A stretch of DNA of 64,000 nucleotides. Source: Burkholderia sp. USMB20. Its GTDB lineage: Bacteria > Pseudomonadota > Gammaproteobacteria > Burkholderiales > Burkholderiaceae. The notes beneath the pieces are model-generated. The model was not told where the DNA came from and ran no database searches. It was given only the letters and a program-made list of their open reading frames with translations. The stretch covers positions 124,001 through 188,000 of the forward strand of contig NZ_JTAN02000017.1 of the NCBI RefSeq assembly GCF_000949135.2. The letters run 5' to 3'. Positions within the stretch are counted from its first letter, which is position 1. The number at the start of each line of letters is the position of its first letter. This document shows positions 1-64,000 of this stretch, piece after piece. The position numbers and the translations under genes were made by a program.

Positions 1-747
1 CAGCGTCACCGTGACGTCGTGCTGCGCGATGCCCGTCGCGCGCCCGCTCTTCACCGCGCGGCGCAGTGCGTCGACGTCGGCCGCCGGCTGCGAGAAATTC
101 ACGTAGATCGGGTCGAGCTGCTCGACGGTCGTGAGCGGCGTCGCCTGGTCCTGGCCGACGAGCGCGCCTTCGGTCACGAGCGCGCGCCGGGCGCGGCCCG
201 AAATCGGCGCGGTGACGGTCGCATAGTCGAGCTGCAGTTGCGCGCGGGCGAGCTCGGCCTGCGCGGACGCGACGTCGGCCTTCGCCTGCGTGTCGCCCGC
301 GACGGCCTCGGTGTGATCGCGCTCGCTGACCGCGCGGTCGCGCACCAGGTCGTCGTAACGGCGGCGCTTGTCGCTGGCCGCGAGCGCGGCGGCCTGCGCC
401 TTCGCGAGCGCCCCTCTCGCGGCGTCGCGCGCGGCCTTCAGCGGTGCGGGGTCGATGCGGAACAGCACCGCGCCCTGCCTCACTTCCTGGCCTTCCTCGT
501 AAGTCCGCGCGGTGACGATGCCCGCGACCCGCGCGCGCACTTCCGCCTGCCGATATGCGTCGAGCCGGCCCGGCAATTCGACGGTCATCGGTACGGCCGT
601 CGGACGCACCGTCACGACCGTCGCGTTCTGAATGGCCTCCGGCGCCTTGTCCTGTTCGCCCTTTCCGCAGCCGGTCGCGGCCAGCGTGGCCGCGAGCGCG
701 AACGACGCCAGCCGCAGGCGGCGCCCCAGGGAGCGTTTGTTATTCAT
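1..747 (-). CDS. RND efflux periplasmic adaptor (membrane fusion protein), 3' end outside window
   Basis: The first 249 codons are visible. The N-terminus is a lipoprotein-type signal with Cys in LAATGCGK near residue 26. It is followed by the adaptor hallmarks: a beta-hairpin start around PMTVELPGRLDAYRQAEVRA, a biotinyl-lipoyl half, a coiled-coil Ala/Arg-rich hairpin (about residues 100-165), and the TAPISGRARRALVTEGALVG lipoyl return strand. This is the AcrA/MexA family, which bridges an inner-membrane RND pump to an outer-membrane channel. It is divergent from a TetR gene with a palindrome between them, the usual layout for Burkholderia BpeAB-OprB or AmrAB-OprA type pumps. Which of these it is cannot be told from the fragment. 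The pump and channel genes are expected just left of the window. Confidence 0.93.
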   Translation of the reverse strand, partial: MNNKRSLGRRLRLASFALAATLAATGCGKGEQDKAPEAIQNATVVTVRPTAVPMTVELPGRLDAYRQAEVRARVAGIVTARTYEEGQEVRQGAVLFRIDPAPLKAARDAARGALAKAQAAALAASDKRRRYDDLVRDRAVSERDHTEAVAGDTQAKADVASAQAELARAQLQLDYATVTAPISGRARRALVTEGALVGQDQATPLTTVEQLDPIYVNFSQPAADVDALRRAVKSGRATGIAQHDVTVTL

Positions 748-804
748 GTGCTGACCTCGGATCGTTCGCCGCCATACAATGCGGCGGCTCAGGGTGGCCG
801 ATTA

Positions 805-824
805 TAATCAGTCACGACTGATTA
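805..824. promoter_or_regulatory. TetR-type operator between efflux operon and repressor
   Basis: Inverted repeat TAATCAGTC-AC-GACTGATTA with 9-bp perfect arms lies in the 150-bp divergent intergenic region. Its place and symmetry fit the binding site of the TetR-family protein encoded at 898-1545, repressing both the pump operon and itself. Assignment to this regulator is inferred. Confidence 0.75.
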
Positions 825-897
825 AATACAGGCGGTTGCAATCCGGCCGCCATACTGTCTCAATAAAACGACAGCGAACTGTAAGGAAATTCACGAC

Positions 898-1545
898 ATG
901 GCCCGCAAGACCCGGGAAGAATCGCTCGCCATCAAGCACCGGATCCTCGACGCCGCCGAGCTCGTGCTGCTCGAAAAAGGCGTCGCGCAAACCGCGATGG
1001 CGGACCTCGCCGAGGCCGCCGGAATGTCGCGGGGCGCCGTGTACGGCCATTACCGCAACAAGATGGAAGTGTGTCTCGCGATGTGCGACCGCGCATTCGC
1101 GCGCACGTCGGAAGGGTTCGACGCGGTCGACAGCCTGCCCGCGTTCGCCACGCTGCGCCGCGCGGCGTCGCATTACCTGCAGCAATGCGGCGAGCCGGGC
1201 GCGATGCAGCGCGTGCTCGTGATCCTCTATACGAAATGCGAGCAGAGCGAGGAGAACGGCGCGCTGCAGCGCCGCCGCATGCTGCTCGAGCTGCAGATGC
1301 TGCGCATCACCAAGGCGCTGCTGCGCCGCGCGATCGCGGCCGGCGAACTGGCCGCCGATCTCGACGTGCATCTCGCGGCCGTCCATCTCGTGTCGCTGCT
1401 CGAAGGCGTGTTCGCCTCGATGATCTGGACCAACCGCTTGCGCGGCAATCGGTGGAACGACGCGGAAGCGATGCTCGACGCCGGCTTCGACGCGGTCAGG
1501 ACATCCGCCGCGCTGCGCGTGCGCGCGCAAAAATTTCCTGTCTGA
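898..1545 (+). CDS. TetR-family repressor of the adjacent RND efflux operon
   Basis: 215 aa. The N-terminal TetR helix-turn-helix is clear at about residues 12-58, including ILDAAELVLLEKGVAQTAMA and AAGMSRGAVYGHYRNK. The C-terminal two thirds is the helical ligand/dimer domain, close in style to AcrR/BpeR/AmrR regulators (QRVLVILYTKCEQSEENGAL). It is divergently transcribed from the membrane fusion protein gene, so it most likely represses that pump and is induced by pump substrates. It is a single gene; the next gene on the same strand starts nearly 300 bp further on. The TetR family is certain; the exact orthologue (BpeR or AmrR type) is not. Confidence 0.93.
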   Translation: MARKTREESLAIKHRILDAAELVLLEKGVAQTAMADLAEAAGMSRGAVYGHYRNKMEVCLAMCDRAFARTSEGFDAVDSLPAFATLRRAASHYLQQCGEPGAMQRVLVILYTKCEQSEENGALQRRRMLLELQMLRITKALLRRAIAAGELAADLDVHLAAVHLVSLLEGVFASMIWTNRLRGNRWNDAEAMLDAGFDAVRTSAALRVRAQKFPV

Positions 1546-1688
1546 CGAAAAGCCGCGCAATAAATGCTGATTTAACCCGATTTACCGCAGTGCGAAACGA
1601 ATGAGCCGACCCTCTTTAAAATTTTTAACGTTTCGCGGAACATCGGTAGACTGACGCTGTCATCTTTCTTTAGCGTCTTCGTGATAAA

Positions 1689-1788
1689 CCGGGTTCGACC
1701 CGGAAAGATCACGCCGCCGTTCGAAGCGGGCCTGCCCGCGAGTTGGGTCGAACGGAAACGACACAGGCCCCTGGCGGGGCCTGTTTTG
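1689..1788 (+). ncRNA. Candidate structured small RNA or leader ending in an intrinsic terminator
   Basis: Three consecutive helices can be read in 100 nt. Hairpin 1 is CCGGGT-TCG-ACCCGG (1689-1703). Helix 2 has outer arms CCGTTCGA (1717-1724) and TCGAACGG (1748-1755) enclosing an inner GCGGG/CCCGC stem (1726-1739). Hairpin 3 is ACAGGCCCC-TGGC-GGGGCCTGT (1763-1784) followed by TTTTGTT, an intrinsic terminator. The terminator sits 49 bp before the likely peptidase start, so this is either a free-standing sRNA or a terminated leader/attenuator. I do not recognise it as a named RNA family. Confidence 0.55.
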
Positions 1789-1836
1789 TTGCACGCCCGT
1801 CGCCCGCCCCGTCGCCACCCGACGGATCTGCCGCCG

Positions 1837-3153
1837 ATGGTTCACGCCCACACCTCTTTGAACCGCTTTTCCTGGACGTGGACACCTTTGGTCAAGCCTG
1901 CCGCAACTCCTGATGCTTTCGCGCCCGGGCGCGCGCAGCGCCTCGTGCGCGCGCTCGTGCCGGCCGCCGTGCTCGGCGCCCTCGCCGCCTTCGGTCTCGC
2001 CGCCGCGCTGCCGGCCGTCTCGCAACTGCCGGGCGCCGTCGATTCGGGCACGGCCGCGCTGCCGCAGCGCGTGCTGTCCGACACGCCGTTTCCCACCGCG
2101 CAGCATTTCGTGACGAGCGAACTCGCGCGCACGATCGGCGAGCGCAACGAACGCGATGAACGCACCGACCGCAACCTGCAGCCGGGCCTGTTCGCGCCGC
2201 TCAGCGCGCACCGCAACGACATGCTCGGCTATACGAGCCTGTTCCAGTTCGCGCCGCCCGAGCAGCAGCACGGGATGCGCGCGGGCGACATCGAACTCAC
2301 GCTGTCCGATACGCTGAACCGTCTCGACGTGCCGCCCGAAGTGCGCATCCAGCTCGGCGATCTCGTCACCGGCAAGGTCGCGCTGCGCGCCGGCGCGCAG
2401 CGCGGCGACTACTACCGCATCGCGTACGACACCAACAACGGCACGCCGCACCTCACCGCGCTCGAGCTGCGCGTCGCGGGCCGCACGTTCGGGGCGATCT
2501 GGTTCCGCGCGCCGGGCGCCGACCACGGCGCGTACTACACGCTCGACGGCGCGCCGCTCGAAGCGGCCGCGTTCACGATGCCGGTCAAGTGGACGCGCAT
2601 CAGCTCGTTCTTCGGCGAGCGCGTGCACCCGCTGTCGCAGGCGATGGCATTCCATACCGGCGTCGACCTCGCCGCGCCGTCCGGCACGCCCGTCAATGCG
2701 GCGGCCGACGGCGTCGTGTCGTTCGTCGGCACCGATCCGGGCGGCTACGGCCACTACGTGATCGTCGATCACGCGGACGGTTATTCGACCTACTACGCGC
2801 ATTTGTCCGCGTTCGCGCGCGGGCTGAAGACCGGCGAAACCGTCAAGCAGGGCCAGCGCATCGGCTCGGTCGGGATGACCGGCGCGGCCACCGGTCCGCA
2901 CCTGCATTTCGAAGTGCGCGTCGCGAACGACCCGGTCGATCCGCTCGTCACGCTCGCGAGCGCGCAGACGGGGCTGTCCGACATGCAGCTCACCGCGTTC
3001 CGCCAGGAAGCGGCGCAATGGCGCTTCCGCCTCGCGTCGATCAGTACGACGCCGTTTGCATTCGCGCAGAGCGACGGCCCGCTGTGGGGCGATTTCGCGA
3101 CCGGTCCGTCGACGCTGCGTTCGGTGTTCGATACGCACTACAGCGCGTCCTGA
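1837..3153 (+). CDS. M23 family zinc metallopeptidase, membrane anchored
   Basis: 438 aa from the ATG at 1837. This start was preferred to upstream GTG/ATG codons because an intrinsic terminator and structured RNA occupy 1689-1788. A hydrophobic segment around residues 35-58 (VRALVPAAVLGALAAFGLAA) anchors it. The C-terminal lysostaphin-like domain has the LytM metal ligands: H in AMAFHTGVDLAAPSGTPV (HxxxD) and GPHLHFEVRV (HxH), with the usual DHADGYSTYYAHL strand between them. These enzymes cut peptidoglycan cross-bridges, or act as inactive activators of amidases when ligands are lost; here the ligands are intact. Probably a cell-wall endopeptidase facing the periplasm. It is convergent with the amino-acid transporter genes that follow. 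Confidence 0.93.
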   Translation: MVHAHTSLNRFSWTWTPLVKPAATPDAFAPGRAQRLVRALVPAAVLGALAAFGLAAALPAVSQLPGAVDSGTAALPQRVLSDTPFPTAQHFVTSELARTIGERNERDERTDRNLQPGLFAPLSAHRNDMLGYTSLFQFAPPEQQHGMRAGDIELTLSDTLNRLDVPPEVRIQLGDLVTGKVALRAGAQRGDYYRIAYDTNNGTPHLTALELRVAGRTFGAIWFRAPGADHGAYYTLDGAPLEAAAFTMPVKWTRISSFFGERVHPLSQAMAFHTGVDLAAPSGTPVNAAADGVVSFVGTDPGGYGHYVIVDHADGYSTYYAHLSAFARGLKTGETVKQGQRIGSVGMTGAATGPHLHFEVRVANDPVDPLVTLASAQTGLSDMQLTAFRQEAAQWRFRLASISTTPFAFAQSDGPLWGDFATGPSTLRSVFDTHYSAS

Positions 3154-3218
3154 CGCTGACGTGACGCGCTGAAGTGCTGAAGTTCTCAAGCACCGAAGTT
3201 CTGAAACACCTTCACGCC

Positions 3219-3240
3219 CGTCGCCGCTCGCTCGGCGACG
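3219..3240. terminator. Stem-loop between convergent genes
   Basis: CGTCGCCG (3219-3226) and CGGCGACG (3233-3240) form an 8-bp stem with a 6-nt loop in the 170-bp gap between the convergent peptidase and permease genes. There is no clear T-run on either side, so termination activity is only inferred from position. Confidence 0.4.
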
Positions 3241-3323
3241 ACGCGGCCCGCTGCGGATAGCCGCACGCTCTCACCTTCATCACCGGAAACGCGCCGCATG
3301 CATCGCACGCGGCGCGCACGCCG

Positions 3324-4049
3324 TCACCGCACCGGTTCCGTGCGTTCAGCCGCAGCCCGCGCGATGCGCTCCGCGCGAGGACGACGCGACAGCAACCAGC
3401 GCGCCGCACCGTCGAGCGACGTGCACAGCACCAGATAGATCGCCGCGACGAACAGGAAGATCGGCGCCGGATACACCATCAGCCGGTTGTTCACCTGCGT
3501 CGCGACGAACGACAGTTCCGGCACGCCGACGATATACGCGAGCGACGTGTCCTTCACGAGCGCGACCCACTGATTGACGAACGACGGCGTCATGATCCGG
3601 ATCGCCTGCGGCAGCAGCACGTAGCGCACGGTCTGCCAGCGCGTGAGCCCGAGCGACAGCCCCGCCTGCCACTGCCCGTCGCCGGCCGCGACGATGCCCG
3701 CATGCACCGCATGCGCGAGATACGCGCCGCCGATCAGCGCCAGCGCGCACACGACCGTCGCGAGTCCCGGCACGTCCATGTGCAGCAGCATCGGCATCAG
3801 GAAGTACGTCCAGAAGATCAGCATCAGCACCGGAATCGCGCGAAAGAAGCCGATGAACGCGAGCAGCAGCACGCGCAGCGGGCCGCGCGCGAGCGCCATC
3901 GCGACGCCGAGCGCCACGCCCAGCACCGCCGATGCGATGGCCGACGCGATCGCCAGCACGAGCGACAGCGCGGCGCCGCCGAGCGGACCATCCGGGAATG
4001 CGCCGACGAGCAGGTACGGCAGGTTGTCGAGCAGCAGCGAGAGATCCAT
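3324..4049 (-). CDS. gltK: Amino-acid ABC transporter permease, GltK type
   Basis: 241 aa polytopic permease of the His/Glu/Gln/Arg/opine 3-TM family, with about five membrane segments. It includes the conserved ATPase-contact EAA-like loop (ARGPLRVLLLAFIGFFRAIP... and later GLSLGLTRWQTVRYVLLPQA). The start is the ATG at 4049, two bases after the stop of the partner permease, so the two are translationally close. With the 5' neighbour it forms the membrane heterodimer of a glutamate/aspartate-type importer fed by the binding protein at 4878-5693. No ATPase gene follows; the next gene is a convergent peptidase. Confidence 0.88.
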   Translation of the reverse strand: MDLSLLLDNLPYLLVGAFPDGPLGGAALSLVLAIASAIASAVLGVALGVAMALARGPLRVLLLAFIGFFRAIPVLMLIFWTYFLMPMLLHMDVPGLATVVCALALIGGAYLAHAVHAGIVAAGDGQWQAGLSLGLTRWQTVRYVLLPQAIRIMTPSFVNQWVALVKDTSLAYIVGVPELSFVATQVNNRLMVYPAPIFLFVAAIYLVLCTSLDGAARWLLSRRPRAERIARAAAERTEPVR

Positions 4050-4051
4050 CG

Positions 4052-4774
4052 TCAACGCCCCGCCCCGAGCCGGTCGCGCCATTGCGTGGCCGCGTAGGCA
4101 CCGGCCTCGATCGCGGCCACCGCGGCGATGTACAGCACGGTCGCGACACCGAAGGCGGCAAAGGTCTTGAACGTCTCCGTCTCGACCTGCCGCGACGCGT
4201 ACGACAGCTCGGCGACACCGATCGCCATCGCGAGCGACGAGTTCTTCACGAGATTCATGTATTGGCCGAACAACGGCGGCAGCGCGATGCGCACGGCCTG
4301 CGGCAGCACGACGTAGCGCAGCGACTGCATCGGCGTGAGGCCGAGCGCCGCGGCCGCATCGTGCTGCGCACGGCGCACGCCGCGCAGCCCGGCTTCGCAT
4401 TCCTCGGCGACGAACGCGGCCGTGTACGCGCTCAACCCGAACCAGCCCGCGACGAACTCGAACGACGGCCAGGCGAGCGTGAACGGGCCCGCGCTCAGCT
4501 GATGACGCGCGTTCAGCCACGCGACCCATGTGTCGGGCAGCAACGACGCGACGCCGAAATACCAGAACAGCAACTGCACGAGCAACGGCGTGTTGCGGAA
4601 CGCGACGACATAGCCGGCCGCGAGCGTGCGCGGCGCCGTGCCGCGCGCATGCCGCATGACGGCGAGCAGCAGTCCGCCGACCGTCGCGGCGAGCGCCGAC
4701 GCGGCCGCGAGGCCGAGCGTCAGCAGGAAGCCCTGCCAGAGCCAGGACAGATATTTGGGAGCCAAGCCGAGCAT
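4052..4774 (-). CDS. gltJ: Amino-acid ABC transporter permease, GltJ type
   Basis: 240 aa, about five membrane helices. It carries the family EAA motif region AAAALGLTPMQSLRYVVLPQ and the conserved AFRNTPLLVQLLFWYFG segment that marks GltJ-like permeases of the acidic amino-acid importers. The start is taken at the ATG at 4774, because longer versions run into Arg-rich, non-membrane sequence. It lies between the binding protein gene (103-bp gap with a stem-loop) and the second permease (2-bp gap), forming one operon. The substrate is inferred from family resemblance, not proven. Confidence 0.9.
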   Translation of the reverse strand: MLGLAPKYLSWLWQGFLLTLGLAAASALAATVGGLLLAVMRHARGTAPRTLAAGYVVAFRNTPLLVQLLFWYFGVASLLPDTWVAWLNARHQLSAGPFTLAWPSFEFVAGWFGLSAYTAAFVAEECEAGLRGVRRAQHDAAAALGLTPMQSLRYVVLPQAVRIALPPLFGQYMNLVKNSSLAMAIGVAELSYASRQVETETFKTFAAFGVATVLYIAAVAAIEAGAYAATQWRDRLGAGR

Positions 4775-4816
4775 GGTGGTGCGGGCGCGAAGCAAGCGAT
4801 CAAGAGAAACGGAAAA

Positions 4817-4862
4817 CGCCGCGATTCCCGCGCACCGGCACGACCGATGGCGGAACGCGGCG
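4817..4862 (-). repeat. Intercistronic stem-loop between binding protein and permease genes
   Basis: Arms CGCCGCGATTCC (4817-4828) and GGAACGCGGCG (4852-4862) pair with one bulge. Placed just after the binding-protein stop, such structures commonly protect the 5' mRNA and let the soluble component be made in excess over the permeases. That role is inferred here. Confidence 0.45.
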
Positions 4863-4877
4863 CGTCCTGCATGCGAC

Positions 4878-5693
4878 TCAGGTCTTGTCGCCGATGCGGA
4901 AGATGCGCGTGAGCGGCGTCTTCGTCGTCGGACCGAACCACGCGTCGTAGATCTGGCCCGCGCGGCCATTCGCCTCGAGCCCCTTCAGCGTGTCGTTCAC
5001 GAAGCCGAGCAGGCGCGTCTCGCCCTTCGGCACGCCGACGCCCATGTAGTCGTTCGAGATCGTGAATGCCGGGATCTCGTAGTTCTGCTTGTCGGGCACG
5101 TTCGCGAGCAGGCCGATCAGCTTCGGGCCGTCCTGCGTGATCGCCTGCACGTTGCCGGCGCGCAGCGCGGCGAACGCGAACGGCGTGTCGTCGTACGCGA
5201 CGATCGTCGCCTTCGGGAACTTCTCGCGCAGCGTGATCTCGTTCGTCGTGCCCTTGTCCGCGCCGACGCGCAAGCCGTTCAGCTGGTCGGCCGATTTCAG
5301 CACGCCCTTCTTCGCGAGAAACTGCTGGCCCGACGAGAAATACGGGATGCTGAAGTCGACCTGCTTCGCGCGCTCGTCGGTGATCGTGAAGTTCGCGAGC
5401 ACCAGGTCGACCTTGCCGGAGGTCAGGAACGGAATGCGGTTCGCGGGATTGGTCGGCTGCAGCTGCAGCTTCACGCCGAGCTTGTCGGCCAGCGCCTTCG
5501 CATAGTCGACGTCGAGGCCGATGATGTGATTGCTCTTGCCGTCGACATAGCCGAACGGCGGATTGCTGTCGAAGGTCGCGACGCGCAGCACGCCGGCCTT
5601 CTTGATGTCGTCGAGGCGATCCGCGTGCGCGACCGTGCCGGCCGTAACGAGTGCGGCCCCGACGAGCCACGTAGCGAGAGTGTGGAATTTCAT
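4878..5693 (-). CDS. gltI: Periplasmic glutamate/aspartate-type amino-acid binding protein
   Basis: 271 aa with a Sec signal peptide (MKFHTLATWLVGAALVTAGT, cleavage after VAHA). The mature part is a family 3 solute-binding protein: DDIKKAGVLRVATFDSNPPF, GLDVDYAKALADKLGVKLQL, NRIPFLTSGKVDLVLANFTI and AAL/GNVQAITQDG are typical of GltI/AatJ-like proteins. The start is the ATG at 5693; upstream in-frame codons would add sequence ahead of the signal peptide. It is the first gene of a three-gene operon with two permeases. It captures acidic or related amino acids in the periplasm and delivers them to the membrane pair. Confidence 0.9.
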   Translation of the reverse strand: MKFHTLATWLVGAALVTAGTVAHADRLDDIKKAGVLRVATFDSNPPFGYVDGKSNHIIGLDVDYAKALADKLGVKLQLQPTNPANRIPFLTSGKVDLVLANFTITDERAKQVDFSIPYFSSGQQFLAKKGVLKSADQLNGLRVGADKGTTNEITLREKFPKATIVAYDDTPFAFAALRAGNVQAITQDGPKLIGLLANVPDKQNYEIPAFTISNDYMGVGVPKGETRLLGFVNDTLKGLEANGRAGQIYDAWFGPTTKTPLTRIFRIGDKT

Positions 5694-5886
5694 GAGCACG
5701 ACCTGATTTGTTATGAAGGCCGGCGCGGATCGCGCGGCGGCCGGTTCGAGGAACATCGCGACGCTGTGTGTCGTCGCGAAGCCGCTAACGTATCAGCGCG
5801 TGCGGCGATTCCGAACCAACAAATGGTGCTTTGCTCTGCGGGTTTCGTGATGAGGCTTGCAGCGGCTGCATGCGGCGCATGCGCAC

Positions 5887-5915
5887 AAAAAAACGCCCGC
5901 TGCACGCAGCGGGCG
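5887..5915 (-). terminator. Intrinsic terminator, minus strand
   Basis: CGCCCGCTGC and GCAGCGGGCG arms (5894-5915) are followed on the minus strand by seven T residues. It lies downstream of a stronger terminator for kgtP, so the transcript it ends is unclear. Confidence 0.75.
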
Positions 5916-6057
5916 CGAATCCCAGTCAAGGAGGTGTCACACGAACTACGCGTTCAGAATAAGCGCATCGTCCGCTGCGGACAACGAAGCGATTCCGATA
6001 TCGATATCGTGCGCCCCGCGATGAGCTTGCACGCGCCCATGCGAAAACGCCACGCAT

Positions 6058-6090
6058 AAAAAACGGCGCTCCGCCTGCATGGCGGAGCGC
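6058..6090 (-). terminator. Intrinsic terminator of kgtP
   Basis: GCGCTCCGCC-TGCAT-GGCGGAGCGC (6066-6090) with six T residues after it on the minus strand, 56 bp past the kgtP stop. Confidence 0.85.
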
Positions 6091-6145
6091 TGTCCCGTTG
6101 CACGTTGCCGGTCGATGCGGGCAGCCCGGCGGGCTGCCCTGCCGA

Positions 6146-7450
6146 TCACGGTTCGTGACGCAGGTACCCTTCCTTGCTCGGATCGCGCATCCGCCACGAC
6201 ACGATCAGCGAGATCGCGCACAGCACCGTCACGTACCAGTAGAAGGTTTCCTCGCTGCCGACCGACTTGAACCACAGCGCGACGTACTCGGCCGAGCCGC
6301 CGAAGATCGCGTTCGCGACCGCATACGACAGGCCGACACCCATCGCGCGCACTTCGGGCGGGAACATCTCGGCCTTGATGAGGCCGCTGATCGACGTGTA
6401 GAAGCTGACGATCGCCAGCGCGATCGTGATCAGCGCGAACGCGGCCGTCGGGCTCGTGACGGTCTTCAGCGCGTGCATCAGCGGCACCGTGCCGATCACC
6501 GCGAACGTGCCGAACAGGATCATCGACGTGCGGCGGCCGATCTTGTCGGACAGCGCGCCGAACACCGGCTGGATCAGCATGTAGACGAGCAGCGCGACGG
6601 TCATCACGTTGCTGGCCGTCTTCGCATGCATGCCGGCCGTGTTCACGAGGTATTTCTGCATGTACGTCGTGAAGGTGTAGAAGATCAGCGAGCCGCCGGC
6701 CGTGAAGCCGACCACCGTGAAGAAGGCGCCCTTGTGCTGCCACACGCCGCGGATCGTGCCCGCGTCCTTCTTGTCACGCGATGCGCTCGTCGACGTCTCG
6801 TCGAGCGATTTGCGCAGGTACAGCGAGATCAGCGCGGCCGCCGCCCCGCAGACGAACGGAATGCGCCAGCCCCACGCCTTCAGCTCGTCGTTCGACAGCG
6901 CCTGCTGCAGGATCACGAGCACCAGCAGCGCGCACAGCTGGCCGCCGATCAGCGTCACGTACTGGAACGACGCGAAGAAGCCGCGCCGCCCCTTCAGCGC
7001 GACCTCGCTCATGTAGGTTGCGCTCGTCCCGTATTCGCCGCCCACCGACAGCCCCTGGAACAGGCGCGCGACCAGCAGCAGCGCCGGCGCCAGCGCGCCG
7101 ATCTGCGCATAGGTCGGCAGCACCGCGATCACGAGCGAGCCGCCGCACATCATCAGCACCGAGATCATCATCGCCGTGCGACGGCCGTGACGGTCGGCGA
7201 TGCGGCCGAACAGCCAGCCGCCGATCGGACGCATCAGGAAGCCGGCCGCGAACACGCCGGCCGTGTTCAGCAGCTGCGTGGTCGTGTTGCCGCTCGGGAA
7301 GAACGCCGGTGCGAAGTACAGCGCGCAGAACGAGTAGATGTAGAAGTCGAACCACTCGACGAGGTTGCCCGACGAGGCGCCGACGATGGCGAACACGCGC
7401 CGCCGGGTGTCATGCGCGGACAGCGCAGCTTGGTCGGTCTGGACGTCCAT
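6146..7450 (-). CDS. kgtP: 2-oxoglutarate:proton symporter KgtP (MHS family of MFS)
   Basis: 434 aa, 12 membrane helices. The match to Escherichia coli KgtP as I recall it is close along the whole length: [83 protein letters not shown] and [20 protein letters not shown]. KgtP carries alpha-ketoglutarate with protons across the inner membrane. It is a single-gene unit with its own terminator. The start ATG at 7450 gives the expected N-terminus. The substrate assignment is strong by family but inferred. Confidence 0.93.
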
Positions 7451-7633
7451 GGGTTGGTCTGTTCCTTTTAGTGCTTTCTGGGCGAGACGGCTCGCGGGCC
7501 GTCGCGTACGGTCGCACGTGGCACCGGTTCCGGCGGCACGGCGCTACGGGATTTTAGCGAAATGTAAAGTAACGGGCTTTCCGGGTTCGTCCGGATGTAG
7601 AAAATTTTTCTCCCGGTACGCGTTCGTCATATG

Positions 7634-7658
7634 AAAACGCCAGCCCTCAGGCTGGCGT
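7634..7658 (-). terminator. Intrinsic terminator of the prkA-yeaH-spoVR operon
   Basis: ACGCCAGCC-CTCA-GGCTGGCGT (7637-7658), followed by TTTTC on the minus strand, 28 bp after the SpoVR stop codon. Confidence 0.85.
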
Positions 7659-7685
7659 CCGGTGCAAACTGTTCTCGGGCGATCG

Positions 7686-9365
7686 TCAGACGCGCACCTC
7701 CGGCGGCACGTAGCGGCACTCGTAGCGCTTGCGCACGGTCCCGGCCTCGTCGACGCTTTCCAGGAACACGTCGAACTGCCAGAGCCGCGCCATGTGCTTG
7801 AGCACTTCCTCGCTGTCGTTCGACAGATGGCGGTTGTCGGTCATGAAATGGCGCAGCGTGAGGCTGCGGTCGCCGCGTGTGTTCACGGCCCACACCTGGA
7901 TGTTCGGCTCGCGGTGATGGATGTCGTACTGCCGCGACAACGCCTGCCGCACGTACTGGTAGCCGGACTCGTCGTGGATCGCCGAAACCTCGAGCGAATC
8001 GCGCATGTCGTCGTCGAGCACCGAGAACAGCCGCATCTCGCGGATCAGGTTCGGCGACAGGTACTGCGCGATGAAGCTCTCGTCCTTGAAGTTGCGCATC
8101 GCGTAGTGCATCGCCGGCAGCCACGGGGTGCCCGCGATCTCCGGAAACCACTTGTAGTCCTCTTCCGTCGGCGCCTCGCAGATCCGGCGAATGTCGCTCA
8201 TCATCGAGAAGCCGAGCGCATACGGGTTGATCCCGCTGTAGTACGGCTTCGTGACGGGCGGCTGGTAGACCACGTTGCTGTGCGAGTGCAGGAACTCCAT
8301 CATGAAGCCGTCTTCCAGCTTGCCCTGGTTGTACAGCGTATTCAGCAGCGTGTAGTGCCAGAACGTCGCCCAGCCTTCGTTCATCACCTGCGTCTGCCGC
8401 TGCGGATAGAAGTACTGGCCGATCTTGCGCACGATGCGGATCACTTCCCGCTCCCACGGCTCGAGCAGCGGCGCGTTCTTCTCCGCGAAATACAGCAGGT
8501 TCTCCTGCGGCTCCGGCGGATAGCGTCCTTCCTGCTCCTCCATCTGCTCGGGCTTCTTGCCCGGCAGCGTGCGCCACAGCTCGTTGACCTGCGACTGCAG
8601 ATACGCCTCGCGCTCGCGCCGCAGCGCGGCCTCCTTCGACAACGACGGCTTCTGCGGCCGCTTGTAGCGGTCGACGCCGTAGTTCATCAACGCATGGCAC
8701 GAATCGAGCAGTTCCTCGACGCGATCGAGGCCGTAGCGCTCCTCGCATTCGGCGACGTAGTTCTTCGCGTACACGAGATAGTCGATGATCGCGTGCGCGT
8801 CGGTCCACAGCCGGAACAGGTAGTTGCCCTTGAAGAACGAGTTGTGCCCGTACGCCGCGTGCGCGATGACGAGCGCCTGCATCGTCATCGTGTTCTCTTC
8901 CATCAGATACGCGATGCAGGGATTCGAGTTGATGACGATTTCGTACGCGAGGCCCATCTGGCCGCGGCGATAGCTTTTCTCGGTCGCGAGGAAGTGCTTG
9001 CCGAACGACCAGTGGCGATAGTTGACCGGCATCCCGACCGACGCGTACGCATCCATCATCTGCTCGGCGCTGATCAGCTCGAGCTGGATCGGATAGATGT
9101 CGAGTTCGTATTGCTCGGCGACCTGCGAGATGTGCGTGTCGTATTCCTCGAGCAGCTCGAACGTCCAGTCGGACGGGCACGGCAGCGGCTTGCGTTCGGC
9201 AACGTTCATACGCGCTTCCTTCTGCCCGGCACCGGGCAAGTCGGCGGCCGGCGCCGCCGGTTCGGTCCGGCCGCTTTGCTGCGATGCGGCAGGGCCGGCC
9301 GTGTCGTCGCCGGAAGGGCGCGGCGCGTAGCCGCGCGACTCGTTGTGCAGATGGCGGGTCGTCAT
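7686..9365 (-). CDS. SpoVR family protein (YcgB-like)
   Basis: 559 aa from the ATG at 9365, which overlaps the stop of the yeaH-type gene by 4 bp (ATGA), implying coupled translation. An alternative ATG at 9209 would trim a low-complexity Ala/Pro-rich leader of about 50 residues. The SpoVR core is unmistakable: SDWTFELLEEYDTHISQVAE, YDLDIYPIQ-like start, MPVNYRHWSFGKHF, NEGWATFWHYTLLNTLYNQG, and a C-terminal cystatin-like region. SpoVR was named from Bacillus cortex formation. In Proteobacteria it always travels with the PrkA kinase and a DUF444 protein and is tied to stress and stationary-phase responses. The biochemical role is unknown. Confidence 0.95.
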   Translation of the reverse strand: MTTRHLHNESRGYAPRPSGDDTAGPAASQQSGRTEPAAPAADLPGAGQKEARMNVAERKPLPCPSDWTFELLEEYDTHISQVAEQYELDIYPIQLELISAEQMMDAYASVGMPVNYRHWSFGKHFLATEKSYRRGQMGLAYEIVINSNPCIAYLMEENTMTMQALVIAHAAYGHNSFFKGNYLFRLWTDAHAIIDYLVYAKNYVAECEERYGLDRVEELLDSCHALMNYGVDRYKRPQKPSLSKEAALRREREAYLQSQVNELWRTLPGKKPEQMEEQEGRYPPEPQENLLYFAEKNAPLLEPWEREVIRIVRKIGQYFYPQRQTQVMNEGWATFWHYTLLNTLYNQGKLEDGFMMEFLHSHSNVVYQPPVTKPYYSGINPYALGFSMMSDIRRICEAPTEEDYKWFPEIAGTPWLPAMHYAMRNFKDESFIAQYLSPNLIREMRLFSVLDDDMRDSLEVSAIHDESGYQYVRQALSRQYDIHHREPNIQVWAVNTRGDRSLTLRHFMTDNRHLSNDSEEVLKHMARLWQFDVFLESVDEAGTVRKRYECRYVPPEVRV

Positions 9366-10630
9366 GACATTTCCACCTGCTTTTCGAACAATTCGCGAAA
9401 TACCGGGTAAATATCGGCAGCCGATTCGACTTTCTTCATCGCGAGGTGCGGTTGCGACAGCGCCAGCTGTGCGTACTCCAGCCACAGGTTCTGCTCTTCC
9501 GGGGCGACCTGGATATACGCGAAGTAACGCGTCTTGGTGAGGATATCCTCTTCCAGGATTTTGCGACACTTCGGCGAATCGTCAGTCCAGTTGTCGCCGT
9601 CGGACGCCTGCGCGCCGTAGATGTTCCACTCGGTCGGCGAGTAACGCTCGTTCATCACCTTGCGCATCAGTTCGAGCGCGCTCGACACGACGGTGCCGCC
9701 GCTTTCGGTCGAATGGAAGAAGGTGTCCTCGTCGACCTCCTCGGCGCGCGTGTGGTGACGGATGAACACGACCTCGATGCGCTCGTAGTTGCGCTTCAGG
9801 AACAGGTACAGCAGGATGAAGAAGCGTTTCGCGAGATCCTTGCGCTGCTCGTCCATCGAGCCCGACACGTCCATCAGGCAGAACATCACGGCCTGGCTCG
9901 ACGGTTGCGGCTGCTTCACGCGGTTGATGTAGCGCAGGTCGAACGGATCGATGAACGGGATCCGCCAGATGCGCCCCTTCAGATGATGGATCTCGGCCTC
10001 GAGCGTCGCGATATCCTCGCGACGGTCTTCCGGATCGAGCTTCATCACCTCGAGCCGCGCTTCGAGTTCGCGCAGCTCGTTGACGAGCGGCGAACCGAGC
10101 GCGATGCGTCGCCCGAGCGCGCTGCGCAGCGAGCGCACGACGTCGATGTTGTTCGGCGTGCCTTCCGCCGACCAGCCCGCGCGCACGTTCTTCCAGCTCG
10201 GCACCGTCAGCAGGTGCGTCTTCACGAGGCGCGGCAGTTCGAGGTCGTCGAAGAAGTACTGCATGAATTCGTCGCGGGACAGCTCGAACACGAAGTCGTC
10301 CTGCCCTTCGCCTTCGTTGCTCGCCTGACTGCCGCCGCCGCCCGAGCCGCCCTGCGGACGCGGAATCTTGTCGCCGCGCACGTAGTCCTCGTTGCCCGGG
10401 TGCACGTATTCGCGACGCCCGCCCGGCGCGTGCCGGAAATTCGGCTCGGCGATGTCCTTGCGCGGAATCGTGATGCTTTGCGTGCTCTGGATATCCTTGA
10501 TGCTACGGTCGCGCACCGCGTCGGACACGGCACGACGAATGTAGTTCTTGACGCGACGCAGAAAGCGTTCGCGGTTGGCGATGCTCTTGTTCTTGCCGGC
10601 CAGCCTGCGGTCGATGATTTGATGAAGCAC
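9362..10630 (-). CDS. yeaH: DUF444 family protein, YeaH-like, with von Willebrand A-type MIDAS
   Basis: 422 aa. The N-terminal third is basic and helical (RRLAGKNKSIANRERFLRRV); a Gly/Ser-rich linker follows around residues 90-110. The C-terminal half has a metal-ion-dependent adhesion site, FCLMDVSGSMDEQRKDLAKR (DxSxS), typical of DUF444/YeaH. It is the middle gene of the conserved kinase-DUF444-SpoVR trio: 125 bp after the kinase and overlapping SpoVR by 4 bp. In enterobacteria YeaH and the YeaG kinase are RpoS- and nitrogen-stress-linked; the molecular activity of YeaH is unknown. The start ATG at 10630 matches the usual MLHQIIDRRL-type N-terminus. Confidence 0.95.
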   Translation of the reverse strand: MLHQIIDRRLAGKNKSIANRERFLRRVKNYIRRAVSDAVRDRSIKDIQSTQSITIPRKDIAEPNFRHAPGGRREYVHPGNEDYVRGDKIPRPQGGSGGGGSQASNEGEGQDDFVFELSRDEFMQYFFDDLELPRLVKTHLLTVPSWKNVRAGWSAEGTPNNIDVVRSLRSALGRRIALGSPLVNELRELEARLEVMKLDPEDRREDIATLEAEIHHLKGRIWRIPFIDPFDLRYINRVKQPQPSSQAVMFCLMDVSGSMDEQRKDLAKRFFILLYLFLKRNYERIEVVFIRHHTRAEEVDEDTFFHSTESGGTVVSSALELMRKVMNERYSPTEWNIYGAQASDGDNWTDDSPKCRKILEEDILTKTRYFAYIQVAPEEQNLWLEYAQLALSQPHLAMKKVESAADIYPVFRELFEKQVEMS

Positions 10631-10755
10631 TCCCGGTCTCCCGCTCGAAAGTCGATCTGCCGGGGCACTCGCCGCGCATGCCGTCTGCCGTCATGCGGGC
10701 GGCGCCTCTGAAAGCGCCCGTACGGACTCGCCGCACGGGCGCGGTACCGCGCGCG

Positions 10756-12678
10756 TCATGACGACTTGCGCACGCGCAGGTACCAGTCGCAAAGCAGCCT
10801 CACCTGCTTCGGCGTATAGCCCTTCGCGACCATCCGGTTCACAAAGTCCTCATGCTTGCGCTGCTCCTCCGCCGAACCCTTGGCGTTGAACGAAATCACC
10901 GGCAACAGTTCCTCGGTATTCGAGAACATCTTCTTCTCGATCACGACGCGCAACTTCTCGTAGCTCGTCCACACGGGGTTCTTCCCGGCGTTCGCCGCCC
11001 GTGCACGCAACACGAAGTTCACGATCTCGTTGCGGAAATCCTTCGGATTGCTGATCCCGGCCGGCTTCTCGATCTTCTCCAGTTCCGCATTCAGCGCGGC
11101 GCGGTCGAAGCTCTCGCCCGTGTCGTGATCGCGGAATTCCTGGTCCTGGATCCAGAAGTCCGCATACGTGACGTAGCGGTCGAAGATGTTCTGCCCGTAC
11201 TCCGAATACGACTCGAGGTAAGCCGTCTGGATCTCCTTGCCGATGAACTCCGCGTAGCGCGACGCGAGCACGTCCTTCACGAACGACAGGTACTTCTGCT
11301 CGGTCTCCGGCGGGAACTGCTCGCGTTCGATCTGCTGTTCGAGCACGTACATCAGGTGCACGGGGTTGGCCGCGACCTCGCTCGAGTCGAAGTTGAACAC
11401 GCGCGACAGGATCTTGAACGCGAAGCGCGTCGACACGCCGGTCATCCCTTCGTCCACGCCCGCGTAGTCGCGATACTCCTGGTACGACTTCGCTTTCGGA
11501 TCGGTGTCCTTCAGGTTTTCGCCGTCATACACCTGCATCTTCGAGAACAGGCTCGAATTCTCCGGCTCATGCAGGCGCGACAGCACCGAGAACTGCGACA
11601 TCATCTTCAGCGTGCCCGGCGCGCACACGGCCTCGGCCAGCGACGAGTTGCGGATCAGCTTCTCGTAGATCTTGATCTCTTCCGACACGCGCAGGCAGTA
11701 CGGCACCTTCACGACGAAGATCCGGTCGAGCAGTGCCTCGTTGTTGCGGTTGTTGCGGAAGGCCTTCCATTCCGACTCGTTCGAGTGCGCGAGGATCACG
11801 CCGTCGAACGGAATCGCGCCGAATCCTTCGGTGCCCTTGAAGTTGCCTTCCTGCGTCGCGGTCAGCAACGGGTGCAGCACCTTGATCGGCGCCTTGAACA
11901 TTTCGACGAATTCGAGCAGGCCCTGGTTCGCGAGGCACAGGCCGCCCGAGTAGCTGTACGCATCGGCATCGTCCTGCGCATACTGTTCGAGCTTGCGGAT
12001 GTCGACCTTGCCGACGAGCGACGAGATGTCCTGGTTGTTCTCGTCGCCAGGTTCCGTCTTCGCGATGCCGATCTGCCGCAGGATCGACGGAAAGCGGCGC
12101 ACTACGCGGAACTGGCGGATGTCGCCGTTGTATTCGTGCAGGCGCTTGACGGCCCACGGACTCAGGATGCTCTTCAGGTAGCGGCGCGGAATGCCGTACT
12201 GCTCTTCGAGGATCGGGCCGTCTTCGTCGTAGTCGAACAGCCCGAGCGGCGATTCGTTGACGGGCGAACCCTTCAGCGCATAGAACGGCACGCGCTCCAT
12301 CAGCTGCTTCAGGCGCTCGGCGATCGACGACTTGCCGCCGCCCACCGGGCCGAGCAGGTAGAGAATCTGCTTCTTCTCTTCGAGCCCTTGCGCAGCGTGG
12401 CGGAAGTACGCGACCACCTGCTCGATCACTTCCTCCATTCCGTAGAATTCACGGAACGCGGGATAGACCTTGATAACCTTGTTCGCGAAGATCCGCGACA
12501 GGCGCGGGTCGATGCGGGTATCGATTTGTTCGGGTTCCCCGATTGCAGCCAGCATGCGTTCGCCAGCCGTGGCGTACGCTGACGGATCGTTCTTGCAGAG
12601 CGCGAGGTACTCCTCCAGCGAGAACTCTTCCTCTCGCGTTTTTTCGAAGCGGTTCGCGAAGCTGCTGTAAATATCCAT
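10756..12678 (-). CDS. yeaG: PrkA family serine protein kinase (YeaG-like)
   Basis: 640 aa, the usual family length. The AAA-like domain has a P-loop GPVGGGKSSIAERLKQLMER at about residues 108-127 and typical PrkA signatures (FDYDEDGPILEEQYGIPRRY, GAIPFDGVILAHSNESEWKA). The C-terminal PrkA region ends in a zinc-free helical domain. Family members phosphorylate serine and couple ATP hydrolysis to stress adaptation; some are reported to act as AAA+ proteases. It is the first gene of a three-gene operon with yeaH and spoVR. The long upstream region (12679-13118) probably holds its stress-responsive promoter. Confidence 0.95.
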   Translation of the reverse strand: MDIYSSFANRFEKTREEEFSLEEYLALCKNDPSAYATAGERMLAAIGEPEQIDTRIDPRLSRIFANKVIKVYPAFREFYGMEEVIEQVVAYFRHAAQGLEEKKQILYLLGPVGGGKSSIAERLKQLMERVPFYALKGSPVNESPLGLFDYDEDGPILEEQYGIPRRYLKSILSPWAVKRLHEYNGDIRQFRVVRRFPSILRQIGIAKTEPGDENNQDISSLVGKVDIRKLEQYAQDDADAYSYSGGLCLANQGLLEFVEMFKAPIKVLHPLLTATQEGNFKGTEGFGAIPFDGVILAHSNESEWKAFRNNRNNEALLDRIFVVKVPYCLRVSEEIKIYEKLIRNSSLAEAVCAPGTLKMMSQFSVLSRLHEPENSSLFSKMQVYDGENLKDTDPKAKSYQEYRDYAGVDEGMTGVSTRFAFKILSRVFNFDSSEVAANPVHLMYVLEQQIEREQFPPETEQKYLSFVKDVLASRYAEFIGKEIQTAYLESYSEYGQNIFDRYVTYADFWIQDQEFRDHDTGESFDRAALNAELEKIEKPAGISNPKDFRNEIVNFVLRARAANAGKNPVWTSYEKLRVVIEKKMFSNTEELLPVISFNAKGSAEEQRKHEDFVNRMVAKGYTPKQVRLLCDWYLRVRKSS

Positions 12679-13118
12679 GCTACCTCCCTCGCCTGAGTCT
12701 GAAGACGTGCCTGCCTTCTATGACTGCGCAGAAGCAAGCGCGTTCGAATTCATCCTAAACCCTTTCTTATTTTTTTTCACGAACTCTTCGTATGAAGTTC
12801 GTCATTCTCGACAACACCGCTTGGACAACGCATTTCGACGCTTTACAATCGATCTCCCGTGTCGCCGAAACGGCATCCGCCACCTCTCGTCGAGCATCGG
12901 AACGTCTCGTGCGTTGGACACCTCCGTCGTCGTCGCGGCACCCTTCACTCCCCCTTCATCCCTAGACGTTCGAGCGGACGTTTACGACGACACGCTGCGC
13001 GCGCCGTTACAAATTTTTTTCGCATCGTCCGGAGATACCCGTAGTGCGGATGCGAACACGCAGCGCGCGGCGACGCACGAACGCTCACGTGCGCTGTCAC
13101 ATTCCATCGGTCGAAACG
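12679..13118. other. Long upstream region of the prkA operon
   Basis: About 440 bp without a credible gene; open frames here lack third-position GC bias. It is noticeably AT-richer close to the start, with a run of T residues at 12770-12778. An imperfect inverted repeat has arms ACGAAC (12779-12784) and GTTCGT (12797-12802). Likely promoter and 5' leader of the kinase operon; no sigma-factor box is clear enough to call. Confidence 0.55.
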
Positions 13119-13145
13119 ACGACGCCCGCATGTCGCGGGCGTCGT
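13119..13145 (-). terminator. Terminator hairpin of the chemoreceptor gene
   Basis: ACGACGCCCGC-ATGTC-GCGGGCGTCGT, an 11-bp perfect stem about 75 bp past the stop. Only a short T-run (TTTC) follows on the minus strand, so it may be a weak or assisted terminator. Confidence 0.65.
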
Positions 13146-13221
13146 GTGCTGCCAAATGGGGAGAGATACGGGGAAAGATACCGGGGAGCGTTACCGCGAA
13201 AAGATGCGCGTCACGCGCGAA

Positions 13222-14982
<1,761 letters not shown>

Positions 14983-15258
14983 TCTTCCTGTATTGCGTCG
15001 TCGTGAACGGGCAAGGCCCGTTTTTCGAAACAGTGTTTCGCCCAGGTGTATTTACGACCGGATGTTGCGCAGCTTGATGGTATTCACATCAATTTTTTCA
15101 GCAATTCACCAGTTCATTACAGATTCCAGAATAATAGGGGCGAAGCATCGCCGGCCCGCGTCGCGAACGCGCACGGCAAGCAATCGAGGTCAGACAAGTG
15201 GGGAAAGATGGCCGGCCGCCTGTTGTCGCACGCGCCGGCCGGGATGCGCGATCCGGCC

Positions 15259-16188
15259 CTATTCGGCCAGTTCGGCGAGCGTGGGAATCGACGGCTGCGC
15301 GCCTGCGCGCGTGACCGACAGCGCCGCCGCGCGTTGCGCGAAGCGGATCGCGGCATCGACGTCCGCGCCGGCCGCGAGCCGTGCGGCGAAACCGCCGATG
15401 AAGGTGTCGCCCGCCGCGGTCGTGTCGACCGCCTTGACGACGGGGGCCGGATAGTGGCGCGCCGCGCCGTCGTCCGTCAGCGCGAACACGCCGCGCGCGC
15501 CGAGCGTGATCAGCACATTGCGCGCGCCGGCTGCCCGCAACGCACGCGCCGCGGCTTCCGCCTCGGCCGGATTGCGCACCGGCAGCCCGGTCAGCGCGGC
15601 CGCCTCGACTTCGTTCGGGATCAGGTAATCGACCAGCGGCAGCCAGCCGTCCGGCAGCGGCGCGACGGCAGGCGCCGGATTGAGCATCACGGTGCGGCCG
15701 AGCCGCCGCCCGGCCGACAGCGCGGCGAACACGGCGTCCGGCGGCGTCTCGAGCTGGCAGATCAGCACGTCGGTCGCGGCCAGCGCCGCCTCGTGCCGCG
15801 CCACCGTATCCGTCGTGACTTCGCCGTTGCCGCCCGCGACGATCACGATCGTGTTCTGGCTGGCGTCGTCGACGACGATCAAGGCGACGCCGGTCGACGC
15901 CGTCTTGCTCGTCGCGAGCCGCGAGCAGTCGATGCCTTCGGTCTCGAGGCCGGCCCGCAGCGCGGTGCCGTGCGCATCCGCGCCGACGCAGCCGATCATC
16001 GCGACCTGCGCGCCGAGCCGTGCGGCCGCGACGGCCTGGTTGCCGCCCTTGCCCCCCGCGGCCTGCGCATACGCGTGACCGGCGAGCGTTTCGCCCGGCA
16101 ACGGCAGCCGCGACGCCCGTACGACGAGATCCATGTTGAGGCTGCCGACCACCGTCACGCGGCCGGCGCCTGCCGCACGCGCCGTCAT
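15259..16188 (-). CDS. rbsK: Ribokinase
   Basis: 309 aa PfkB-family sugar kinase. Signatures include VVGSLNMDLVVRASRLPLPG near the start, the GGKGGNQAVAAARLG glycine motif, LITLGARGVFAL, and the catalytic DTTAAGDTFIGGFAARLA, where the Asp of AAGD is the base. It phosphorylates D-ribose to ribose 5-phosphate after uptake by RbsABC. The start ATG overlaps the rbsR stop by 4 bp, so it is the last, coupled gene of the rbs operon. Confidence 0.95.
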   Translation of the reverse strand: MTARAAGAGRVTVVGSLNMDLVVRASRLPLPGETLAGHAYAQAAGGKGGNQAVAAARLGAQVAMIGCVGADAHGTALRAGLETEGIDCSRLATSKTASTGVALIVVDDASQNTIVIVAGGNGEVTTDTVARHEAALAATDVLICQLETPPDAVFAALSAGRRLGRTVMLNPAPAVAPLPDGWLPLVDYLIPNEVEAAALTGLPVRNPAEAEAAARALRAAGARNVLITLGARGVFALTDDGAARHYPAPVVKAVDTTAAGDTFIGGFAARLAAGADVDAAIRFAQRAAALSVTRAGAQPSIPTLAELAE

Positions 16189-17216
16189 GGGCGAGCACCG
16201 GGCGCGGCCGGCTCGCGGTAGACCGCCGTCGATTCGCGCAGCACGAGCCGCGGCGACACGACGCGGCGACGGCTCGGCGCGGCCGTCGAGCCGCCGCCGA
16301 TCCGCTCGATCAGCGTCTGCGCGGCCATTTCGCCGAGGGCGCGCACCGACTGGCCGACCGTCGACAGCGCCGGATAGGTATAACGGGAGAATTCGATGTC
16401 GTCGAAGCCGATGATCGAGCAGTCGTCCGGCACGCGCATGCCGCGCTCGGCCGCCGCGCGCAGCGCGCCGACGCCCATCAGGTCGTTGCCCGCGAAAATC
16501 GCGCTCGGGTGCACCGACTCGAACAGCCGCGATGCCGCGTGATAGCCGCCCAGGCACGAAAAATCGCTTTCCGCGATTGCGCCCGGCACGATGTCGATCC
16601 CGCGCTCGGCCATCGCGCGGATGAAGCCGTGCACGCGCATCGCGCTGACGGCCGTGTCGGTCGGCCCGGTGATGCAGCCGATCTTCGCGTGCCCGAGTTC
16701 GAGCAGATGACGCGTCGCCAGGTAGGCGCCGCGTTCGTGGTCGATCTGCACGAGATCGGCCGCCAGCCCCTCGATGTTGCGGTCGACGACGACGAGCGGC
16801 GCATGCGCGTCGGCGAGCGTCTGCGCGAGCACCGCGTCCTCGCCGGCCGACGCGACGATCAGCCCGTCGATGCGCTTTTCCTGCAGCACGCGCAGGTAGT
16901 TGCGCTGCTTCACGGGATCGTCGTCCGAGTTGCAGAAGAACACGCAATAGCCGTTGGCCGCGCACTGGTCCTCGATGCCGCGCGCAAGCTCCGCGAAGTA
17001 CGGATTCGTGCTGTTCGGCACGACGAGGCCGATGGTCGCCGTCGAGCGCGCCTTCAGCGAGCGCGCCACGGCCGACGGCACGTAGTTCAGCTCGCGGATC
17101 GCGCCTTCGACCTTCGCACGCACATCCGCGGACACCGGCCGCGAATTGTTCACCACGTGCGAGACGGTCGTAAACGACACGCCCGCCATGGCCGCCACAT
17201 CCTTGATCGTCGCCAT
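16185..17216 (-). CDS. rbsR: LacI-family transcriptional repressor, RbsR type
   Basis: 343 aa. The N-terminal LacI helix-turn-helix reads ATIKDVAAMAGVSFTTVSHV followed by the hinge helix VARSLKARSTATIGLVVPN. The core is a periplasmic-binding-protein-like effector domain (YFAELARGIEDQCAANGYCV, IIGFDDIEFSRYTYPALSTV). It sits inside the ribose operon between rbsC and rbsK. The only good LacI-family palindrome nearby lies before rbsB at 21039-21050, so this protein most probably represses the operon and is released by ribose. Confidence 0.93.
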   Translation of the reverse strand: MATIKDVAAMAGVSFTTVSHVVNNSRPVSADVRAKVEGAIRELNYVPSAVARSLKARSTATIGLVVPNSTNPYFAELARGIEDQCAANGYCVFFCNSDDDPVKQRNYLRVLQEKRIDGLIVASAGEDAVLAQTLADAHAPLVVVDRNIEGLAADLVQIDHERGAYLATRHLLELGHAKIGCITGPTDTAVSAMRVHGFIRAMAERGIDIVPGAIAESDFSCLGGYHAASRLFESVHPSAIFAGNDLMGVGALRAAAERGMRVPDDCSIIGFDDIEFSRYTYPALSTVGQSVRALGEMAAQTLIERIGGGSTAAPSRRRVVSPRLVLRESTAVYREPAAPGARP

Positions 17217-17251
17217 TTCCCGTTTCTCTCTGGTCTGCTTTCTGTGTAGTT

Positions 17252-18271
17252 TTACCGGGCGCGCGCGCGCCGGCTGCGATACGTATCGAGCACGACCGCC
17301 ACCACGATCACCGCCCCGGTGATGATCCGTTTGGTCGGCTCGTTCGCGCCGATCTGCGCCAGCCCCGCGGCCAGCACGGAAATGATCAACACGCCGAAGA
17401 ACGTGCTGATCACCGAGCCGCGCCCGCCCATCAGGCTCGTGCCGCCGATCACGACGGCTGCGATCACCTGCAGTTCGAGGCCCACGCCCGCGTTCGGGTC
17501 GGCGGCCTCGAGCCGCGAGATCTGGAACAGCGACGCGAGCCCCGCGAGCGCGCCCATCAGTGCGAATACGAGGATTTTATACGGCCGCGGGTTAACCCCG
17601 GCAAGCCGGACGGCTTCTTCATTCGTGCCGATACCGACAAGATAGCGCCCGAACACGGTGCGCGTGAGCACGAACTGCGCCGCGATCATCACCGCGACCG
17701 CGATCAGGAACGCCGGCGAGATGCCGAGCGCGATCGGGTTCGACAGGAAATCGAACGCGTCGCCGATGTAGGCCGTGCGCGAATTCGTCAGCTGGTACGC
17801 GACACCGCGCGCGGCCTCGAGCACGCCGAGCGACACGATGAACGACGGAATCCGCCAGCCCACCGTGATCGCGCCCGTCAGCGAGCCGGTCACGGTCGCG
17901 ACCGCGATCCCGATCAGCGCGGCGGGCAGCGGCCCCCAATGCCATTTCAGCGCGGCCACGCTCACCATCGACGCGGCCAGCGCGAGCACCGAGCCGACCG
18001 ACAGGTCGATGCCGGCGATGATCAGCACGAACGTCATCCCGACCGACATCACGACGAGATCGGGGATCTGGTTCGCGATCGTGCTGAACGTATCGTAGGT
18101 CAGGAAATGCGAGCTGAGCGTCGAGAACAGCGCGATCATCGCGGCGAGCGCGCCGGCGAGCCCGAGATAGTTCGACACGCCGAGCCGCGTGCCGGACAGC
18201 GTGCGTGCGCGGCGCCCGGTCACGTCCTGCTGCGCGCCGGCGTCGCTCGGGGATACGGGAGGCTGGGTCAT
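17252..18271 (-). CDS. rbsC: Ribose ABC transporter permease
   Basis: 339 aa, about 8-10 membrane helices, of the RbsC/branched-chain permease family. Characteristic segments are FVLIIAGIDLSVGSVLALAA, GWRIPSFIVSLGVLEAARGV, FGRYLVGIGTNEEAVRLAGV and LQVIAAVVIGGTSLMGGRGS. Translation starts at the ATG overlapping the rbsA stop by 4 bp. It forms the homodimeric channel of the ribose importer with RbsA and RbsB. The N-terminal 25 residues are polar and variable. Confidence 0.94.
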   Translation of the reverse strand: MTQPPVSPSDAGAQQDVTGRRARTLSGTRLGVSNYLGLAGALAAMIALFSTLSSHFLTYDTFSTIANQIPDLVVMSVGMTFVLIIAGIDLSVGSVLALAASMVSVAALKWHWGPLPAALIGIAVATVTGSLTGAITVGWRIPSFIVSLGVLEAARGVAYQLTNSRTAYIGDAFDFLSNPIALGISPAFLIAVAVMIAAQFVLTRTVFGRYLVGIGTNEEAVRLAGVNPRPYKILVFALMGALAGLASLFQISRLEAADPNAGVGLELQVIAAVVIGGTSLMGGRGSVISTFFGVLIISVLAAGLAQIGANEPTKRIITGAVIVVAVVLDTYRSRRARAR

Positions 18272-19881
18272 GGCTGTCGTCCTGTCGTCGAAGAGGCGGA
18301 AGCCGCGCGCGGCGCGCTTTCCGCATCCGGATGGCGTGCGCCGTCCGGCAGCGCTGCGCGGCCGAAGCCGGCGAACGCCGCGGCCAGCAGCGCATCCTGG
18401 GTCCAGTTGCCGCGTTCGAACACGGCGGTCATGCGGCCCGCCGACATCACGCCGATCCGGTCGCAGATCAGCATCAGCTCGCGCAGGTCGCTCGAGACGA
18501 CCACCAGCGCCCGGCCCTCGCGCGCGAGCGCGCCCATCAGCGTGTAGATCTCGAATTTGGCACCGACGTCGATCCCCCGGGTCGGCTCGTCGAACAGCAG
18601 CACGCCCATGTCGCGCGCGAGCCAGCGGCCGATCACGACCTTCTGCTGGTTGCCGCCCGACAGTTCGCCGACCGCCTGCGCGGCGCCGTGGGTGCGGATC
18701 CGCAGCGCGTCGATCTGCTGCTCGGCGAGCGCCGTCTCGCGCGCCGTATCGACGATGCCGCCGCGCGCGAGCCGGTCGAGCTGGCCGAGCGACACGTTCG
18801 ACGTGACCGACTGCGACAGCAGCAACCCTTCGCCCTTGCGGTCCTCGGTGATCAGCGCGATGCCGTGCTTCACCGCGTCGACGGGCGAGCCGATGCGCGC
18901 CGGCTTCAGCGGATCGCCGACCGCGATCATCCCGGCGTCCGGCGTGTCCGCGCCGTAGATCAGCCGCAGCAATTCGGTGCGCCCGGCACCGATCAGCCCC
19001 GAGATGCCGAAGATTTCGCCCGAGCGCACTTCGAGCGACACGTCCTGCACGGCCGTGCCGCGCGTCATGCCCGACACGACGAGGCGCGGCGCGCCGATGC
19101 GGCGCGCGCCGAGATCGATGTGCTCGCCGACCTCGCGCCCGACCATCAGCGTGACGAGCCCGTCGGACGTCGTCGCGGCCATGTCGCCGACGTGCACGAG
19201 CCGGCCGTCGCGCAGCACCGCGACACACTCGGCGACCCGCGCGAGTTCCTCGAGCCGGTGCGAGATGTAGACGATCGCCACGCCGCGCGCCTTCAGCCGG
19301 TCGATCTGCTCGAACAGCAGTTCGACCTCGCGCGCGGTCAGCATCGCGGTCGGTTCGTCGAGGATCAGCACACGGCAGTCGCCGATCAGGTTGCGCGCGA
19401 TCTCGACCATCTGCTGGTGGCCGATGCCGAGTGCGCCGACCGGCGTATCGGGATCGACCGCGTCGAGCCCGACCTGCGCCATCGCGGCACGCGCATCGTC
19501 GCGCAGCCGCGCGCGATCGATGATGCCGAAGCGCCGCGGCAGACGGTTCAGGAACAGGTTCTCGGCGACCGTCAGCGTCGGCAGCAGGTTCAGCTCCTGC
19601 ATCACCATGCGCACGCCGAGCGCCTCGGCCTGCGTGCGGCTCGCCGGCGCGTAGGCCTGGCCGCCGAGTTGCATCGTGCCGGCGGTCGGGTCGACGAGCC
19701 CGCCGATGATCTTCGACAGCGTGCTCTTGCCGGCGCCGTTCTCGCCCGTCAGCGCGAGCGCTTCACCCGGCACGAGCGTCAACGTGACGTCGGCGAGCAC
19801 CGGTTCGGCGTAGGTCTTGCCCACACCGGAGACGGACAGCACGGGAACGGCTGAACGGGAGGGTTGGAAGGTCGGTTCCAT
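18268..19881 (-). CDS. rbsA: Ribose ABC transporter ATP-binding protein (two ATPase domains)
   Basis: 537 aa from the ATG at 19881, preceded by AGGA at good spacing; a GTG at 19932 would add 17 residues of unlikely sequence. Two tandem ABC domains are present. The first has P-loop LTGENGAGKSTLSKIIGG and Walker B RVLILDEPTAML. The second has the degenerate P-loop ISGLIGAGRTELLRLIYG and signature VGELSGGNQQKVVIGRWLAR with LLFDEPTRGIDVG. This asymmetry is normal for sugar transporters of the RbsA/MglA class. It energises ribose uptake and is the second gene of the rbs operon. Confidence 0.95.
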   Translation of the reverse strand: MEPTFQPSRSAVPVLSVSGVGKTYAEPVLADVTLTLVPGEALALTGENGAGKSTLSKIIGGLVDPTAGTMQLGGQAYAPASRTQAEALGVRMVMQELNLLPTLTVAENLFLNRLPRRFGIIDRARLRDDARAAMAQVGLDAVDPDTPVGALGIGHQQMVEIARNLIGDCRVLILDEPTAMLTAREVELLFEQIDRLKARGVAIVYISHRLEELARVAECVAVLRDGRLVHVGDMAATTSDGLVTLMVGREVGEHIDLGARRIGAPRLVVSGMTRGTAVQDVSLEVRSGEIFGISGLIGAGRTELLRLIYGADTPDAGMIAVGDPLKPARIGSPVDAVKHGIALITEDRKGEGLLLSQSVTSNVSLGQLDRLARGGIVDTARETALAEQQIDALRIRTHGAAQAVGELSGGNQQKVVIGRWLARDMGVLLFDEPTRGIDVGAKFEIYTLMGALAREGRALVVVSSDLRELMLICDRIGVMSAGRMTAVFERGNWTQDALLAAAFAGFGRAALPDGARHPDAESAPRAASASSTTGRQP

Positions 19882-19979
19882 CGCGATCCTGGTTGCGGCC
19901 GCGCGCACGCGGCGCGCGGGTGTGACGCTCACAAGTGCATGTGCATGCAGTGGCCGTGATCGCGCTCACTCCGTATAAC

Positions 19980-20012
19980 GGCCGCCGGGCCCGCTTCTTG
20001 AGGCCGGCGGCC
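19980..20012 (-). repeat. Intercistronic stem-loop between rbsB and rbsA
   Basis: Perfect 9-bp arms GGCCGCCGG (19980-19988) and CCGGCGGCC (20004-20012), starting 15 bp after the rbsB stop. Likely an mRNA-stabilising or partially terminating structure that favours binding-protein expression (inferred). Confidence 0.5.
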
Positions 20013-20026
20013 GCGACGGGGCGGCG

Positions 20027-20977
20027 TTACTTCGTCACGAGATCCACCGGCGTCTCGACCACGCCGGACATGTCGGCCTGCTTGCGATGCTCGGCGATCG
20101 CCTTGAGCGCCGTGTCGATGCCGAACACGGCCTGCTTCGCCGCGTACTGGTCGGCGGTCGCGAGCACGCGGCCGTCCTTCAGCATCGGCCTGATCGCGTT
20201 GATGTTGTCGTAGCCGACCACGAACACCTTGCCCTGCTTGCCCGCCGCGCGCACGGCCGACACGGCGCCGATCGCCATGTTGTCGTTGCCGCACAGCAAC
20301 GCGCGCAGGTTCGGGTATTCGTTGAGCATCGCGGACGCGACCGCATTGCCCTTGTCGATCTCCCATTCGCCCGACTGCACCGACACGACCTTCATCCCGC
20401 CCGCCTTCATCGCGTCCTCGAAGCCGGCCGTGCGCTGCTGCGCGTTGGTCGTCGTCGACACACCTTCGAGGATGCCGACCTGGTCGCCCGCCTTCAGCCG
20501 CTTCGCGAGGTAGTCGCCGATCTTGCGCGCGCCCTTGCGGTTGTCGGGGCCGACGAACGGCACGTTCAGGTTCTTCGATTTCAGCACGTCCGGGTCGAGC
20601 CGGTTGTCGATGTTCACGACGGTGATGCCCGCGTCGACCGCCTTCTTCACGACCGGCACGAGCGCCTTCGAATCGGCCGGCGCGAGCACGATCGCATCGA
20701 CCTTCGACACGATCATCTGCTCGACGATGCGAATCTGGTTCGCGGTGTCGGTCTCGTCCTTGATGCCGTTCGTGATCAGGTCGAACTGGCCGGCGTTGTG
20801 CTTCTGGTATTCCTTCGCGCCGTTTTCCATCGTCAGGAAGAACTCGTTGGCGAGCGACTTCATCACGAGCGCGACCTTCGGCTTGGCCGCGGCCTGCGCA
20901 TGGACGGCCGGTGCGGCAGCGACCGCGACGGCGGCAAGCGCGGCGGTCAGGAAGCGACGGCGAAAGAGGACATTCAT
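20027..20977 (-). CDS. rbsB: Periplasmic ribose-binding protein
   Basis: 316 aa with a signal peptide (FLTAALAAVAVAAAPAVHAQ). The start at 20977 is chosen because AGGAG lies 6 bases before it; an ATG at 20983 would abut the ribosome site. The mature protein is a family 4 sugar-binding protein: KVALVMKSLANEFFLTMENG, VDAIVLAPADSKALVPVVKK, LLCGNDNMAIGAVSAVRAAG and VVGYDNINAIRPMLKDGRVL match RbsB-type proteins. It is the first gene of the rbsBACRK operon, behind a LacI-family operator. The sugar is inferred from operon context (ribokinase). Confidence 0.94.
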   Translation of the reverse strand: MNVLFRRRFLTAALAAVAVAAAPAVHAQAAAKPKVALVMKSLANEFFLTMENGAKEYQKHNAGQFDLITNGIKDETDTANQIRIVEQMIVSKVDAIVLAPADSKALVPVVKKAVDAGITVVNIDNRLDPDVLKSKNLNVPFVGPDNRKGARKIGDYLAKRLKAGDQVGILEGVSTTTNAQQRTAGFEDAMKAGGMKVVSVQSGEWEIDKGNAVASAMLNEYPNLRALLCGNDNMAIGAVSAVRAAGKQGKVFVVGYDNINAIRPMLKDGRVLATADQYAAKQAVFGIDTALKAIAEHRKQADMSGVVETPVDLVTK

Positions 20978-21038
20978 ACACATCTCCTGGCGACTGGCCC
21001 ACGGGCCAGATTATTGTTTGACTGTTGTTTTAATGTGA

Positions 21039-21050
21039 GCAAACGTTTGC
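21039..21050. promoter_or_regulatory. LacI-family (RbsR) operator upstream of rbsB
   Basis: Perfect 12-bp palindrome GCAAACGTTTGC, 62 bp before the rbsB start. It matches the central-CG operator consensus of LacI-family repressors such as PurR and RbsR. Likely bound by the operon's own repressor (inferred). Confidence 0.85.
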
Positions 21051-21496
21051 GCTACACTTCCCGGACATTGGCCATCGTTGCTGCTTGTCGGTACCACGGA
21101 ATGGAAGCGAGGCAGACGGCCGACTGCCTGGCGCGTGCTGTCGTCGACGCGCCACCGCCGGCGGGACGCCGGCGGAGTGGAAGCTATGCTGTACCGTTTC
21201 GGTTCGACGCGCAACCCGTCTGATCAATATTTAAGGGTTTATTCGGAGCGCGCGGTTGCACGTGCCGATTGCGGCGCGTTACATGATCGAAGCGAGGCAC
21301 GCGCATGCGCCGTCTTGTTTTTCTGTTGACCGGCGATCAGATGACGGTCGCCGCTCACGGCAACCCGGCTTGTGAGCGACAGCTTCGATCGAAGGACCGA
21401 CGCGTCGGCACGCCCTGAAATGGCGGATGCAGCATCGGCGCCCGATGCAACGCGTCCGAAGGGCGCCCACCGCGCCCCCGGAACATCGTCCCGCCG
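21051..21496. other. Intergenic region between cysB and the rbs promoter
   Basis: 446 bp without a credible coding frame. The right end is the 3' flank of cysB, with a hairpin GGGCGC/GCGCCC near 21459-21475 that lacks a T-run. The left end is the upstream part of the rbs promoter region. Confidence 0.5.
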
Positions 21497-22423
21497 TCAG
21501 ACCGCTTCGCGCAGCAGCCCGGCGATTTCCGCTTCGTTAAGATGCGGCGCGAACATCTCGATCAGCCGGTACGCATACGCGCGCAGGAATGCGCCCTTGC
21601 GCAACCCGACCCGCGTCGTGCTCGCCTCGAACAGGTGCTGCGTGTCGAGCGCGACGAGCCCGGTGTCGCGCTGCGGATCGAAGGCCATTGCCGCGACGAC
21701 GCCGATCCCCATCCCGAGCTCGACGTAGGTCTTGATCACGTCCGCGTCGATTGCAGTCAGCACGACGTCGGGCACGGCGCCGGCCTGCGCGAATGCCTGG
21801 TCGATGTGCGAGCGGCCCGTGAAGTCCTGGTCATACGTGATGATCGGGTACTCGGCGATTTCGTCGAGCGTCAGGTTCTCGCGGCCGACGAGCGGATGCC
21901 CCTTCGGCACGACGACCGTGTGGTGCCACGAATAGCACGGGAACGTGACGATGTCCGGATAGCGATCGAGCGCCTCGGTCGAGATGCCGAGATCGGCTTC
22001 GCCGTTCAGGATCATCTGCGCGATCTGCTGCGGGCTGCCCTGGCGCAGCGCGAGATGCACCTTCGGAAACACCTCGGTGAACTGGCGGATCACCTTCGGC
22101 AGCGCGTAGCGCGCCTGCGTGTGGGTCGTCGCGACGACGAGGTGGCCGCTGTCCTGGTCCGCGAACTGGCGCGCGACGCGGCGCAGGTTTTCCGCATCCA
22201 GCAGCATCCGCTCGATCAGCTGGTGCACGGCCTTGCCGGGCTCCGTGAGCCCCGTGAGCCGCTTGCCGCGCCGGATGAAGATATCGACGCCCAGTTCATC
22301 CTCGAGATCCTTGATCTGCTTCGACACGCCCGACTGCGACGTGTACAGCACGTTCGCGACTTCCGTCAGGTTCATGTTCTGGCGCACGGCCTCGCGCACG
22401 AAACGCAATTGCTGAAAATTCAT
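21497..22423 (-). CDS. cysB: CysB-type LysR regulator of sulfur assimilation
   Basis: 308 aa. Starts MNFQQLRFVREAVRQNMNLT, the CysB/Cbl-type N-terminus, with the winged helix-turn-helix NVLYTSQSGVSKQIKDLEDE. It continues with the effector domain (VATTHTQARYALPKVIRQFT, YSWHHTVVVPKGHPLVG). CysB and Cbl/SsuR are close paralogues. Position directly after sbp-cysT-cysW-cysA argues for CysB, the activator of sulfate uptake and cysteine biosynthesis genes that responds to N-acetylserine/O-acetylserine. It may also act on the ssu operon near the right end of the window. Start ATG at 22423; an 80-bp gap separates it from cysA. Confidence 0.9.
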   Translation of the reverse strand: MNFQQLRFVREAVRQNMNLTEVANVLYTSQSGVSKQIKDLEDELGVDIFIRRGKRLTGLTEPGKAVHQLIERMLLDAENLRRVARQFADQDSGHLVVATTHTQARYALPKVIRQFTEVFPKVHLALRQGSPQQIAQMILNGEADLGISTEALDRYPDIVTFPCYSWHHTVVVPKGHPLVGRENLTLDEIAEYPIITYDQDFTGRSHIDQAFAQAGAVPDVVLTAIDADVIKTYVELGMGIGVVAAMAFDPQRDTGLVALDTQHLFEASTTRVGLRKGAFLRAYAYRLIEMFAPHLNEAEIAGLLREAV

Positions 22424-22503
22424 GGGTATGCCTCTTAGGCTGTCGTTGTTTGAATGTCGATTCGGAGCGGTATCCGCCCTCTTCTCTTTACCGCGGCCGG
22501 GCG

Positions 22504-23562
22504 TCAGTGCGCGGGAAACACGCGGACCGCGCGCGGCACGGCCGTCGCGCCGTCGCCGACCTGCAGCGCGAGCGCACGCCACGCGTCGCGATCGAGTTCC
22601 GCTTCGAGTGCGCCGCCCGTGCGCGCCTCGAGTTCGACCCGCACCGAGCCGCCGAGCGGGATCACGCGGCGCACGTCGACCGCGATGCCGTCGCGATGGT
22701 CGTCGCCGGCCGGCCACAGCTGCAGGTCGTGCGGCCGCACGTATGCGTTCGCGGGGCCCGCGAAATCGGCGTCGACCGCGATCGGCGCGGCCGCCCCCTC
22801 GGCCACGAAGCCGCGCCCGGCGACCGTGCCCGGCAACCGGTTCGCCGCACCGAGGAATTCGTAGACGAACGCGCTTTGCGGATGATCGTAGACGTCCTGC
22901 GGGCTGCCGACCTGCTCCACATGACCGCGGTTCAGCACGACGATCCGGTCGGCCACTTCCAGCGCCTCCTCCTGGTCGTGCGTGACGAAGATCGTCGAGA
23001 TGTGCAGGTCGTCGTGCAGGCGCCGCAGCCAGCCGCGCAGTTCCTTGCGCACCTTCGCGTCGAGCGCGCCGAACGGCTCGTCGAGCAGCAGCACCTTCGG
23101 CTCGACCGCGAGCGCGCGGGCCAGCGCGATCCGCTGACGCTGGCCGCCCGACAGCTCGGACGGGTAGCGCTGCGCGAGCCAGTCGAGCTGCACGAGCTTC
23201 AGCAGTTCGTGCACTTTCTCGCGGATCACGGCTTCCGACGGCCGCTCGCGGCGCGGCTTCACGCGCAGCCCGAATGCGACGTTCTCGAACACGGTCATGT
23301 GGCGGAACAGCGCGTAATGCTGGAACACGAAACCGACCTGGCGCTCGCGCGCGCCGACCGACGCGACGTCGAGCCCCTGCAGCACGACCTGGCCGGCGTC
23401 CGCGTGCTCGAGGCCCGCGATCACGCGCAGCAGCGTGGTCTTGCCGCAGCCGGACGGCCCGAGCAGGGCGACGAGCTCGCCCGGCGGAAAGTCGAGCGAC
23501 ACGTTGTCGAGCGCGGTGAAATCGCCGAAGCGCTTCTGAAGGTGACGGACGGTGATACCCAT
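22504..23562 (-). CDS. cysA: Sulfate/thiosulfate import ATPase CysA
   Basis: 352 aa. ABC ATPase with Walker [21 protein letters not shown], signature [20 protein letters not shown], Walker [14 protein letters not shown] and the His switch [22 protein letters not shown]-terminal TOBE-like regulatory domain follows ([14 protein letters not shown]). The N-terminus [20 protein letters not shown] is CysA-like. Fourth gene of the sulfate operon, 13 bp after cysW. It hydrolyses ATP to drive sulfate or thiosulfate import. Confidence 0.95.
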
Positions 23563-23575
23563 TCTGGTTGCCTCT

Positions 23576-24523
23576 TTACGATTTCGACGAAATGGCGGCG
23601 GCGGGGCCGGCATGAGCGGGAACGTCATCGCGTGCGCCGGCCAGTTCGGCGGCGAGGTGACGCTCGGCGAGCAGCTTCAGCGCGAGCGTGACGAGCGCGA
23701 GCAGCGCCAGCACCGACGCCACCGCGAACGCCGCCGCGAAGTTGTATTCGTTGTACAGGATCTCGACGTGCAGCGGCATCGTGTCGGTCACGCCGCGGAT
23801 GTGGCCGGACACGACCGACACCGCGCCGAACTCGCCCATCGCGCGCGCATTGCACAGGATCACGCCGTACAGCAGGCCCCACTTCACGTTCGGCAGCGTC
23901 ACGCGCCGGAAGATCTGCCAGCCCGACGCGCCCAGCACGCGCGCGGCCTCCTCCTCGTCGGTGCCCTGCGCCTGCATCAGCGGGATCAGTTCACGCGCGA
24001 CGAACGGGAACGTGACGAAGATCGTCGCGAGCACGATGCCCGGCACCGCGAAGATGATCTGCACGTCGTGGCCCTGCAGCCACGGCCCGAGCCAGCCCTG
24101 CGCACCGAACAGCAGCACGTAGACGAGGCCCGAGATCACCGGCGACACGGAGAACGGCAGGTCGATCAGCGTCGTCAGCAACGCCTTGCCGCGGAATTCG
24201 AACTTCGCGATCGCCCACGACGCGCACACGCCGAACACGAGGTTCAGCGGCACCGCGATCACGGCGACGGTCAGCGTCAGCTTGATCGCCGACCATGCGT
24301 CGGGATCCGCGAGCGATTCGAGATAGAAGCCGACGCCCTTGCGCAGCGCCTCGAAGAACACCGCGGCGAGCGGCACGACGAGGAAGAACGCGAGAAACGC
24401 CAGCGCGACGCCGATCAGCAGCCAGCGCACGGCGCGCGGCTCGCTGACGGGATCCGGTTGTTTCGCGGCGCGCACGCGCGCGGCGGACGGGTTGTTCAGC
24501 ACGGCGGTGGACTCCTGGCTCAT
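23576..24523 (-). CDS. cysW: Sulfate ABC transporter permease CysW
   Basis: 315 aa; about six membrane helices plus polar tails of some 30 residues at each end. Diagnostic regions: [60 protein letters not shown] (EAA loop) and [20 protein letters not shown]. It starts at an ATG that overlaps the cysT stop by 4 bp. It pairs with CysT in the inner membrane as the sulfate channel. Confidence 0.95.
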
Positions 24524-25419
24524 TGCTGGCCTCCGGCGGCAGTCGCGGCAACGGTGACGGTCGCGGGCGCGGGGCCGCTCGCGCCCTTGCTCGTGCGGCG
24601 CTGCAGATACCACTGCAGCGTGTTGATGAGCAGCAGCATCAGGAACGACACGACCAGCATCACGACCGCCAGCGCGGTCGCGCCCGCGTAGTCGTACTGC
24701 TCGAGCTTCGTGATGATCAGCAGCGACGTGATCTCGGATTTCATCGGCACGTTGCCGGCGATGAAGATCACCGACCCGTACTCGCCGAGCGCGCGCGCGA
24801 ACGCCAGCGCGAAGCCGGTGAGCAGCGCGGGCAGCACGGCCGGCAGCACGACGCGGCGGAACGTCAGCCAGCGCGTTGCGCCGAGGCACGCGGCGGCCTC
24901 TTCCTGCTCGCGCTCGAAATCCTCGAGCACGGGCTGCACGGTGCGCACGACGAACGGCAGCCCGATGAAGGTCAGCGCCACCAGCACGCCGACCGGCGTG
25001 AACGCGATCTTGATGCCGAACGGCGCGAGATACTGGCCCACCCAGCCGTTGGTCGCGTAGACGGCGGCAAGCGAGATGCCGGCGACCGACGTCGGCAGCG
25101 CGAACGGCAGGTCGACGATCGCGTCGACGAGCCGCTTGAACGGGAACGTGTAGCGCACCAGCACCCACGCGACGAGAAAGCCGAACACGGCATTGATCAC
25201 CGCGCCGCCGAGCGCGGAGGCAAACGTCAGCCGGTACGACGCGAGTACGCGCGGCGACGCGACGGCGGTGACGAACTGGTCCCACGACAGCGTCGCGGTC
25301 TTCAGGAACGTGGCGGCGAGCGGGATCAGCACCACGAGGCTCAAATAGGCCACCGTGATGCCGAGCGTCACGCCGAAACCGGGCAGCGCGCTCGGCTTGC
25401 GAAAGGTGTACGTCGTCAT
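24520..25419 (-). CDS. cysT: Sulfate ABC transporter permease CysT (CysU)
   Basis: 299 aa, six predicted membrane helices. Recognisable parts: [60 protein letters not shown] (EAA loop) and [20 protein letters not shown]. It forms a heterodimer with CysW; the two genes overlap by ATGA. It is separated from sbp by 134 bp that contain two strong stem-loops. Confidence 0.95.
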
Positions 25420-25464
25420 CGGATGCTCTTGCTGGGTCGTTGCTGCTCACGGGTCCGACGCGAA

Positions 25465-25528
25465 CGCCGGCGCGGGGAATCGCGCCGGCGGGCCGTCGGG
25501 GATGCGGCGCGCTGTCGTGGCGCGCCGC
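25465..25528 (-). repeat. Two tandem stem-loops between sbp and cysT
   Basis: First: CGCCGGCGCG/CGCGCCGGCG (25465-25490, 6-nt loop). Second: GCGGCGCGC/GCGCGCCGC (25504-25528, 7-nt loop). Both perfect, no T-run. Likely mRNA processing or stability elements that raise binding-protein output relative to the permease genes (inferred). Confidence 0.55.
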
Positions 25529-25553
25529 TGTCGTTGTGGTTTGCTGCCTGGTG

Positions 25554-26591
25554 TTACTGCGGCTTGTAGATCGAGTCGAACACGCCGCCGTCCGCGAAAT
25601 GCGTCTTCTGCGCGTTCGTCCAGCCGCCGAACGTGTCGTCGACCGTGTACAGCTTCAGCTTCGGAAACTGCTTCGTCAGGTCCGCCGGCACGTTCTTCGA
25701 ACGCGGACGGTAGTAGTTGCGCGCCGCGATTTCCTGGCCCTGCGGGCTGTACAGGAAATTCAGGTAGGCCTCGGCCAGCTTGCGCGTGCCCTTCTTGTCG
25801 ACCACCTTGTCGACCACGGCAACGGGCGGCTCGGCCAGGATGCTCACCGACGGCACGACGATCTCGAACTTGTCGGTGCCGAATTCCTTGATCGACAGGA
25901 ACGCCTCGTTCTCCCACGCGATCAGCACGTCGCCGATCCCGCGCTGCACGAAGCTCGTCGTCGCACCGCGCGCGCCCGAGTCGAGCACGCCCGCATTCTT
26001 GTAGAGCTTCGTCACGAATTCCTTCGCGCTCTGCTCGTTGCCGCCCGGCTTGTGGACCGCGTATGACCATGCGGCCAGGTAGTTCCAGCGCGCCCCGCCC
26101 GACGTCTTCGGGTTCGGCGTGACGATCGAGATGCCCGGCTTGGTCAGGTCATCCCAGTCCTTGATCCCTTTCGGGTTGCCCTTGCGCACCAGGAACACGA
26201 TCGTCGACGTGTACGGCGATGCGTTGTCGGGCAGGCGCTTCTGCCAGTCCTTGTTGACGAGCCCCTTGTTGGCGATCGCGTCGATGTCGTAGGCGAGCGC
26301 CAGCGTCACGACGTCGGCCTGCAGGCCGTCGAGCACCGAGCGCGCCTGCGCGCCCGAGCCGCCGTGCGACTGCTTGAAGTTGACCGTCTCGCCCGTCTGC
26401 GCCTTCCACGCCTTGCCGAACGCCTGGTTGAAGTCCTGGTACAACTCGCGCGTCGGGTCGTAGGACACGTTCAGGAACGTTGTATCGGCCTGGGCACGCG
26501 TCGCGACGCCCAGCGCCGCCGCCGCGCCCAGCGCGAGTGTTGCGATCAGGCGGCCCACTCCGCCCACCAGCCCCGTATTGCGCTTCGCCAT
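25554..26591 (-). CDS. sbp: Periplasmic sulfate-binding protein
   Basis: 345 aa with a signal peptide ([21 protein letters not shown]). Sulfate-binding family markers are present: [55 protein letters not shown], and [20 protein letters not shown]. The SGGSGAQ-type loop contributes ligand contacts. It is the first gene of sbp-cysT-cysW-cysA-cysB and delivers sulfate, possibly thiosulfate, to CysTW. It is divergent from lexA; the promoter lies in 26592-26855. Confidence 0.95.
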
Positions 26592-26783
26592 CCTTGGTTC
26601 TCCAGTGTTGTCGGTATTGCGATGTCGGGCCAGTCTAGCGAACGGGTTACATGATTAAAAATAATCGTTCCTTATTTTTTAATACTCAAAAGTGCTAACG
26701 CAGACGGGATGGACGGTTGAGGCAGATGAACCGGCGTCCGGGCGTCGCGAAATCACGTCGGAACCGGCGCGATCGCGTCGAAC

Positions 26784-26800
26784 TTCAAGTAACACTTGAA
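26784..26800. promoter_or_regulatory. Inverted repeat in the sbp-lexA intergenic region
   Basis: TTCAAGT-AAC-ACTTGAA, 7-bp perfect arms, just upstream of the first SOS box. Not a LexA site. It could serve either the sulfate operon or lexA; the bound factor is unknown. Confidence 0.4.
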
Positions 26801-26812
26801 ATTCGCGAAGCA

Positions 26813-26828
26813 CTGTATAAAAATACAG
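26813..26828 (+). promoter_or_regulatory. LexA (SOS) box 1
   Basis: CTGTATAAAAATACAG, exactly the CTGT-N8-ACAG consensus, upstream of lexA. The AT-rich centre probably overlaps the -10 region. Confidence 0.92.
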
Positions 26829-26832
26829 CTCA

Positions 26833-26848
26833 CTGTCTATCCATACAG
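26833..26848 (+). promoter_or_regulatory. LexA (SOS) box 2
   Basis: CTGTCTATCCATACAG, CTGT-N8-ACAG, 20 bp (two helical turns) from box 1 and ending 7 bp before the lexA start. Two sites on one face of the helix suggest cooperative autorepression. Confidence 0.92.
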
Positions 26849-26855
26849 TTCAGCC

Positions 26856-27503
26856 ATGACCAAACTCACCGCCCGTCAGCAGCAAGTGTTCGACTTGATC
26901 CGCCGCGCGATCGAGCGCTCCGGTTTCCCGCCCACGCGCGCCGAGATCGCGGCAGAGCTGGGCTTCAGCTCGCCGAATGCGGCCGAGGAACACCTCCGTG
27001 CGCTGGCGCGCAAAGGGGTGATCGAGCTGGCCGCCGGCGCGTCGCGCGGCATCCGCCTGCTCGGCATCGACGACGCCCCCCATCAGTTCACGCTGCCGCA
27101 TGCCGGCCTGATGCAACTGTCGCTGCCGCTCGTCGGCCGGGTGGCGGCCGGTAGCCCGATCCTCGCGCAGGAGCACATCTCGCAGCATTACGCGTGCGAT
27201 CCCGCGCTGTTCACCAGCAAGCCCGACTACCTGCTGAAGGTGCGCGGCCTGTCGATGCGCGACGCCGGCATTCTCGACGGCGACCTCCTCGCCGTGCAGA
27301 AGCGCACGGAAGCGAAGGACGGCCAGATCATCGTCGCGCGGCTTGGCGACGACGTCACGGTCAAGCGCCTGATGCGCCGGCCAGGCGGCCTCGAGCTGAT
27401 CGCGGAGAACCCGGATTACGAAAACATCTTCGTCAAGGCCGGCAGCGCGGAATTCGCGCTGGAAGGCATCGCCGTCGGGCTGATCCGCTCGGGCGAACTC
27501 TGA
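26856..27503 (+). CDS. lexA: LexA SOS-response repressor
   Basis: 215 aa from the ATG at 26856; longer starts would run through the SOS boxes. The N-terminal winged helix reads [20 protein letters not shown] and [20 protein letters not shown]. The C-terminal latent protease has the Ala98-Gly99 cleavage site ([14 protein letters not shown]), the nucleophile Ser133 ([10 protein letters not shown]) and the general base Lys170 (GDDVTVKRL). It represses DNA-damage genes and cuts itself when RecA is activated. Two LexA boxes give autoregulation; a small gene follows 26 bp downstream. Confidence 0.97.
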
Positions 27504-27529
27504 CAATCGGTCTCGCTGAGGAGAACATC

Positions 27530-27868
27530 ATGGAACGCCTTTCCCGTTTGCTGCCTTTCCGTCAATTCGGTCGCCTGCGTCACCTGCGCGGCCGCACGCC
27601 CTGCGCGCCGCTGTCCGCCGCGGCGCCCGTGGTGAGCCAAGAAGTCGCAGTTGAACGGCAGGCGTCGCTGCTGCCCTCAGCGCTTCCCGCCTTCGCACGG
27701 GTCTCGCTGAACGCCGGCCTGCACCACGCGGAACCGGCGCGCCGTGCGCCCGTGCGCGTTTATCACGGCCGGTCGCGCCTGATCATGGTCGGGACGATCG
27801 ATGCCGTGTGCCGGATGATCGATCGCTGCATCGACGAGGAACGATCGGCCACGCACGGCGGTCTCTGA
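27530..27868 (+). CDS. Small conserved hypothetical protein downstream of lexA
   Basis: 112 aa, basic. The start ATG has GAGGAG 6 bases upstream and lies 26 bp after lexA, so it is very likely cotranscribed and SOS-inducible. No membrane segment or named domain recognised. The C-terminal half (ARVSLNAGLHHAEPARRAPV, then a hydrophobic-rich RLIMVGTIDAVCRMIDRCID) looks folded. By position it could play a SulA-like or LexA-accessory role, but there is no sequence evidence for that. Confidence 0.65.
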   Translation: MERLSRLLPFRQFGRLRHLRGRTPCAPLSAAAPVVSQEVAVERQASLLPSALPAFARVSLNAGLHHAEPARRAPVRVYHGRSRLIMVGTIDAVCRMIDRCIDEERSATHGGL

Positions 27869-27897
27869 TTGCGGAACCTGTCCGCACCGGAGGCATC

Positions 27898-28590
27898 GTG
27901 ACTGGATCTTCGGGCCGCGCGTGGCGGCTCAAGCCCCTGCTGATCGTCGTGCTGGCCATCGCCGTTTTGGTGGCGATCGGCTATGCGTACGCATCGCCGT
28001 ATGTCGCGCTCGGTCGCCTGAAATCGGCGATCGATGCGCGCGATGCGCAATCGGTCAGCGAATATGTCGACTTTCCGTCGCTGCGCATCAGCCTGAAGCA
28101 GCAGGTCACGGAAGAGTTGATGCACCGGATCGACGCGGTGAAGAAGGACAACCCGTTCGCGGTGATCGGCGCGCTGATCGGCTCTGCATTGATCGGCCCG
28201 CTCGTCGATGCGTATGCGACACCGGAAGGCGTCGCGGCGCTGATGAGCGGCATTCCCCCGCGCGGTAATCCGGGCGAGCGGCCACCCGAATGGTCGGGCC
28301 CGCCGTCAGGCGGTGCGCCTGGCAGCGCATCGGCCGCACCGCCGGCCAATCCGGCGAGCACACCCGTACCGGGCAGCAATGCCTCGGTCGCGTCCGCGCC
28401 GGCCCCCGCATCCGCGCCAGCCGGCCCGGGCGACACGCGCCATCCGCAGCAAACGAGCGCCGGCTACCGGAATATCGATGAATTTGTCGTGACCTACCAG
28501 CGCAGTGCCGACGGCACGCGCTATGCGGCGATCTTCCACCGCTTCGGCCTGTTTTCATGGAAGCTGTCCGCGATCGACCTGCACGCGTGA
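27898..28590 (+). CDS. DUF2939-type membrane-anchored protein
   Basis: 230 aa from the GTG at 27898, which has GGAGG at proper spacing. A single N-terminal membrane helix (KPLLIVVLAIAVLVAIGYAY) is followed directly by SPYVALGRLKSAIDARDAQS and VSEYVDFPSLRISLKQQV, the DUF2939 signature. A Pro/Ala/Ser-rich linker at about 140-185 separates this from a C-terminal strand region (NIDEFVVTYQRSADGTRYAA). Likely periplasm-facing; function unknown. It starts 29 bp after the previous gene, so it may belong to the lexA transcript. Confidence 0.8.
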   Translation: MTGSSGRAWRLKPLLIVVLAIAVLVAIGYAYASPYVALGRLKSAIDARDAQSVSEYVDFPSLRISLKQQVTEELMHRIDAVKKDNPFAVIGALIGSALIGPLVDAYATPEGVAALMSGIPPRGNPGERPPEWSGPPSGGAPGSASAAPPANPASTPVPGSNASVASAPAPASAPAGPGDTRHPQQTSAGYRNIDEFVVTYQRSADGTRYAAIFHRFGLFSWKLSAIDLHA

Positions 28591-28682
28591 GCGGTCGCGA
28601 TCGGGATCGATGCCGCTGCGGCGGCACGGCGAGCGACCGGCGCGGATCGCAGGACAACCCGGCCGGTCACACGATCACAGTG

Positions 28683-29180
28683 TCACTTGCCGCTCGCGGT
28701 GGCCGCTTCGCGTTCGCGCGCGATCTCGGCCTTTTGCTCTTCCGCTGACGAACACGCGACCAGAATGCTGCAGTTCACGCGATCGAGCAGTTGCGTATTG
28801 CCCGACCCCATCCACCATCTCGACAATCCGCTGCGGCACCGATGGCCGACAACGACGAGGTCGGCCTTCAACTCGGTTGCGAGATTCGCGATTTCGTCGA
28901 TCGGATAACCGAACGCAAAATGGCCTTCGGCCTGGACGCCACGCTCGCGCAGCCAGTTCACGCCTTCCTGCAGGATCTCGCGCGCGGTTTCCTCGAAGCG
29001 GCCGCAGGCGACGTCGGTCAGCAGCCCCGCGCTTTGCGCGATGCTCGAGCGCATGTCGACGACCGACAGCAAATGCGTTTCCGCCTTCAGGTCCAGCGCG
29101 AGATTCGCACCGCACCGCAAGGCCTTGCGCCCTTCGAGCGTGCCGTCGTAGCACAGCAGAATCTTGTTGTAGCTAGCCAT
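28683..29180 (-). CDS. Universal stress protein, UspA family
   Basis: 165 aa single Usp domain: YNKILLCYDGTLEGRKALRC at the start and VVVGHRCRSGLSRWWMGSGN near the end. The nucleotide-binding motif of ATP-type Usps is G-x2-G-x9-G-S/T. Here the second glycine is a cysteine (GHRC then nine residues then GS), so ATP binding may be altered. A 20-residue charged C-terminal tail (AEEQKAEIAREREAATASGK) extends past the domain. Convergent with the DUF2939 gene, divergent from nodI. It probably belongs to stress survival in the cytoplasm. Confidence 0.9.
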   Translation of the reverse strand: MASYNKILLCYDGTLEGRKALRCGANLALDLKAETHLLSVVDMRSSIAQSAGLLTDVACGRFEETAREILQEGVNWLRERGVQAEGHFAFGYPIDEIANLATELKADLVVVGHRCRSGLSRWWMGSGNTQLLDRVNCSILVACSSAEEQKAEIAREREAATASGK

Positions 29181-29507
29181 GAGACCTCCCTATCGCGACA
29201 ACGTGCCCTATGCACTCATCATGGTGCGCCGCAATTCCGGACGCAAGGGATGGAAAACGCTGATTCGCCACGCGGGGCGCGTCGGCGATGATGCGGTGCA
29301 CGATCCGTGCGCGCATGCACCGTCGCGCGCGTGCGCGCCCTGAAGAGACGCAGCCGATGCACTAGAATGGCCCGTTCGTGTCCTCGACGTGCGTTCGCCC
29401 CGGTCATGCCCATGTGACACGCATTCGCCCGATCCGTTCGCCGAGCGGCATGCCCATCCGGCCGGCCGCGAAACGCGTCCGCGCCTGCCTACAACGACAA
29501 CCTGCCC
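29181..29507. other. Divergent intergenic region between usp and nodI
   Basis: 327 bp holding promoters for both directions. No coding frame, clear -35/-10 pair or long inverted repeat stands out. Confidence 0.5.
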
Positions 29508-30422
29508 ATGTCCGTTGCACCGATCGATTTCCGGAACGTCGAAAAACGCTATGGCGACAAGCTCGTCGTCAACGGCCTGTCCTTCCACGTGCAGGCCGGC
29601 GAATGCTACGGCCTGCTCGGGCCGAACGGCGCCGGCAAGACCACGACGCTGAAGATGCTGCTCGGCCTCGTGTATCCCGACGCCGGCACCATTTCACTGT
29701 GCGGCGAGCCGGTTCCGTCGCGCGCACGGCATGCGCGCCAGCGCGTCGGCGTCGTCCCGCAGTTCGACAACCTCGACCCCGACTTCACGGTCCGCGAAAA
29801 CCTGCTCGTGTTCAGCCGCTATTTCGGGATGTCGGCGCAGGCTTCACGCGCGCTGGTGCAGCCGCTGCTCGAATTCGCGAAGCTGGAAAACAAGGCCGAT
29901 GCGAAGGTCGGCGAGCTGTCGGGCGGGATGAAGCGCCGCCTGACGCTTGCGCGCGCGCTCGTCAACGATCCGGACGTGCTGGTACTCGACGAGCCGACGA
30001 CCGGGCTCGATCCGCAGGCGCGGCACCTGATGTGGGAGCGCTTGCGTTCGCTGCTCGCGCGCGGCAAGACGATCCTGATCACCACGCATTTCATGGAGGA
30101 AGCCGAGCGCCTGTGCGACCGGCTGTGCGTGATCGAGGAAGGCCGCAAGATCGCCGAAGGCGCGCCGCACGCGCTGATCGAATCTGAGATCGGCTGCGAC
30201 GTGATCGAGATCTACGGGCCGGACCCGGTCGCGCTGCGCGACGAGTTGACGCCGTTCGCGAAACGCACCGAGATCAGCGGCGAGACGCTGTTCTGCTACG
30301 TGAGCGATCCCGAGCCGCTCAGCGCCCGGCTCAAGGGTCGCACGGGATTGCGCTATCTGCATCGTCCGGCCAATCTGGAAGACGTGTTCCTGCGGCTCAC
30401 GGGCCGCGAAATGCAGGACTGA
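29508..30422 (+). CDS. nodI: ABC exporter ATP-binding protein, NodI type
   Basis: 304 aa. ABC ATPase with Walker [21 protein letters not shown], signature [20 protein letters not shown] and Walker [21 protein letters not shown]. The C-terminal extension ([20 protein letters not shown]) is typical of NodI/DrrA-type exporters. NodIJ in rhizobia export lipo-chitooligosaccharides. Homologues are widespread in non-nodulating Burkholderia, where the natural substrate is not established. The partner permease starts 7 bp downstream, so they form one operon. Confidence 0.9.
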
Positions 30423-30428
30423 TCGATC

Positions 30429-31262
30429 ATGGACGCACGCAACTATTCCGCCGCCGCGCCGTCCGCACCGCCACGCGAATCCCGCTTCGCAGTCGCGCTG
30501 CCCGCGAATGCCACCAACTGGATCGCCGTGTGGCGGCGCAACTACCTCGTGTGGCGCAAGCTCGCGCTCGCGTCGCTGTTCGGCAATCTCGCCGATCCGA
30601 TGATCTACCTGTTCGGGCTGGGATTCGGGCTCGGCCTGATGCTCGGCCACGTCGACGGCGTGTCGTATATCGCGTTCCTCGCGGCCGGCACGGTCGGCTC
30701 GAGCGTGATGATGTCCGCGAGCTTCGAGTCGATGTATTCGGGCTTCTCGCGGATGCACGTGCAGCGCACCTGGGAAGCGATCATGCACACGCCGCTCGCG
30801 CTGGGCGACATCGTGCTCGGGGAGATCGTCTGGGCGGCGAGCAAGGCGCTGTTGTCGGGCGTCGCGATCATGCTCGTCGCGGGCCTGCTCGGCTATGCGC
30901 GCTTTCCGTCGATGCTCGCGGCGCTACCCGTGATCGTGCTCGCCGGCCTCGCGTTCGCGAGCACGGCGATGATCGTCACCGCGCTCGCGCCGTCCTACGA
31001 CTTCTTCATGTTCTATCAGACGCTCGTGCTGACGCCGATGCTGCTGCTGTCGGGCGTGTTCTTCCCGATCACGCAGTTGCCGCCGATCGCACAGCATGCC
31101 GCGCACGTGCTGCCGCTCGCCAACGCGGTCGAACTGATCCGGCCCGCGATGCTCGGCCGGCCGGCGACGGACGCCGGCCTGCATCTCGCGGTGCTCGCCG
31201 GTTATGCGGTCGGCGGATTCATCGTCTCCGCGTGGCTGTTCCGGCGGCGCATGATGCGCTGA
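30429..31262 (+). CDS. nodJ: ABC exporter permease, NodJ type
   Basis: 277 aa ABC-2 type permease with six membrane helices. Distinct features are [20 protein letters not shown] at the N-terminus, [16 protein letters not shown]-like TM1, [20 protein letters not shown], and the C-terminal [20 protein letters not shown] loop of NodJ proteins. It pairs with NodI to move an amphipathic molecule outward across the inner membrane. Substrate unknown. Confidence 0.9.
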
Positions 31263-31264
31263 CG

Positions 31265-31287
31265 GCCGGCGCGCACGGCGCGCCGGC
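31265..31287. terminator. Strong stem-loop between convergent nodJ and hypothetical gene
   Basis: GCCGGCGCGC-ACG-GCGCGCCGGC, perfect 10-bp arms starting 3 bp after the nodJ stop. It has no T-run; a bidirectional terminator or mRNA-end structure is inferred. Confidence 0.5.
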
Positions 31288-31323
31288 TCGCTGCGACGAA
31301 GTGGCGACGAAGCGGCAGCGGCG

Positions 31324-31746
31324 TTACTCGTCGTCGTCGCTCCACGGAATCTCGACGTCGGTCAGGAATGCGACGGTCGCCAGCGGGCCGCCTTCGTGGC
31401 GGCCGAGCTTGCCGTCCGCACGATGCCATTCGACGCGGAACTGCGTACCCGGATCGTCGGCAACCAGATAGACCGCGCGCAGTTCTTCCGCGTCGGCTTC
31501 GTCGACCGGACCGTCGAACGACACCAGCATCTTCTGCGGCCACAGGCCGTTTACCGGATCGTAGATGCGGTCGCCCTGCGGAATCTCGATGCTGGCCTCG
31601 ACGCCGATCGTGGCGGAGGCTTCGATGATCATCGTGCCGAGCGCGTTCAGCACGGCAGTCGCCCGCGCGGAATTGGCCTGGCGGATCGCGAGATCGCCAC
31701 GTGTCAGCGCCTTTTCGAGTCGAGGATGAATCTTCGGTTGGGTCAT
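31324..31746 (-). CDS. Conserved hypothetical protein
   Basis: 140 aa, soluble, acidic C-terminus (WSDDDE). Start ATG at 31746 (MTQPKIHPRLEKALTRGDLA). There is a helical N-terminal part (RQANSARATAVLNALGTMII) and a beta-rich remainder (QKMLVSFDGPVDEADAEELR, VYLVADDPGTQFRVEWHRAD). No domain recognised. It lies downstream of the permease gene with a 224-bp gap and converges on nodJ. Confidence 0.75.
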   Translation of the reverse strand: MTQPKIHPRLEKALTRGDLAIRQANSARATAVLNALGTMIIEASATIGVEASIEIPQGDRIYDPVNGLWPQKMLVSFDGPVDEADAEELRAVYLVADDPGTQFRVEWHRADGKLGRHEGGPLATVAFLTDVEIPWSDDDE

Positions 31747-31970
31747 GCGTTTTCCTGTTTGCTTCTTGTAAAGGGCACCGCGCGCGTGAGGCGGCGGCGC
31801 CGGATGAATACGACGGTCATGCGACGGGACCGGTCGGCGCACGCCGCGGCGGCCATCGCGCAGGGTCCGGTCGCCGGCAGCCGGGCATGTCGTGCTCCGC
31901 GCCTCGATCGGCCACGCGAGCCGGACTTGTCCGGCCGTCGCGCCCGCTCGCCGTCCCGTCCGCGAGTCCG

Positions 31971-33029
31971 TCAGAACCCGAATGCGATCGCGAGCAGCCC
32001 GCTCACGATCCCGAACACGACGACGAGGCCCGTGACGATCGCCAGCATGTAAGGCTTGAACGACCGCGCGAGCATCGCGAGCGACGGCACGCTGATCGGC
32101 GGCAGCGTCATCAGCAGCGCGGCGGCCGGGCCGACGCCCATGCCGAGCGACAGCATCGCCTGGATGATCGGCACTTCACCGGCCGTCGGGATCACGAACA
32201 ACGTTCCCGCGACCGCGAACGCGATGATCCAGCCGAGATGGTTGCCGATGTCCGGGCCGATATGCGGGAACAGCCACGCGCGCGCCGCGCCGAGCAGCAG
32301 CACGAGCACGATGTATTCGGGCACGAGCCGCACGGCCATGCGTGCGAGCAGCTTCATCCAGCGGACGAACGGATTGCCTGCGGCAGCCTGTTCGGCCACC
32401 AGCGCGGCGAGTTGCGCGTCGTCGATACTGCGGTCCTCGGGACGCGCGATGCGGTTCAGCAGATAGCCGATCCCGAACACCATCGCGATGCCGAGCACGA
32501 GCCGCAACGCGCTCCAGTGCCAGCCGAGCACGAAGCCCATGAACACCAGCGCGGCCGGATTCAGCACCGTGTTGCCAAGCCAGAACGCGACCGCGCCGCC
32601 CGGCGACGCGTGCCGCGCACGCAGGCCCGCGACGACCGGCGCCGCGCAGCACGTGCACATCATGCCCGGCAGCGACAGCAGGCCGCCCGCGGCGACACTG
32701 CCGAAGCCCGTGCGGCCGAGCACGCGCGCGACCCAGTGCGCGGGCAGCAGCGCCTGCACGGCCGAACCGAGCAGCAGGCCGAGCACCATGGCCTGCCAGA
32801 TCGCCTTGCCGTACGCCCATGCGTAGTCGAGCGCCGCCTTCAGCGACGGCTCGGGCGCGCTCGCCGACGTGCCCATCAGGATCGACTGGCCGATCGAATG
32901 ATGCTCGGCGGCGACGAACGCCTTGTTGTAGTACGGGAACCATTTCACGTAGAACAGTCCCGCGACCGCGATCAGCAGGAAGGTCAGCCCAGCCGACGCC
33001 CGGACTGGGTTGGGTGCGGTGGTCGTCAT
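31971..33029 (-). CDS. UPF0718/ArsP-type integral membrane permease
   Basis: 352 aa from the ATG at 33029. Two repeats of about four helices each. The conserved Cys-rich motif LLSLPGMMCTCCAAPVVAGL is followed by SPGGAVAFWLGNTVLNPAAL, with a second half containing FVIPTAGEVPIIQAMLSLGM. This is the DUF318/permease family that includes ArsP, an organoarsenical exporter; here the substrate is unknown and could be a metal, metalloid or selenium compound. Its start overlaps an expected mnmH stop (TGA at 33026-33028), but a frameshift joins the two frames in this sequence. Confidence 0.85.
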   Translation of the reverse strand: MTTTAPNPVRASAGLTFLLIAVAGLFYVKWFPYYNKAFVAAEHHSIGQSILMGTSASAPEPSLKAALDYAWAYGKAIWQAMVLGLLLGSAVQALLPAHWVARVLGRTGFGSVAAGGLLSLPGMMCTCCAAPVVAGLRARHASPGGAVAFWLGNTVLNPAALVFMGFVLGWHWSALRLVLGIAMVFGIGYLLNRIARPEDRSIDDAQLAALVAEQAAAGNPFVRWMKLLARMAVRLVPEYIVLVLLLGAARAWLFPHIGPDIGNHLGWIIAFAVAGTLFVIPTAGEVPIIQAMLSLGMGVGPAAALLMTLPPISVPSLAMLARSFKPYMLAIVTGLVVVFGIVSGLLAIAFGF

Positions 33030-34139
33030 CGTGCGGTGGTCGTAGGGTGTGGTCGGTGTCGCTCGCGCCGCCCGCCGGCGGCCGAGCCCGGCACCGCCTG
33101 CGCGAGGGCGTCGAGGCGCGCGCGCCTTGCCGCGCCCGTCGGCGCATTCGCCGGAAAGTGAACGCCAGTGCGGGTTCGGCTTGTTGTACGTGGCGCGGTA
33201 GGTGCGCGCATAGGCGGGATCGTAATGCTTGTCGATCAGTTCGGTGAACAGCTCGGCCCGCGCGTCGGCATCGATCAGCGCATGCCAGTGCGCCACCTCG
33301 TCACGGCTGTGCAGGCCGATCAGCCGATTGAGCTGCGCCTTGAACGCGGCCGGCTCGTCGAACAGGTGGGCATAGTCGTCAAGGAGAAACGCGATGCGTT
33401 CGTCGTGCGCCGCCTCGACCTGCACCCACGGCCCGGCGTGAAACGCGTCGATCAACGCGATCGGCAGGTGCACGAGCCCGATCCTGCGGCTTTCCGATTC
33501 GACGAACACCGGCCATTCGGGGTCGAAACGCCCGAGTGTCTCGACGAGCCCCGAATCGAAGCCCTTCTGCGACGGTTGCGGCTGGCCCGGCAGCGCGCCG
33601 AGCAGCGAGCCGCGGTGGCGCGCGAGCGCCTCGAGATCGAGCGTCTGCGCCCCTTCGTCGCGCAGCGCGTTCAGCAGCCGCGTCTTGCCGCAGCCGGTAT
33701 GACCGACGAGCGCGATATAGCGAAACCGCGTCGGCAGCGTGTCGAGCGTCGCGCACACCGAGTGGCGGTACGCCTTGTAGCCGCCGTCGAGCTGGCGCGC
33801 CTGCCAGCCGATCAGGTTGAACCAGGTCGTCATCGAACCCGAGCGCTTGCCGCCGCGCCAGCAGTAGATCAGCGGCCGCCAGTTGCGCGGACGGTCTGCA
33901 AACGTGGTGTCGAGATGGCGCGCGATGTTGCGTGCGACCATCGCCGCGCCGACGCGCGTCGCTTCATACGGCGACACCTGACGGTACATCGTGCCGACGA
34001 TCACGCGCTCCTCGTTGCTGAGCACGGGCGCGTTCAGCGCGCCGGGGATGTGATCCTCGGCGAATTCGAGCGGCGTGCGCACGTCGATGATCTCGTCGAA
34101 CTCGCCGGCGCGATCGAGGGTGACAATCAGGTTCTTCAA
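33026..34139 (-). CDS. mnmH: tRNA 2-selenouridine synthase MnmH (SelU), apparent C-terminal frameshift
   Basis: MnmH converts 2-thiouridine to 2-selenouridine at the wobble base of certain tRNAs, using selenophosphate from SelD. The rhodanese domain (about 1-130) has the active-site loop IYCWRGGKRSGSM with the catalytic Cys. A P-loop GHTGCGKTRLLNAL follows at about residue 145. The start is a TTG at 34139 with a weak ribosome site. Codon usage stays MnmH-like up to HYDPAYARTYR and NPHW, then the good third-position GC bias moves to another frame (FPANAPTGAARRARLDALAQ). That frame ends at a TGA overlapping the permease start. One extra T in CGTTCAC (33161-33162 on the plus strand) would explain this. 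Read literally, the protein runs on into the permease. Confidence 0.85.
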
Positions 34140-34203
34140 TTTGGCGTCGAACAGGGGCGATGCGGCTCGGCGAGCCGCACGGGCACGGAAGGCGGATTCG
34201 CGA

Positions 34204-35157
34204 TTATCTCACGCTCGGGCGTCCCGGGCCGCGCGCGGCAACCGGCGGCGACGACGCGGCGCTCATCACGTCGATCAGATGGTCGCGAAACGCGCGCACC
34301 GACGCGGGCAGATCGCGCCCCGCCATGGTCTGCACCTGGATGCTGCGCTCGCGCAGCTGGGGGTTCGTGACGGGCACGACGACGAAGCCGTCCGCGTCGA
34401 AGCGGTCGCGTACCGATAGCAGCCCGGTGAACATGACCGCACCGGTACGCTGCGCGTAGCGGTACATCACCGCGGTGTTGTTGCTGGTCAGTTCCGGCTC
34501 GAGCATGAGCCCGTCGAGCACGCACGCGATGTCGATCAGCTGGCGCACCGTCGTGCCGGCCTCGGGCAGCACATGCGGGTGCCGGGCGACATCGGCGAGC
34601 GACACCGAATCGCGCGCCGCGAGCGGATGGTCGCGCCGCACGAGCGCGAAGACCGGCGCACGCTCCGTGTGTTCGACGCGTACGCCCTGCTCCGGCGCCA
34701 GGCTGAACGTCAGCCCGATGTCGGCATCGCCGTCGCGCACGCGCCGCGTCGCCTCCGCCGGCGACACGACCCACACCGAGAAATCGACGCCCGGGTGGCG
34801 CGCCTTGAAGCCCGCGAGCGCACCCGGCAGGAAATCGATCGCGAACCCTTCCGAGCAGGCGACCTTCAGCAGGCTGCCGTGCAGCGCCTCCAGCCCGCCG
34901 ATTTCCTTCATCACGTGCTCGGCCTCCAGTAGGCTGCGCTGCGCGAAGCCCAGCAACCGTTCGCCGGCCTCCGACAGCGCCATCCCGCGCGGCCGGCGCT
35001 CGAACAGCGGCGCGCCGAGCTCGCTTTCGAGCTTCGCGATCTGCCGGCTGATCGCCGAGACGGCCACGTGCAGCCGCGCCGATGCGTCGCTGATCGACCC
35101 GGTGCGCGCCACTTCGACGAAATACCGCAGCGCAAGACCATGCAGGAAAGCCGCCAT
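34204..35157 (-). CDS. LysR-family transcriptional regulator
   Basis: 317 aa. N-terminal winged helix HGLALRYFVEVARTGSISDA with SARLHVAVSAISRQIAKLES, then a periplasmic-binding-type effector domain (LKVACSEGFAIDFLPGALAG). The C-terminal tail is basic and Pro-rich. It is divergent from an M20 peptidase/MHS transporter pair with 163 bp between, so it most likely activates those genes in response to their substrate. The effector is unknown. Confidence 0.92.
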   Translation of the reverse strand: MAAFLHGLALRYFVEVARTGSISDASARLHVAVSAISRQIAKLESELGAPLFERRPRGMALSEAGERLLGFAQRSLLEAEHVMKEIGGLEALHGSLLKVACSEGFAIDFLPGALAGFKARHPGVDFSVWVVSPAEATRRVRDGDADIGLTFSLAPEQGVRVEHTERAPVFALVRRDHPLAARDSVSLADVARHPHVLPEAGTTVRQLIDIACVLDGLMLEPELTSNNTAVMYRYAQRTGAVMFTGLLSVRDRFDADGFVVVPVTNPQLRERSIQVQTMAGRDLPASVRAFRDHLIDVMSAASSPPVAARGPGRPSVR

Positions 35158-35320
35158 CGTTCTGTCCCCGGGCCCGTCGCGCAGGCCGCTCCGCTTTGCC
35201 TTTTCGGCAAAGAAATGTTCGAAATTCGATCATTGTGACAAAAAAAACGGCTTCCTAGAATCGATCGCACTCCCGGTCGTGCGCGCCGCGCCCGCCGGAA
35301 AACCGATACAGGAGACCGTC

Positions 35321-36742
35321 TTGAGCCGTACCGCCGCCATCCAGCACGCGCTGAACCAGTTTGAATCGGGCGCGTTCTTCACGACCCTGAGCCGCCGCGT
35401 CGGCCTGCGCACCGAAAGCCAGGACAGCGGCTCGGGCGCCGCGCTGCGCGCCTACCTGACCGACGAGATCGCACCGGAGGCCGCGCGCCTCGGCTTCACG
35501 TCGCGGATCGTCGAGAATCCGGCCGACGGCGGCGGCCCGTTCCTGCTGGCCTCGCGCCACGAGGACGACGCACTGCCGACCGTGCTGATCTACGGCCACG
35601 GCGACGTCGTGCGCGGCTACGACGCGCAATGGCGCGCGCCGCTGTCGCCGTGGACGCTGACCGTCGACGGCGATCGCTGGTACGGCCGCGGCAGTGCCGA
35701 CAACAAGGGGCAGCACACGATCAACCTGGCCGCGCTGGCGAGCGTGCTCGCCGCGCGCGGCGGCCGGCTCGGCTTCAACGCGAAACTGCTGATCGAGATG
35801 GGCGAGGAGACGGGGTCGCCGGGCCTCGACGCACTGTGCCGCCAGGAGCGCGACACGCTCGCGGCCGACGTGCTGATCGCGTCCGACGGGCCACGCGTCA
35901 CCGCCGAACGCCCCACCGTGTTCCTCGGCTCGCGCGGCTCCGTCAACTTCAAGCTCAGCCTGCGCGCCCGCGACGGCGGCCATCACTCGGGCAACTGGGG
36001 CGGCCTGCTGCGCAACCCGGCGACCGTGCTCGCGAACGCGCTCGCAAGCCTCGTCGACGCGCGCGGCGCGATCCGCGTCGCGGGGCTGCGCCCGCCGCCG
36101 ATCCCGGCCGCCGTGCGCGCCGCGCTCGCCGACCTGTCCGTCGGCGGCGGCCCCGGCGATCCGGCGCTCGACGCCGACTGGGGCGAACCGGGACTCTCCG
36201 CCGCCGAGCGCGTGTTCGGCTGGAACACGTTCGAGATCCTCGCGTTCAAGGCCGGCAATCCCGACCATCCGGTCAATGCGATTCCACCCGTCGCGTATGC
36301 GCACTGCCAGCTGCGTTTCGTGGTCGGCACCGACTGGGAGGCGCTGCATGCGCACCTGCGCGCGCATCTGGATGCGCACGGCTTCGCCGACATCGAGATC
36401 GACGTCGAACGCGGTGCACCGGCGACGCGCCTGCCGCCGGACGATCCGTGGGTCCGCTGGGCCGTCGCGTCGCTCGCGCGCACGACCGGCAAGAAGCCCG
36501 CGATCCTGCCGAACCTCGGCGGCACACTGCCGAACGAAGTGTTCGCCGACACGCTCGGGCTGCCGACGCTGTGGGTGCCGCACTCGTATCCGGCGTGCTC
36601 GCAGCACGCGCCCGACGAGCACCTGCTCGCGAGCGTCGTGCGGGAAGGACTGCAGATGATGGCCGGCCTCTTCTGGGATCTCGGCGACGCCGCGCCGCGC
36701 GTTCGCCGCGCGGCACCCGCCGCGGCCGGCGCCGCCCTGTAA
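35321..36742 (+). CDS. M20 family metallopeptidase/amidohydrolase
   Basis: 473 aa from a TTG at 35321 with AGGAG 8 bases upstream; no closer ATG exists. Di-zinc M20 ligands are visible in VLIYGHGDVVRG (His, Asp), YGRGSADNKGQHTINLAAL (bridging Asp), LLIEMGEETGSPGLDAL (catalytic Glu and ligand) and the late SYPACSQHAPDEHLL (His). A dimerisation domain lies in the middle. Such enzymes cut dipeptides or N-acyl amino acids. It is followed 35 bp later by an MHS transporter, so the pair may take up and hydrolyse one compound under LysR control. The substrate is not predictable. Confidence 0.88.
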   Translation: MSRTAAIQHALNQFESGAFFTTLSRRVGLRTESQDSGSGAALRAYLTDEIAPEAARLGFTSRIVENPADGGGPFLLASRHEDDALPTVLIYGHGDVVRGYDAQWRAPLSPWTLTVDGDRWYGRGSADNKGQHTINLAALASVLAARGGRLGFNAKLLIEMGEETGSPGLDALCRQERDTLAADVLIASDGPRVTAERPTVFLGSRGSVNFKLSLRARDGGHHSGNWGGLLRNPATVLANALASLVDARGAIRVAGLRPPPIPAAVRAALADLSVGGGPGDPALDADWGEPGLSAAERVFGWNTFEILAFKAGNPDHPVNAIPPVAYAHCQLRFVVGTDWEALHAHLRAHLDAHGFADIEIDVERGAPATRLPPDDPWVRWAVASLARTTGKKPAILPNLGGTLPNEVFADTLGLPTLWVPHSYPACSQHAPDEHLLASVVREGLQMMAGLFWDLGDAAPRVRRAAPAAAGAAL

Positions 36743-36777
36743 CGCGCTTCGCCCCCTTTCTCGGGACTGCTCACACG

Positions 36778-38064
36778 ATGAATACGACCACCCTGACCTC
36801 GCAGGACGCCGCGCGCCCCAGCACCGCGAAGATCCGCCGCATCATCTTCGCCGCGTCGATCGGCAACGCGCTCGAATGGTTCGACCTGATCGTCTACGGC
36901 TTTTTCGCGGTGACGATCGCCAAGCTGTTCTTCCCCGCGACGAGCGAGGCGACCTCGCTGTTGCTCACGCTCGGCACGTTCGGGCTGTCCTACCTGATCC
37001 GGCCGATCGGCGGCTTCGTGCTCGGCGCCTACGCGGACCGCGCGGGCCGCAAGGCGTCGCTGCTGCTGTCGATCGCGATGATGATGGCCGGCACGCTGCT
37101 GATCGCGCTGATGCCGACCTATGCGTCGATCGGCATCCTCGCGCCGCTCGGGATCATGCTGTCGCGGCTGATGCAGGGCTTTTCCGCCGGCGGCGAATTC
37201 GCAAGCTCGACCGCGTTCCTCGTCGAACACGCGCCGCAGCGGCGCGGCTTCATGTCGAGCTGGCAGTTCGCGAGCCAGGGTCTCGCGACGCTGCTCGCAT
37301 CGGGCTTCGGTGCACTGCTGACGTCGACGCTGAGCACCGCGCAACTCGAAAGCTGGGGCTGGCGCGTGCCGTTCCTGTTCGGCCTCGCGATCGGCCCGGT
37401 CGGGCTCTACATCCGCCGCTACGTCGACGAAGGCATCGAGTTCAAGACGCAGGCGCGCTCGGAAGCGCCCGTGCGCGAACTGTTCGCGGACCAGAAGATG
37501 CGCGTGCTGCTGTCGATCGGCGTGCTCGTGATCTCGACCGCGATCAACTACATGGTGCTGTACATGCCGACGTACGCGATCAAGCAGCTCGGGCTGCCGG
37601 CATCGACGGGCTTCGCGGCGACGCTCGCGACCGGTTTCGTGCTGACGCTCGTCACGCCGCTCGTCGGCCACCTGTCCGATCGCACCGGACGGATCCGCGT
37701 GATGGCGGCAGCCGCCGTGCTGATGCTCGTCACCGTCTGGCCGACGTTCGCGTGGCTCACGCATCACGCGTCGTTCGCGACGATGCTCGCCGCGCTGATC
37801 TGGATCGGCCTGCTGAAGGCGACGTACTGCGGCGCGCTGCCGGCGCTGATGGCCGAGCTGTTTCCGTCGCAGACCCGTGCGACCGGTCTCGCCGTCAGCT
37901 ACAACACGGGCGTCACGCTGTTCGGCGGCTTCGCGCCGTTCGTGATCACGTGGCTGATCAGCGCGACCGGCAACCGGCTGTCGCCGGCGCTGTACCTGAT
38001 CGGTTGCGCTGTGTTGAGCCTCGTCGCTCTGCTGGTCGCGCGCACGCGGCTCGGGATGCGCTGA
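36778..38064 (+). CDS. MHS-family MFS transporter, citrate/organic-acid symporter type
   Basis: 428 aa, 12 helices. MHS signatures: IIFAASIGNALEWFDLIVYG, GFVLGAYADRAGRKASLLL, RLMQGFSAGGEFASSTAFLV and LFPSQTRATGLAVSYNTGVT. It resembles CitA-like citrate-proton and related organic acid carriers more than sugar carriers. It follows the M20 peptidase by 35 bp and is probably cotranscribed, importing that enzyme's substrate. Confidence 0.9.
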   Translation: MNTTTLTSQDAARPSTAKIRRIIFAASIGNALEWFDLIVYGFFAVTIAKLFFPATSEATSLLLTLGTFGLSYLIRPIGGFVLGAYADRAGRKASLLLSIAMMMAGTLLIALMPTYASIGILAPLGIMLSRLMQGFSAGGEFASSTAFLVEHAPQRRGFMSSWQFASQGLATLLASGFGALLTSTLSTAQLESWGWRVPFLFGLAIGPVGLYIRRYVDEGIEFKTQARSEAPVRELFADQKMRVLLSIGVLVISTAINYMVLYMPTYAIKQLGLPASTGFAATLATGFVLTLVTPLVGHLSDRTGRIRVMAAAAVLMLVTVWPTFAWLTHHASFATMLAALIWIGLLKATYCGALPALMAELFPSQTRATGLAVSYNTGVTLFGGFAPFVITWLISATGNRLSPALYLIGCAVLSLVALLVARTRLGMR

Positions 38065-38161
38065 CCGCGTTCACGAAGGAAACGACGGCGCGGCAATGCG
38101 CGCCTGATGCGGCCCGTCGCGCCATCCGTGCCGCACCGGCCGCGCGCCATTTACGGTGACG

Positions 38162-39214
38162 TTACGGCGCCGGATTCGGCTGCAGCTCGTGCAGCGCGTC
38201 GATCTCGGCGAGGATCTCATCGGACAGCTTCACGCCGATGCTGCCGATGTTCTCCTTCAGTTGCGCGAGCGATGTCGCCCCGACCAGGTTGCTGCGCACG
38301 AACGGCCGGCTGTTGACGAACGCGAGCGCGAGCTGCGCGGGCGACAGCCCGTGGCGCTGCGCAAGCGCGACGTAGCGTGACGTCGCTTCGACCGCCTGCG
38401 GCTTGCTGTAACGCTGGAAGCGCTCGAACAGCGTGATGCGCGCGCCGGCCGGACGCGCGCCGTTCTCGTACTTGCCGGACAGCCAGCCGAACGCGAGCGG
38501 CGAATACGCGAGCAGGCCGATGCCGTCGCGATGCGTGAATTCGGACAGGCCGTTCTCGAACGTGCGGTTCAGCAGGCTGTACGGATTCTGGATGCTCGCG
38601 ATGCGCGGCAGCCCGAGCTTCTCGGCCGCGCGCAGGAACTGCGCGACGCCCCACGGCGTTTCGTTCGACACGCCGATCGCGCGGATCTTGCCGGCCTTCA
38701 CGAATTCCGCGAGCACGCCGAGCGTTTCCTCGATCGGCACCGTATACGCATCGTCGACCCACGGATACGCGGGGCGGCCGAACGTCGTCGTGCTGCGATC
38801 GGGCCAATGCAGCTGGTACAGGTCGACATAATCCGTCTGCAGGCGCTTGAGACTGCCGTCGAGCGCCTCGGTCAGGTTCTTGCGGTCGAACTGGTTGCCT
38901 TCTCCGCGAATATGGCGCGGATTGTGCGGCTGCCGCGCCGGGCCCGCGATCTTCGTCGCGAGCACGATCCGGTCGCGCTGCGCACGATGCTGCGCGAGCC
39001 AGGTGCCGATGTACTGCTCGGTGCGGCCCTGGGTATCGGGCTTCGGGGGGACCGGATACATTTCCGCGGCATCGATCAGCGTGACGCCCTGCCCGAGCGC
39101 GTAATCGATCTGCTCGTGCGCGTCGCGCTCCGAATTCTGCTCGCCCCACGTCATCGTGCCGAGACCGATCAGGCTGACCTCGATGCCCGAATCGCCGAGT
39201 GTGCGGTATTCCAT
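38162..39214 (-). CDS. Aldo/keto reductase, Tas-like
   Basis: 350 aa TIM-barrel NADP-dependent oxidoreductase. Starts MEYRTLGDSGIEVSLIGLGT. Catalytic tetrad regions: GVTLIDAAEMYPVPPKPDTQ (Asp, Tyr), RIVLATKIAG (Lys) and DLYQLHWPDRST (His). The AEMYP and QLHWPDR motifs are those of E. coli Tas. It reduces aldehydes or ketones in the cytoplasm; physiological substrate unknown. The thioesterase gene lies upstream on the same strand, 198 bp away. Confidence 0.92.
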   Translation of the reverse strand: MEYRTLGDSGIEVSLIGLGTMTWGEQNSERDAHEQIDYALGQGVTLIDAAEMYPVPPKPDTQGRTEQYIGTWLAQHRAQRDRIVLATKIAGPARQPHNPRHIRGEGNQFDRKNLTEALDGSLKRLQTDYVDLYQLHWPDRSTTTFGRPAYPWVDDAYTVPIEETLGVLAEFVKAGKIRAIGVSNETPWGVAQFLRAAEKLGLPRIASIQNPYSLLNRTFENGLSEFTHRDGIGLLAYSPLAFGWLSGKYENGARPAGARITLFERFQRYSKPQAVEATSRYVALAQRHGLSPAQLALAFVNSRPFVRSNLVGATSLAQLKENIGSIGVKLSDEILAEIDALHELQPNPAP

Positions 39215-39412
39215 GCTGTTCCTGTCGCGTCAGTGGAAAGCAGAAACGCTATCACACTGAAGCGAATGCTTCAGATGGCCGATGCGTTCACTTACAGGCG
39301 GCCTTCGATGCGCGTTCAGCCCTCGCCGATACGGATACGGCCGCCTTCGCGCGCGTCGTCCGGTGGATGGCGCCGGACGGCCGCGCCGGGCGTAACGACG
39401 CCACGCCTCCCG

Positions 39413-39850
39413 TTACTGCGGCCGCTGAATGAAGCAGGTCGCCGATGCATGCGCGACGATCTTGTCGTCCGGCGTTTTCAGCGTGCCTTCGGCGACGCCC
39501 AGCGAACGCGACAGGTGAATCACGCGCCCTTCGGCGATCAGGTCGACGTCGCGCGGCACGGGACGCAGCATCTTCACGTGCAGGTCGACCGTGCCGTAGC
39601 CGACGCCCGCGTCGAGCATCGAATGCACCGCGCAGCCCGTGACCGAGTCGAGCACCGTCGCGGCGAATCCGCCGTGCACGCCGCCGAGCGGATTCAGGTG
39701 CCGGCCGTCCGCCCGCGCCGAAAACTTCACGTAACCGAGCTCGACGCCCAGCGGCCGCATCGGGATCGTCTCCGAGATCGACGCGAGCGGCACGTCGCCC
39801 GCCGCCGCCGCGCGCAGCAGCTCGAGACCGGACAGGGAAAGCGGATTCAT
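39413..39850 (-). CDS. PaaI-type hotdog-fold thioesterase
   Basis: 145 aa. The hotdog core has the catalytic-loop pattern HLNPLGGVHGGFAATVLDSV (H-G-G, with the Asp further along the helix) and VDLHVKMLRPVPRDVDLIAE. This is PaaI/YbgC-like acyl-CoA thioesterase structure. The start ATG is at 39850. It is divergent from an HxlR regulator; a 17-bp palindrome overlaps its probable transcription start, so it is likely repressed by that regulator. Confidence 0.9.
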   Translation of the reverse strand: MNPLSLSGLELLRAAAAGDVPLASISETIPMRPLGVELGYVKFSARADGRHLNPLGGVHGGFAATVLDSVTGCAVHSMLDAGVGYGTVDLHVKMLRPVPRDVDLIAEGRVIHLSRSLGVAEGTLKTPDDKIVAHASATCFIQRPQ

Positions 39851-39890
39851 CGGGTTGTCTCCTGATTGAACGCGCGTCGCCGCGCGAGTA

Positions 39891-39938
39891 AGTTCCAAAT
39901 TGGAACTGATTATTGACAAGCGCGCCAGGCTTGTCAAT
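39891..39938. promoter_or_regulatory. Divergent promoter with HxlR-type operator
   Basis: Perfect palindrome AGTTCCAA-A-TTGGAACT (39891-39907) lies between the thioesterase and hxlR genes. Next to it, ATTGACAAG (39912-39920) and CTTGTCAAT (39930-39938) form a second inverted repeat. This repeat places a TTGACA on each strand; on the minus strand it is followed after 17 bp by AATAAT, a good thioesterase promoter. On the plus side a TATAAT occurs at 39973-39978 before hxlR. The palindrome downstream of the minus -10 is a plausible HxlR repressor site. Confidence 0.7.
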
Positions 39939-40019
39939 GCAGCCGGCGCCCTGTGCAACCGAAGCTCAGTTCTATAATCGAACCCGCTCCTTCGCTGAAC
40001 CGTCGCACGAGACTCGATC

Positions 40020-40502
40020 ATGAAATGGGATGACATCGGTACGCTGAACTGCTCGGTCGCGCGCACGCTTGCCGTGCTCGGCGATCGCTGGACCATGCTG
40101 ATCCTGCGCAACGCCTTTCTCGGCTGCCGCCGCTTCGATGCATTCCAGACGCAGCTGGGCCTCACGCGTCACGTACTGGCCGAGCGGCTCGCGCGCCTCG
40201 TCGACGAAGGCGTACTGGTCAAGCGCGCGTATCAGGAACGCCCGCCGCGTTTCGAATACCGGTTGACCGAAAAAGGCCTCGACCTGTACCCGGCCCTGCT
40301 CGCGCTGATGACCTGGGGCGATCGCTGGAAGGACGACGGCCAGGGGCCGCCGGTGCAATTGCGCCATCGCACCTGTGGTCAGCTGATGCATGCGGTCGCG
40401 GTGTGCTCGGCGTGCGGTGAGCCGCTCGACCCGCGCCACGTGCAGCCGGAACCCGGGCCCGGCTGGGTCGCGCACGAGGTGGCCGGAACGCACGATGCGT
40501 GA
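40020..40502 (+). CDS. HxlR-family transcriptional regulator
   Basis: 160 aa. The HxlR winged helix is plain: NCSVARTLAVLGDRWTMLIL, RNAFLGCRRFDAFQTQLGLT, HVLAERLARLVDEGVLVKRA and RFEYRLTEKGLDLYPALLAL. The C-terminal region has two CxxC-like features (HRTCGQLMHAVAVCSACGEP), a zinc-ribbon-like or redox-sensitive tail seen in several HxlR proteins. Divergent from the thioesterase, with an operator between. The signal is unknown; cysteines suggest thiol or metal sensing (inferred). Confidence 0.92.
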   Translation: MKWDDIGTLNCSVARTLAVLGDRWTMLILRNAFLGCRRFDAFQTQLGLTRHVLAERLARLVDEGVLVKRAYQERPPRFEYRLTEKGLDLYPALLALMTWGDRWKDDGQGPPVQLRHRTCGQLMHAVAVCSACGEPLDPRHVQPEPGPGWVAHEVAGTHDA

Positions 40503-40919
40503 CGCGTCGCGCTGAGCGCCGGTCGTACGCACATGGGTACGCCCATGACAGCGCGGCGCGGCCATCATGCGTGCGCGTGTTGCATGCGTCTTCGCCCGAC
40601 GCGCATCGTTCGTGTTGCCGCGCCCTGCCTGCCGTTCCCGTCTCGTCGATCGCACGCCGCATCGACCCTGCGCCCGCACGCGCGCGCCGTTCGTCACGCA
40701 GGGATCGTGCCATCTGCGCACACACGCGCACCGCATCGACTTCCGTCACCCGGCACGACTGCCGAGCCGATGCAGGCGCGGCGCGGCATGATGAACATCA
40801 CCACGTCGAGCGCTGCAGACAGCCATCCAGCGTCTTCCATTCACATCCGGGCGTGACCGCGCCGCCGTGTCTGCGTTACACTCACGGCCCGCTGTCTCAA
40901 AAAAGATTCGCTGTCCAAG
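40503..40919. other. Intergenic region
   Basis: 417 bp with no credible gene or strong structure. The open frames are Arg/Ala/Cys-rich with no codon bias. It contains the upstream region of the phospholipase D-like gene. Confidence 0.5.
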
Positions 40920-41543
40920 ATGTTGTCGCGCAAACGCCTCGCCGCCGCCTGCCTCGCTACTTCCCTCCTCGCCACACCCTTCGCCGCCTTCGGCAAGACG
41001 CACAACGAATCGCTGCTGCAGCAGGCGTTCGACTTCATCGCGCAACTGCTGCCGACTCCGACCCATGAAGCGCCCGCCACGCAGGCCGTCGAATCGGCGT
41101 TCTCGCCCGATGGCGGTGCGGAGGCACTCGTGCTGAAGGCAATCGGCGCCGCGCGCACCTCGATTCGCGTGGCCGCCTACTCGTTCACGTCGCCGCCCGT
41201 CACGCGCGCGCTGCTCGCCGCGAAGCGACGCGGCGTGAATGTCGCGGTCGTCGTGGACGACAAGGGCAATCGCGCGAAGAGCAGCAAGCAGGCGCTGAAC
41301 CTGCTCGTCAACGCGGGCATTTCGACACGCACGATCGACGCCTATGCGATCCACCACGACAAGTACCTCGTGATCGATGCCGAACATGTCGAGACGGGCT
41401 CGTTCAACTACAGCGCTTCGGCAGCCAGCCGCAATTCCGAAAACGTCGTCGTGGTCTGGAACAATCCGCAACTCGCGTCGCGCTACCTCGCGCATTGGCA
41501 AAGCCGCTTCGACCAGGGCACGCCGTACCGCTCGTCGTACTGA
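40920..41543 (+). CDS. Phospholipase D-like nuclease, secreted (Nuc type)
   Basis: 207 aa with a Sec signal peptide (RLAAACLATSLLATPFAAFG). A single PLD domain carries one HKD motif, HHDKYLVIDAEHVETGSFNY (HxKx4D), plus AAYSFTSPPVTRALLAAKRR. Single-HKD proteins of this size, such as Nuc of IncN plasmids, form dimers and cut DNA non-specifically; some hydrolyse phosphodiesters. Here it should act in the periplasm. No partner gene is seen. Confidence 0.9.
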   Translation: MLSRKRLAAACLATSLLATPFAAFGKTHNESLLQQAFDFIAQLLPTPTHEAPATQAVESAFSPDGGAEALVLKAIGAARTSIRVAAYSFTSPPVTRALLAAKRRGVNVAVVVDDKGNRAKSSKQALNLLVNAGISTRTIDAYAIHHDKYLVIDAEHVETGSFNYSASAASRNSENVVVVWNNPQLASRYLAHWQSRFDQGTPYRSSY

Positions 41544-41721
41544 CGCTTCGCCGCACGCGATCACAGGCGCCGTTCGCGTACGGTGCGGCCGACGCGCGCC
41601 GTCGTCGCACATCCGCGTCGTGATGTCGTCAATGATCGGTGCGCATTGCATGGCGATCAACCTGGCCGAATGGCCTGCACACCGGGCGTGACGGCGCCGC
41701 GATCGCTGGAATCAGTTGAAA

Positions 41722-41940
41722 TCAGTGGATGTCGGGCGAGCGCTCGGCGATCTGCGTGGCCGCGACGCACCGGCCGGCATGCGCACGCGCATCGCTTGCC
41801 GAAGGCTTCGGCCAATCGCGCGTACCGCCAGGCAACGCGTCGAGTACGCAGTCGGCACTGAAGGTCAACGTGTTCTGGACCATCGGATAGAGCAGATACA
41901 GCGCCAACGCGAGATACCCCGCGTACAGGATTCGAACCAT
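41722..41940 (-). CDS. Small putative membrane-anchored protein
   Basis: 72 aa. N-terminal hydrophobic helix (VRILYAGYLALALYLLYPMV), then a polar tail with two cysteines. The ATG at 41940 lacks a clear ribosome site. It could be a genuine small protein; function unknown. Confidence 0.45.
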   Translation of the reverse strand: MVRILYAGYLALALYLLYPMVQNTLTFSADCVLDALPGGTRDWPKPSASDARAHAGRCVAATQIAERSPDIH

Positions 41941-42374
41941 GGTGCGTTAGATGAACGATTGATCTTGCCCTGTTTACGGCATCACGTCGGACAGCTTGAG
42001 CACCGGGCGTCGAATTGCATGGCCGGCAGCAACGCACGACGCGTGAAGCGTCCGTATCGCATCGACACGGCTACAACGCGTGGTGGCAGCACGATGGAGA
42101 ATGCGTGATGCTGCTCGACGGGCGCTCGTCGAGCGTTGCGGTATCGACAGAAGCGAAGCACGCCGCCCGGCTTGCGCGAGCGCCGAGCGACATACGATCC
42201 CGCGCGGCATCGCGCGGTCGCCGACCGGCTCGGATCGGCCGATCGGCACGGGTACGAATACGAGGACAAGCAGCGAAACAACGGCGCCGGCACTTGAGCA
42301 CGGACGAGCCGCGCGCCGATACGCGCGGCCATGAGCCACGTTCAGTCGCGTTCAACCGGATTCGCCCGGCCCGG
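41941..42374. other. Intergenic region
   Basis: 434 bp without a convincing gene; frames here are Arg/Cys-rich shadows. A 12-bp palindrome GATCGGCCGATC occurs near 42233-42244, of unknown meaning. Confidence 0.45.
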
Positions 42375-42848
42375 TCAGGCTCCGCACGGCGGCGCGCTCG
42401 CCATCGCTTCCGCGATCTGCTCGGGCGTCAGGTCGCGCTGGTGGGTCGCGATCGACCAGCGATGGCCGAACGGATCCTCCACTTGCCCATAGCGATCGCC
42501 CCAGAACATGTCGGCGGCCGGCATCGTGACTGTCGCGCCGGCCGAGACGGCCTGCGCGATCGCCGCGTCGGTGTCCGGCACGAACAGGTGCAGGCAGACC
42601 GGCGTGCCTTTCAGCGTCTTCGGCCCGAGTGCGCCGTGCTCCGGCATTTCATCCACGAGCATCAGCGTCGAATCGCCGATGGCGAGGCATGCATGCGCGA
42701 GCCGGCCGTCCGGGGTCGGCAGGCGGAACCGTTCGGTCGCGTTGAACGCGCGCTTGTAGAAGTCGATGGCTGCGGCGGCGCCGGCGCAGATCAGATGCGG
42801 CGTCAGCGTGCGCATCCCTTCCGGGATCGGATTGACGGATGTGGTCAT
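42375..42848 (-). CDS. VOC-family glyoxalase/PhnB-like protein
   Basis: 157 aa, single VOC module: MRTLTPHLICAGAAAAIDFY, KRAFNATERFRL, DSTLMLVDEMPEHG, VPDTDAAIAQAVSAGATVTM and the terminal YGQVEDPFGHRWSIATH. The FWGDRYGQVEDPFGH pattern is the PhnB/YdhR-like subgroup. These proteins often bind a metal and small molecules; the substrate is unpredictable. Monocistronic. Confidence 0.9.
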   Translation of the reverse strand: MTTSVNPIPEGMRTLTPHLICAGAAAAIDFYKRAFNATERFRLPTPDGRLAHACLAIGDSTLMLVDEMPEHGALGPKTLKGTPVCLHLFVPDTDAAIAQAVSAGATVTMPAADMFWGDRYGQVEDPFGHRWSIATHQRDLTPEQIAEAMASAPPCGA

Positions 42849-43108
42849 GGGTGTCGCTCCTTCAGTCGGTGTCGTGTCGGAAATCGGGACGGACGCACGA
42901 TGCGCGCGCCTCCGATGCTACGACGGACGGACTCGACGGAAATCGACACGCCGGACGACATTTTTTTATTCGCGACAGGCGCCGGAACAGGTTCGGCCCG
43001 ACAACGCGCGAGCATCAGGCAGCGTGCGACCTCCAATGGGGCGATCGCGCATCCGGGCATGGCCTCGTGCGCGATGGCACGGCTCGCGGAACAGGCGCCG
43101 ATCGCCGC

Positions 43109-43417
43109 TCAGATCTGCGGAAGGTCGCGCAACGTGCGCGACTCGCTCGTCGCATCGATGTCGAGTTCGATCCCCTCCGACGCGTCGCGATACAGCACGC
43201 GCTTCAGCCGCGGCCCCACCGCTGTGCCGTCCGCTTCGTCAAATACGGCGCGAACGTCGTTGCCGGCCGCGAGCGCACGTGCCACTTCCGCCACCGACGC
43301 CTCGCTCGGCGTCGCCGCCCACGACCGGTCCGCCGGATTGACAGCTGCCCAGCGCACGTGCGTCACACGCGCACTGCGCACATCGATTCGGACACCATTC
43401 ACCGCGAACATCGACAT
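43109..43417 (-). CDS. Conserved hypothetical protein
   Basis: 102 aa from the ATG at 43417 (AAGGAG 7 bases upstream). Beta-rich: MFAVNGVRIDVRSARVTHVR followed by WAAVNPADRSWAATPSEASV. Small, soluble; no family recognised. Divergent from the DUF695-RraB gene. Confidence 0.65.
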   Translation of the reverse strand: MSMFAVNGVRIDVRSARVTHVRWAAVNPADRSWAATPSEASVAEVARALAAGNDVRAVFDEADGTAVGPRLKRVLYRDASEGIELDIDATSESRTLRDLPQI

Positions 43418-43618
43418 CGGACTCTCCTTCGAAACGGTTGCGGCCGGGCGAACGCCCGACGATGGAAACCGGCGATGGCGCGACAGCACGCGTTCGATCG
43501 CCACCGGACCCGCCGGACGCGCGATCACCCAGGCACGCAGCTTCGGCCAACGCGATTTTCGATGATACATTGGGACGCTTTGCAACCGTCAACAGACAAT
43601 CGTGCACGGGAGAAACAC

Positions 43619-44362
43619 ATGACCGACGCCTGGGGAACCTTCCCTGCCAGAATGGGCGACCATCAGGCCTTCATCAGCTTCAATCACGGCTTTGCGGAAA
43701 TCGCCGAAAGCGACCCGCGCACGTCGCTGCTCAGCGTGCGCGTCACCCTTGCGCATCCGACGCCCGACGGCCTGCCGAGCGGCGACGAATTCGCCGATCT
43801 CACGAAGATCGAGGATCTGCTGGACGCCGCGGTGACCGCGAAAAACGGCGTGCAGGTCGGCCGCATCACGGTCGACGGCAACCAGGATTTCCTGTTCTAC
43901 GTGCCGTTCGACGAAGCAGCCGCGGGCGAGATCGTCGACTCGCTGGCCGAACAGACGACCTACGCACTTCAGTACGCCTATCAGGACGATCCGGACAAGG
44001 AAACGTACTGGCGCACGCTCTACCCGACCGACGACGACTGGCAACTGATGCGCGACATGCGCGTGCTCGAGGCGCTGCGGCAGAAAGGCGACGTGAGCGA
44101 CGTGAGCCGGCGCGTGATGCACTGGGCCTACTTCCCGGACCCCAGCGACGCGCACCAGTTCGCCGACTGGGCCGAGTCGAAAGGCTATCTGGTCGAATCG
44201 GTCGCGCCCACCGAGGACGGCAAATCGGCCGTGCGGTTCGCGCACGAAGGTACGACGGTGCTGGCCGACATCACGCACCATACACTCGAGATCAATCGCG
44301 AGGTGCACTCTCTCGGCGGCGAATACGACGGCTGGGAAACCAGCGTCGAGCAGGCAGGCTGA
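43619..44362 (+). CDS. DUF695 and RraB two-domain protein
   Basis: 247 aa. The N-terminal half (GTFPARMGDHQAFISFNHGF, AAAGEIVDSLAEQTTYALQY) is a DUF695 domain. The C-terminal half (DMRVLEALRQKGDVSDVSRR, VMHWAYFPDPSDAHQFADWA, VRFAHEGTTVLADITHHTLE) matches the RraB fold, an inhibitor of RNase E action in E. coli. The fusion is seen in several Proteobacteria. It may tune RNA turnover, but activity is not established for the fused form. ATG at 43619; monocistronic. Confidence 0.85.
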   Translation: MTDAWGTFPARMGDHQAFISFNHGFAEIAESDPRTSLLSVRVTLAHPTPDGLPSGDEFADLTKIEDLLDAAVTAKNGVQVGRITVDGNQDFLFYVPFDEAAAGEIVDSLAEQTTYALQYAYQDDPDKETYWRTLYPTDDDWQLMRDMRVLEALRQKGDVSDVSRRVMHWAYFPDPSDAHQFADWAESKGYLVESVAPTEDGKSAVRFAHEGTTVLADITHHTLEINREVHSLGGEYDGWETSVEQAG

Positions 44363-44612
44363 TTGCGCTGACACGCGCGTGACGCGCGATCGGACCGTGG
44401 CGGGTTCGGGATCAAAAGCATCCCGGCGGCGCAACCGCGTACCGCCGGGATCCAGGCATCGCCGGCCGCGACCGGCGATCGGCCCCAAGCGATCGCTCAC
44501 GCACGAGGAATGCGATTCATGCGGATCAGGCGAACGGATGCCGGGACGCGAAACGTCGTCTGCCGAACGCCTGTCCAGTTCCGCCGACGCGGCTTGCATG
44601 CGTCGTGCGGCC

Positions 44613-44645
44613 AAAAAGCCCCCGCTCCTGCGCGAGCGAGCGGGG
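44613..44645 (-). terminator. Intrinsic terminator
   Basis: CCCCGCTC (44620-44627) pairs with GAGCGGGG (44638-44645) and is followed on the minus strand by CTTTTTGG. It probably ends the lipoprotein transcript. Confidence 0.75.
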
Positions 44646-44648
44646 TAA

Positions 44649-44681
44649 CGGTTGACCGGGCCGGGGTAGAACGGTCAACCG
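44649..44681. repeat. 10-bp inverted repeat
   Basis: CGGTTGACCG (44649-44658) and CGGTCAACCG (44672-44681), perfect, 13-bp spacer, 3 bp from the terminator. It could be a second 3'-UTR hairpin or a protein site; each arm is itself nearly symmetric. Confidence 0.5.
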
Positions 44682-44780
44682 GCCAGATTGTCATCGTGGC
44701 CCGTGCAACCGTCTGTGCGGCAACTCACCCTTTCAACCGGAAAGGCCGCACGCGCCGGCACCGCATGCGGCACGTCGCGG

Positions 44781-45401
44781 TCAGCGCGCGACGCCGGCGA
44801 GTGGCGCGGCGACCACGACGATCACGGGGAACAACACGACAGCCCCGATCATCATCACGCCGTCGGCCGCCAGCGTGACCGGCGTCGCAAGCACGCGAAC
44901 GGCCTTGTCGCCCTTCGTCAGGCGATCGTCGACCTCGATCGTGTAGGTATGGGAAAACGACGACCACGCCTTGCCCTGCTCAAACCCGTCGGCCCGATAG
45001 CGCGAACCGTTCAGCGCGCCTTCCATGCTCAGCTCGCCTTGACGGGACGTCGTAAAGCCGTCCGCCTGCGCACGCGCCCAATCGTCGTCCGTCATGCCGG
45101 CGCGGGAAAGCACGAGCCGGTATTCGCCCGAGATCTTGCTGCCCTGCGCGACGAATCCATAGAGCGCCGCCTGGATCGACTTCCGGTAGGACGAAGCCAG
45201 CACGGCGCCGAGATGCGCGGGCATGTCGAAGATGTAGTGATACTGGTTGCCGAGCACGACGAATTTCTTGCCGTCCTCGCTGACGAGGAATCGATCGACC
45301 GTCTCTTCGTATCGGCCGTTTTCGAACAGCATCGCGGTACATCCTGCCAGACTGGCGGCAGCGACGATCGCGCCGGAGGTCAGCAGCGTTCTTCTTTTCA
45401 T
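44781..45401 (-). CDS. Putative lipoprotein with C-terminal membrane helix
   Basis: 206 aa. Lipoprotein signal RRTLLTSGAIVAAASLAGC with the lipobox Cys at residue 21. The C-terminus is strongly hydrophobic (GVMMIGAVVLFPVIVVVAAP), so the protein may have a second membrane anchor. The middle (KFVVLGNQYHYIFDMPAHLG, SSYRKSIQAALYGFVAQGSK) is beta-rich. No named domain recognised. Monocistronic with its own terminator. Confidence 0.75.
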   Translation of the reverse strand: MKRRTLLTSGAIVAAASLAGCTAMLFENGRYEETVDRFLVSEDGKKFVVLGNQYHYIFDMPAHLGAVLASSYRKSIQAALYGFVAQGSKISGEYRLVLSRAGMTDDDWARAQADGFTTSRQGELSMEGALNGSRYRADGFEQGKAWSSFSHTYTIEVDDRLTKGDKAVRVLATPVTLAADGVMMIGAVVLFPVIVVVAAPLAGVAR

Positions 45402-45594
45402 GTTTCAAGTCCGGATTTTTTTGATTTATATCGGCGATTTTCAAATCGCGCGCCAGTCTCCGGTATCGCGCATGCATCGTCAAAGCGGCGTGATGCCGCT
45501 TTCCGTGAATCCGCGCTTTTCTTTCCGGATTTTCGTGAAACGACGTTTCACGATCCAACCCACTCTTGCTGGATGGAACGGTGCAAATCCGACG

Positions 45595-46011
45595 CTACGC
45601 CGGGCCGTCCGTGAACCATTCCGCAATCATGTCGATCCAGTCGAGATCGCTGGCGATTTCGACGACGACGTCGCTGATGGTTTCTTCGACCGAAGAATCG
45701 CTGGCGACCGCACTGGCGGTACCCGCGGCAGCACCTGCTGCGACCGCCTTCGCAGCTGGGATTTCGACGAGCGGCGCGCCCCGCGGGCTGACCAGCTGCT
45801 CCAGCCAGTCGACGATACTGGCGCGCGCGTCGTCCTCGTCGGCGAAGTCGTTGCGTTTCAGAAAACGGTCGAACACGACCCACGCGAGCGTCTTGCTTCG
45901 GGAAACGGAATCCAGTTGCCATTCGGTCACGGCGACCCGCCCCGTTTCCCGGGTTTCGAGCGTCGCTGTGAAGTGGTAATCGAGATATTCGATCTCAAGT
46001 TCAGGCGACAT
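45595..46011 (-). CDS. Hypothetical protein with alanine-rich hydrophobic stretch
   Basis: 138 aa from the ATG at 46011 (an ATG at 46074 is possible). N-terminal beta region (ELEIEYLDYHFTATLETRET), then AWVVFDRFLKRNDFADEDDA, an Ala-rich segment AAKAVAAGAAAGTASAVASD, and an acidic amphipathic C-terminus (ETISDVVVEIASDLDWIDMI). No domain recognised. It could sit at a membrane. Confidence 0.6.
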   Translation of the reverse strand: MSPELEIEYLDYHFTATLETRETGRVAVTEWQLDSVSRSKTLAWVVFDRFLKRNDFADEDDARASIVDWLEQLVSPRGAPLVEIPAAKAVAAGAAAGTASAVASDSSVEETISDVVVEIASDLDWIDMIAEWFTDGPA

Positions 46012-46337
46012 GATTTTCTGCGGCCACTCCGCTCTCTCGGTTCTTATTGATGTGCCACGCCAGTCCGGTTTCACGCGCCGCGTGAATCTTGTGTGAATTC
46101 CGGACCGCGCGTCATGCAGACACGCAGTATCGCGATATTCTCACAAGCTGTCGACCGCGACTGAAAATGCATGGCCGCACCCGTCCAGTAACCGATACCC
46201 GTTATGTGATCGATTCCGCGCCGCGTTCTTTTGCGCATGATGCCGCCGGCTCGATTCCGGGTATCCGCCTGCTCCGCGGTCGCAGCCGCGCTGCTACACT
46301 CCCGCCACAAAAAACGCTTGCCCCACCTCGGGAAACA
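46012..46337. other. Divergent intergenic region
   Basis: 326 bp holding promoters for the genes on both sides. TTGTGTGAAT near 46089 and ATTCTCACAA near 46136 form a one-mismatch inverted pair with a wide spacer. No gene. Confidence 0.45.
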
Positions 46338-46802
46338 ATGACAGTCGCTCGGGCACAACATGACGGCGTCGATGTCTGGATCATCCAGCTTCCGGGACAC
46401 CCCGCCTATGCCTATACACATCTCAAACGGGTATTCGCGTCCGACGACTCGCGGCATCGCGTCGTGACGGTCGACCTGGCGAAGCTGCTCGCGTGCGCCG
46501 ATCGCGACACGACCGACTATGTGCTGCCGTCGGTTCAATACTGGGCGCCCGGCAAGGCCGCCGGCATCCGCGATTTCCTCGATCCGGCCGAAGCCCGGAT
46601 TCCCGACATGCCGTTCATCACGTTTCGCGAGACGAGAACGCGGACGCTGCTTGGCCTTCCGGGCCTGTCGAAAGTCGGCATCGCGTCGTTCCGGAACGGT
46701 CAGCATCGCGCGCGCTATCTGGCATTTGCAGGGGCAACGAGCCTGCCTGTCGAGGTGCATGAAACGGAGGCAGATTTGCTCGTGCGGTATTGCGGCGAGT
46801 AG
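46338..46802 (+). CDS. Hypothetical protein, possibly ParB/Srx-like (fertility-inhibition type)
   Basis: 154 aa from the ATG at 46338. Conserved-looking blocks: VWIIQLPGHPAYAYTHLKRV, YVLPSVQYWAPGKAAGIRDF with LDPAEARIPDMP, and FRNGQHRARYLAFAGATSLP. The NGxHR-like block followed by an Ala-rich helix recalls the ParB/sulfiredoxin fold found in plasmid fertility-inhibition factors such as Osa and FiwA. This similarity is from memory and tentative. If right, it would oppose incoming conjugative T-DNA-type transfer. Confidence 0.5.
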   Translation: MTVARAQHDGVDVWIIQLPGHPAYAYTHLKRVFASDDSRHRVVTVDLAKLLACADRDTTDYVLPSVQYWAPGKAAGIRDFLDPAEARIPDMPFITFRETRTRTLLGLPGLSKVGIASFRNGQHRARYLAFAGATSLPVEVHETEADLLVRYCGE

Positions 46803-46821
46803 CGGACGCGCCGCTTCATCT

Positions 46822-47382
46822 TCAGCGGCATCGGTCGTGCAGCGTGCAGCCTTGGGGTTCGGTGCCGGCATCGATCACGTAGATCCGGTCGGCGACCTCC
46901 GTGCGGCCGATGAAGCTGGTTTCGACGCCTGCCAACCGCCAGCCGTTATGCTCGTAGAAGCCGATCGCGCGAACGTTGCCGTCGAGTACCGAAAGATGAA
47001 CCTTGTCCTCGCCGATATGGCGGGCCCATGCGCGAACGGCTTCGATCATGCGCTTGCCGGTACCGCTTCCGTGATGCGCGGGATGCACATGAAGGCAATC
47101 GAGCAGGACGCCGCGCGCCGGATCGACCGGCCTTTCGGCGCTGACGAAACCGACCGGAGCCCCGTCGGACTCGGCGATCAGCACGAGGCCCCACTCCGCT
47201 TCGGCGCGGTCGAAATAGTTTCGCCACCGCGTCGCGTGCTCCGTCGGCACCTCATCGGCGAGATAGGCCGCCGGCAGGATATGGCTATAGGCGTTCTGCC
47301 AGCTCAGCGTGTGCAAGCGAGCGATGTGTTCCGCGTCGTGTGGTGTCGCGTTGCGCAGCGTGATGGTGCGGTTTTCCGGCAT
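46822..47382 (-). CDS. GNAT family N-acetyltransferase
   Basis: 186 aa. GNAT fold: ITLRNATPHDAEHIARLHTL at the start, GLVLIAESDGAPVGFVSAER, the acetyl-CoA loop LHVHPAHHGSGTGKRMIEAV (Q/RxxGxG/A variant) and HLSVLDGNVRAIGFYEHNGW. The substrate is unknown; it resembles RimI/PhnO-like single-domain enzymes. Convergent with the preceding gene. Confidence 0.9.
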   Translation of the reverse strand: MPENRTITLRNATPHDAEHIARLHTLSWQNAYSHILPAAYLADEVPTEHATRWRNYFDRAEAEWGLVLIAESDGAPVGFVSAERPVDPARGVLLDCLHVHPAHHGSGTGKRMIEAVRAWARHIGEDKVHLSVLDGNVRAIGFYEHNGWRLAGVETSFIGRTEVADRIYVIDAGTEPQGCTLHDRCR

Positions 47383-47553
47383 GCGAGGGTCGCTCTCGTT
47401 GTGCGATGGAGGCAGGGAAAGTGTAGCAATCGCGACGTTTCAGCGGCGGGTTGCATAGGGAATCGCGGGCGGCAGTGCGCGTCATGCCGTGGTAATCGCG
47501 TAGTTCACCGTGACGCCTGCCGCTTTCTCCAGTTCCTCGACAGCAGCGCCGCC

Positions 47554-47590
47554 AAAAAAAATGTCCCGACGCCTTCCGGGGCGTCGGGAC
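47554..47590 (-). terminator. Very strong intrinsic terminator with no assigned gene
   Basis: GTCCCGACGCC-TTCCGG-GGCGTCGGGAC (47563-47590), an 11-bp stem, followed on the minus strand by ATTTTTTTT. It faces the minus strand, yet no protein gene lies upstream before the tRNA-His fragment. Confidence 0.9.
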
Positions 47591-47914
47591 CGAACGGCCC
47601 TGCAAAGCTAAGGGCACGAGGAATCGATACATTACATGAATGTAAGACTATTAAGCATTGGCGGCTCGTGCCAAGTCATTGGTTTAATCCGCCAATCTGC
47701 GAGACGATGAGCGAAGCCGGTCGCCGCTTCGCTTCGCGGGCTCATGAGCAGCGGCCGCTTGATGGATCGGCCACGCGCGAGTGACGTGACTCGGCGCGCA
47801 GTCTCAATATCGAAACGGCTTTCGTCGGCTGACGCGAAATGGATGAATGGCGAGCAGAACGCTCTGGAAATGGCGCGGCTCGAATCGATGCACTCGCATC
47901 GAATTTTCCGCACA
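47591..47914 (-). other. Unassigned region, candidate minus-strand RNA
   Basis: 324 bp without a coding frame that has Burkholderia codon bias. Nested inverted repeats: GGCACGAG (47613-47620) with CTCGTGCC (47665-47672) enclosing TTACAT-GA-ATGTAA (47632-47645). TTGGCGG (47658-47664) also pairs with CCGCCAA (47689-47695). With the terminator at 47554-47590 this could be a small RNA gene, or a decayed remnant near the island edge. Confidence 0.4.
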
Positions 47915-47948
47915 AAACAAAACAGGCGCCGAAGCGCCTGTTTTGTTT
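47915..47948 (-). terminator. Original tRNA-His terminator, now stranded at the left island end
   Basis: AAACAAAACAGGCGC (47915-47929) pairs over 15 bp with GCGCCTGTTTTGTTT, loop TTCG on the minus strand, 9 bp beyond the tRNA-His 3' fragment. Before insertion it would have followed the complete tRNA gene. Confidence 0.8.
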
Positions 47949-47956
47949 GAGAATTT

Positions 47957-48005
47957 TGGGGTGGCTGATGGGACTCGAACCCACGACAACAGGAATCACA
48001 ATCCT
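47957..48005 (-). repeat. Left attachment repeat: duplicated 3' part of tRNA-His
   Basis: 49 bp identical to 58634-58682, equal to the 3' 49 nt of tRNA-His from within the anticodon stem to the encoded CCA. The sequences diverge immediately inside (CTTAAG here, GGACTC at the tRNA). This is one product of site-specific integration. Confidence 0.95.
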
Positions 48006-48086
48006 CTTAAGACGAGATTCCCTGATGTTGACCTAGATTTACGAGATTCACTGAATCCTAGACTTTTCGGGCTATCCAGCGAAAAT

Positions 48087-48153
48087 TGCCTACATATTCC
48101 TGTTGAACTACGTTGATTGATTGACCTATACTTTGCCTACACGGTGCCTACAT
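48087..48153 (+). promoter_or_regulatory. int promoter and integrase arm-type sites, left end
   Basis: TTGAAC (48103-48108), 18 bp, TATACT (48127-48132) is a good sigma-70 promoter for int. Three copies of TGCCTACA(C/T) lie at 48087-48095, 48134-48142 and 48145-48153; the last two are 11 bp apart and cover the expected start of transcription. The same pair recurs at the right end, which marks them as arm sites. Integrase bound there could also shut off its own gene (inferred). Confidence 0.7.
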
Positions 48154-48179
48154 AGATTTGGCCCCAACAGGAACAGGTA

Positions 48180-49553
48180 ATGGCAAAGGTCAATTTCACT
48201 GCGGAGCGCGTAGCCTCGTTCGAAGCAGTGCCAGGCAAGACGCAGACGATTTACTGGGACGCGAAGGCTCCAGGGCTCGGCCTGCGCGTGACGCCCGCGG
48301 GCGCGCGTTCATACATCTACGAATCCCGCCTGTTCGGCAAGACAGTTCGCATCACCATCGGCGACTCACGTGCATGGACGCTTGGCAAGGCCCGTACTGA
48401 GGCAGCACGCCTGAAAACGGTAATCGATGACGGGAAAGACCCGCGCGAGCAGGTAGCCGAGCAGCGCGCCGCCCATGAGGCCCGAAAGGTGGAGGCTCGC
48501 CGCAAGGACGTAACGTTGGCGGAAGCCTGGAAGGTGTATATCGAGGCTCGCCGCCCGAAGTGGAGCGAGTTGCATTACCGCGACCATGTAACGCTCGCCA
48601 GCGCTGGCGGTCAGCCGAAGAAGCGCGGCAAGGGACTAACCGAACCGGGCCCGCTCGCAGCGCTGATGCCACTGAAGCTATCGGACCTGAGCGCCGAGCG
48701 CATGGGCGAATGGCTGGCGGATGAAGCCACCCAACGTCCAGCTCGTGTCAGGCTGGCCTTCAACCTGCTGCGCATCTTCGCAACGTGGTGCGAGTCGAGG
48801 GCCGAATATCGGGGGCTCATCGACCCGCAGGCCGTTGCCACTCGCCTTTCGAAAGATGCCCTGCCAAAGCAGGCCGCCAAGACCGATTCCATTCAGCGCG
48901 AGCAACTGGCCGCTTGGTTCGGTGCTGTCCGCCAGCTCAGCAACCCAGTCATGGAGGCGTATTTGATTGGCCTGCTGCTGACGGGCGCGCGCCGCGAGGA
49001 ACTGGCCGAATTGCGCTGGGATGACGTGGATTTCCGGTGGCGCAGCCTGCAACTGAAAGACAAAGTGGAAACTGAGACGGGTCGGGTTATCCCCCTGACG
49101 CCATATTTCGCCAGTGTGCTGCTCGAGCTGAAGCGCATCAACGACACGCCGCCGAACGTCCGGCAGATGCGTAGCCTTGAGGCGAAAGGCGAAACGTGGC
49201 AACCGTCAGACTGGGTATTCGCCAGCAAGACTTCAGGTGATGGCCGGCTCGCATCGCCGAATCGCGCGCTGCATCGTGTTTGCGAGATTGCCGGCATCGC
49301 GCCGGTGACTCTGCACGGACTGCGGCGGTCGTTTTCGAGCCTTGCCGAATGGACGGAAGTCCCGTCTGGCATCAAAGCGCAAATCATGGGTCACAAGCCG
49401 TCTGCCATTGCGGAACGTCACTACAACGTGCGCCCACTGGACCTGCTGCGCATGTGGCACGACAAGCTGGAGGCGTGGATCCTCGATGAAGCCGGCGTTG
49501 AATTCACGCCGGAACCGGAGAGGCCGGGACTAAAGGCAATTACCGCGGCCTGA
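48180..49553 (+). CDS. Tyrosine-type site-specific integrase (P4-like)
   Basis: 457 aa. The N-terminal DUF4102 arm-binding domain (about 1-95) reads TIYWDAKAPGLGLRVTPAGA and SYIYESRLFGKTVRITIGDS. A SAM-like core-binding domain follows, then the catalytic domain. Active-site residues: Arg271 (LLLTGARREELAELRW), His379/Arg382 (TLHGLRRSFSSL), His405 (QIMGHKPS) and nucleophile Tyr415 (ERHYNV). All are present, so it should be active. It catalyses integration and excision between tRNA-His and the circular element. The ATG at 48180 has AGGAACAGG upstream. P4-type integrases usually target tRNA 3' ends, as here. Confidence 0.96.
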   Translation: MAKVNFTAERVASFEAVPGKTQTIYWDAKAPGLGLRVTPAGARSYIYESRLFGKTVRITIGDSRAWTLGKARTEAARLKTVIDDGKDPREQVAEQRAAHEARKVEARRKDVTLAEAWKVYIEARRPKWSELHYRDHVTLASAGGQPKKRGKGLTEPGPLAALMPLKLSDLSAERMGEWLADEATQRPARVRLAFNLLRIFATWCESRAEYRGLIDPQAVATRLSKDALPKQAAKTDSIQREQLAAWFGAVRQLSNPVMEAYLIGLLLTGARREELAELRWDDVDFRWRSLQLKDKVETETGRVIPLTPYFASVLLELKRINDTPPNVRQMRSLEAKGETWQPSDWVFASKTSGDGRLASPNRALHRVCEIAGIAPVTLHGLRRSFSSLAEWTEVPSGIKAQIMGHKPSAIAERHYNVRPLDLLRMWHDKLEAWILDEAGVEFTPEPERPGLKAITAA

Positions 49554-49637
49554 CGGTATCAGGCAAAGCGGCGGCGCGGGTGCTGGAACACTTCGCGCCG
49601 CCTGACCATAACACGACCTATCAGGGAGGTCCGTATC

Positions 49638-49907
49638 ATGGCTAAGCTCAATTCTACGTCGCGCCCCGCCGACGTCGCTCAGCTTCCAACCGTTCACCGG
49701 GCGAAGGGCCGGCGGCGTACGCGTCCGATTGCCGGTCAACCCCTCGCTCCGGTTTTACGTCTTGTGGCGAACGAGAACCACCGGAAGCCGCAATGCGAAG
49801 TCAACGCAGGACCTCAAAAGCTTTACGAGGACCTTTGTGCCGTAGCGCAGCACATCATCAAAATCTCGGACATCCTGTGCGAAATAAAACTGCCGGGGCG
49901 GCCGTGA
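49638..49907 (+). CDS. Small hypothetical island protein
   Basis: 89 aa; GGGAGG precedes the ATG. Basic first half (KGRRRTRPIAGQPLAPVLRL), then a short amphipathic helix (YEDLCAVAQHIIKISDILCE). No family recognised. It lies between int and the next hypothetical gene on the same strand. Confidence 0.55.
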   Translation: MAKLNSTSRPADVAQLPTVHRAKGRRRTRPIAGQPLAPVLRLVANENHRKPQCEVNAGPQKLYEDLCAVAQHIIKISDILCEIKLPGRP

Positions 49908-49971
49908 TACGCGGTTGACTATGCTTCTCGCGTGCATTGCGCGCGCCCAGTAACTTGCCAAGGGGCCGACC

Positions 49972-50439
49972 ATGAGGCTCGAACAATACGAAACGCGCGA
50001 CCGTGCATATGGCGCATGGCACCGCGCTCCTTCGATTCGCCGATATTTGCAGGCGACCCAAGCCGAATCGCTGACGATGGTTGACCTCGATTCGGTGCTG
50101 TTCACGGAGTACGACAACGGCGCCAAGATTCCATTGGCATTGGTTGAAGTGGCTCGCGACATCGGGCAGGAGAAACCGGCCGGAGTGATACAGCATCTGG
50201 CGCAGCTTGCCGACGTACCTGCCTATGTCGCGCTATACACACCATCCGACGCGGCAAATCCAGCGAACCCCAACTGGTCGGACATCATGGCTTTCCGCGT
50301 GAAGCGCTTGTGGCCCCGCCCCGAACCAGGCTGGCGCGTCCTCTCCCCGGCGCAATGGGCACGAGCGCTGGTGCAGATCCGCGGGTGGCAGATGCGACGG
50401 TTCGATGTGCAAGCTGCGGCGAACGACGACCGCTATTGA
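49972..50439 (+). CDS. Hypothetical island protein
   Basis: 155 aa; AAGGGG precedes the ATG. Charged N-terminus (LEQYETRDRAYGAWHRAPSI), then VALYTPSDAANPANPNWSDI and FRVKRLWPRPEPGWRVLSPA, giving a compact alpha/beta appearance with many Trp. No known domain. Genes of this kind are frequent in Burkholderia prophage and island replication blocks, but no function can be stated. Confidence 0.6.
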   Translation: MRLEQYETRDRAYGAWHRAPSIRRYLQATQAESLTMVDLDSVLFTEYDNGAKIPLALVEVARDIGQEKPAGVIQHLAQLADVPAYVALYTPSDAANPANPNWSDIMAFRVKRLWPRPEPGWRVLSPAQWARALVQIRGWQMRRFDVQAAANDDRY

Positions 50440-50560
50440 TGGTGCGTTGGCTGTAGCATCGTGGTTTGCTCCTGCCTAGCTCGACGGAGCGAAGAGCCGG
50501 ACACCTTCACCGGCCTGGCAGGGGCTCCCAAATTGAAGGTTCGCACGTGAAGGTGTGCGG

Positions 50561-52462
50561 ATGGCAAAACCGAATTGGCCCCACTGGGCAGACCCGGACA
50601 TGGAGTTCTGGACGCCCGAACAGGCAATCTGCCTGTCGCTGGACATCGACCCGGACCAGCCTGTTCCCGAACATAAGCGCACGCGCTACGCGCAATGGTT
50701 GCGCGAGTTGCAAGGTGCCATCAAGGCAAAGTCCGAACACCTGAGGGTGCGAAATGGGGAAATCAGGCGATTTGAATTTGTGTTTTGGGCGAGCCAGTGC
50801 AAAGAGTGGCCGGACTTGCCGCCTGAACTGCTGAGTATTGCAGAGCTACCCATTCCAGAGATAGGCGAGCCGCGCCAAGGGCCGCATGCTGCGGACCGGG
50901 TTGATACCCGTGACAACCGGTGGCGGAATTTTTCTCTGGAGGATGGTGATGCGCCGGCCATCGACTGTGAGAAATACATTGAAGCGCTCGTCCGCGCGAA
51001 ATACCAGGACGGTCCCGACCTGGCTCCCGAAGAGAACGACGCCATCCGCGAGGCAAGCGCCGAAGTATTGCGCCAGTCCGTCGAAGGGGCGGCGCGTCAG
51101 GGCGTACTGCAACCGCGCGGGCGTGACATGCTGCCTATGCCATCCGGCATCCCAGTGCGCGAGCGGTTCGAGCCATTCAGCAACTTGTACTTTGAGCGTG
51201 AGTCGTTCGTTGCGTTCGCGAATGACGCATGGCTCGTTCGTAAAGCCGAGGACGCCCATGCGGCGGAGGGCGTAGGCCTACCCGCAGAGCGAATCACTGT
51301 TGAAGACCTGGCGTGGATGATTGCAGTACAGCGTGCCGACCAAGGCATCAATCACGCTCACGGCCTTGACGAGCGGGACGGACTGCGCCGCACAATCGAA
51401 ATCGCCTTGCATGTACGGGGATGGCCTCCGGAAGGCATTCCCGGCGTTATCCCGCAGATGGCCGAAATGGCTCGAGCCAAACAAATCGCTTTGCACGGTC
51501 CTATCGAAGCCGAAGCGCCAGAAGTCCATGAGATTTCAGCTTCCCCGGCTGCCTGGTCGCTTTCTGCCGACGACGCACAAAGGGTGCTGGCTTCCTTGTG
51601 TCACTCCGTTCGCCGCTATACGGTCGCGGACGCTGCGGACATTCTTGCCAAGTTGGCTCACCCGAACGATTACATCGCCGAGTACGCGCTGAAGACCTCG
51701 CTGATTGCGCGCATGGAAGACGCCATGCAGAAAGACGAGTTAGTTCCGAACGAGCGGCGAAAAGATGGTGAGATGCTGCTGAACGAGTACAGCATCGATG
51801 AGTGGTTGGCGCGCGAGAGGATACCAATGCGCCTGAGCCCAACCGCGCAGGCAAATCACGAGCAGGCCGAGATGGAAGCCGCGGGCCGGCGCCTGATTGA
51901 TGATGTGGTCGGGATCCTCTCCAAGGAGACACGCACCGAGGCGGCGCGCTGGGAGTCCACGCTCGTGACCGAAATCAGGGGCGGCGCGCTGCCATTGAAG
52001 AACCCTCGCGACCTCGGGGACTTCCTGCCCTATGCGGTTCCGAAGAATCTCCGCACGTTCTATGACCGTGTGAACGTCGCCGACGTCAATAAGCTGCTCG
52101 ACGCGCATCCCGAATGGCGGGTGACTTATCGCTTTCCAGTTGAGGCGCCACCGACATTGCAAGAAGAACTAGATAGCCGATTTAACAGCGCGCGTGCTGT
52201 CAACTCCACGAAACACTCCCTTGGAACGCGCAGCAATCCGCTTAAGGCAGTCATCGATAAGGCAAAGTCCTTGGCGGCAAACCCGAGCGATACCCATTCG
52301 GTTTGGGCGGCGCTCTCGAAATTGGCGCAGGAGAACAACCGGCCGGCTCCGTTGCTGGGCTATGCCGAGGCCGAGGGCGTCAAGTGGGACGATAATGGGA
52401 CCGTCAAATTCTTCACAAAGAAGAACCTCACCGACCGCCTGAGGCGCGCGAACACTCGCTAA
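50561..52462 (+). CDS. Large hypothetical island protein (633 aa)
   Basis: The ATG at 50561 is preferred over a GTG at 50555 because AAGG lies 7 bases upstream. Begins KPNWPHWADPDMEFWTPEQA, then long charged helical regions (KYIEALVRAKYQDGPDLAPE, RIEMALHVRGWPP-like stretches). A winged-helix-like stretch (YSIDEWLARERIPMRL) occurs near 430, and a Lys/Arg-rich end (KFFTKKNLTDRLRRANTR). No P-loop, zinc motif, membrane helix or nuclease motif is visible. It is the largest unassigned protein in the island and sits directly before the AlpA-like gene. It may act in DNA binding or in element-host or element-helper interaction, but that is only inferred from size and position. Confidence 0.75.
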   Translation: MAKPNWPHWADPDMEFWTPEQAICLSLDIDPDQPVPEHKRTRYAQWLRELQGAIKAKSEHLRVRNGEIRRFEFVFWASQCKEWPDLPPELLSIAELPIPEIGEPRQGPHAADRVDTRDNRWRNFSLEDGDAPAIDCEKYIEALVRAKYQDGPDLAPEENDAIREASAEVLRQSVEGAARQGVLQPRGRDMLPMPSGIPVRERFEPFSNLYFERESFVAFANDAWLVRKAEDAHAAEGVGLPAERITVEDLAWMIAVQRADQGINHAHGLDERDGLRRTIEIALHVRGWPPEGIPGVIPQMAEMARAKQIALHGPIEAEAPEVHEISASPAAWSLSADDAQRVLASLCHSVRRYTVADAADILAKLAHPNDYIAEYALKTSLIARMEDAMQKDELVPNERRKDGEMLLNEYSIDEWLARERIPMRLSPTAQANHEQAEMEAAGRRLIDDVVGILSKETRTEAARWESTLVTEIRGGALPLKNPRDLGDFLPYAVPKNLRTFYDRVNVADVNKLLDAHPEWRVTYRFPVEAPPTLQEELDSRFNSARAVNSTKHSLGTRSNPLKAVIDKAKSLAANPSDTHSVWAALSKLAQENNRPAPLLGYAEAEGVKWDDNGTVKFFTKKNLTDRLRRANTR

Positions 52463-52463
52463 T

Positions 52464-52493
52464 GCGCGCCAAGGCGCGCTAAGGCGCGCGCCT
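52464..52493. repeat. GC-palindromes after the 633-aa gene
   Basis: GCGCGCC-AA-GGCGCGC (52464-52479), immediately past the stop, and the perfect palindrome AGGCGCGCGCCT (52482-52493). No T-run. A terminator, an mRNA-end structure or an operator upstream of the AlpA-like gene are all possible. Confidence 0.45.
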
Positions 52494-52568
52494 ATCGGAT
52501 AACGCAAAGACACGCCAAAAAATCCGTATCACCTCAATTCAACGCCACCCGGCGGGAAGGTGATACAC

Positions 52569-52781
52569 ATGACCACGCAGCAAGTTACGGCGGCGCCAGC
52601 GGCCCGCCAATTCATCACGACCGAAGAACTCGCGTCGGCGCTGTCTCTGCGCCCGCAGAGCATCCGCAAGCGCTATATGGAGACCGGCTCCTATCACGGC
52701 GTGAGACCTGTCAAACTGCCGAATCGCTTTCTCGCGTGGCCGGTGGATGCGGTCGAGCGGCTGATGCGCGCGGAGGCGTAA
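52569..52781 (+). CDS. AlpA/excisionase-like helix-turn-helix protein
   Basis: 70 aa from the ATG at 52569 (AAGGTG upstream). It has the compact MerR-like wing-less HTH pattern of AlpA proteins: FITTEELASALSLRPQSIRK, RYMETGSYHGVRPVKLPNRF, LAWPVDAVERLM. AlpA of P4-type elements activates integrase-dependent excision and acts as a directionality/regulatory factor. It is the first gene of a tight cluster: its stop abuts the next start and that gene overlaps the helicase gene. Confidence 0.75.
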   Translation: MTTQQVTAAPAARQFITTEELASALSLRPQSIRKRYMETGSYHGVRPVKLPNRFLAWPVDAVERLMRAEA

Positions 52782-53228
52782 ATGGAAAAGAAAAACGCCC
52801 AATCCAGCAAAGCCGAATCGAGCGCGAACGAACATCGCAATTCTAACGGAGCCCTGCCTACACGCGTCAATACCGTCACAGCGTCGTTTCTGGCTGAACT
52901 GCTGGAAGGCAATGCACTGACAGGTATGGAGGCCGTGTTTCGCCAATCGACAACGAGAGCCGCCGCATGGGTACATTACCTTGAAGGCAAATACGGTTGG
53001 ACCATCGAACGCCGTGAAATTGCAGACGGCACGAACGACGGCCGCATCTCGTGGGTAACGCGCTACTGGCTCAGTGACGAATCCCGTGAGGCCGCGTTTG
53101 CCGCTGGCGCACGTGGATGGATTGACCGGGTGCAAGCCGCCGTCAGCAAGCGACGTGCGAATGCCGACGAGGTGAAAGCCCTGGCCGCTCGCATCAATGC
53201 ACGGCGTGACATGCGAGGTGCCGCATGA
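52782..53228 (+). CDS. Hypothetical DNA-binding-like protein
   Basis: 148 aa; GGAGG within the preceding stop region drives its start. Middle region resembles a winged helix used in prophage proteins: NAVTASFLAEL-like start, NALTGMEAVFRQSTTRAAAW, VHYLEGKYGWTIERREIADG, RISWVTRYWLSDESREAAFA. The C-terminus is Ala/Arg-rich and helical. It overlaps the primase-helicase gene by 4 bp, implying coupled expression and a likely role in replication or its control. No exact family named. Confidence 0.65.
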   Translation: MEKKNAQSSKAESSANEHRNSNGALPTRVNTVTASFLAELLEGNALTGMEAVFRQSTTRAAAWVHYLEGKYGWTIERREIADGTNDGRISWVTRYWLSDESREAAFAAGARGWIDRVQAAVSKRRANADEVKALAARINARRDMRGAA

Positions 53229-55204
53229 TGAATGGTCACGACGCCGCGCGCGCACGTGACGCCCTGTTCTCGCTCGATGCCGGGTGCCCGCGCAGTGAGT
53301 GGGTGAGCGCCGGCATGGCAGCGAAGGCAGCCGGCCTGTCCGAGGCTGATTTCCTCGAGTGGTCAGCGACCGGCGCCAATTTCGCTGGCGAACGTGACGC
53401 AAAGTCCGCCTGGAAGAGCTTTAAGCAGGATGGCGGTATTGGTCCGGCAACGCTGTTCAGAATGGCGATGGATGCCGGCTGGCGTGATATGCACCCGCGC
53501 AACGTCACGCCGGCGGCGCGCGTACCGGTCGCGAAGCCGACGAACGTCGACACGCCCCGGAAGCCGCGCACCGACCTGGCCGCGACGTTCGACAGCTATC
53601 CGGCCGCAAGCGCCGACCATCCCTACATCGTTGCGAAACGCGGCACGCCGGACGGCCTACGCGTGGTACCGAAAGACGACACGCTCACCATAGGCGGCCA
53701 ACGCGTCGCCGGCTGGCTGGCGGTGCCGGTTCGCTCGTTCGACGGCATGCTCTGCACGGTCCAATTCGTTCCGCCGCCGGGTGCCGGGAAGAAGCTCAAC
53801 GCACCAGGCGCGTCGTTCAACGATGGCTTGTTCATGGTCGGCGACATTACACCGGATGGAACGCTATACGTATGTGAGGGCATCGGCCAAGCATGGGCTT
53901 GCGCCAAGGCCGACTACCACGCCGCCGCGATGGTTACGTTCGGCTCTGGCCGCACTCGCCCCATCGCGAAGGTGCTGCACAAGCGGTTTCCGGCGGCGCG
54001 CATCGTCATCGTGCCGGACCGCGGCAAAGAGGCGGACGCCGAAGCCATCGCACGCGAACTTACCGGCGCGTGGGTCGAAATGCCCTCCGACAAGCCGGCG
54101 AACTATGACGCGAACGACTACGAGGCCGAGCACGGCATCGACGCACTGGCGGATCTTCTCCGCGCCGCCAAGACACCGCCGATGCGGTATCGGCTCCAAT
54201 CGGCCGACGACTTGCTCACCGCGCCGCCGCTTCGCTGGCTGGTTCAGGGCGTATTGCCCGCCTCTGGGTTCGCTGCCGTCTATGGCCCGTCGGGTTCCGG
54301 GAAATCATTTCTGGTGCTCGACCTCTGCGCGGCTGTCGCGGCGGGCGCTGATTGGTTCGGGCGGCGCTCGAGCGCAGTTCCCGTTACCTACGTATGTCTC
54401 GAAGGCGAAGCCGGCCTTGGCAAGCGGGCGAAGGCATGGAGCATCCGCAAGCAACTCAATCTGCCGGGGCGCCTCCGGTTCGTCACTCAGCCGCTCGACC
54501 TGCGGCAGTCCGAAGACGTTGCCGACCTGTGCGCGGCGGTACTGTCGGCGGGTGGCCGCGACGGGCTGCTCGTCATCGACACGCTGAACCGTGCAGCGCC
54601 AGGCACTGACGAGAACTCCAGCGTCGACATGGGTCATCTCATTGAGGCGTGCAAGGAAGCGCAGCGCCGGCTCGGCGGCGTGGTGCTGCTCGTCCATCAC
54701 ACCGGCAAGGATGGCACGAAGGGGCTCCGCGGTCATAGCAGCCTGTATGCCGCGCTCGACGCCGCCATCGAGGTTTCACGCAATGACGGGCGCCGGGAAT
54801 GGAGCGTTGCCAAGAGCAAGGACGACGCCGACGGTGGGCGCAATGCGTTCGCTCTGCGCGTGGTGGAACTGGGCGACGACGAGCACGGCGAACCGGTTAC
54901 CTCGTGCGTTGTCGAGCCCGACGAGAGCACCAAGGAGGTAGCGCGCGTGAAGCTTCCGCAAGGTGGCAACCAGCGCATCGCATTAGACGCCCTCGCCGAA
55001 CCTCTGCGCCAGTCCCAGGACTTCGGTAAAGGCGACGCGCCACCGACGCACCCTTGCATCGAAATCGAGGCGGCTGTCCGGTTGGTGGCGTCAAGCCTGA
55101 CCTGCGAGCCACGAAAGCGAAACGAGCGTGCCAGGGCGGCCGTGACCGGCCTTGTAGCGAACGGAATCTATGGCTCCAAGGACGGCTGGCTATGGCGCAA
55201 GTAA
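53225..55204 (+). CDS. Primase-helicase: PriCT-2, Toprim-like and RepA-type ATPase domains
   Basis: 659 aa. N-terminal PriCT-2 domain at about 5-80 (FSLDAGCPRSEWVSAGMAAK, FRMAMDAGW). A Toprim-like module follows with its Glu at residue 218 (LYVCEGIGQAWACAKADYHA) and RIVIVPDRGKEADAEAIARE. Then comes a RepA/DnaB-like hexameric ATPase with Walker A GPSGSGKS (354-361), Walker B LLVIDTLN (Asp452) and sensor-like VLLVHHTGKDGTKGLRGHSS. The set is that of self-replicating satellites and small elements: priming plus unwinding in one chain. It should start replication of the excised circle, probably at the adjacent repeats before ssb. The polymerase must come from the host. Confidence 0.9.
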   Translation: MMNGHDAARARDALFSLDAGCPRSEWVSAGMAAKAAGLSEADFLEWSATGANFAGERDAKSAWKSFKQDGGIGPATLFRMAMDAGWRDMHPRNVTPAARVPVAKPTNVDTPRKPRTDLAATFDSYPAASADHPYIVAKRGTPDGLRVVPKDDTLTIGGQRVAGWLAVPVRSFDGMLCTVQFVPPPGAGKKLNAPGASFNDGLFMVGDITPDGTLYVCEGIGQAWACAKADYHAAAMVTFGSGRTRPIAKVLHKRFPAARIVIVPDRGKEADAEAIARELTGAWVEMPSDKPANYDANDYEAEHGIDALADLLRAAKTPPMRYRLQSADDLLTAPPLRWLVQGVLPASGFAAVYGPSGSGKSFLVLDLCAAVAAGADWFGRRSSAVPVTYVCLEGEAGLGKRAKAWSIRKQLNLPGRLRFVTQPLDLRQSEDVADLCAAVLSAGGRDGLLVIDTLNRAAPGTDENSSVDMGHLIEACKEAQRRLGGVVLLVHHTGKDGTKGLRGHSSLYAALDAAIEVSRNDGRREWSVAKSKDDADGGRNAFALRVVELGDDEHGEPVTSCVVEPDESTKEVARVKLPQGGNQRIALDALAEPLRQSQDFGKGDAPPTHPCIEIEAAVRLVASSLTCEPRKRNERARAAVTGLVANGIYGSKDGWLWRK

Positions 55205-55231
55205 CCCACCTTCCCGCCCATCCCGGAGTCC

Positions 55232-55312
55232 GTCCCGTTCCCGCCCGTATCTATATATACGGAGCGGGAGAAAACGGGACCCAGAAACTCCCGAAACGGG
55301 ACAAAACGGGAC
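55232..55312. repeat. Iteron-like cluster, candidate replication origin
   Basis: AAACGGGAC occurs at 55272-55280, 55294-55302 and 55304-55312, with starts 22 and 10 bp apart (near helical multiples). An inverted copy, GTCCCGTT, lies at 55232-55239. Between the inverted and direct copies is an AT-rich core, GTATCTATATATAC (about 55247-55260). Iterons of opposite orientation around an AT-rich core, beside the helicase gene, match the layout of satellite and plasmid origins. An alternative is an operator for ssb, which starts 91 bp later. Confidence 0.55.
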
Positions 55313-55402
55313 ATTTCGGGAATCAAAACCGCGAAGGATCCGCACTAGCGCGGACGTGTATCGATAACTTGGGCGACGATAGCTGCCTACTGGAGGTGAA
55401 AG

Positions 55403-55831
55403 ATGATTGACGGTCTGGTAAGTGGGAAGCTGTACGGGACGGCGGCAAGCCGGACGGGTCAAAGCGGCACGCAGTTTGTGACCGCCAAGGTGCGCGCTGC
55501 CGTGGGCGACGGCGAAGCGCTGTTCGTGAACGTGATTGCGTTCGCGGACGACGCGCAATCTGCCCTACTCGCGCTCAATGACGGCGATTCCGTGGCACTG
55601 GCCGGTTCCCTGACGCCGAAGGTATGGACCGACAAGCACGGTAACGCAAAGCCGGCGCTCGACATGGTGGCGCACGCGGTGCTGACCGCCTATCACGTGA
55701 AGCGCAAGCGCGCCGCCGTGCAGGGCGACGGTAACGGAACCGAGCGTACCGGCCGCCGACCGGCGAACGGCGCCGACCAGGCGAAGCAGATGTATGGCAA
55801 CGGGCCTGACGACATGCAGGATGACCTGTAA
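55403..55831 (+). CDS. Single-stranded DNA-binding protein (island copy)
   Basis: 142 aa; strong GGAGGTGA before the ATG. OB-fold SSB pattern: IDGLVSGKLYGTAASRTGQS, QFVTAKVRAAVGDGEALFVN, VNVIAFADDAQSALLALNDG and DSVALAGSLTPKVWTDKHGN. A basic/polar linker leads to a very acidic end (GPDDMQDDL) like the protein-interaction tip of SSBs, though not the exact DDDIPF. It should coat single strands during element replication. Confidence 0.88.
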   Translation: MIDGLVSGKLYGTAASRTGQSGTQFVTAKVRAAVGDGEALFVNVIAFADDAQSALLALNDGDSVALAGSLTPKVWTDKHGNAKPALDMVAHAVLTAYHVKRKRAAVQGDGNGTERTGRRPANGADQAKQMYGNGPDDMQDDL

Positions 55832-55907
55832 CACCGCCTCTAAAGTAGAGAGAAATAGTGAAAACCCGAGCGCTTTTCGCGCTTACACGATAGTAAGGAG
55901 AACTCTG

Positions 55908-56369
55908 ATGACGCTCCCCGCATCGCCCCCGATGTCCATGTCGCAAATCGCAACCGAACTTGGCCGCACCTTGCCGCTCTCGCTGCTCGATTCAGGGGTG
56001 CTCGCGCTGGCCGGTAAGAGCGGCGCACCGGTCAGCTTCAGCGATTTGTTCGGCAAGACCGGACGCTTCGATGGAGCCTTGACGGGTCAAGGCAGCGGAT
56101 CTCTCGTCTTCGTGAATTTCCCGGCATCGACACCGTTTTTTGACATTGCTCTGGTTTCGCTGGTACAGGACGCAACGCCGCACACGGTTCTGACGACTTC
56201 GGCTGCATCGGCATATTGGTCCGGGAACATAATGGCCATCAACAACACGACGGGCGTCAGCGTTGTCATGCCCAAATTCAGCGCAACGCAATGGGTAGCA
56301 TCATCGGCACCCGCGAACCTGATACGAAGCGGCCATACCGACAGCTTCACGATATTGCCCTCCGCCTAA
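55908..56369 (+). CDS. Orphan phage tail-like protein
   Basis: 153 aa; AAGGAG 7 bases before the ATG. The N-terminal 50 residues, MSMSQIATELGRTLPLSLLD with LALAGKSGAPVSFSDLFGKT, follow the pattern at the start of several phage tail and virion proteins (an LAGxxSGxISxxDLxGK block). The rest is beta-rich, Ser/Thr-rich (TGQGSGSLVFVNFPASTPFF, LTTSAASAYWSGNIMAINNT). No other virion gene is nearby. It may be a remnant, or a satellite-encoded tail accessory that changes helper-phage particles; the latter is speculative. Confidence 0.6.
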   Translation: MTLPASPPMSMSQIATELGRTLPLSLLDSGVLALAGKSGAPVSFSDLFGKTGRFDGALTGQGSGSLVFVNFPASTPFFDIALVSLVQDATPHTVLTTSAASAYWSGNIMAINNTTGVSVVMPKFSATQWVASSAPANLIRSGHTDSFTILPSA

Positions 56370-56412
56370 TAGGGCGGGAAGATGGCCCGATTGCCTTGAC
56401 TGAGAACAGACC

Positions 56413-56489
56413 AAAAACAGGCGGCGCGCTGTCTGCTTCAACAGCCGAAAAACAGGCGGCGCGTTTAGCTGGTAACAGCCAAAAAACAG
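56413..56489. repeat. Short direct repeats, zone 1
   Basis: AAAAACAGGCGGCGCG at 56413-56428 and 56448-56463. AACAGCC(G/A)AAAAACAG at 56440-56455 and 56474-56489, starts 34 bp apart. The two repeat types interlock over 77 bp in otherwise non-coding DNA. Possible protein-binding array or second origin element. Confidence 0.55.
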
Positions 56490-56599
56490 CCAAACAGCGA
56501 ATGCTTTGAAATCAATCAAAGGAAATCAAACGCCAGACAGAGTCAGCCTGCAAAATGCTTGCAGAATCATCTGGTTGGCACGACGGGACGGAATCATTC

Positions 56600-56700
56600 T
56601 CGGACCAATACGTGCGCGCGCGAGGGGCATGCATTTCTTGAGTCCATAAAAAGGCCTCGAGTATTCGGACCAATACGCGCGTGCGCGCGCGAGGCGCATG
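56600..56700. repeat. Long direct repeats with alternating purine-pyrimidine tracts, zone 2
   Basis: TCGGACCAATACG followed by a (GC/GT)n tract and GAGG(G/C)GCATG occurs at 56600-56631 and again at 56665-56700, 65 bp apart. A shorter relative, ATACGCGCGCGTGCGCGTGAG, lies near 56833. Alternating purine-pyrimidine tracts can form Z-DNA. Function unknown; it lies at the junction between the replication block and the cargo genes. Confidence 0.55.
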
Positions 56701-56760
56701 GACGGCCACGGTAAGTTATCGGTAAAAAACCGGTCGATACCGTGGCAGCGCCAAAAGGAA

Positions 56761-56919
56761 ATGGCTGAAATTGGCGCCGAACTTACGGCCCGCTACGGGA
56801 AGCTACCCGCTGCTACCCGAATTCGCGAAGCGATACGCGCGCGTGCGCGTGAGACCCAGGCTTGTGTTTTCTTGCAGAACCCGCAGATTCCAGCATCTGA
56901 TTTTCTAGTTTTTTCCTAG
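56761..56919 (+). CDS. Possible small protein
   Basis: 52 aa from the ATG at 56761, with AAAAGGAA directly upstream; an in-frame ATG at 56698 would add 21 residues running through the repeat. Sequence AEIGAELTARYGKLPAATRI with REAIRARARETQACVFLQNP looks helical and basic. No family recognised and third-position bias is weak, so it may not be real. Confidence 0.3.
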   Translation: MAEIGAELTARYGKLPAATRIREAIRARARETQACVFLQNPQIPASDFLVFS

Positions 56920-56964
56920 TATGAATTACTGCCGCTCTGGCAGTTAATTAAAAATGGGGACGCT

Positions 56965-57699
56965 ATGAAAATCAGAACCGCGATTGGGGTGGCCGTGACT
57001 ACCTTTTTGGCAGCGTGCGGCGGTGGCGATGGCGGAGGAAGTGGCAGCACGTCCGCGCCGGTCCAGAATCAGGACTCGCAGGGCTTCTGGCAGGGAACCA
57101 CAAGCAACGGCCGGAACGTCTCCGCTCTCGTGCTCGAAACGGGGCAATATTTCGCAGTGTATTCGACCAACGGCGTTGTGGACGGGATGTTCGAAGGCAC
57201 CTTCTCGACAAGCGGCAACACAATCACCGATAAGTCATCGTTGGACTTTGCGATTGGCGTTGGTGTAATTCCCGCCTCCATTACCGGCTCCGTCACTACG
57301 AAGCAGTCCATCAACGGCACGGTCAGCGAATCGAACAACTCGGTGACGTTCAGCGGCAACTACAACACGGCGTATGACACGCCCGCCACGCTCTCACAGG
57401 CCGTCGGCACCTGGTCAGGACACTCCAGTGGCACAACCGTCGCCACGAGCTTGACCGTCACGTCGTCCGGCTCTTTCACGGGGACCAGTGGAACCTGCAC
57501 GTTCAGCGGCTCGGTCGCGCCGCGCGCCACCGGGAAGGCCGTGTTCGATGGCACCGTCACGTTCAATGACGCTTCGTGTCAGCTAGGCGCGGGCACGTCG
57601 CTTGGATTTGAGGCCGTGGTCTCCGGTACGCAGCTAATCGCGGCAGGTGTCAATTCGTCGAGAACGAATGGCTTCATTTTCATCGGCGCCAAAAGTTGA
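56965..57699 (+). CDS. Island-encoded surface lipoprotein
   Basis: 244 aa. Signal KIRTAIGVAVTTFLAACGGG with lipobox LAAC, Cys at residue 18, then a Gly/Ser linker (GGGDGGGSGSTSAPVQ). The mature part is a low-Lys, Ser/Thr/Gly-rich beta repeat protein: SNGRNVSALVLETGQYFAVY, TFSTSGNTITDKSSLDFAIG, TKQSINGTVSESNNSVTFSG, VTSSGSFTGTSGTCTFSGSV. This is typical of exported beta-barrel-like or jelly-roll lipoproteins common in Burkholderia and its phages. A role in host surface change (for example phage exclusion) is conceivable but unproven. Its codon bias is less extreme than that of flanking chromosomal genes. Confidence 0.8.
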   Translation: MKIRTAIGVAVTTFLAACGGGDGGGSGSTSAPVQNQDSQGFWQGTTSNGRNVSALVLETGQYFAVYSTNGVVDGMFEGTFSTSGNTITDKSSLDFAIGVGVIPASITGSVTTKQSINGTVSESNNSVTFSGNYNTAYDTPATLSQAVGTWSGHSSGTTVATSLTVTSSGSFTGTSGTCTFSGSVAPRATGKAVFDGTVTFNDASCQLGAGTSLGFEAVVSGTQLIAAGVNSSRTNGFIFIGAKS

Positions 57700-57837
57700 C
57701 CGATGGAGCGGTGGGCTTTCGGGTCCACCTCTCTGCCGCGAGCGCGCCTCGCGTGCAAGTGAATCCGCGTCTTGCTGACGATGGAGAGAATGAGGCCGGT
57801 GCGCGCCAGATGAATGCCGCACGCTGGGGCGTATCGG

Positions 57838-58290
57838 TCAGCCCTGCTTCTTGTTGCGGAACCCGCGGCGAACCCATCCGACCGCGAGGAAGAGCGCGCC
57901 GACTGTTCCGCTCACCCAGCCAACTATCGAAACCGACGCCCCAAAGGCGGCACGCTTTGCCGTTGCTACCGCATCGGCGCGCTGTTGAGCCTGTTTCTGA
58001 GCAAACTGCTCCCGAGGCCCATCGGTGCCCGCGCAGAGTCCTGCAAACGGGTCAACCTGATTCGCGCCTGCTGGTTGCTGCGCGAGGTATTCGTCAAACG
58101 GTGAACTGTCTGCCGGTGCGGCCTTTGGAGCGACTGATTCACGCCGGCAATTGTCGTAGAGGTTGAGCGCGTTCTCGTAATCGGTATTGGCGCGCTGCTC
58201 AGCGTAGCGGACGTTGTCCACGTACACCCAGCCAGCCAACGCGCCCGCTGCCACCGTCAAGACCACCCAAATACGAGTCCAGCCGCCCAT
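57838..58290 (-). CDS. Small two-helix membrane protein, opposite strand
   Basis: 150 aa. TM1 near the N-terminus (WVVLTVAAGALAGWVYVDNV), a polar domain with paired cysteines (LYDNCRRESVAPK and FAGLCAGTDG), and TM2 near the end (ASVSIVGWVSGTVGALFLAV) before a basic tail RRGFRNKKQG. The loop would be periplasmic, with a possible disulfide. It is the only leftward gene in the island and converges on the lipoprotein. No family recognised. Confidence 0.7.
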   Translation of the reverse strand: MGGWTRIWVVLTVAAGALAGWVYVDNVRYAEQRANTDYENALNLYDNCRRESVAPKAAPADSSPFDEYLAQQPAGANQVDPFAGLCAGTDGPREQFAQKQAQQRADAVATAKRAAFGASVSIVGWVSGTVGALFLAVGWVRRGFRNKKQG

Positions 58291-58556
58291 GTTGGCCCCT
58301 TCGCGTCATTCGTGTTTTACGGGGATGGTAGCGGATGGCGAGCGGGTTGCGTCGATAGCATGGGCGAACTCTCCGACGTTAGAGAAGAGTCATGCGGGCA
58401 CGCGAAACTGTCCGACGTTGCCGACCTTGAATTGATGGCTGGAAATGTGAAAGAGCCGCATATTGCTCCACAACGTCGACTGCTCATGGGTGCACGCGCA
58501 ACGACAGGGATGGGAGAGCCAGGCCGAGGGGGGCGCTCATCCGAATTGACCGGAAA
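58291..58556. other. Non-coding right end of the island
   Basis: No gene. It contains the promoter side of the small membrane-protein gene and two copies of TCCGACGTT (near 58372 and 58410). The frame that reads through here into the tRNA is an artefact. Confidence 0.5.
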
Positions 58557-58576
58557 TGCCTACATGGTGCCTACAC
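58557..58576 (+). promoter_or_regulatory. Integrase arm-type sites, right end
   Basis: TGCCTACAT-GG-TGCCTACAC, two copies 11 bp apart, the same motif, spacing and orientation as at 48134-48153 near the left end. They lie 58 bp inside the right attachment repeat. Confidence 0.7.
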
Positions 58577-58590
58577 GGACGCCAGAAAGC

Positions 58591-58617
58591 AAAAAGCCCA
58601 GTCGCAATGACTGGGCT
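58591..58617 (-). terminator. Island-borne terminator for tRNA-His
   Basis: AGCCCAGTC (58595-58603) pairs with GACTGGGCT (58609-58617), followed on the minus strand by CTTTTTG. It starts 17 bp after the tRNA 3' end and is island DNA, replacing the original terminator now at 47915-47948. Confidence 0.85.
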
Positions 58618-58633
58618 AAGTGCTTGAATTTGT

Positions 58634-58682
58634 TGGGGTGGCTGATGGGACTCGAACCCACGACAACAGGAATCACAATCCT
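58634..58682 (-). repeat. Right attachment repeat within tRNA-His
   Basis: 49 bp identical to 47957-48005. This copy is part of the complete tRNA gene, so insertion left the tRNA functional. Confidence 0.95.
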
Positions 58683-58710
58683 GGACTCTACCAACTGAGC
58701 TACAGCCACC
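58634..58710 (-). tRNA. tRNA-His (GTG anticodon)
   Basis: 77 nt including the extra 5' G typical of tRNA-His and an encoded CCA. The anticodon loop TTGTGAT gives GTG, closed by CAGGA/TCCTG. The T-arm GTGGG-TTCGAGT-CCCAT and acceptor GGTGGCT/AGCCACC pair correctly. The 5' 28 nt are chromosomal and the 3' 49 nt belong to the duplicated attachment core. Confidence 0.97.
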
Positions 58711-58726
58711 ACTGATACTGCTTTGT

Positions 58727-58796
58727 TTCTTCGCTGTTTCGTTTCGTGTTCAGCAGCGAAGAACAAGATTATACGAAGACTTTTCCGTCTTGCAAA
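58727..58796 (-). promoter_or_regulatory. tRNA-His promoter and leader hairpin
   Basis: On the minus strand, TTTGCA (58796-58791), 17 bp, TATAAT (58773-58768) forms a good promoter that overlaps the last codons of dusA. The leader that follows contains TTCTTCGCTG/CAGCGAAGAA (58727-58736 with 58754-58763), a 10-bp hairpin before the tRNA. Confidence 0.7.
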
Positions 58797-59803
58797 GCAT
58801 TTTTTTCAAAAATTTCTTCGGCGTCGTTCAGATGCGTGCGCGCCTCGTCGAACACGGCCAGATCGCCGCGCGCGAGCTTCTTGTTGTCGGACAGCACACG
58901 ACGCCAGCCGCGCGCACCCGCGACGCCACGATAGAGCCCGAGAGCATGCCGCACGATCGCGCCGAGATACGTGCCGCGCTTCAGTTCCGCCGCGCAGTAT
59001 TCGATCAGTTTCGCCTCGGCCTCTTCGCGCGTCGGCACCGCCGCAGTCGAGCCGTAGAAGCGCGCATCGACACCCGCGAGCACATACGGGTTGTGATAAG
59101 CCTCGCGGCCGAGCATCACGCCGTCCACGTGCTCGAGATGCTGCGCGACTTCGTCGAGCGTCTTGATCCCGCCGTTGATCACGATCTCCAGCGACGGGAA
59201 ATCGCGCTTCAGTTGATACGCATAGTCGTACTTGAGCGGCGGGATCTCGCGGTTCTCCTTCGGCGACAGCCCCTTCAGGATCGCATTGCGCGCGTGCACC
59301 ACGAACGTTTCGCAGCCGGCCTCCGCCACCGTGCCGACGAAGTCCCGCACGAACGCATAATCCTCGACCGCGTCGACACCGATCCGGTGCTTGACCGTGA
59401 CCGGCACCGACACCGCATCGCGCATCGCCTTCACGCAGTCGGCAACGAGTTGCGGCTCGTTCATCAGGCACGCGCCGAACGCACCGCGCTGCACGCGCTC
59501 GGACGGACAGCCGCAATTCAGGTTGATCTCGTCGTAGCCCCACTGCTCGCCGAGTTTCGCGGCGCGCGCGAGATCGTCCCGTTCGCTGCCGCCCAGTTGC
59601 AGCGCGACCGGCGATTCGTTCGGCGTGAACGCGAGATGCCGCTGGGCGTCGCCGAACAGCAGCGCGCCCGTCGTGATCATTTCCGTATACAGCCACGTGT
59701 CGCGCGTCAGCGTGCGATGGAACGACCGGCAATGACGGTCGGTCCAGTCGAGCATGGGCGCCACGGAAACGCGGCGGGGAGGAAGCGAGGACGGTACGGA
59801 CAT
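58769..59803 (-). CDS. dusA: tRNA-dihydrouridine synthase A
   Basis: 344 aa from the ATG at 59803; an ATG-less extension to 59836 is possible. FMN-binding TIM barrel with the DusA-specific start PRRVSVAPMLDWTDRHCRSF and the active-site segment INLNCGCPSERVQRGAFGAC, where the catalytic Cys follows the NCGCPS motif. Also VTVKHRIGVDAVEDYAFVRD and HARNAILKGLSPKENREIPP. It reduces uridines 20/20a in tRNA D-loops with NADPH. It lies directly before tRNA-His. dusA is itself a known island target, but here the adjacent tRNA is used instead. Confidence 0.96.
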   Translation of the reverse strand: MSVPSSLPPRRVSVAPMLDWTDRHCRSFHRTLTRDTWLYTEMITTGALLFGDAQRHLAFTPNESPVALQLGGSERDDLARAAKLGEQWGYDEINLNCGCPSERVQRGAFGACLMNEPQLVADCVKAMRDAVSVPVTVKHRIGVDAVEDYAFVRDFVGTVAEAGCETFVVHARNAILKGLSPKENREIPPLKYDYAYQLKRDFPSLEIVINGGIKTLDEVAQHLEHVDGVMLGREAYHNPYVLAGVDARFYGSTAAVPTREEAEAKLIEYCAAELKRGTYLGAIVRHALGLYRGVAGARGWRRVLSDNKKLARGDLAVFDEARTHLNDAEEIFEKNALQDGKVFV

Positions 59804-59881
59804 GGAATTCGGGGCAGCAAGCGGCGCGGGAAACAACCCGACATTTTACCGCAACGCGACCAGGCCGGCCCGGCAGCCTGC

Positions 59882-60136
59882 CTAGACCGGCCCGCCGTCG
59901 CCCAGTTCGGCGTCGACGGCCCGCCGCGCCTCGTCAAGTACGCGCTCGATCACGCGCCGTTCGGTCAGCAGCATCCCGTCGACTTTCACGAGCCGCCAGT
60001 CGATCCGCACGGCCGAGCCCTGCAGCACGCGGTAGTGCGCATGCTCGCCGTCCCACACCTGCTCGGTCTTCACCTCGATCTCGTAGCCGCGGTACGGCTC
60101 GCTGAAATCGCCGAGATCGCTGCCTCTCGGTTCCAT
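59882..60136 (-). CDS. Small conserved hypothetical protein
   Basis: 84 aa from the ATG at 60136. DLGDFSEPYRGYEIEVKTEQ, VWDGEHAHYRVLQGSAVRID and a helical end (VIERVLDEARRAVDAELG) suggest a small alpha/beta fold. Function unknown. Same strand as the next small gene and dusA. Confidence 0.6.
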   Translation of the reverse strand: MEPRGSDLGDFSEPYRGYEIEVKTEQVWDGEHAHYRVLQGSAVRIDWRLVKVDGMLLTERRVIERVLDEARRAVDAELGDGGPV

Positions 60137-60191
60137 CGCTCGCTCCGTGGCGACACGGCGCCAGGCCGCCGCGGCGGCCGGCGCCGTGCGC

Positions 60192-60389
60192 TCAATCGTA
60201 TTCGTTGGACAAAACGGATTTGCCATCGGCGGTCAGGTCGACACGGTCGGCCGCCGCCTGATAGATCAGCCCTTCGTTCAGCAACGCATAGACGACGTCG
60301 TCGAACGCGGCAGGGACCGGCCGGCTGTCGCCGAACTGGTCGATCCACTTCAGCGCCACGATGGCTTCGGGAGAAAGGATGGGGGTCAT
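60192..60389 (-). CDS. Small hypothetical protein
   Basis: 65 aa from the ATG at 60389: LSPEAIVALKWIDQFGDSRP, VPAAFDDVVYALLNEGLIYQ, VDLTADGKSVL. The alternation of helices and a final strand pair recalls a winged-helix 'lower module' without DNA-binding evidence. Function unknown. Confidence 0.55.
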   Translation of the reverse strand: MTPILSPEAIVALKWIDQFGDSRPVPAAFDDVVYALLNEGLIYQAAADRVDLTADGKSVLSNEYD

Positions 60390-60530
60390 GCGTTGGCCTC
60401 CGGCGTCGGTGTCGTTCCATCCTAGCACTTCGTCCTGACGCCGAATACCGAGGCAAACGCTCGACCATGAAACAAGGGCGCCGCGAACGGCCAGACGGCC
60501 CGCCCGCGGCGCCCTGCACCGGAAACGCGC

Positions 60531-60746
60531 TCAAAGGCGCGCGATCGACACCTCGGTGGATTTCACGAGCGCGACGACTTCCGCGCCGACCTTCAGTTCG
60601 AGTTCGTCGACCGAACGCGTCGTGATCACCGACGTGACGATGCCGAACGGCGTCTCGACGTCGACCTCGGACACCACGGGCCCGCGAATGATCTCCTTCA
60701 CCTTGCCTTTGAACTGGTTACGCACGTTGATTGCAGTGATGCTCAT
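60531..60746 (-). CDS. Molybdopterin/molybdate-binding TOBE-domain protein (molbindin-like)
   Basis: 71 aa, one Mop/TOBE domain: ITAINVRNQFKGKVKEIIRG, VVSEVDVETPFGIVTSVITT, RSVDELELKVGAEVVALVKS. Such molbindins bind oxyanions (molybdate, sometimes tungstate or sulfate) as oligomers. It lies 57 bp after ssuB on the same strand and is probably the last gene of the ssu transcript. Confidence 0.88.
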   Translation of the reverse strand: MSITAINVRNQFKGKVKEIIRGPVVSEVDVETPFGIVTSVITTRSVDELELKVGAEVVALVKSTEVSIARL

Positions 60747-60803
60747 CGGGTTGATCGCTCCGAAGAAAAAAGTCTGAGAACGGGCGGCCGGTGCCGCCCG
60801 GAT

Positions 60804-61763
60804 TTAAACGGCCCAGCGAATCTGCCCGACCGGTCGTACGTGCTCCACCTCAGGCACCGCACCCTGCTCGCCCGCGCCCGGCCCGCCGGCGAGTACGCGT
60901 TGCAGCACACGGTCTTCCAGCGCCGCGAATGCGGCCGACGCGCGCGCACGCGGCCGGTCGAGCGGAACGGACTGATCGAGGGCGACGCGCCCTTGCTCGA
61001 TCAGCAGGATCCGGTCGCCGAGCGCGACGGCTTCCTGCACGTCGTGCGTGACGAGCAGCGCGGTGAACCGATGCTCGCGCCACAAGCGCTCGATCAGCGC
61101 ATGCATCTCGATGCGGGTCAGCGCGTCGAGCGCACCGAGCGGCTCGTCGAGCAGCAGCAATTGCGGCCGGTGCACGAGCGCGCGGGCGAGCGCGACGCGC
61201 TGCCGCTGGCCGCCCGACAACTGGGCGGGCCAGTCATTCGCGCGCTCGAGCAGCCCGACTTCGTCGAGCACCGCGCGCGCCTGATCGCGTGCCCCGCGGC
61301 CCAGGCCCAGCATCACGTTCTGCAGCACGGTCTTCCACGGCAGCAGTCGCGCATCCTGGTACATGATCCGGGTGTCGAGCGTGCCGCCACCCTCGCCGCG
61401 CGTCACGAGCGCACCGCTGCTCGGCGCCTCGAGCCCCGCGACGAGACGCAGCAGCGTGGATTTTCCGCAGCCGCTGCGGCCGACGATCGCGACGAAGCTG
61501 CCGCGCGCGATGCCGAGTTCGACGTTGTCGAGCACGGTGCGCGTGCCGAAGCGCTTGCTGACGCCCGACAGCGTCACCGCGTCGTCGGCTGCCGGGCTGC
61601 CCGCGCGCCGCCGCGCGAGCGGAACGACGGATGCACCGCCGTCACGATCGAGAATCGCCGCATCGCGTGCGTCGTCGTCCGTCACGCGTGCCTGTACCAG
61701 TTCGGCCTCGAGGTCTGCGCCGGCGAGCGGGCCGTAGGCGGCCGCCGAAGTCGTCGCATTCAT
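60804..61763 (-). CDS. ssuB: Alkanesulfonate ABC transporter ATPase SsuB
   Basis: 319 aa. The first 60 residues are a variable polar extension. The ATPase has Walker [21 protein letters not shown], the SsuB/TauB marker [20 protein letters not shown], signature [20 protein letters not shown] and Walker [21 protein letters not shown]. It starts at an ATG overlapping the ssuC stop by 4 bp. It powers uptake of aliphatic sulfonates for use as sulfur source. Confidence 0.93.
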
Positions 61764-62572
61764 GCCTTTGCTCCTGATTGATAAGCGGGGTGCCAGCGCA
61801 GCGTCACGCGCTCGATCCATTTCGCCAGCACATCGGCCAGCTTGCCGAGCACCGCATACAGCAGGATGCCGACCACCACCACATCGGTTTGCAGGAATTC
61901 GCGCGCGTTCATCGTCATGTAGCCGATGCCCGATTGCGCGGAGATCGTTTCCGCGACGATCAGCATCACCCACATCAGCCCGAGCGCGAAGCGCACGCCG
62001 ACGAGAATCGAAGGCAATGCGCCGGGCAGGATCACGTCGCGATACAGCGCGAAACCGCGCACGCCATAGCTCTTCGCCATCTCGATCAGGTTCGCGTCGA
62101 CCGAGCGGATCCCGTGATACGTATTGATGTAAACCGGGAAGAACACGCCGAGCGAAACGAGGAACAGCTTCGCCTTCTCGTCGATGCCGAACCACAGGAT
62201 CACGAGCGGAATCATCGCGAGCGCGGGGATGTTGCGGATCATCTGGATCGTCGAATCGAGCGCGACCTCCGCCGCTTTCGACAGGCCGGTCGCGAGCCCG
62301 AGCGCGAGACCCACGCCGCCGCCGATCGCGAAGCCGAACAGCGCGCGCCAGGTACTGACCTTCACGTTCGCCCACATCTCGCCCGACGTCACGAGCGACC
62401 ACGCGGCACGCACGACCGCCAGCGGCTCGGGCAGCACGCGGGTCGACAGCCAGCCGACGCGCGCGCCGACCTCCCATGCGGCCAGCAGCGCGAGCGGCAC
62501 GAGCCACGGCGCGATGCCGCGCCAGGCGCGGGCGGCCACGGCGGCACCCGTCGTCGACGTTTTCGTTGTCAT
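61760..62572 (-). CDS. ssuC: Alkanesulfonate ABC transporter permease SsuC
   Basis: 270 aa with six membrane helices. Typical segments: [60 protein letters not shown] (EAA-like loop) and [20 protein letters not shown]. This is the SsuC/TauC permease family. It is 16 bp after ssuD and overlaps ssuB. Confidence 0.94.
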
Positions 62573-62588
62573 CGCAGGCCTCCTTCGT

Positions 62589-63746
62589 TCAGCTCTGGCT
62601 CGCCTTCGGCAGGTAGTTGTTGCCGACGATCTCGCCGAACGGCCCCGACAGCGGGCCGGACGGACGCGCCGCGCCCTTGCCCTTGATCAGCGGGAACACG
62701 AGCTCGGCGAAGCGGTACGACTCCTCGAGGTGCGGATAGCCGGACAGGATGAACGTCTCGATGCCGAGATCCGCGTATTCGCGCATGCGTTCCGCGACCT
62801 GCTCGGGGTTGCCGACGAGCGCGGTACCCGCGCCGCCGCGCACGAGACCGACACCGGCCCACAGGTTCGGATACACCTCGAGCGCCTCGCGGCCGCCGCG
62901 CTTGCCGCCGTGCAGCGCGGCCATCCGGCGCTGGCCTTCCGAATCCATGTTCGCGAATGCCTGCTGCGCGCGGGCGATCGTCTCGTCGTCGAGACGGCTG
63001 ATCAGGCGGTCGGCATCGCGCCACGCCTCGTCCTCGGTCTCGCGCACGATCACGTGCAGGCGGATGCCGAACTTGATCTTGCGGCCGCGCGCCTCGGCGC
63101 GGGCGCGGATGTCGGCGATCTTCTTCGCGACGGCCTCGGGCGGCTCGCCCCAGGTCAGGTAGGTGTCGATGTGATCCGCGGCGATCGCGTGCGCGGCCGG
63201 CGACGATCCGCCGAACCACAGCGGCGGATGCGGGCGCTGCACGGGCGGATACAGCGCCTTGCCGCCCTTCGACTGAAGGTGCTTGCCGATGTAGTCGAAG
63301 CCGCCGTTATCGTGCGAGGCGGACAGCAGTCCGCGCCAGATGTTCAGGAAGTCGTCGGTGATTTCGTAGCGCGTATCGTGATCCGCGAACAGCCCGTCGC
63401 CTTCGAGTTCGGCGGCATCGCCGCCCGTCACGACGTTGATCAGCAGGCGGCCGCCCGACAGGCGGTCGAACGTCGCGGCCATCCGCGCCGCGAGACCGGG
63501 CGATGCGATGCCGGGACGCACGGCGACCAGGAACTTCAGACGCTGCGTCGCCGGAATCAGGCTCGACGCAACGACCCACGCATCCTCGCAGGAACGGCCG
63601 GTCGGCAGCAGCACGCCTTCGTAGCCGAGCGTGTCGGCCGCGACGGCGATCTGCTTGAAATAATCGTAATCCGCGGCGCGCGCGCCTTCGGCGGTGCCGA
63701 GATAACGGCTGTCGCCGTGCGTGGGAATAAACCAGAAAACATTCAT
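62589..63746 (-). CDS. ssuD: FMNH2-dependent alkanesulfonate monooxygenase SsuD
   Basis: 385 aa, close to the 381 of E. coli. Bacterial luciferase-like TIM barrel: [80 protein letters not shown] and [20 protein letters not shown]. The Cys in GRSCEDAW and the phosphate-binding Arg-rich loop are present. It cleaves C1-C14 alkanesulfonates to aldehyde and sulfite using FMNH2 from an SsuE-type reductase, which is not in the window. First visible gene of the ssuD-C-B-mop unit. Confidence 0.96.
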
Positions 63747-64000
63747 CTGCTGCTCCTGCTTGACTGTCCTTGCCGGAATCTGGATAAAACGAAGCCCTGC
63801 TCGCGTCGCGAATCAGCGACGCATGCATGGTGTGCATTCGAATCGGGATGGCTCGCCGGTCAGGCCGTGCCGCGGACGAGTACGCGATTGCACGGCTGTT
63901 TCTGGGAAATCAGTCTATGGATCGGTGCAGGGCTTTGGAACGATTTTTTTGAGCTTAGGTTTTCCGCTTTCGTGATTAGCACGACGCTCCAGCGAATATC
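63747..64000. other. Region upstream of ssuD
   Basis: 254 bp with no credible gene on either strand, likely the ssuD promoter region. The ribosome site GGAGCAGCAG precedes the ssuD ATG. An ssuA-type binding-protein gene, if present, must lie beyond the window. Confidence 0.5.

Follow-up and report, generated by a model that had tools for sequence, protein, structure and literature searches.

What kind of mobile element occupies the tRNA-His gene in a 64,000-nucleotide stretch of Burkholderia sp. USMB20 (the window), and how is its early operon controlled? The element carries an integrase, a replication module and a few other genes. Its ends, genes and RNA were compared with those of related loci, which are given L numbers where they must be told apart.

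Boundaries and integration site

The ends of the island are marked by the following features:

47957-48005, strand not assigned: attL, which repeats the 3′ end of tRNA-His over 49 bp
58595-58617, minus strand: hairpin with a U run close to the right end; identical in sequence in L022 and L033
58634-58709, minus strand: tRNA-His, whose 3′ end (58634-58682) is attR

Perfect 49-bp att repeats in tRNA-His had been described in an earlier note on this DNA, and a repeat search confirmed the two exact copies, which lie 10,677 bp apart and define the island unit. The pair is exact over 50 nt in one comparison (one base extra on the left), sits inside a 62-nt pair at 92% identity, and is the sole exact direct repeat of at least 24 nt within 46001-60500. 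The joined flanks of the island align unbroken over about 290 of 323 nt with five of 30 tRNA-His loci from the genus (L210, L215, L225, L229 and L234). In four further tRNA-His loci the alignment begins only some 45 nt to the left of the junction; as the att region of phage BgManors32 aligns in the same manner, these four were not counted as empty sites. Promoter and terminator scans of the island gave no more than shuffled sequences give.

Gene content

The genes and the putative origin, from left to right, are:

48180-49553, plus strand: tyrosine integrase, 457 aa; Arm-DNA-bind_3 and Phage_integrase (Pfam)
49638-49907, plus strand: small ORF, 89 aa, no assigned role; 53% in L023
49972-50439, plus strand: conserved protein, 155 aa, no assigned role; 95% in L022, 87% in L023, 80% in L026
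50561-52462, plus strand: dynamic-zone gene, 633 aa; C-terminal part common to genes of L035, L096 and partly L038
52569-52781, plus strand: AlpA-like HTH protein, 70 aa; assigned by place and by HTH_17 matches of its family
52782-53228, plus strand: winged-HTH protein, 148 aa; HTH_39
53225-55204, plus strand: primase-helicase, 659 aa; PriCT_2 and AAA_25, with Toprim_3 below the cut-off
55205-55402, strand not assigned: probable origin; iterons around TATCTATATATA (55248)
55403-55831, plus strand: SSB, 142 aa; Pfam
55905-56369, plus strand: late-zone gene, 154 aa; resembles proteins from the tail-fibre zone of prophages and phage JC1
56698-56919, plus strand: small ORF, 73 aa; no PHROGs match, may not be a gene
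56965-57699, plus strand: lipoprotein, 244 aa, cargo; lipobox LAAC by eye
57838-58290, minus strand: membrane protein, 150 aa, so judged by eye; L022 has one at 50%

The int, alpA and pri genes all read in one direction, and one cargo gene lies on the opposite strand. The early operon, all on one strand, runs from the dynamic gene through the AlpA-like and winged-HTH genes, the primase-helicase gene and the iteron region to SSB. The integrase is whole by Pfam, and R271, H379, R382, H405 and Y415, which we take to be the catalytic residues, are invariant in four aligned sequences, the window's included, in line with the active-looking integrase of the earlier note. The primase-helicase and the SSB of the earlier note are both recognized by Pfam, and the helicase part of the former resembles RepA (1g8y, presumably RSF1010 RepA). 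The AlpA-like label stands for the family, in which six of 14 aligned members match HTH_17, but the window's own protein has no Pfam match; a PDB profile search with the family also gave none. By its assignment the protein would be an excisionase or an activator. A scan of genome contigs with the dynamic gene revealed no relative.

The iteron AACGGGAC is found at 55273, 55295 and 55305 and as an inverse copy at 55232, and one side of TATCTATATATA has a single exact copy. This region behind the primase gene is probably the replication origin, as in Gram-negative PICIs. Neither the iterons nor the RNA between int and alpA figure in the earlier note.

The late-zone protein is 32% to JC1_58, whose gene sits between tail-fibre genes, in agreement with the single tail-like gene noticed earlier; a similar gene is present in the G036 prophage. 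The lipobox likewise agrees with the surface lipoprotein previously suggested, which has weak relatives only, in eight of 65 genomes. Recognizable transfer and virion genes had been reported as lacking: Pfam and PHROGs scans, each covering 10 of the 12 island proteins, detected no capsid, portal or terminase gene, and Pfam detected no relaxase among 10 of the 12.

The int-alpA RNA

A short RNA and two complements of its loop lie ahead of the dynamic gene:

50469-50539, plus strand: int-alpA RNA, three-way junction; RF02996, 69 bits, full length
50533-50540, plus strand: target 1 (T1), in and just behind the RNA tail; 7-nt loop complement
50548-50556, plus strand: target 2 (T2), UGAAGGUGU, with the next gene's Shine-Dalgarno; 9-nt loop complement

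The match to RF02996, a family for which no function was found in the literature, is well above the gathering threshold of 35.8 bits. Nine Rfam matches are listed for the island at E ≤ 1, and the C4 and isrK models are not among them. The apical loop is ACACCUUCA at 50501-50509. T2 lies inside a hairpin (stem 50542-50546 / 50555-50559) that is followed by an ATG start codon at 50561. Taken by itself, the window RNA has no folding advantage over shuffles, 22 of 200 of which fold as well (z −1.3).

Relatives were collected by a covariance search (model R1), which 36 of 85 sources match. Of 398 genomes from the host's taxonomic family, 83 contain the int-alpA RNA, as do 52 of 398 drawn across the phylum. 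Pairing was assessed by alignment-free permutations; a per-pair count from the model alignments was set aside, since several rows have their tail register shifted by one base. Over 104 distinct RNAs, pairing with T1 amounts to 561 versus 438.1 (sd 9.9) and pairing with T2 to 533 versus 462.7 (sd 8.7), values reached in 0 of 5000 permutations. The result is the same with one RNA per loop (n = 52; T1 272 versus 201.8, T2 265 versus 219.2; 0/5000 each) and with the 22 RNAs from outside the host's taxonomic family (129 versus 92.7 and 122 versus 94.4; 0/5000 each). Control windows further downstream of the targets are null, as is the hairpin-1 loop used as a control in the 37-hit set. The T2 match is located in a hairpin loop in 93 of the 104 RNAs (shuffles: mean 35.7, maximum 44), and in all 37 RNAs of the 37-hit set T2 is followed by a start codon with an open frame (shuffles: mean 7.3, maximum 16). 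At the level of sequence comparison, then, the apical loop is shown to co-vary with its own tail and with the hairpin that holds the first early gene's Shine-Dalgarno.

Complementarity of a loop to targets at the start of an early operon is a property of immunity RNAs of the C4 and CI type. By this analogy the int-alpA RNA may be a lock on the early operon, like the CI RNA of P4, and this short RNA is likely an off-switch common to many related elements. Such elements include prophages. The G036 prophage has a related early module with the RNA, together with the late-zone gene, beside terminase, portal or adaptor, head and tail genes, and thus the RNA does not mark satellites; in L024 the RNA lies near ORFs that resemble tail genes by eye.

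How the lock might operate is a more tentative matter. One possible reading, which falls short of probable, is that int-alpA RNAs represent a third, widespread class of latch RNA in phages and satellites. The loop would switch between two partners, its own tail as a decoy and the first early gene's Shine-Dalgarno hairpin in a kissing contact. A helper phage (or, in prophages, induction) would release this step and thereby switch on the AlpA-primase operon. About equally likely is a purely cis-acting RNA, a translation switch or attenuator that senses ribosomes, a protein or a helper RNA and is not an immunity RNA. Such a switch would have its targets immediately downstream and on its own strand, as both are here, and loops are not diversified within genomes: cross-complementarity between co-resident RNAs of one genome (22 pairs, 16 genomes) is not below expectation (4.49 versus 4.14; 1981 of 2000 permutations at or below). 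Trans-immunity through loop specificity within genomes is therefore unsupported, and cis control may be the main mode. Set against a cis-only role is the C4 RNA of P1, which acts in trans with a similar layout. The CI RNA of P4, an antisense RNA (PMC4825925), does likewise.

The island family and a tandem prophage

Twenty-three islands of 3.7-11.4 kb with related integrases were delimited, nearly all by repeats at tRNA genes; 59 of 80 integrase loci have no repeat in the DNA examined, and virion genes were not counted there. The block is thus not always a part of a larger prophage or ICE, which the earlier note had named as the finding that would speak against its reading. The integrase cluster is present in all 23 islands, an AlpA-like HTH in 14 and a primase-helicase in 12; R1 matches are found in 13, and 10 are without the RNA by this model. 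Genes of the relatives were called by a codon-usage script that misses genes of odd composition. It also misses the late gene and the lipoprotein of the window island itself. Family listings comprise 25 of 46, 86 and 81 families. Scan set A9 has 86 of 97 large ORFs (11 from L276, L278 and L279 were left out), and alignments A3 and A9 pool unrelated proteins for scanning only.

Three relatives with a gene order as in the window island carry phage genes. In L038 the last called gene before the tRNA is a terminase small subunit (Terminase_4, 5.5e-19), L096 has one in the same place with a weaker match (phrog_309, 5.3e-5), and L087 encodes a major head protein. A cluster of Mob_Pre relaxases (plasmid recombination/mobilisation) is found in three of the 23 islands, all three without the primase cluster; the matches are in three of 120 proteins scanned, and those of L046 and L072 were confirmed singly. 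In L022 the island shares tRNA-His with a 44-kb Magia-like prophage, the two standing in tandem, and phages Magia and BgManors32 contain the att core.

Shared DNA between the island and these phages was sought as a sign of packaging. The whole island matches phage records in the att stretch only (megablast), the late zone (55832-58633, blastn) matches nothing below E 0.07, and for five islands set against parts of Magia and BgManors32 and against the tandem prophage no E is below 0.015. On a recount of the latter no single match beats shuffles (shuffle best 0.0001-0.05). Weak matches number 384 versus 223-257 in 3-mer shuffles, 234-307 in order-1 random sequences and 250 in the reversed sequence, an excess that may reflect shared coding composition. 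No shared cos or packaging signal was found in these island-phage comparisons.

Nature of the element

Taken together, the data make it somewhat probable that the island is an intact integrative element of phage-satellite type, with PICI-like logic and a putatively RNA-locked early operon. In the integrated state the loop would mask the ribosome site, either in cis or in the form of a processed antisense RNA. The operon would stay silent through a block to translation and perhaps premature termination, in the manner of the CI RNA of P4. Once a helper phage had lifted the lock, AlpA and integrase would excise a 10.7-kb circle, and the primase-helicase with SSB would replicate it from the iterons. 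The helper would then package the circle; some relatives may use a borrowed terminase subunit for this step, and another route would serve here.

The earlier note had left the choice between a satellite and a minimal mobilisable element. The satellite side gains from relatives with terminase small subunit or head protein, the iterons, the tail-fibre-zone gene and the tandem with a Magia-like prophage. A mobilisable element, conjugated by another element's relaxase acting on an island oriT and using the primase-helicase for its replication, is unlikely: Mob_Pre in siblings and the RepA-like helicase part speak for it, but no relaxase is present among the 10 window proteins scanned, and the family's terminase subunits and the tail-fibre-zone gene point to phage. 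Less likely still is a prophage remnant that lost its late genes and is now immobile. The RNA on a phage gene run in G036 and near the tail-like ORFs of L024 would fit such an origin; islands of similar order with matching att repeats occupy different hosts and tRNA sites, however, and the RNA, iterons and right-end hairpin are conserved between the window island, L022 and L033. A chromosomal island that relies on generalised transduction or recombination alone for its spread would account for the want of a packaging signal but is very improbable, given that the island has an integrase and a replication module of its own and that its att repeats are exact.

The early operon has what appears to be a sequence-defined RNA lock, open to a reporter-gene test, and the pairing of loop and targets offers a concrete mechanism for RF02996.

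Comparison with known systems

The window RNA is a member of RF02996 in the same place between int and alpA, although neither pairing found here, of loop with tail or of loop with Shine-Dalgarno, is drawn in the family's structure line. The CI RNA of P4 has seqA on its upstream and seqC on its downstream side (PMC4825925), whereas both targets of the island's RNA are downstream. P4-like satellites share the logic of int, AlpA, primase-helicase and immunity RNA (PMC8628076), but the island, with 10 of 12 proteins scanned, is without Pfam matches to Psu, delta, epsilon and alpha of their set. PICMI has in common a minimal int-alpA-prim early set without capsid genes (PMC10803314). The island differs from it in using a tRNA and not the fis site, in the addition of SSB, RNA and dynamic gene, and in a primase of other Pfam families.

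There is a close likeness to Gram-negative PICIs of the EcCICFT073 type, which are of the same size and have int, an AlpA-like regulator and primase on one strand (PMC6092414, PMC10111431). One published criterion is that their attC is never used by temperate prophages (PMC6092414); prophages also use tRNA-His, as seen in L022 and in the att core of Magia and BgManors32, so the island departs from it. It also differs in its RepA-like helicase, in having no known helper and in its int-alpA RNA, where the PICIs are reported with C4/isrK-type RNAs. The gene order, unrecognised in the earlier note, resembles the zones of integration, dynamic, replication and late genes published for these PICIs (PMC10111431), except that the dynamic gene precedes alpA. 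Features that the island appears to have in common with PICIs are iterons next to an AT tract that follows pri, a dynamic gene sharing and exchanging domains, and a late zone with a phage-like late gene; TerS is seen only in the relatives L038 and, with a weaker match, L096. These islands add a family, mostly of Betaproteobacteria, to the published PICI-like elements.

Insertion and gene content

The element is a 10,677 bp unit between two att copies, one of which lies in a tRNA-His gene. Features to which the text refers are as follows.
47957-48005, left att copy, a perfect repeat of the tRNA-His 3′ end
50469-50539, int-alpA RNA (RF02996), Rfam match of 69 bits
58634-58709, (-) strand, tRNA-His
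L032 17990-18065, tRNA-His that closes the prophage in tandem with the L022 island (see below)

The perfect att repeats at tRNA-His described in the earlier note are borne out by the exact copy at 47957-48005 and by empty sites. When the flanks are joined over one att copy, ∼290 of 323 nt align without a break in 5 of 30 same-genus tRNA-His loci, and the unit is therefore an insert; four further loci were left uncounted, since there, as with a phage att region, the alignment reaches no more than ∼45 nt to the left of the junction.

The island encodes an integrase, an 89-aa open reading frame, a 155-aa protein conserved in the related loci L022, L023 and L026, a 633-aa protein, an AlpA-like HTH protein, a winged HTH protein, a primase-helicase, an SSB, a late-zone gene product, a small open reading frame and a lipoprotein; a membrane protein gene is on the strand opposite to the others. 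The integrase, primase-helicase and SSB of the earlier note are thus among its genes, the primase-helicase being recognized by PriCT_2 and AAA_25 domains, with Toprim_3 under its cut-off. That note's reading of an element without recognizable transfer or virion genes also holds: neither Pfam nor PHROGs, each run on 10 of the 12 island proteins, named a capsid, portal, terminase or relaxase. The core genes recur in L022, which comes from a viral collection, and in L023, a Burkholderia ambifaria locus also labelled L033. Ahead of the lipoprotein gene are repeats of 21-24 nt, three copies at 56405-56497 and two at 56600-56700.

A probable replication origin lies between primase and SSB. The motif AACGGGAC/GTCCCGTT occurs six times in the 64 kb window, with four copies in this 198 bp stretch, where they flank TATCTATATATA, three sharing an orientation and the fourth inverted. 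The 6-mer core count was equalled in 0 of 5000 base shuffles of the stretch, and L022 and L033 have a similar iteron layout.

The int-alpA RNA

RF02996 is the sole gathering-level Rfam match in the window apart from tRNA. The family was reportedly first described by Weinberg and others in 2017. No account of its function was found in the open-licence literature; the name appears in one paper, which does no more than tabulate the RNA and mention it in the text (PMC12370729). The fold consists of a closing helix and two hairpins. Six sequences give 17 predicted pairs, five with changes on both sides; the window RNA taken alone does not fold better than shuffles. A model built from these six (R1) has 37 matches in 36 of 85 sources, the six included, and finds the RNA in 13 of 23 related islands.

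In three surveys RF02996 was present in 24 of 65 genus genomes, in 83 of 398 from the family and in 52 of 398 sampled from the whole phylum; each survey included 14 control genomes, none of which had it. In a scan of 86 of the 97 large open reading frames at 20 genus loci with the RNA, integrase and primase domains top the list; the 25 families listed (of 81) include just two virion families, head-tail connector (1) and baseplate hub (2). Several loci in L266-L285 have another layout, with a tRNA-Arg about 8-10 kb off, an adjoining ∼404-aa gene and a primase-size gene of roughly 950 aa close to the RNA. The ∼404-aa gene is probably an integrase, as 16 of the 86 large open reading frames match Phage_integrase.

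Complementarity of the loop to two targets

The loop ACACCUUCA (50501-50509) has a 7-nt complement in the RNA tail (target 1, T1) and a 9-nt complement, UGAAGGUGU (50548-50556), in the hairpin of the next gene (target 2, T2), which contains the Shine-Dalgarno stretch ahead of the ATG at 50561. Loop and target change together in relatives: AGUCCCCCGAU with AUCGGGGG in L064, UUACUCCCG with CGGGAG in L078, AUUCUUUCA with UGAAAG in L094 and AAUCCUUUCA with UGAAAGGAU in L369.

Pairing was scored as the longest Watson-Crick run between a loop and its own targets, with loops permuted among members as the null. The three sets overlap; after pooling and removal of duplicates, 104 RNAs remain. The permutation null ignores the tree, against which one RNA per distinct loop and a set from outside the host family serve as guards.

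Loop-target pairing, observed versus permuted mean, with permutations that reached the observed value
First set (37 matches): T1 193 vs 154.7 (sd 6.0), T2 204 vs 173.0 (sd 5.6); 0/5000 each
Genus set (21 RNAs; of 25 loci, three duplicated the first set and 22 were used, one of them lacking an R1 match): T1 120 vs 102.0, 0/5000; T2 109 vs 97.9, 3/5000
Third set (54 of 60 regions; the other six without an R1 match): T1 288 vs 225.4, T2 266 vs 234.5; 0/1000 each
Pooled (104): T1 561 vs 438.1, T2 533 vs 462.7; 0/5000 each
One RNA per distinct loop (52): T1 272 vs 201.8, T2 265 vs 219.2; 0/5000 each
Beyond the family (22 of 23 used, the other lying at a contig end): T1 129 vs 92.7, T2 122 vs 94.4; 0/5000 each

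Control windows downstream reach a z of 1.5 at most in the first set, where the hairpin-1 loop also gives no signal, and are null for the pooled RNAs farther downstream; controls are likewise null outside the family. Of the 104 RNAs, 82 have a Watson-Crick run of at least 5 with T1, 76 have one with T2, and 61 have both; with G-U allowed, T1 rises to 101 and T2 to 96. Some members thus fit poorly, such as L351, L363 and the second match of L083. The T2 match lies inside a hairpin loop (at least 4 pairs, G-U allowed, match within the loop ± one base) in 93 of 104 RNAs, against a mean of 35.7 and a maximum of 44 in base shuffles. All 37 RNAs of the first set have an open frame with its start codon behind T2 (shuffles average 7.3, with a maximum of 16).

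The comparisons show that the RNA is conserved in structure and position, and that its double complementarity co-varies. In the proposed mechanism the loop masks the first early gene's ribosome site, with T1 as a putative decoy or second site. Were the loop to confer immunity in trans, co-resident RNAs should not match one another. Among 22 pairs in 16 genomes, cross-match is not avoided (mean 4.49 vs 4.14), and five pairs have a common 6-nt core vs 2.5 expected; control may therefore be in cis, or immunity may act via other parts of the RNA. Two to six int-alpA RNAs per genome are seen in G001, G021, G053, G281, G492 and others, which would permit tests of cross-regulation.

The island family

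A search with the integrase alignment (A2) gave 87 relatives in named genomes, and most of the best 80, which were kept, are Betaproteobacteria by title. At 18 of the 80 loci an exact repeat of 42-73 bp lies ∼200-290 bp ahead of int and again at the 3′ end of a downstream tRNA; the sites are tRNA-His, Arg, Lys, Met, Cys, Thr and Phe. Five additions bring the total to 23 islands of 3.7-11.4 kb: the window's own island; L035, whose 49 bp att copies each show a single mismatch to the window; L086 and L091, with tRNA-associated repeats of 20 and 22 bp; and L022, for which the available sequence stops short of the left end. BLAST clusters, which with codon-based gene calls understate the counts, place the integrase in 23, an AlpA-like protein in 14, the primase-helicase in 12, SSB in three and two winged-HTH types in seven and five. 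Typically int is followed by a variable gene, then alpA, a winged-HTH gene, the primase-helicase gene and SSB or late genes, with the tRNA last.

Three islands (L046, L072 and L079) carry a protein cluster of the Mob_Pre type but lack the primase cluster. Two others, L038 and L096, have a terminase small-subunit gene as the final call ahead of the tRNA; the two subunits belong to different families, and the L096 match is weak. A major head protein is present in L087, a 9 kb tRNA-Phe island of Nitrosomonas ureae with the same integrase family, which is possibly a capsid-encoding satellite. Islands such as L036 and L089 have large opposite-strand genes (672, 392 and 466 aa). Some of the 120 scanned island proteins match toxin-antitoxin or defence-like families of Pfam (BrnT/BrnA, HigB, AbiEii-type AAA).

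The tRNA-His site and phage relatives

The L022 island stands in tandem with a prophage of about 44.4 kb: the att copy at 10397-10445 closes the island, the prophage comes next, and a further att copy, within a complete tRNA-His, closes the prophage. The first 6.7 kb of this prophage matches Burkholderia phage Magia over 18% of its length, with 71% identity, in a corresponding gene block; the att core is present in Magia and in phage BgManors32. The tRNA-His flank is found in 65 of 65 genus genomes. At least 18 genomes among those listed have a second copy of the att stretch on the same contig, seven at 3.1-10.6 kb and 11 at 42-60 kb (counted by hand, with one insert, that of G004, read). From these spacings, the site seems to be common to small islands and prophage-sized inserts. 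Sequence comparison found no packaging site common to island and phages; weak matches were in surplus.

The late-zone gene has relatives in phage JC1, among tail-fibre genes, in a viral contig (48%) and in the genomes G036 (55%) and G043 (52%). That of G036 lies behind a tail-fibre gene and ahead of an endolysin, within a run of phage genes that also encodes a major head protein, a portal or adaptor and the terminase large subunit; an int-alpA RNA is about 22 kb upstream.

Comparison with known systems

No account of a Burkholderia satellite of this kind was found in the open-licence literature. Judged from sequence, the island is best read as a new variant among PICI-like satellites. It is not classed as a PICI because its packaging is putative and one defining feature differs: PICI attC sites are never used by prophages (PMC6092414), whereas the tRNA-His site seems to be shared with them. 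The late-zone gene would be a captured phage late gene, which fits the capture described for PICIs (PMC10111431). The 633-aa first early gene, in which Pfam names no domain, resembles the Bro-network genes that the same paper places in the PICI dynamic zone. Its C-terminal part is common to genes of L035, L096 and (in part) L038, and the N-terminal part of the L035 gene to L033 (77% over 154 aa); the alignments indicate domain exchange among relatives.

The proposed RNA lock is the part that would be new to specialists and is testable soon. The C4 RNA of phage P1 lies upstream of its target operon and pairs close to the operon start. A precedent for the proposed loop-target lock is the antisense CI RNA of P4, which pairs with seqA and seqC and halts early transcription (PMC4825925; PMC10111431).
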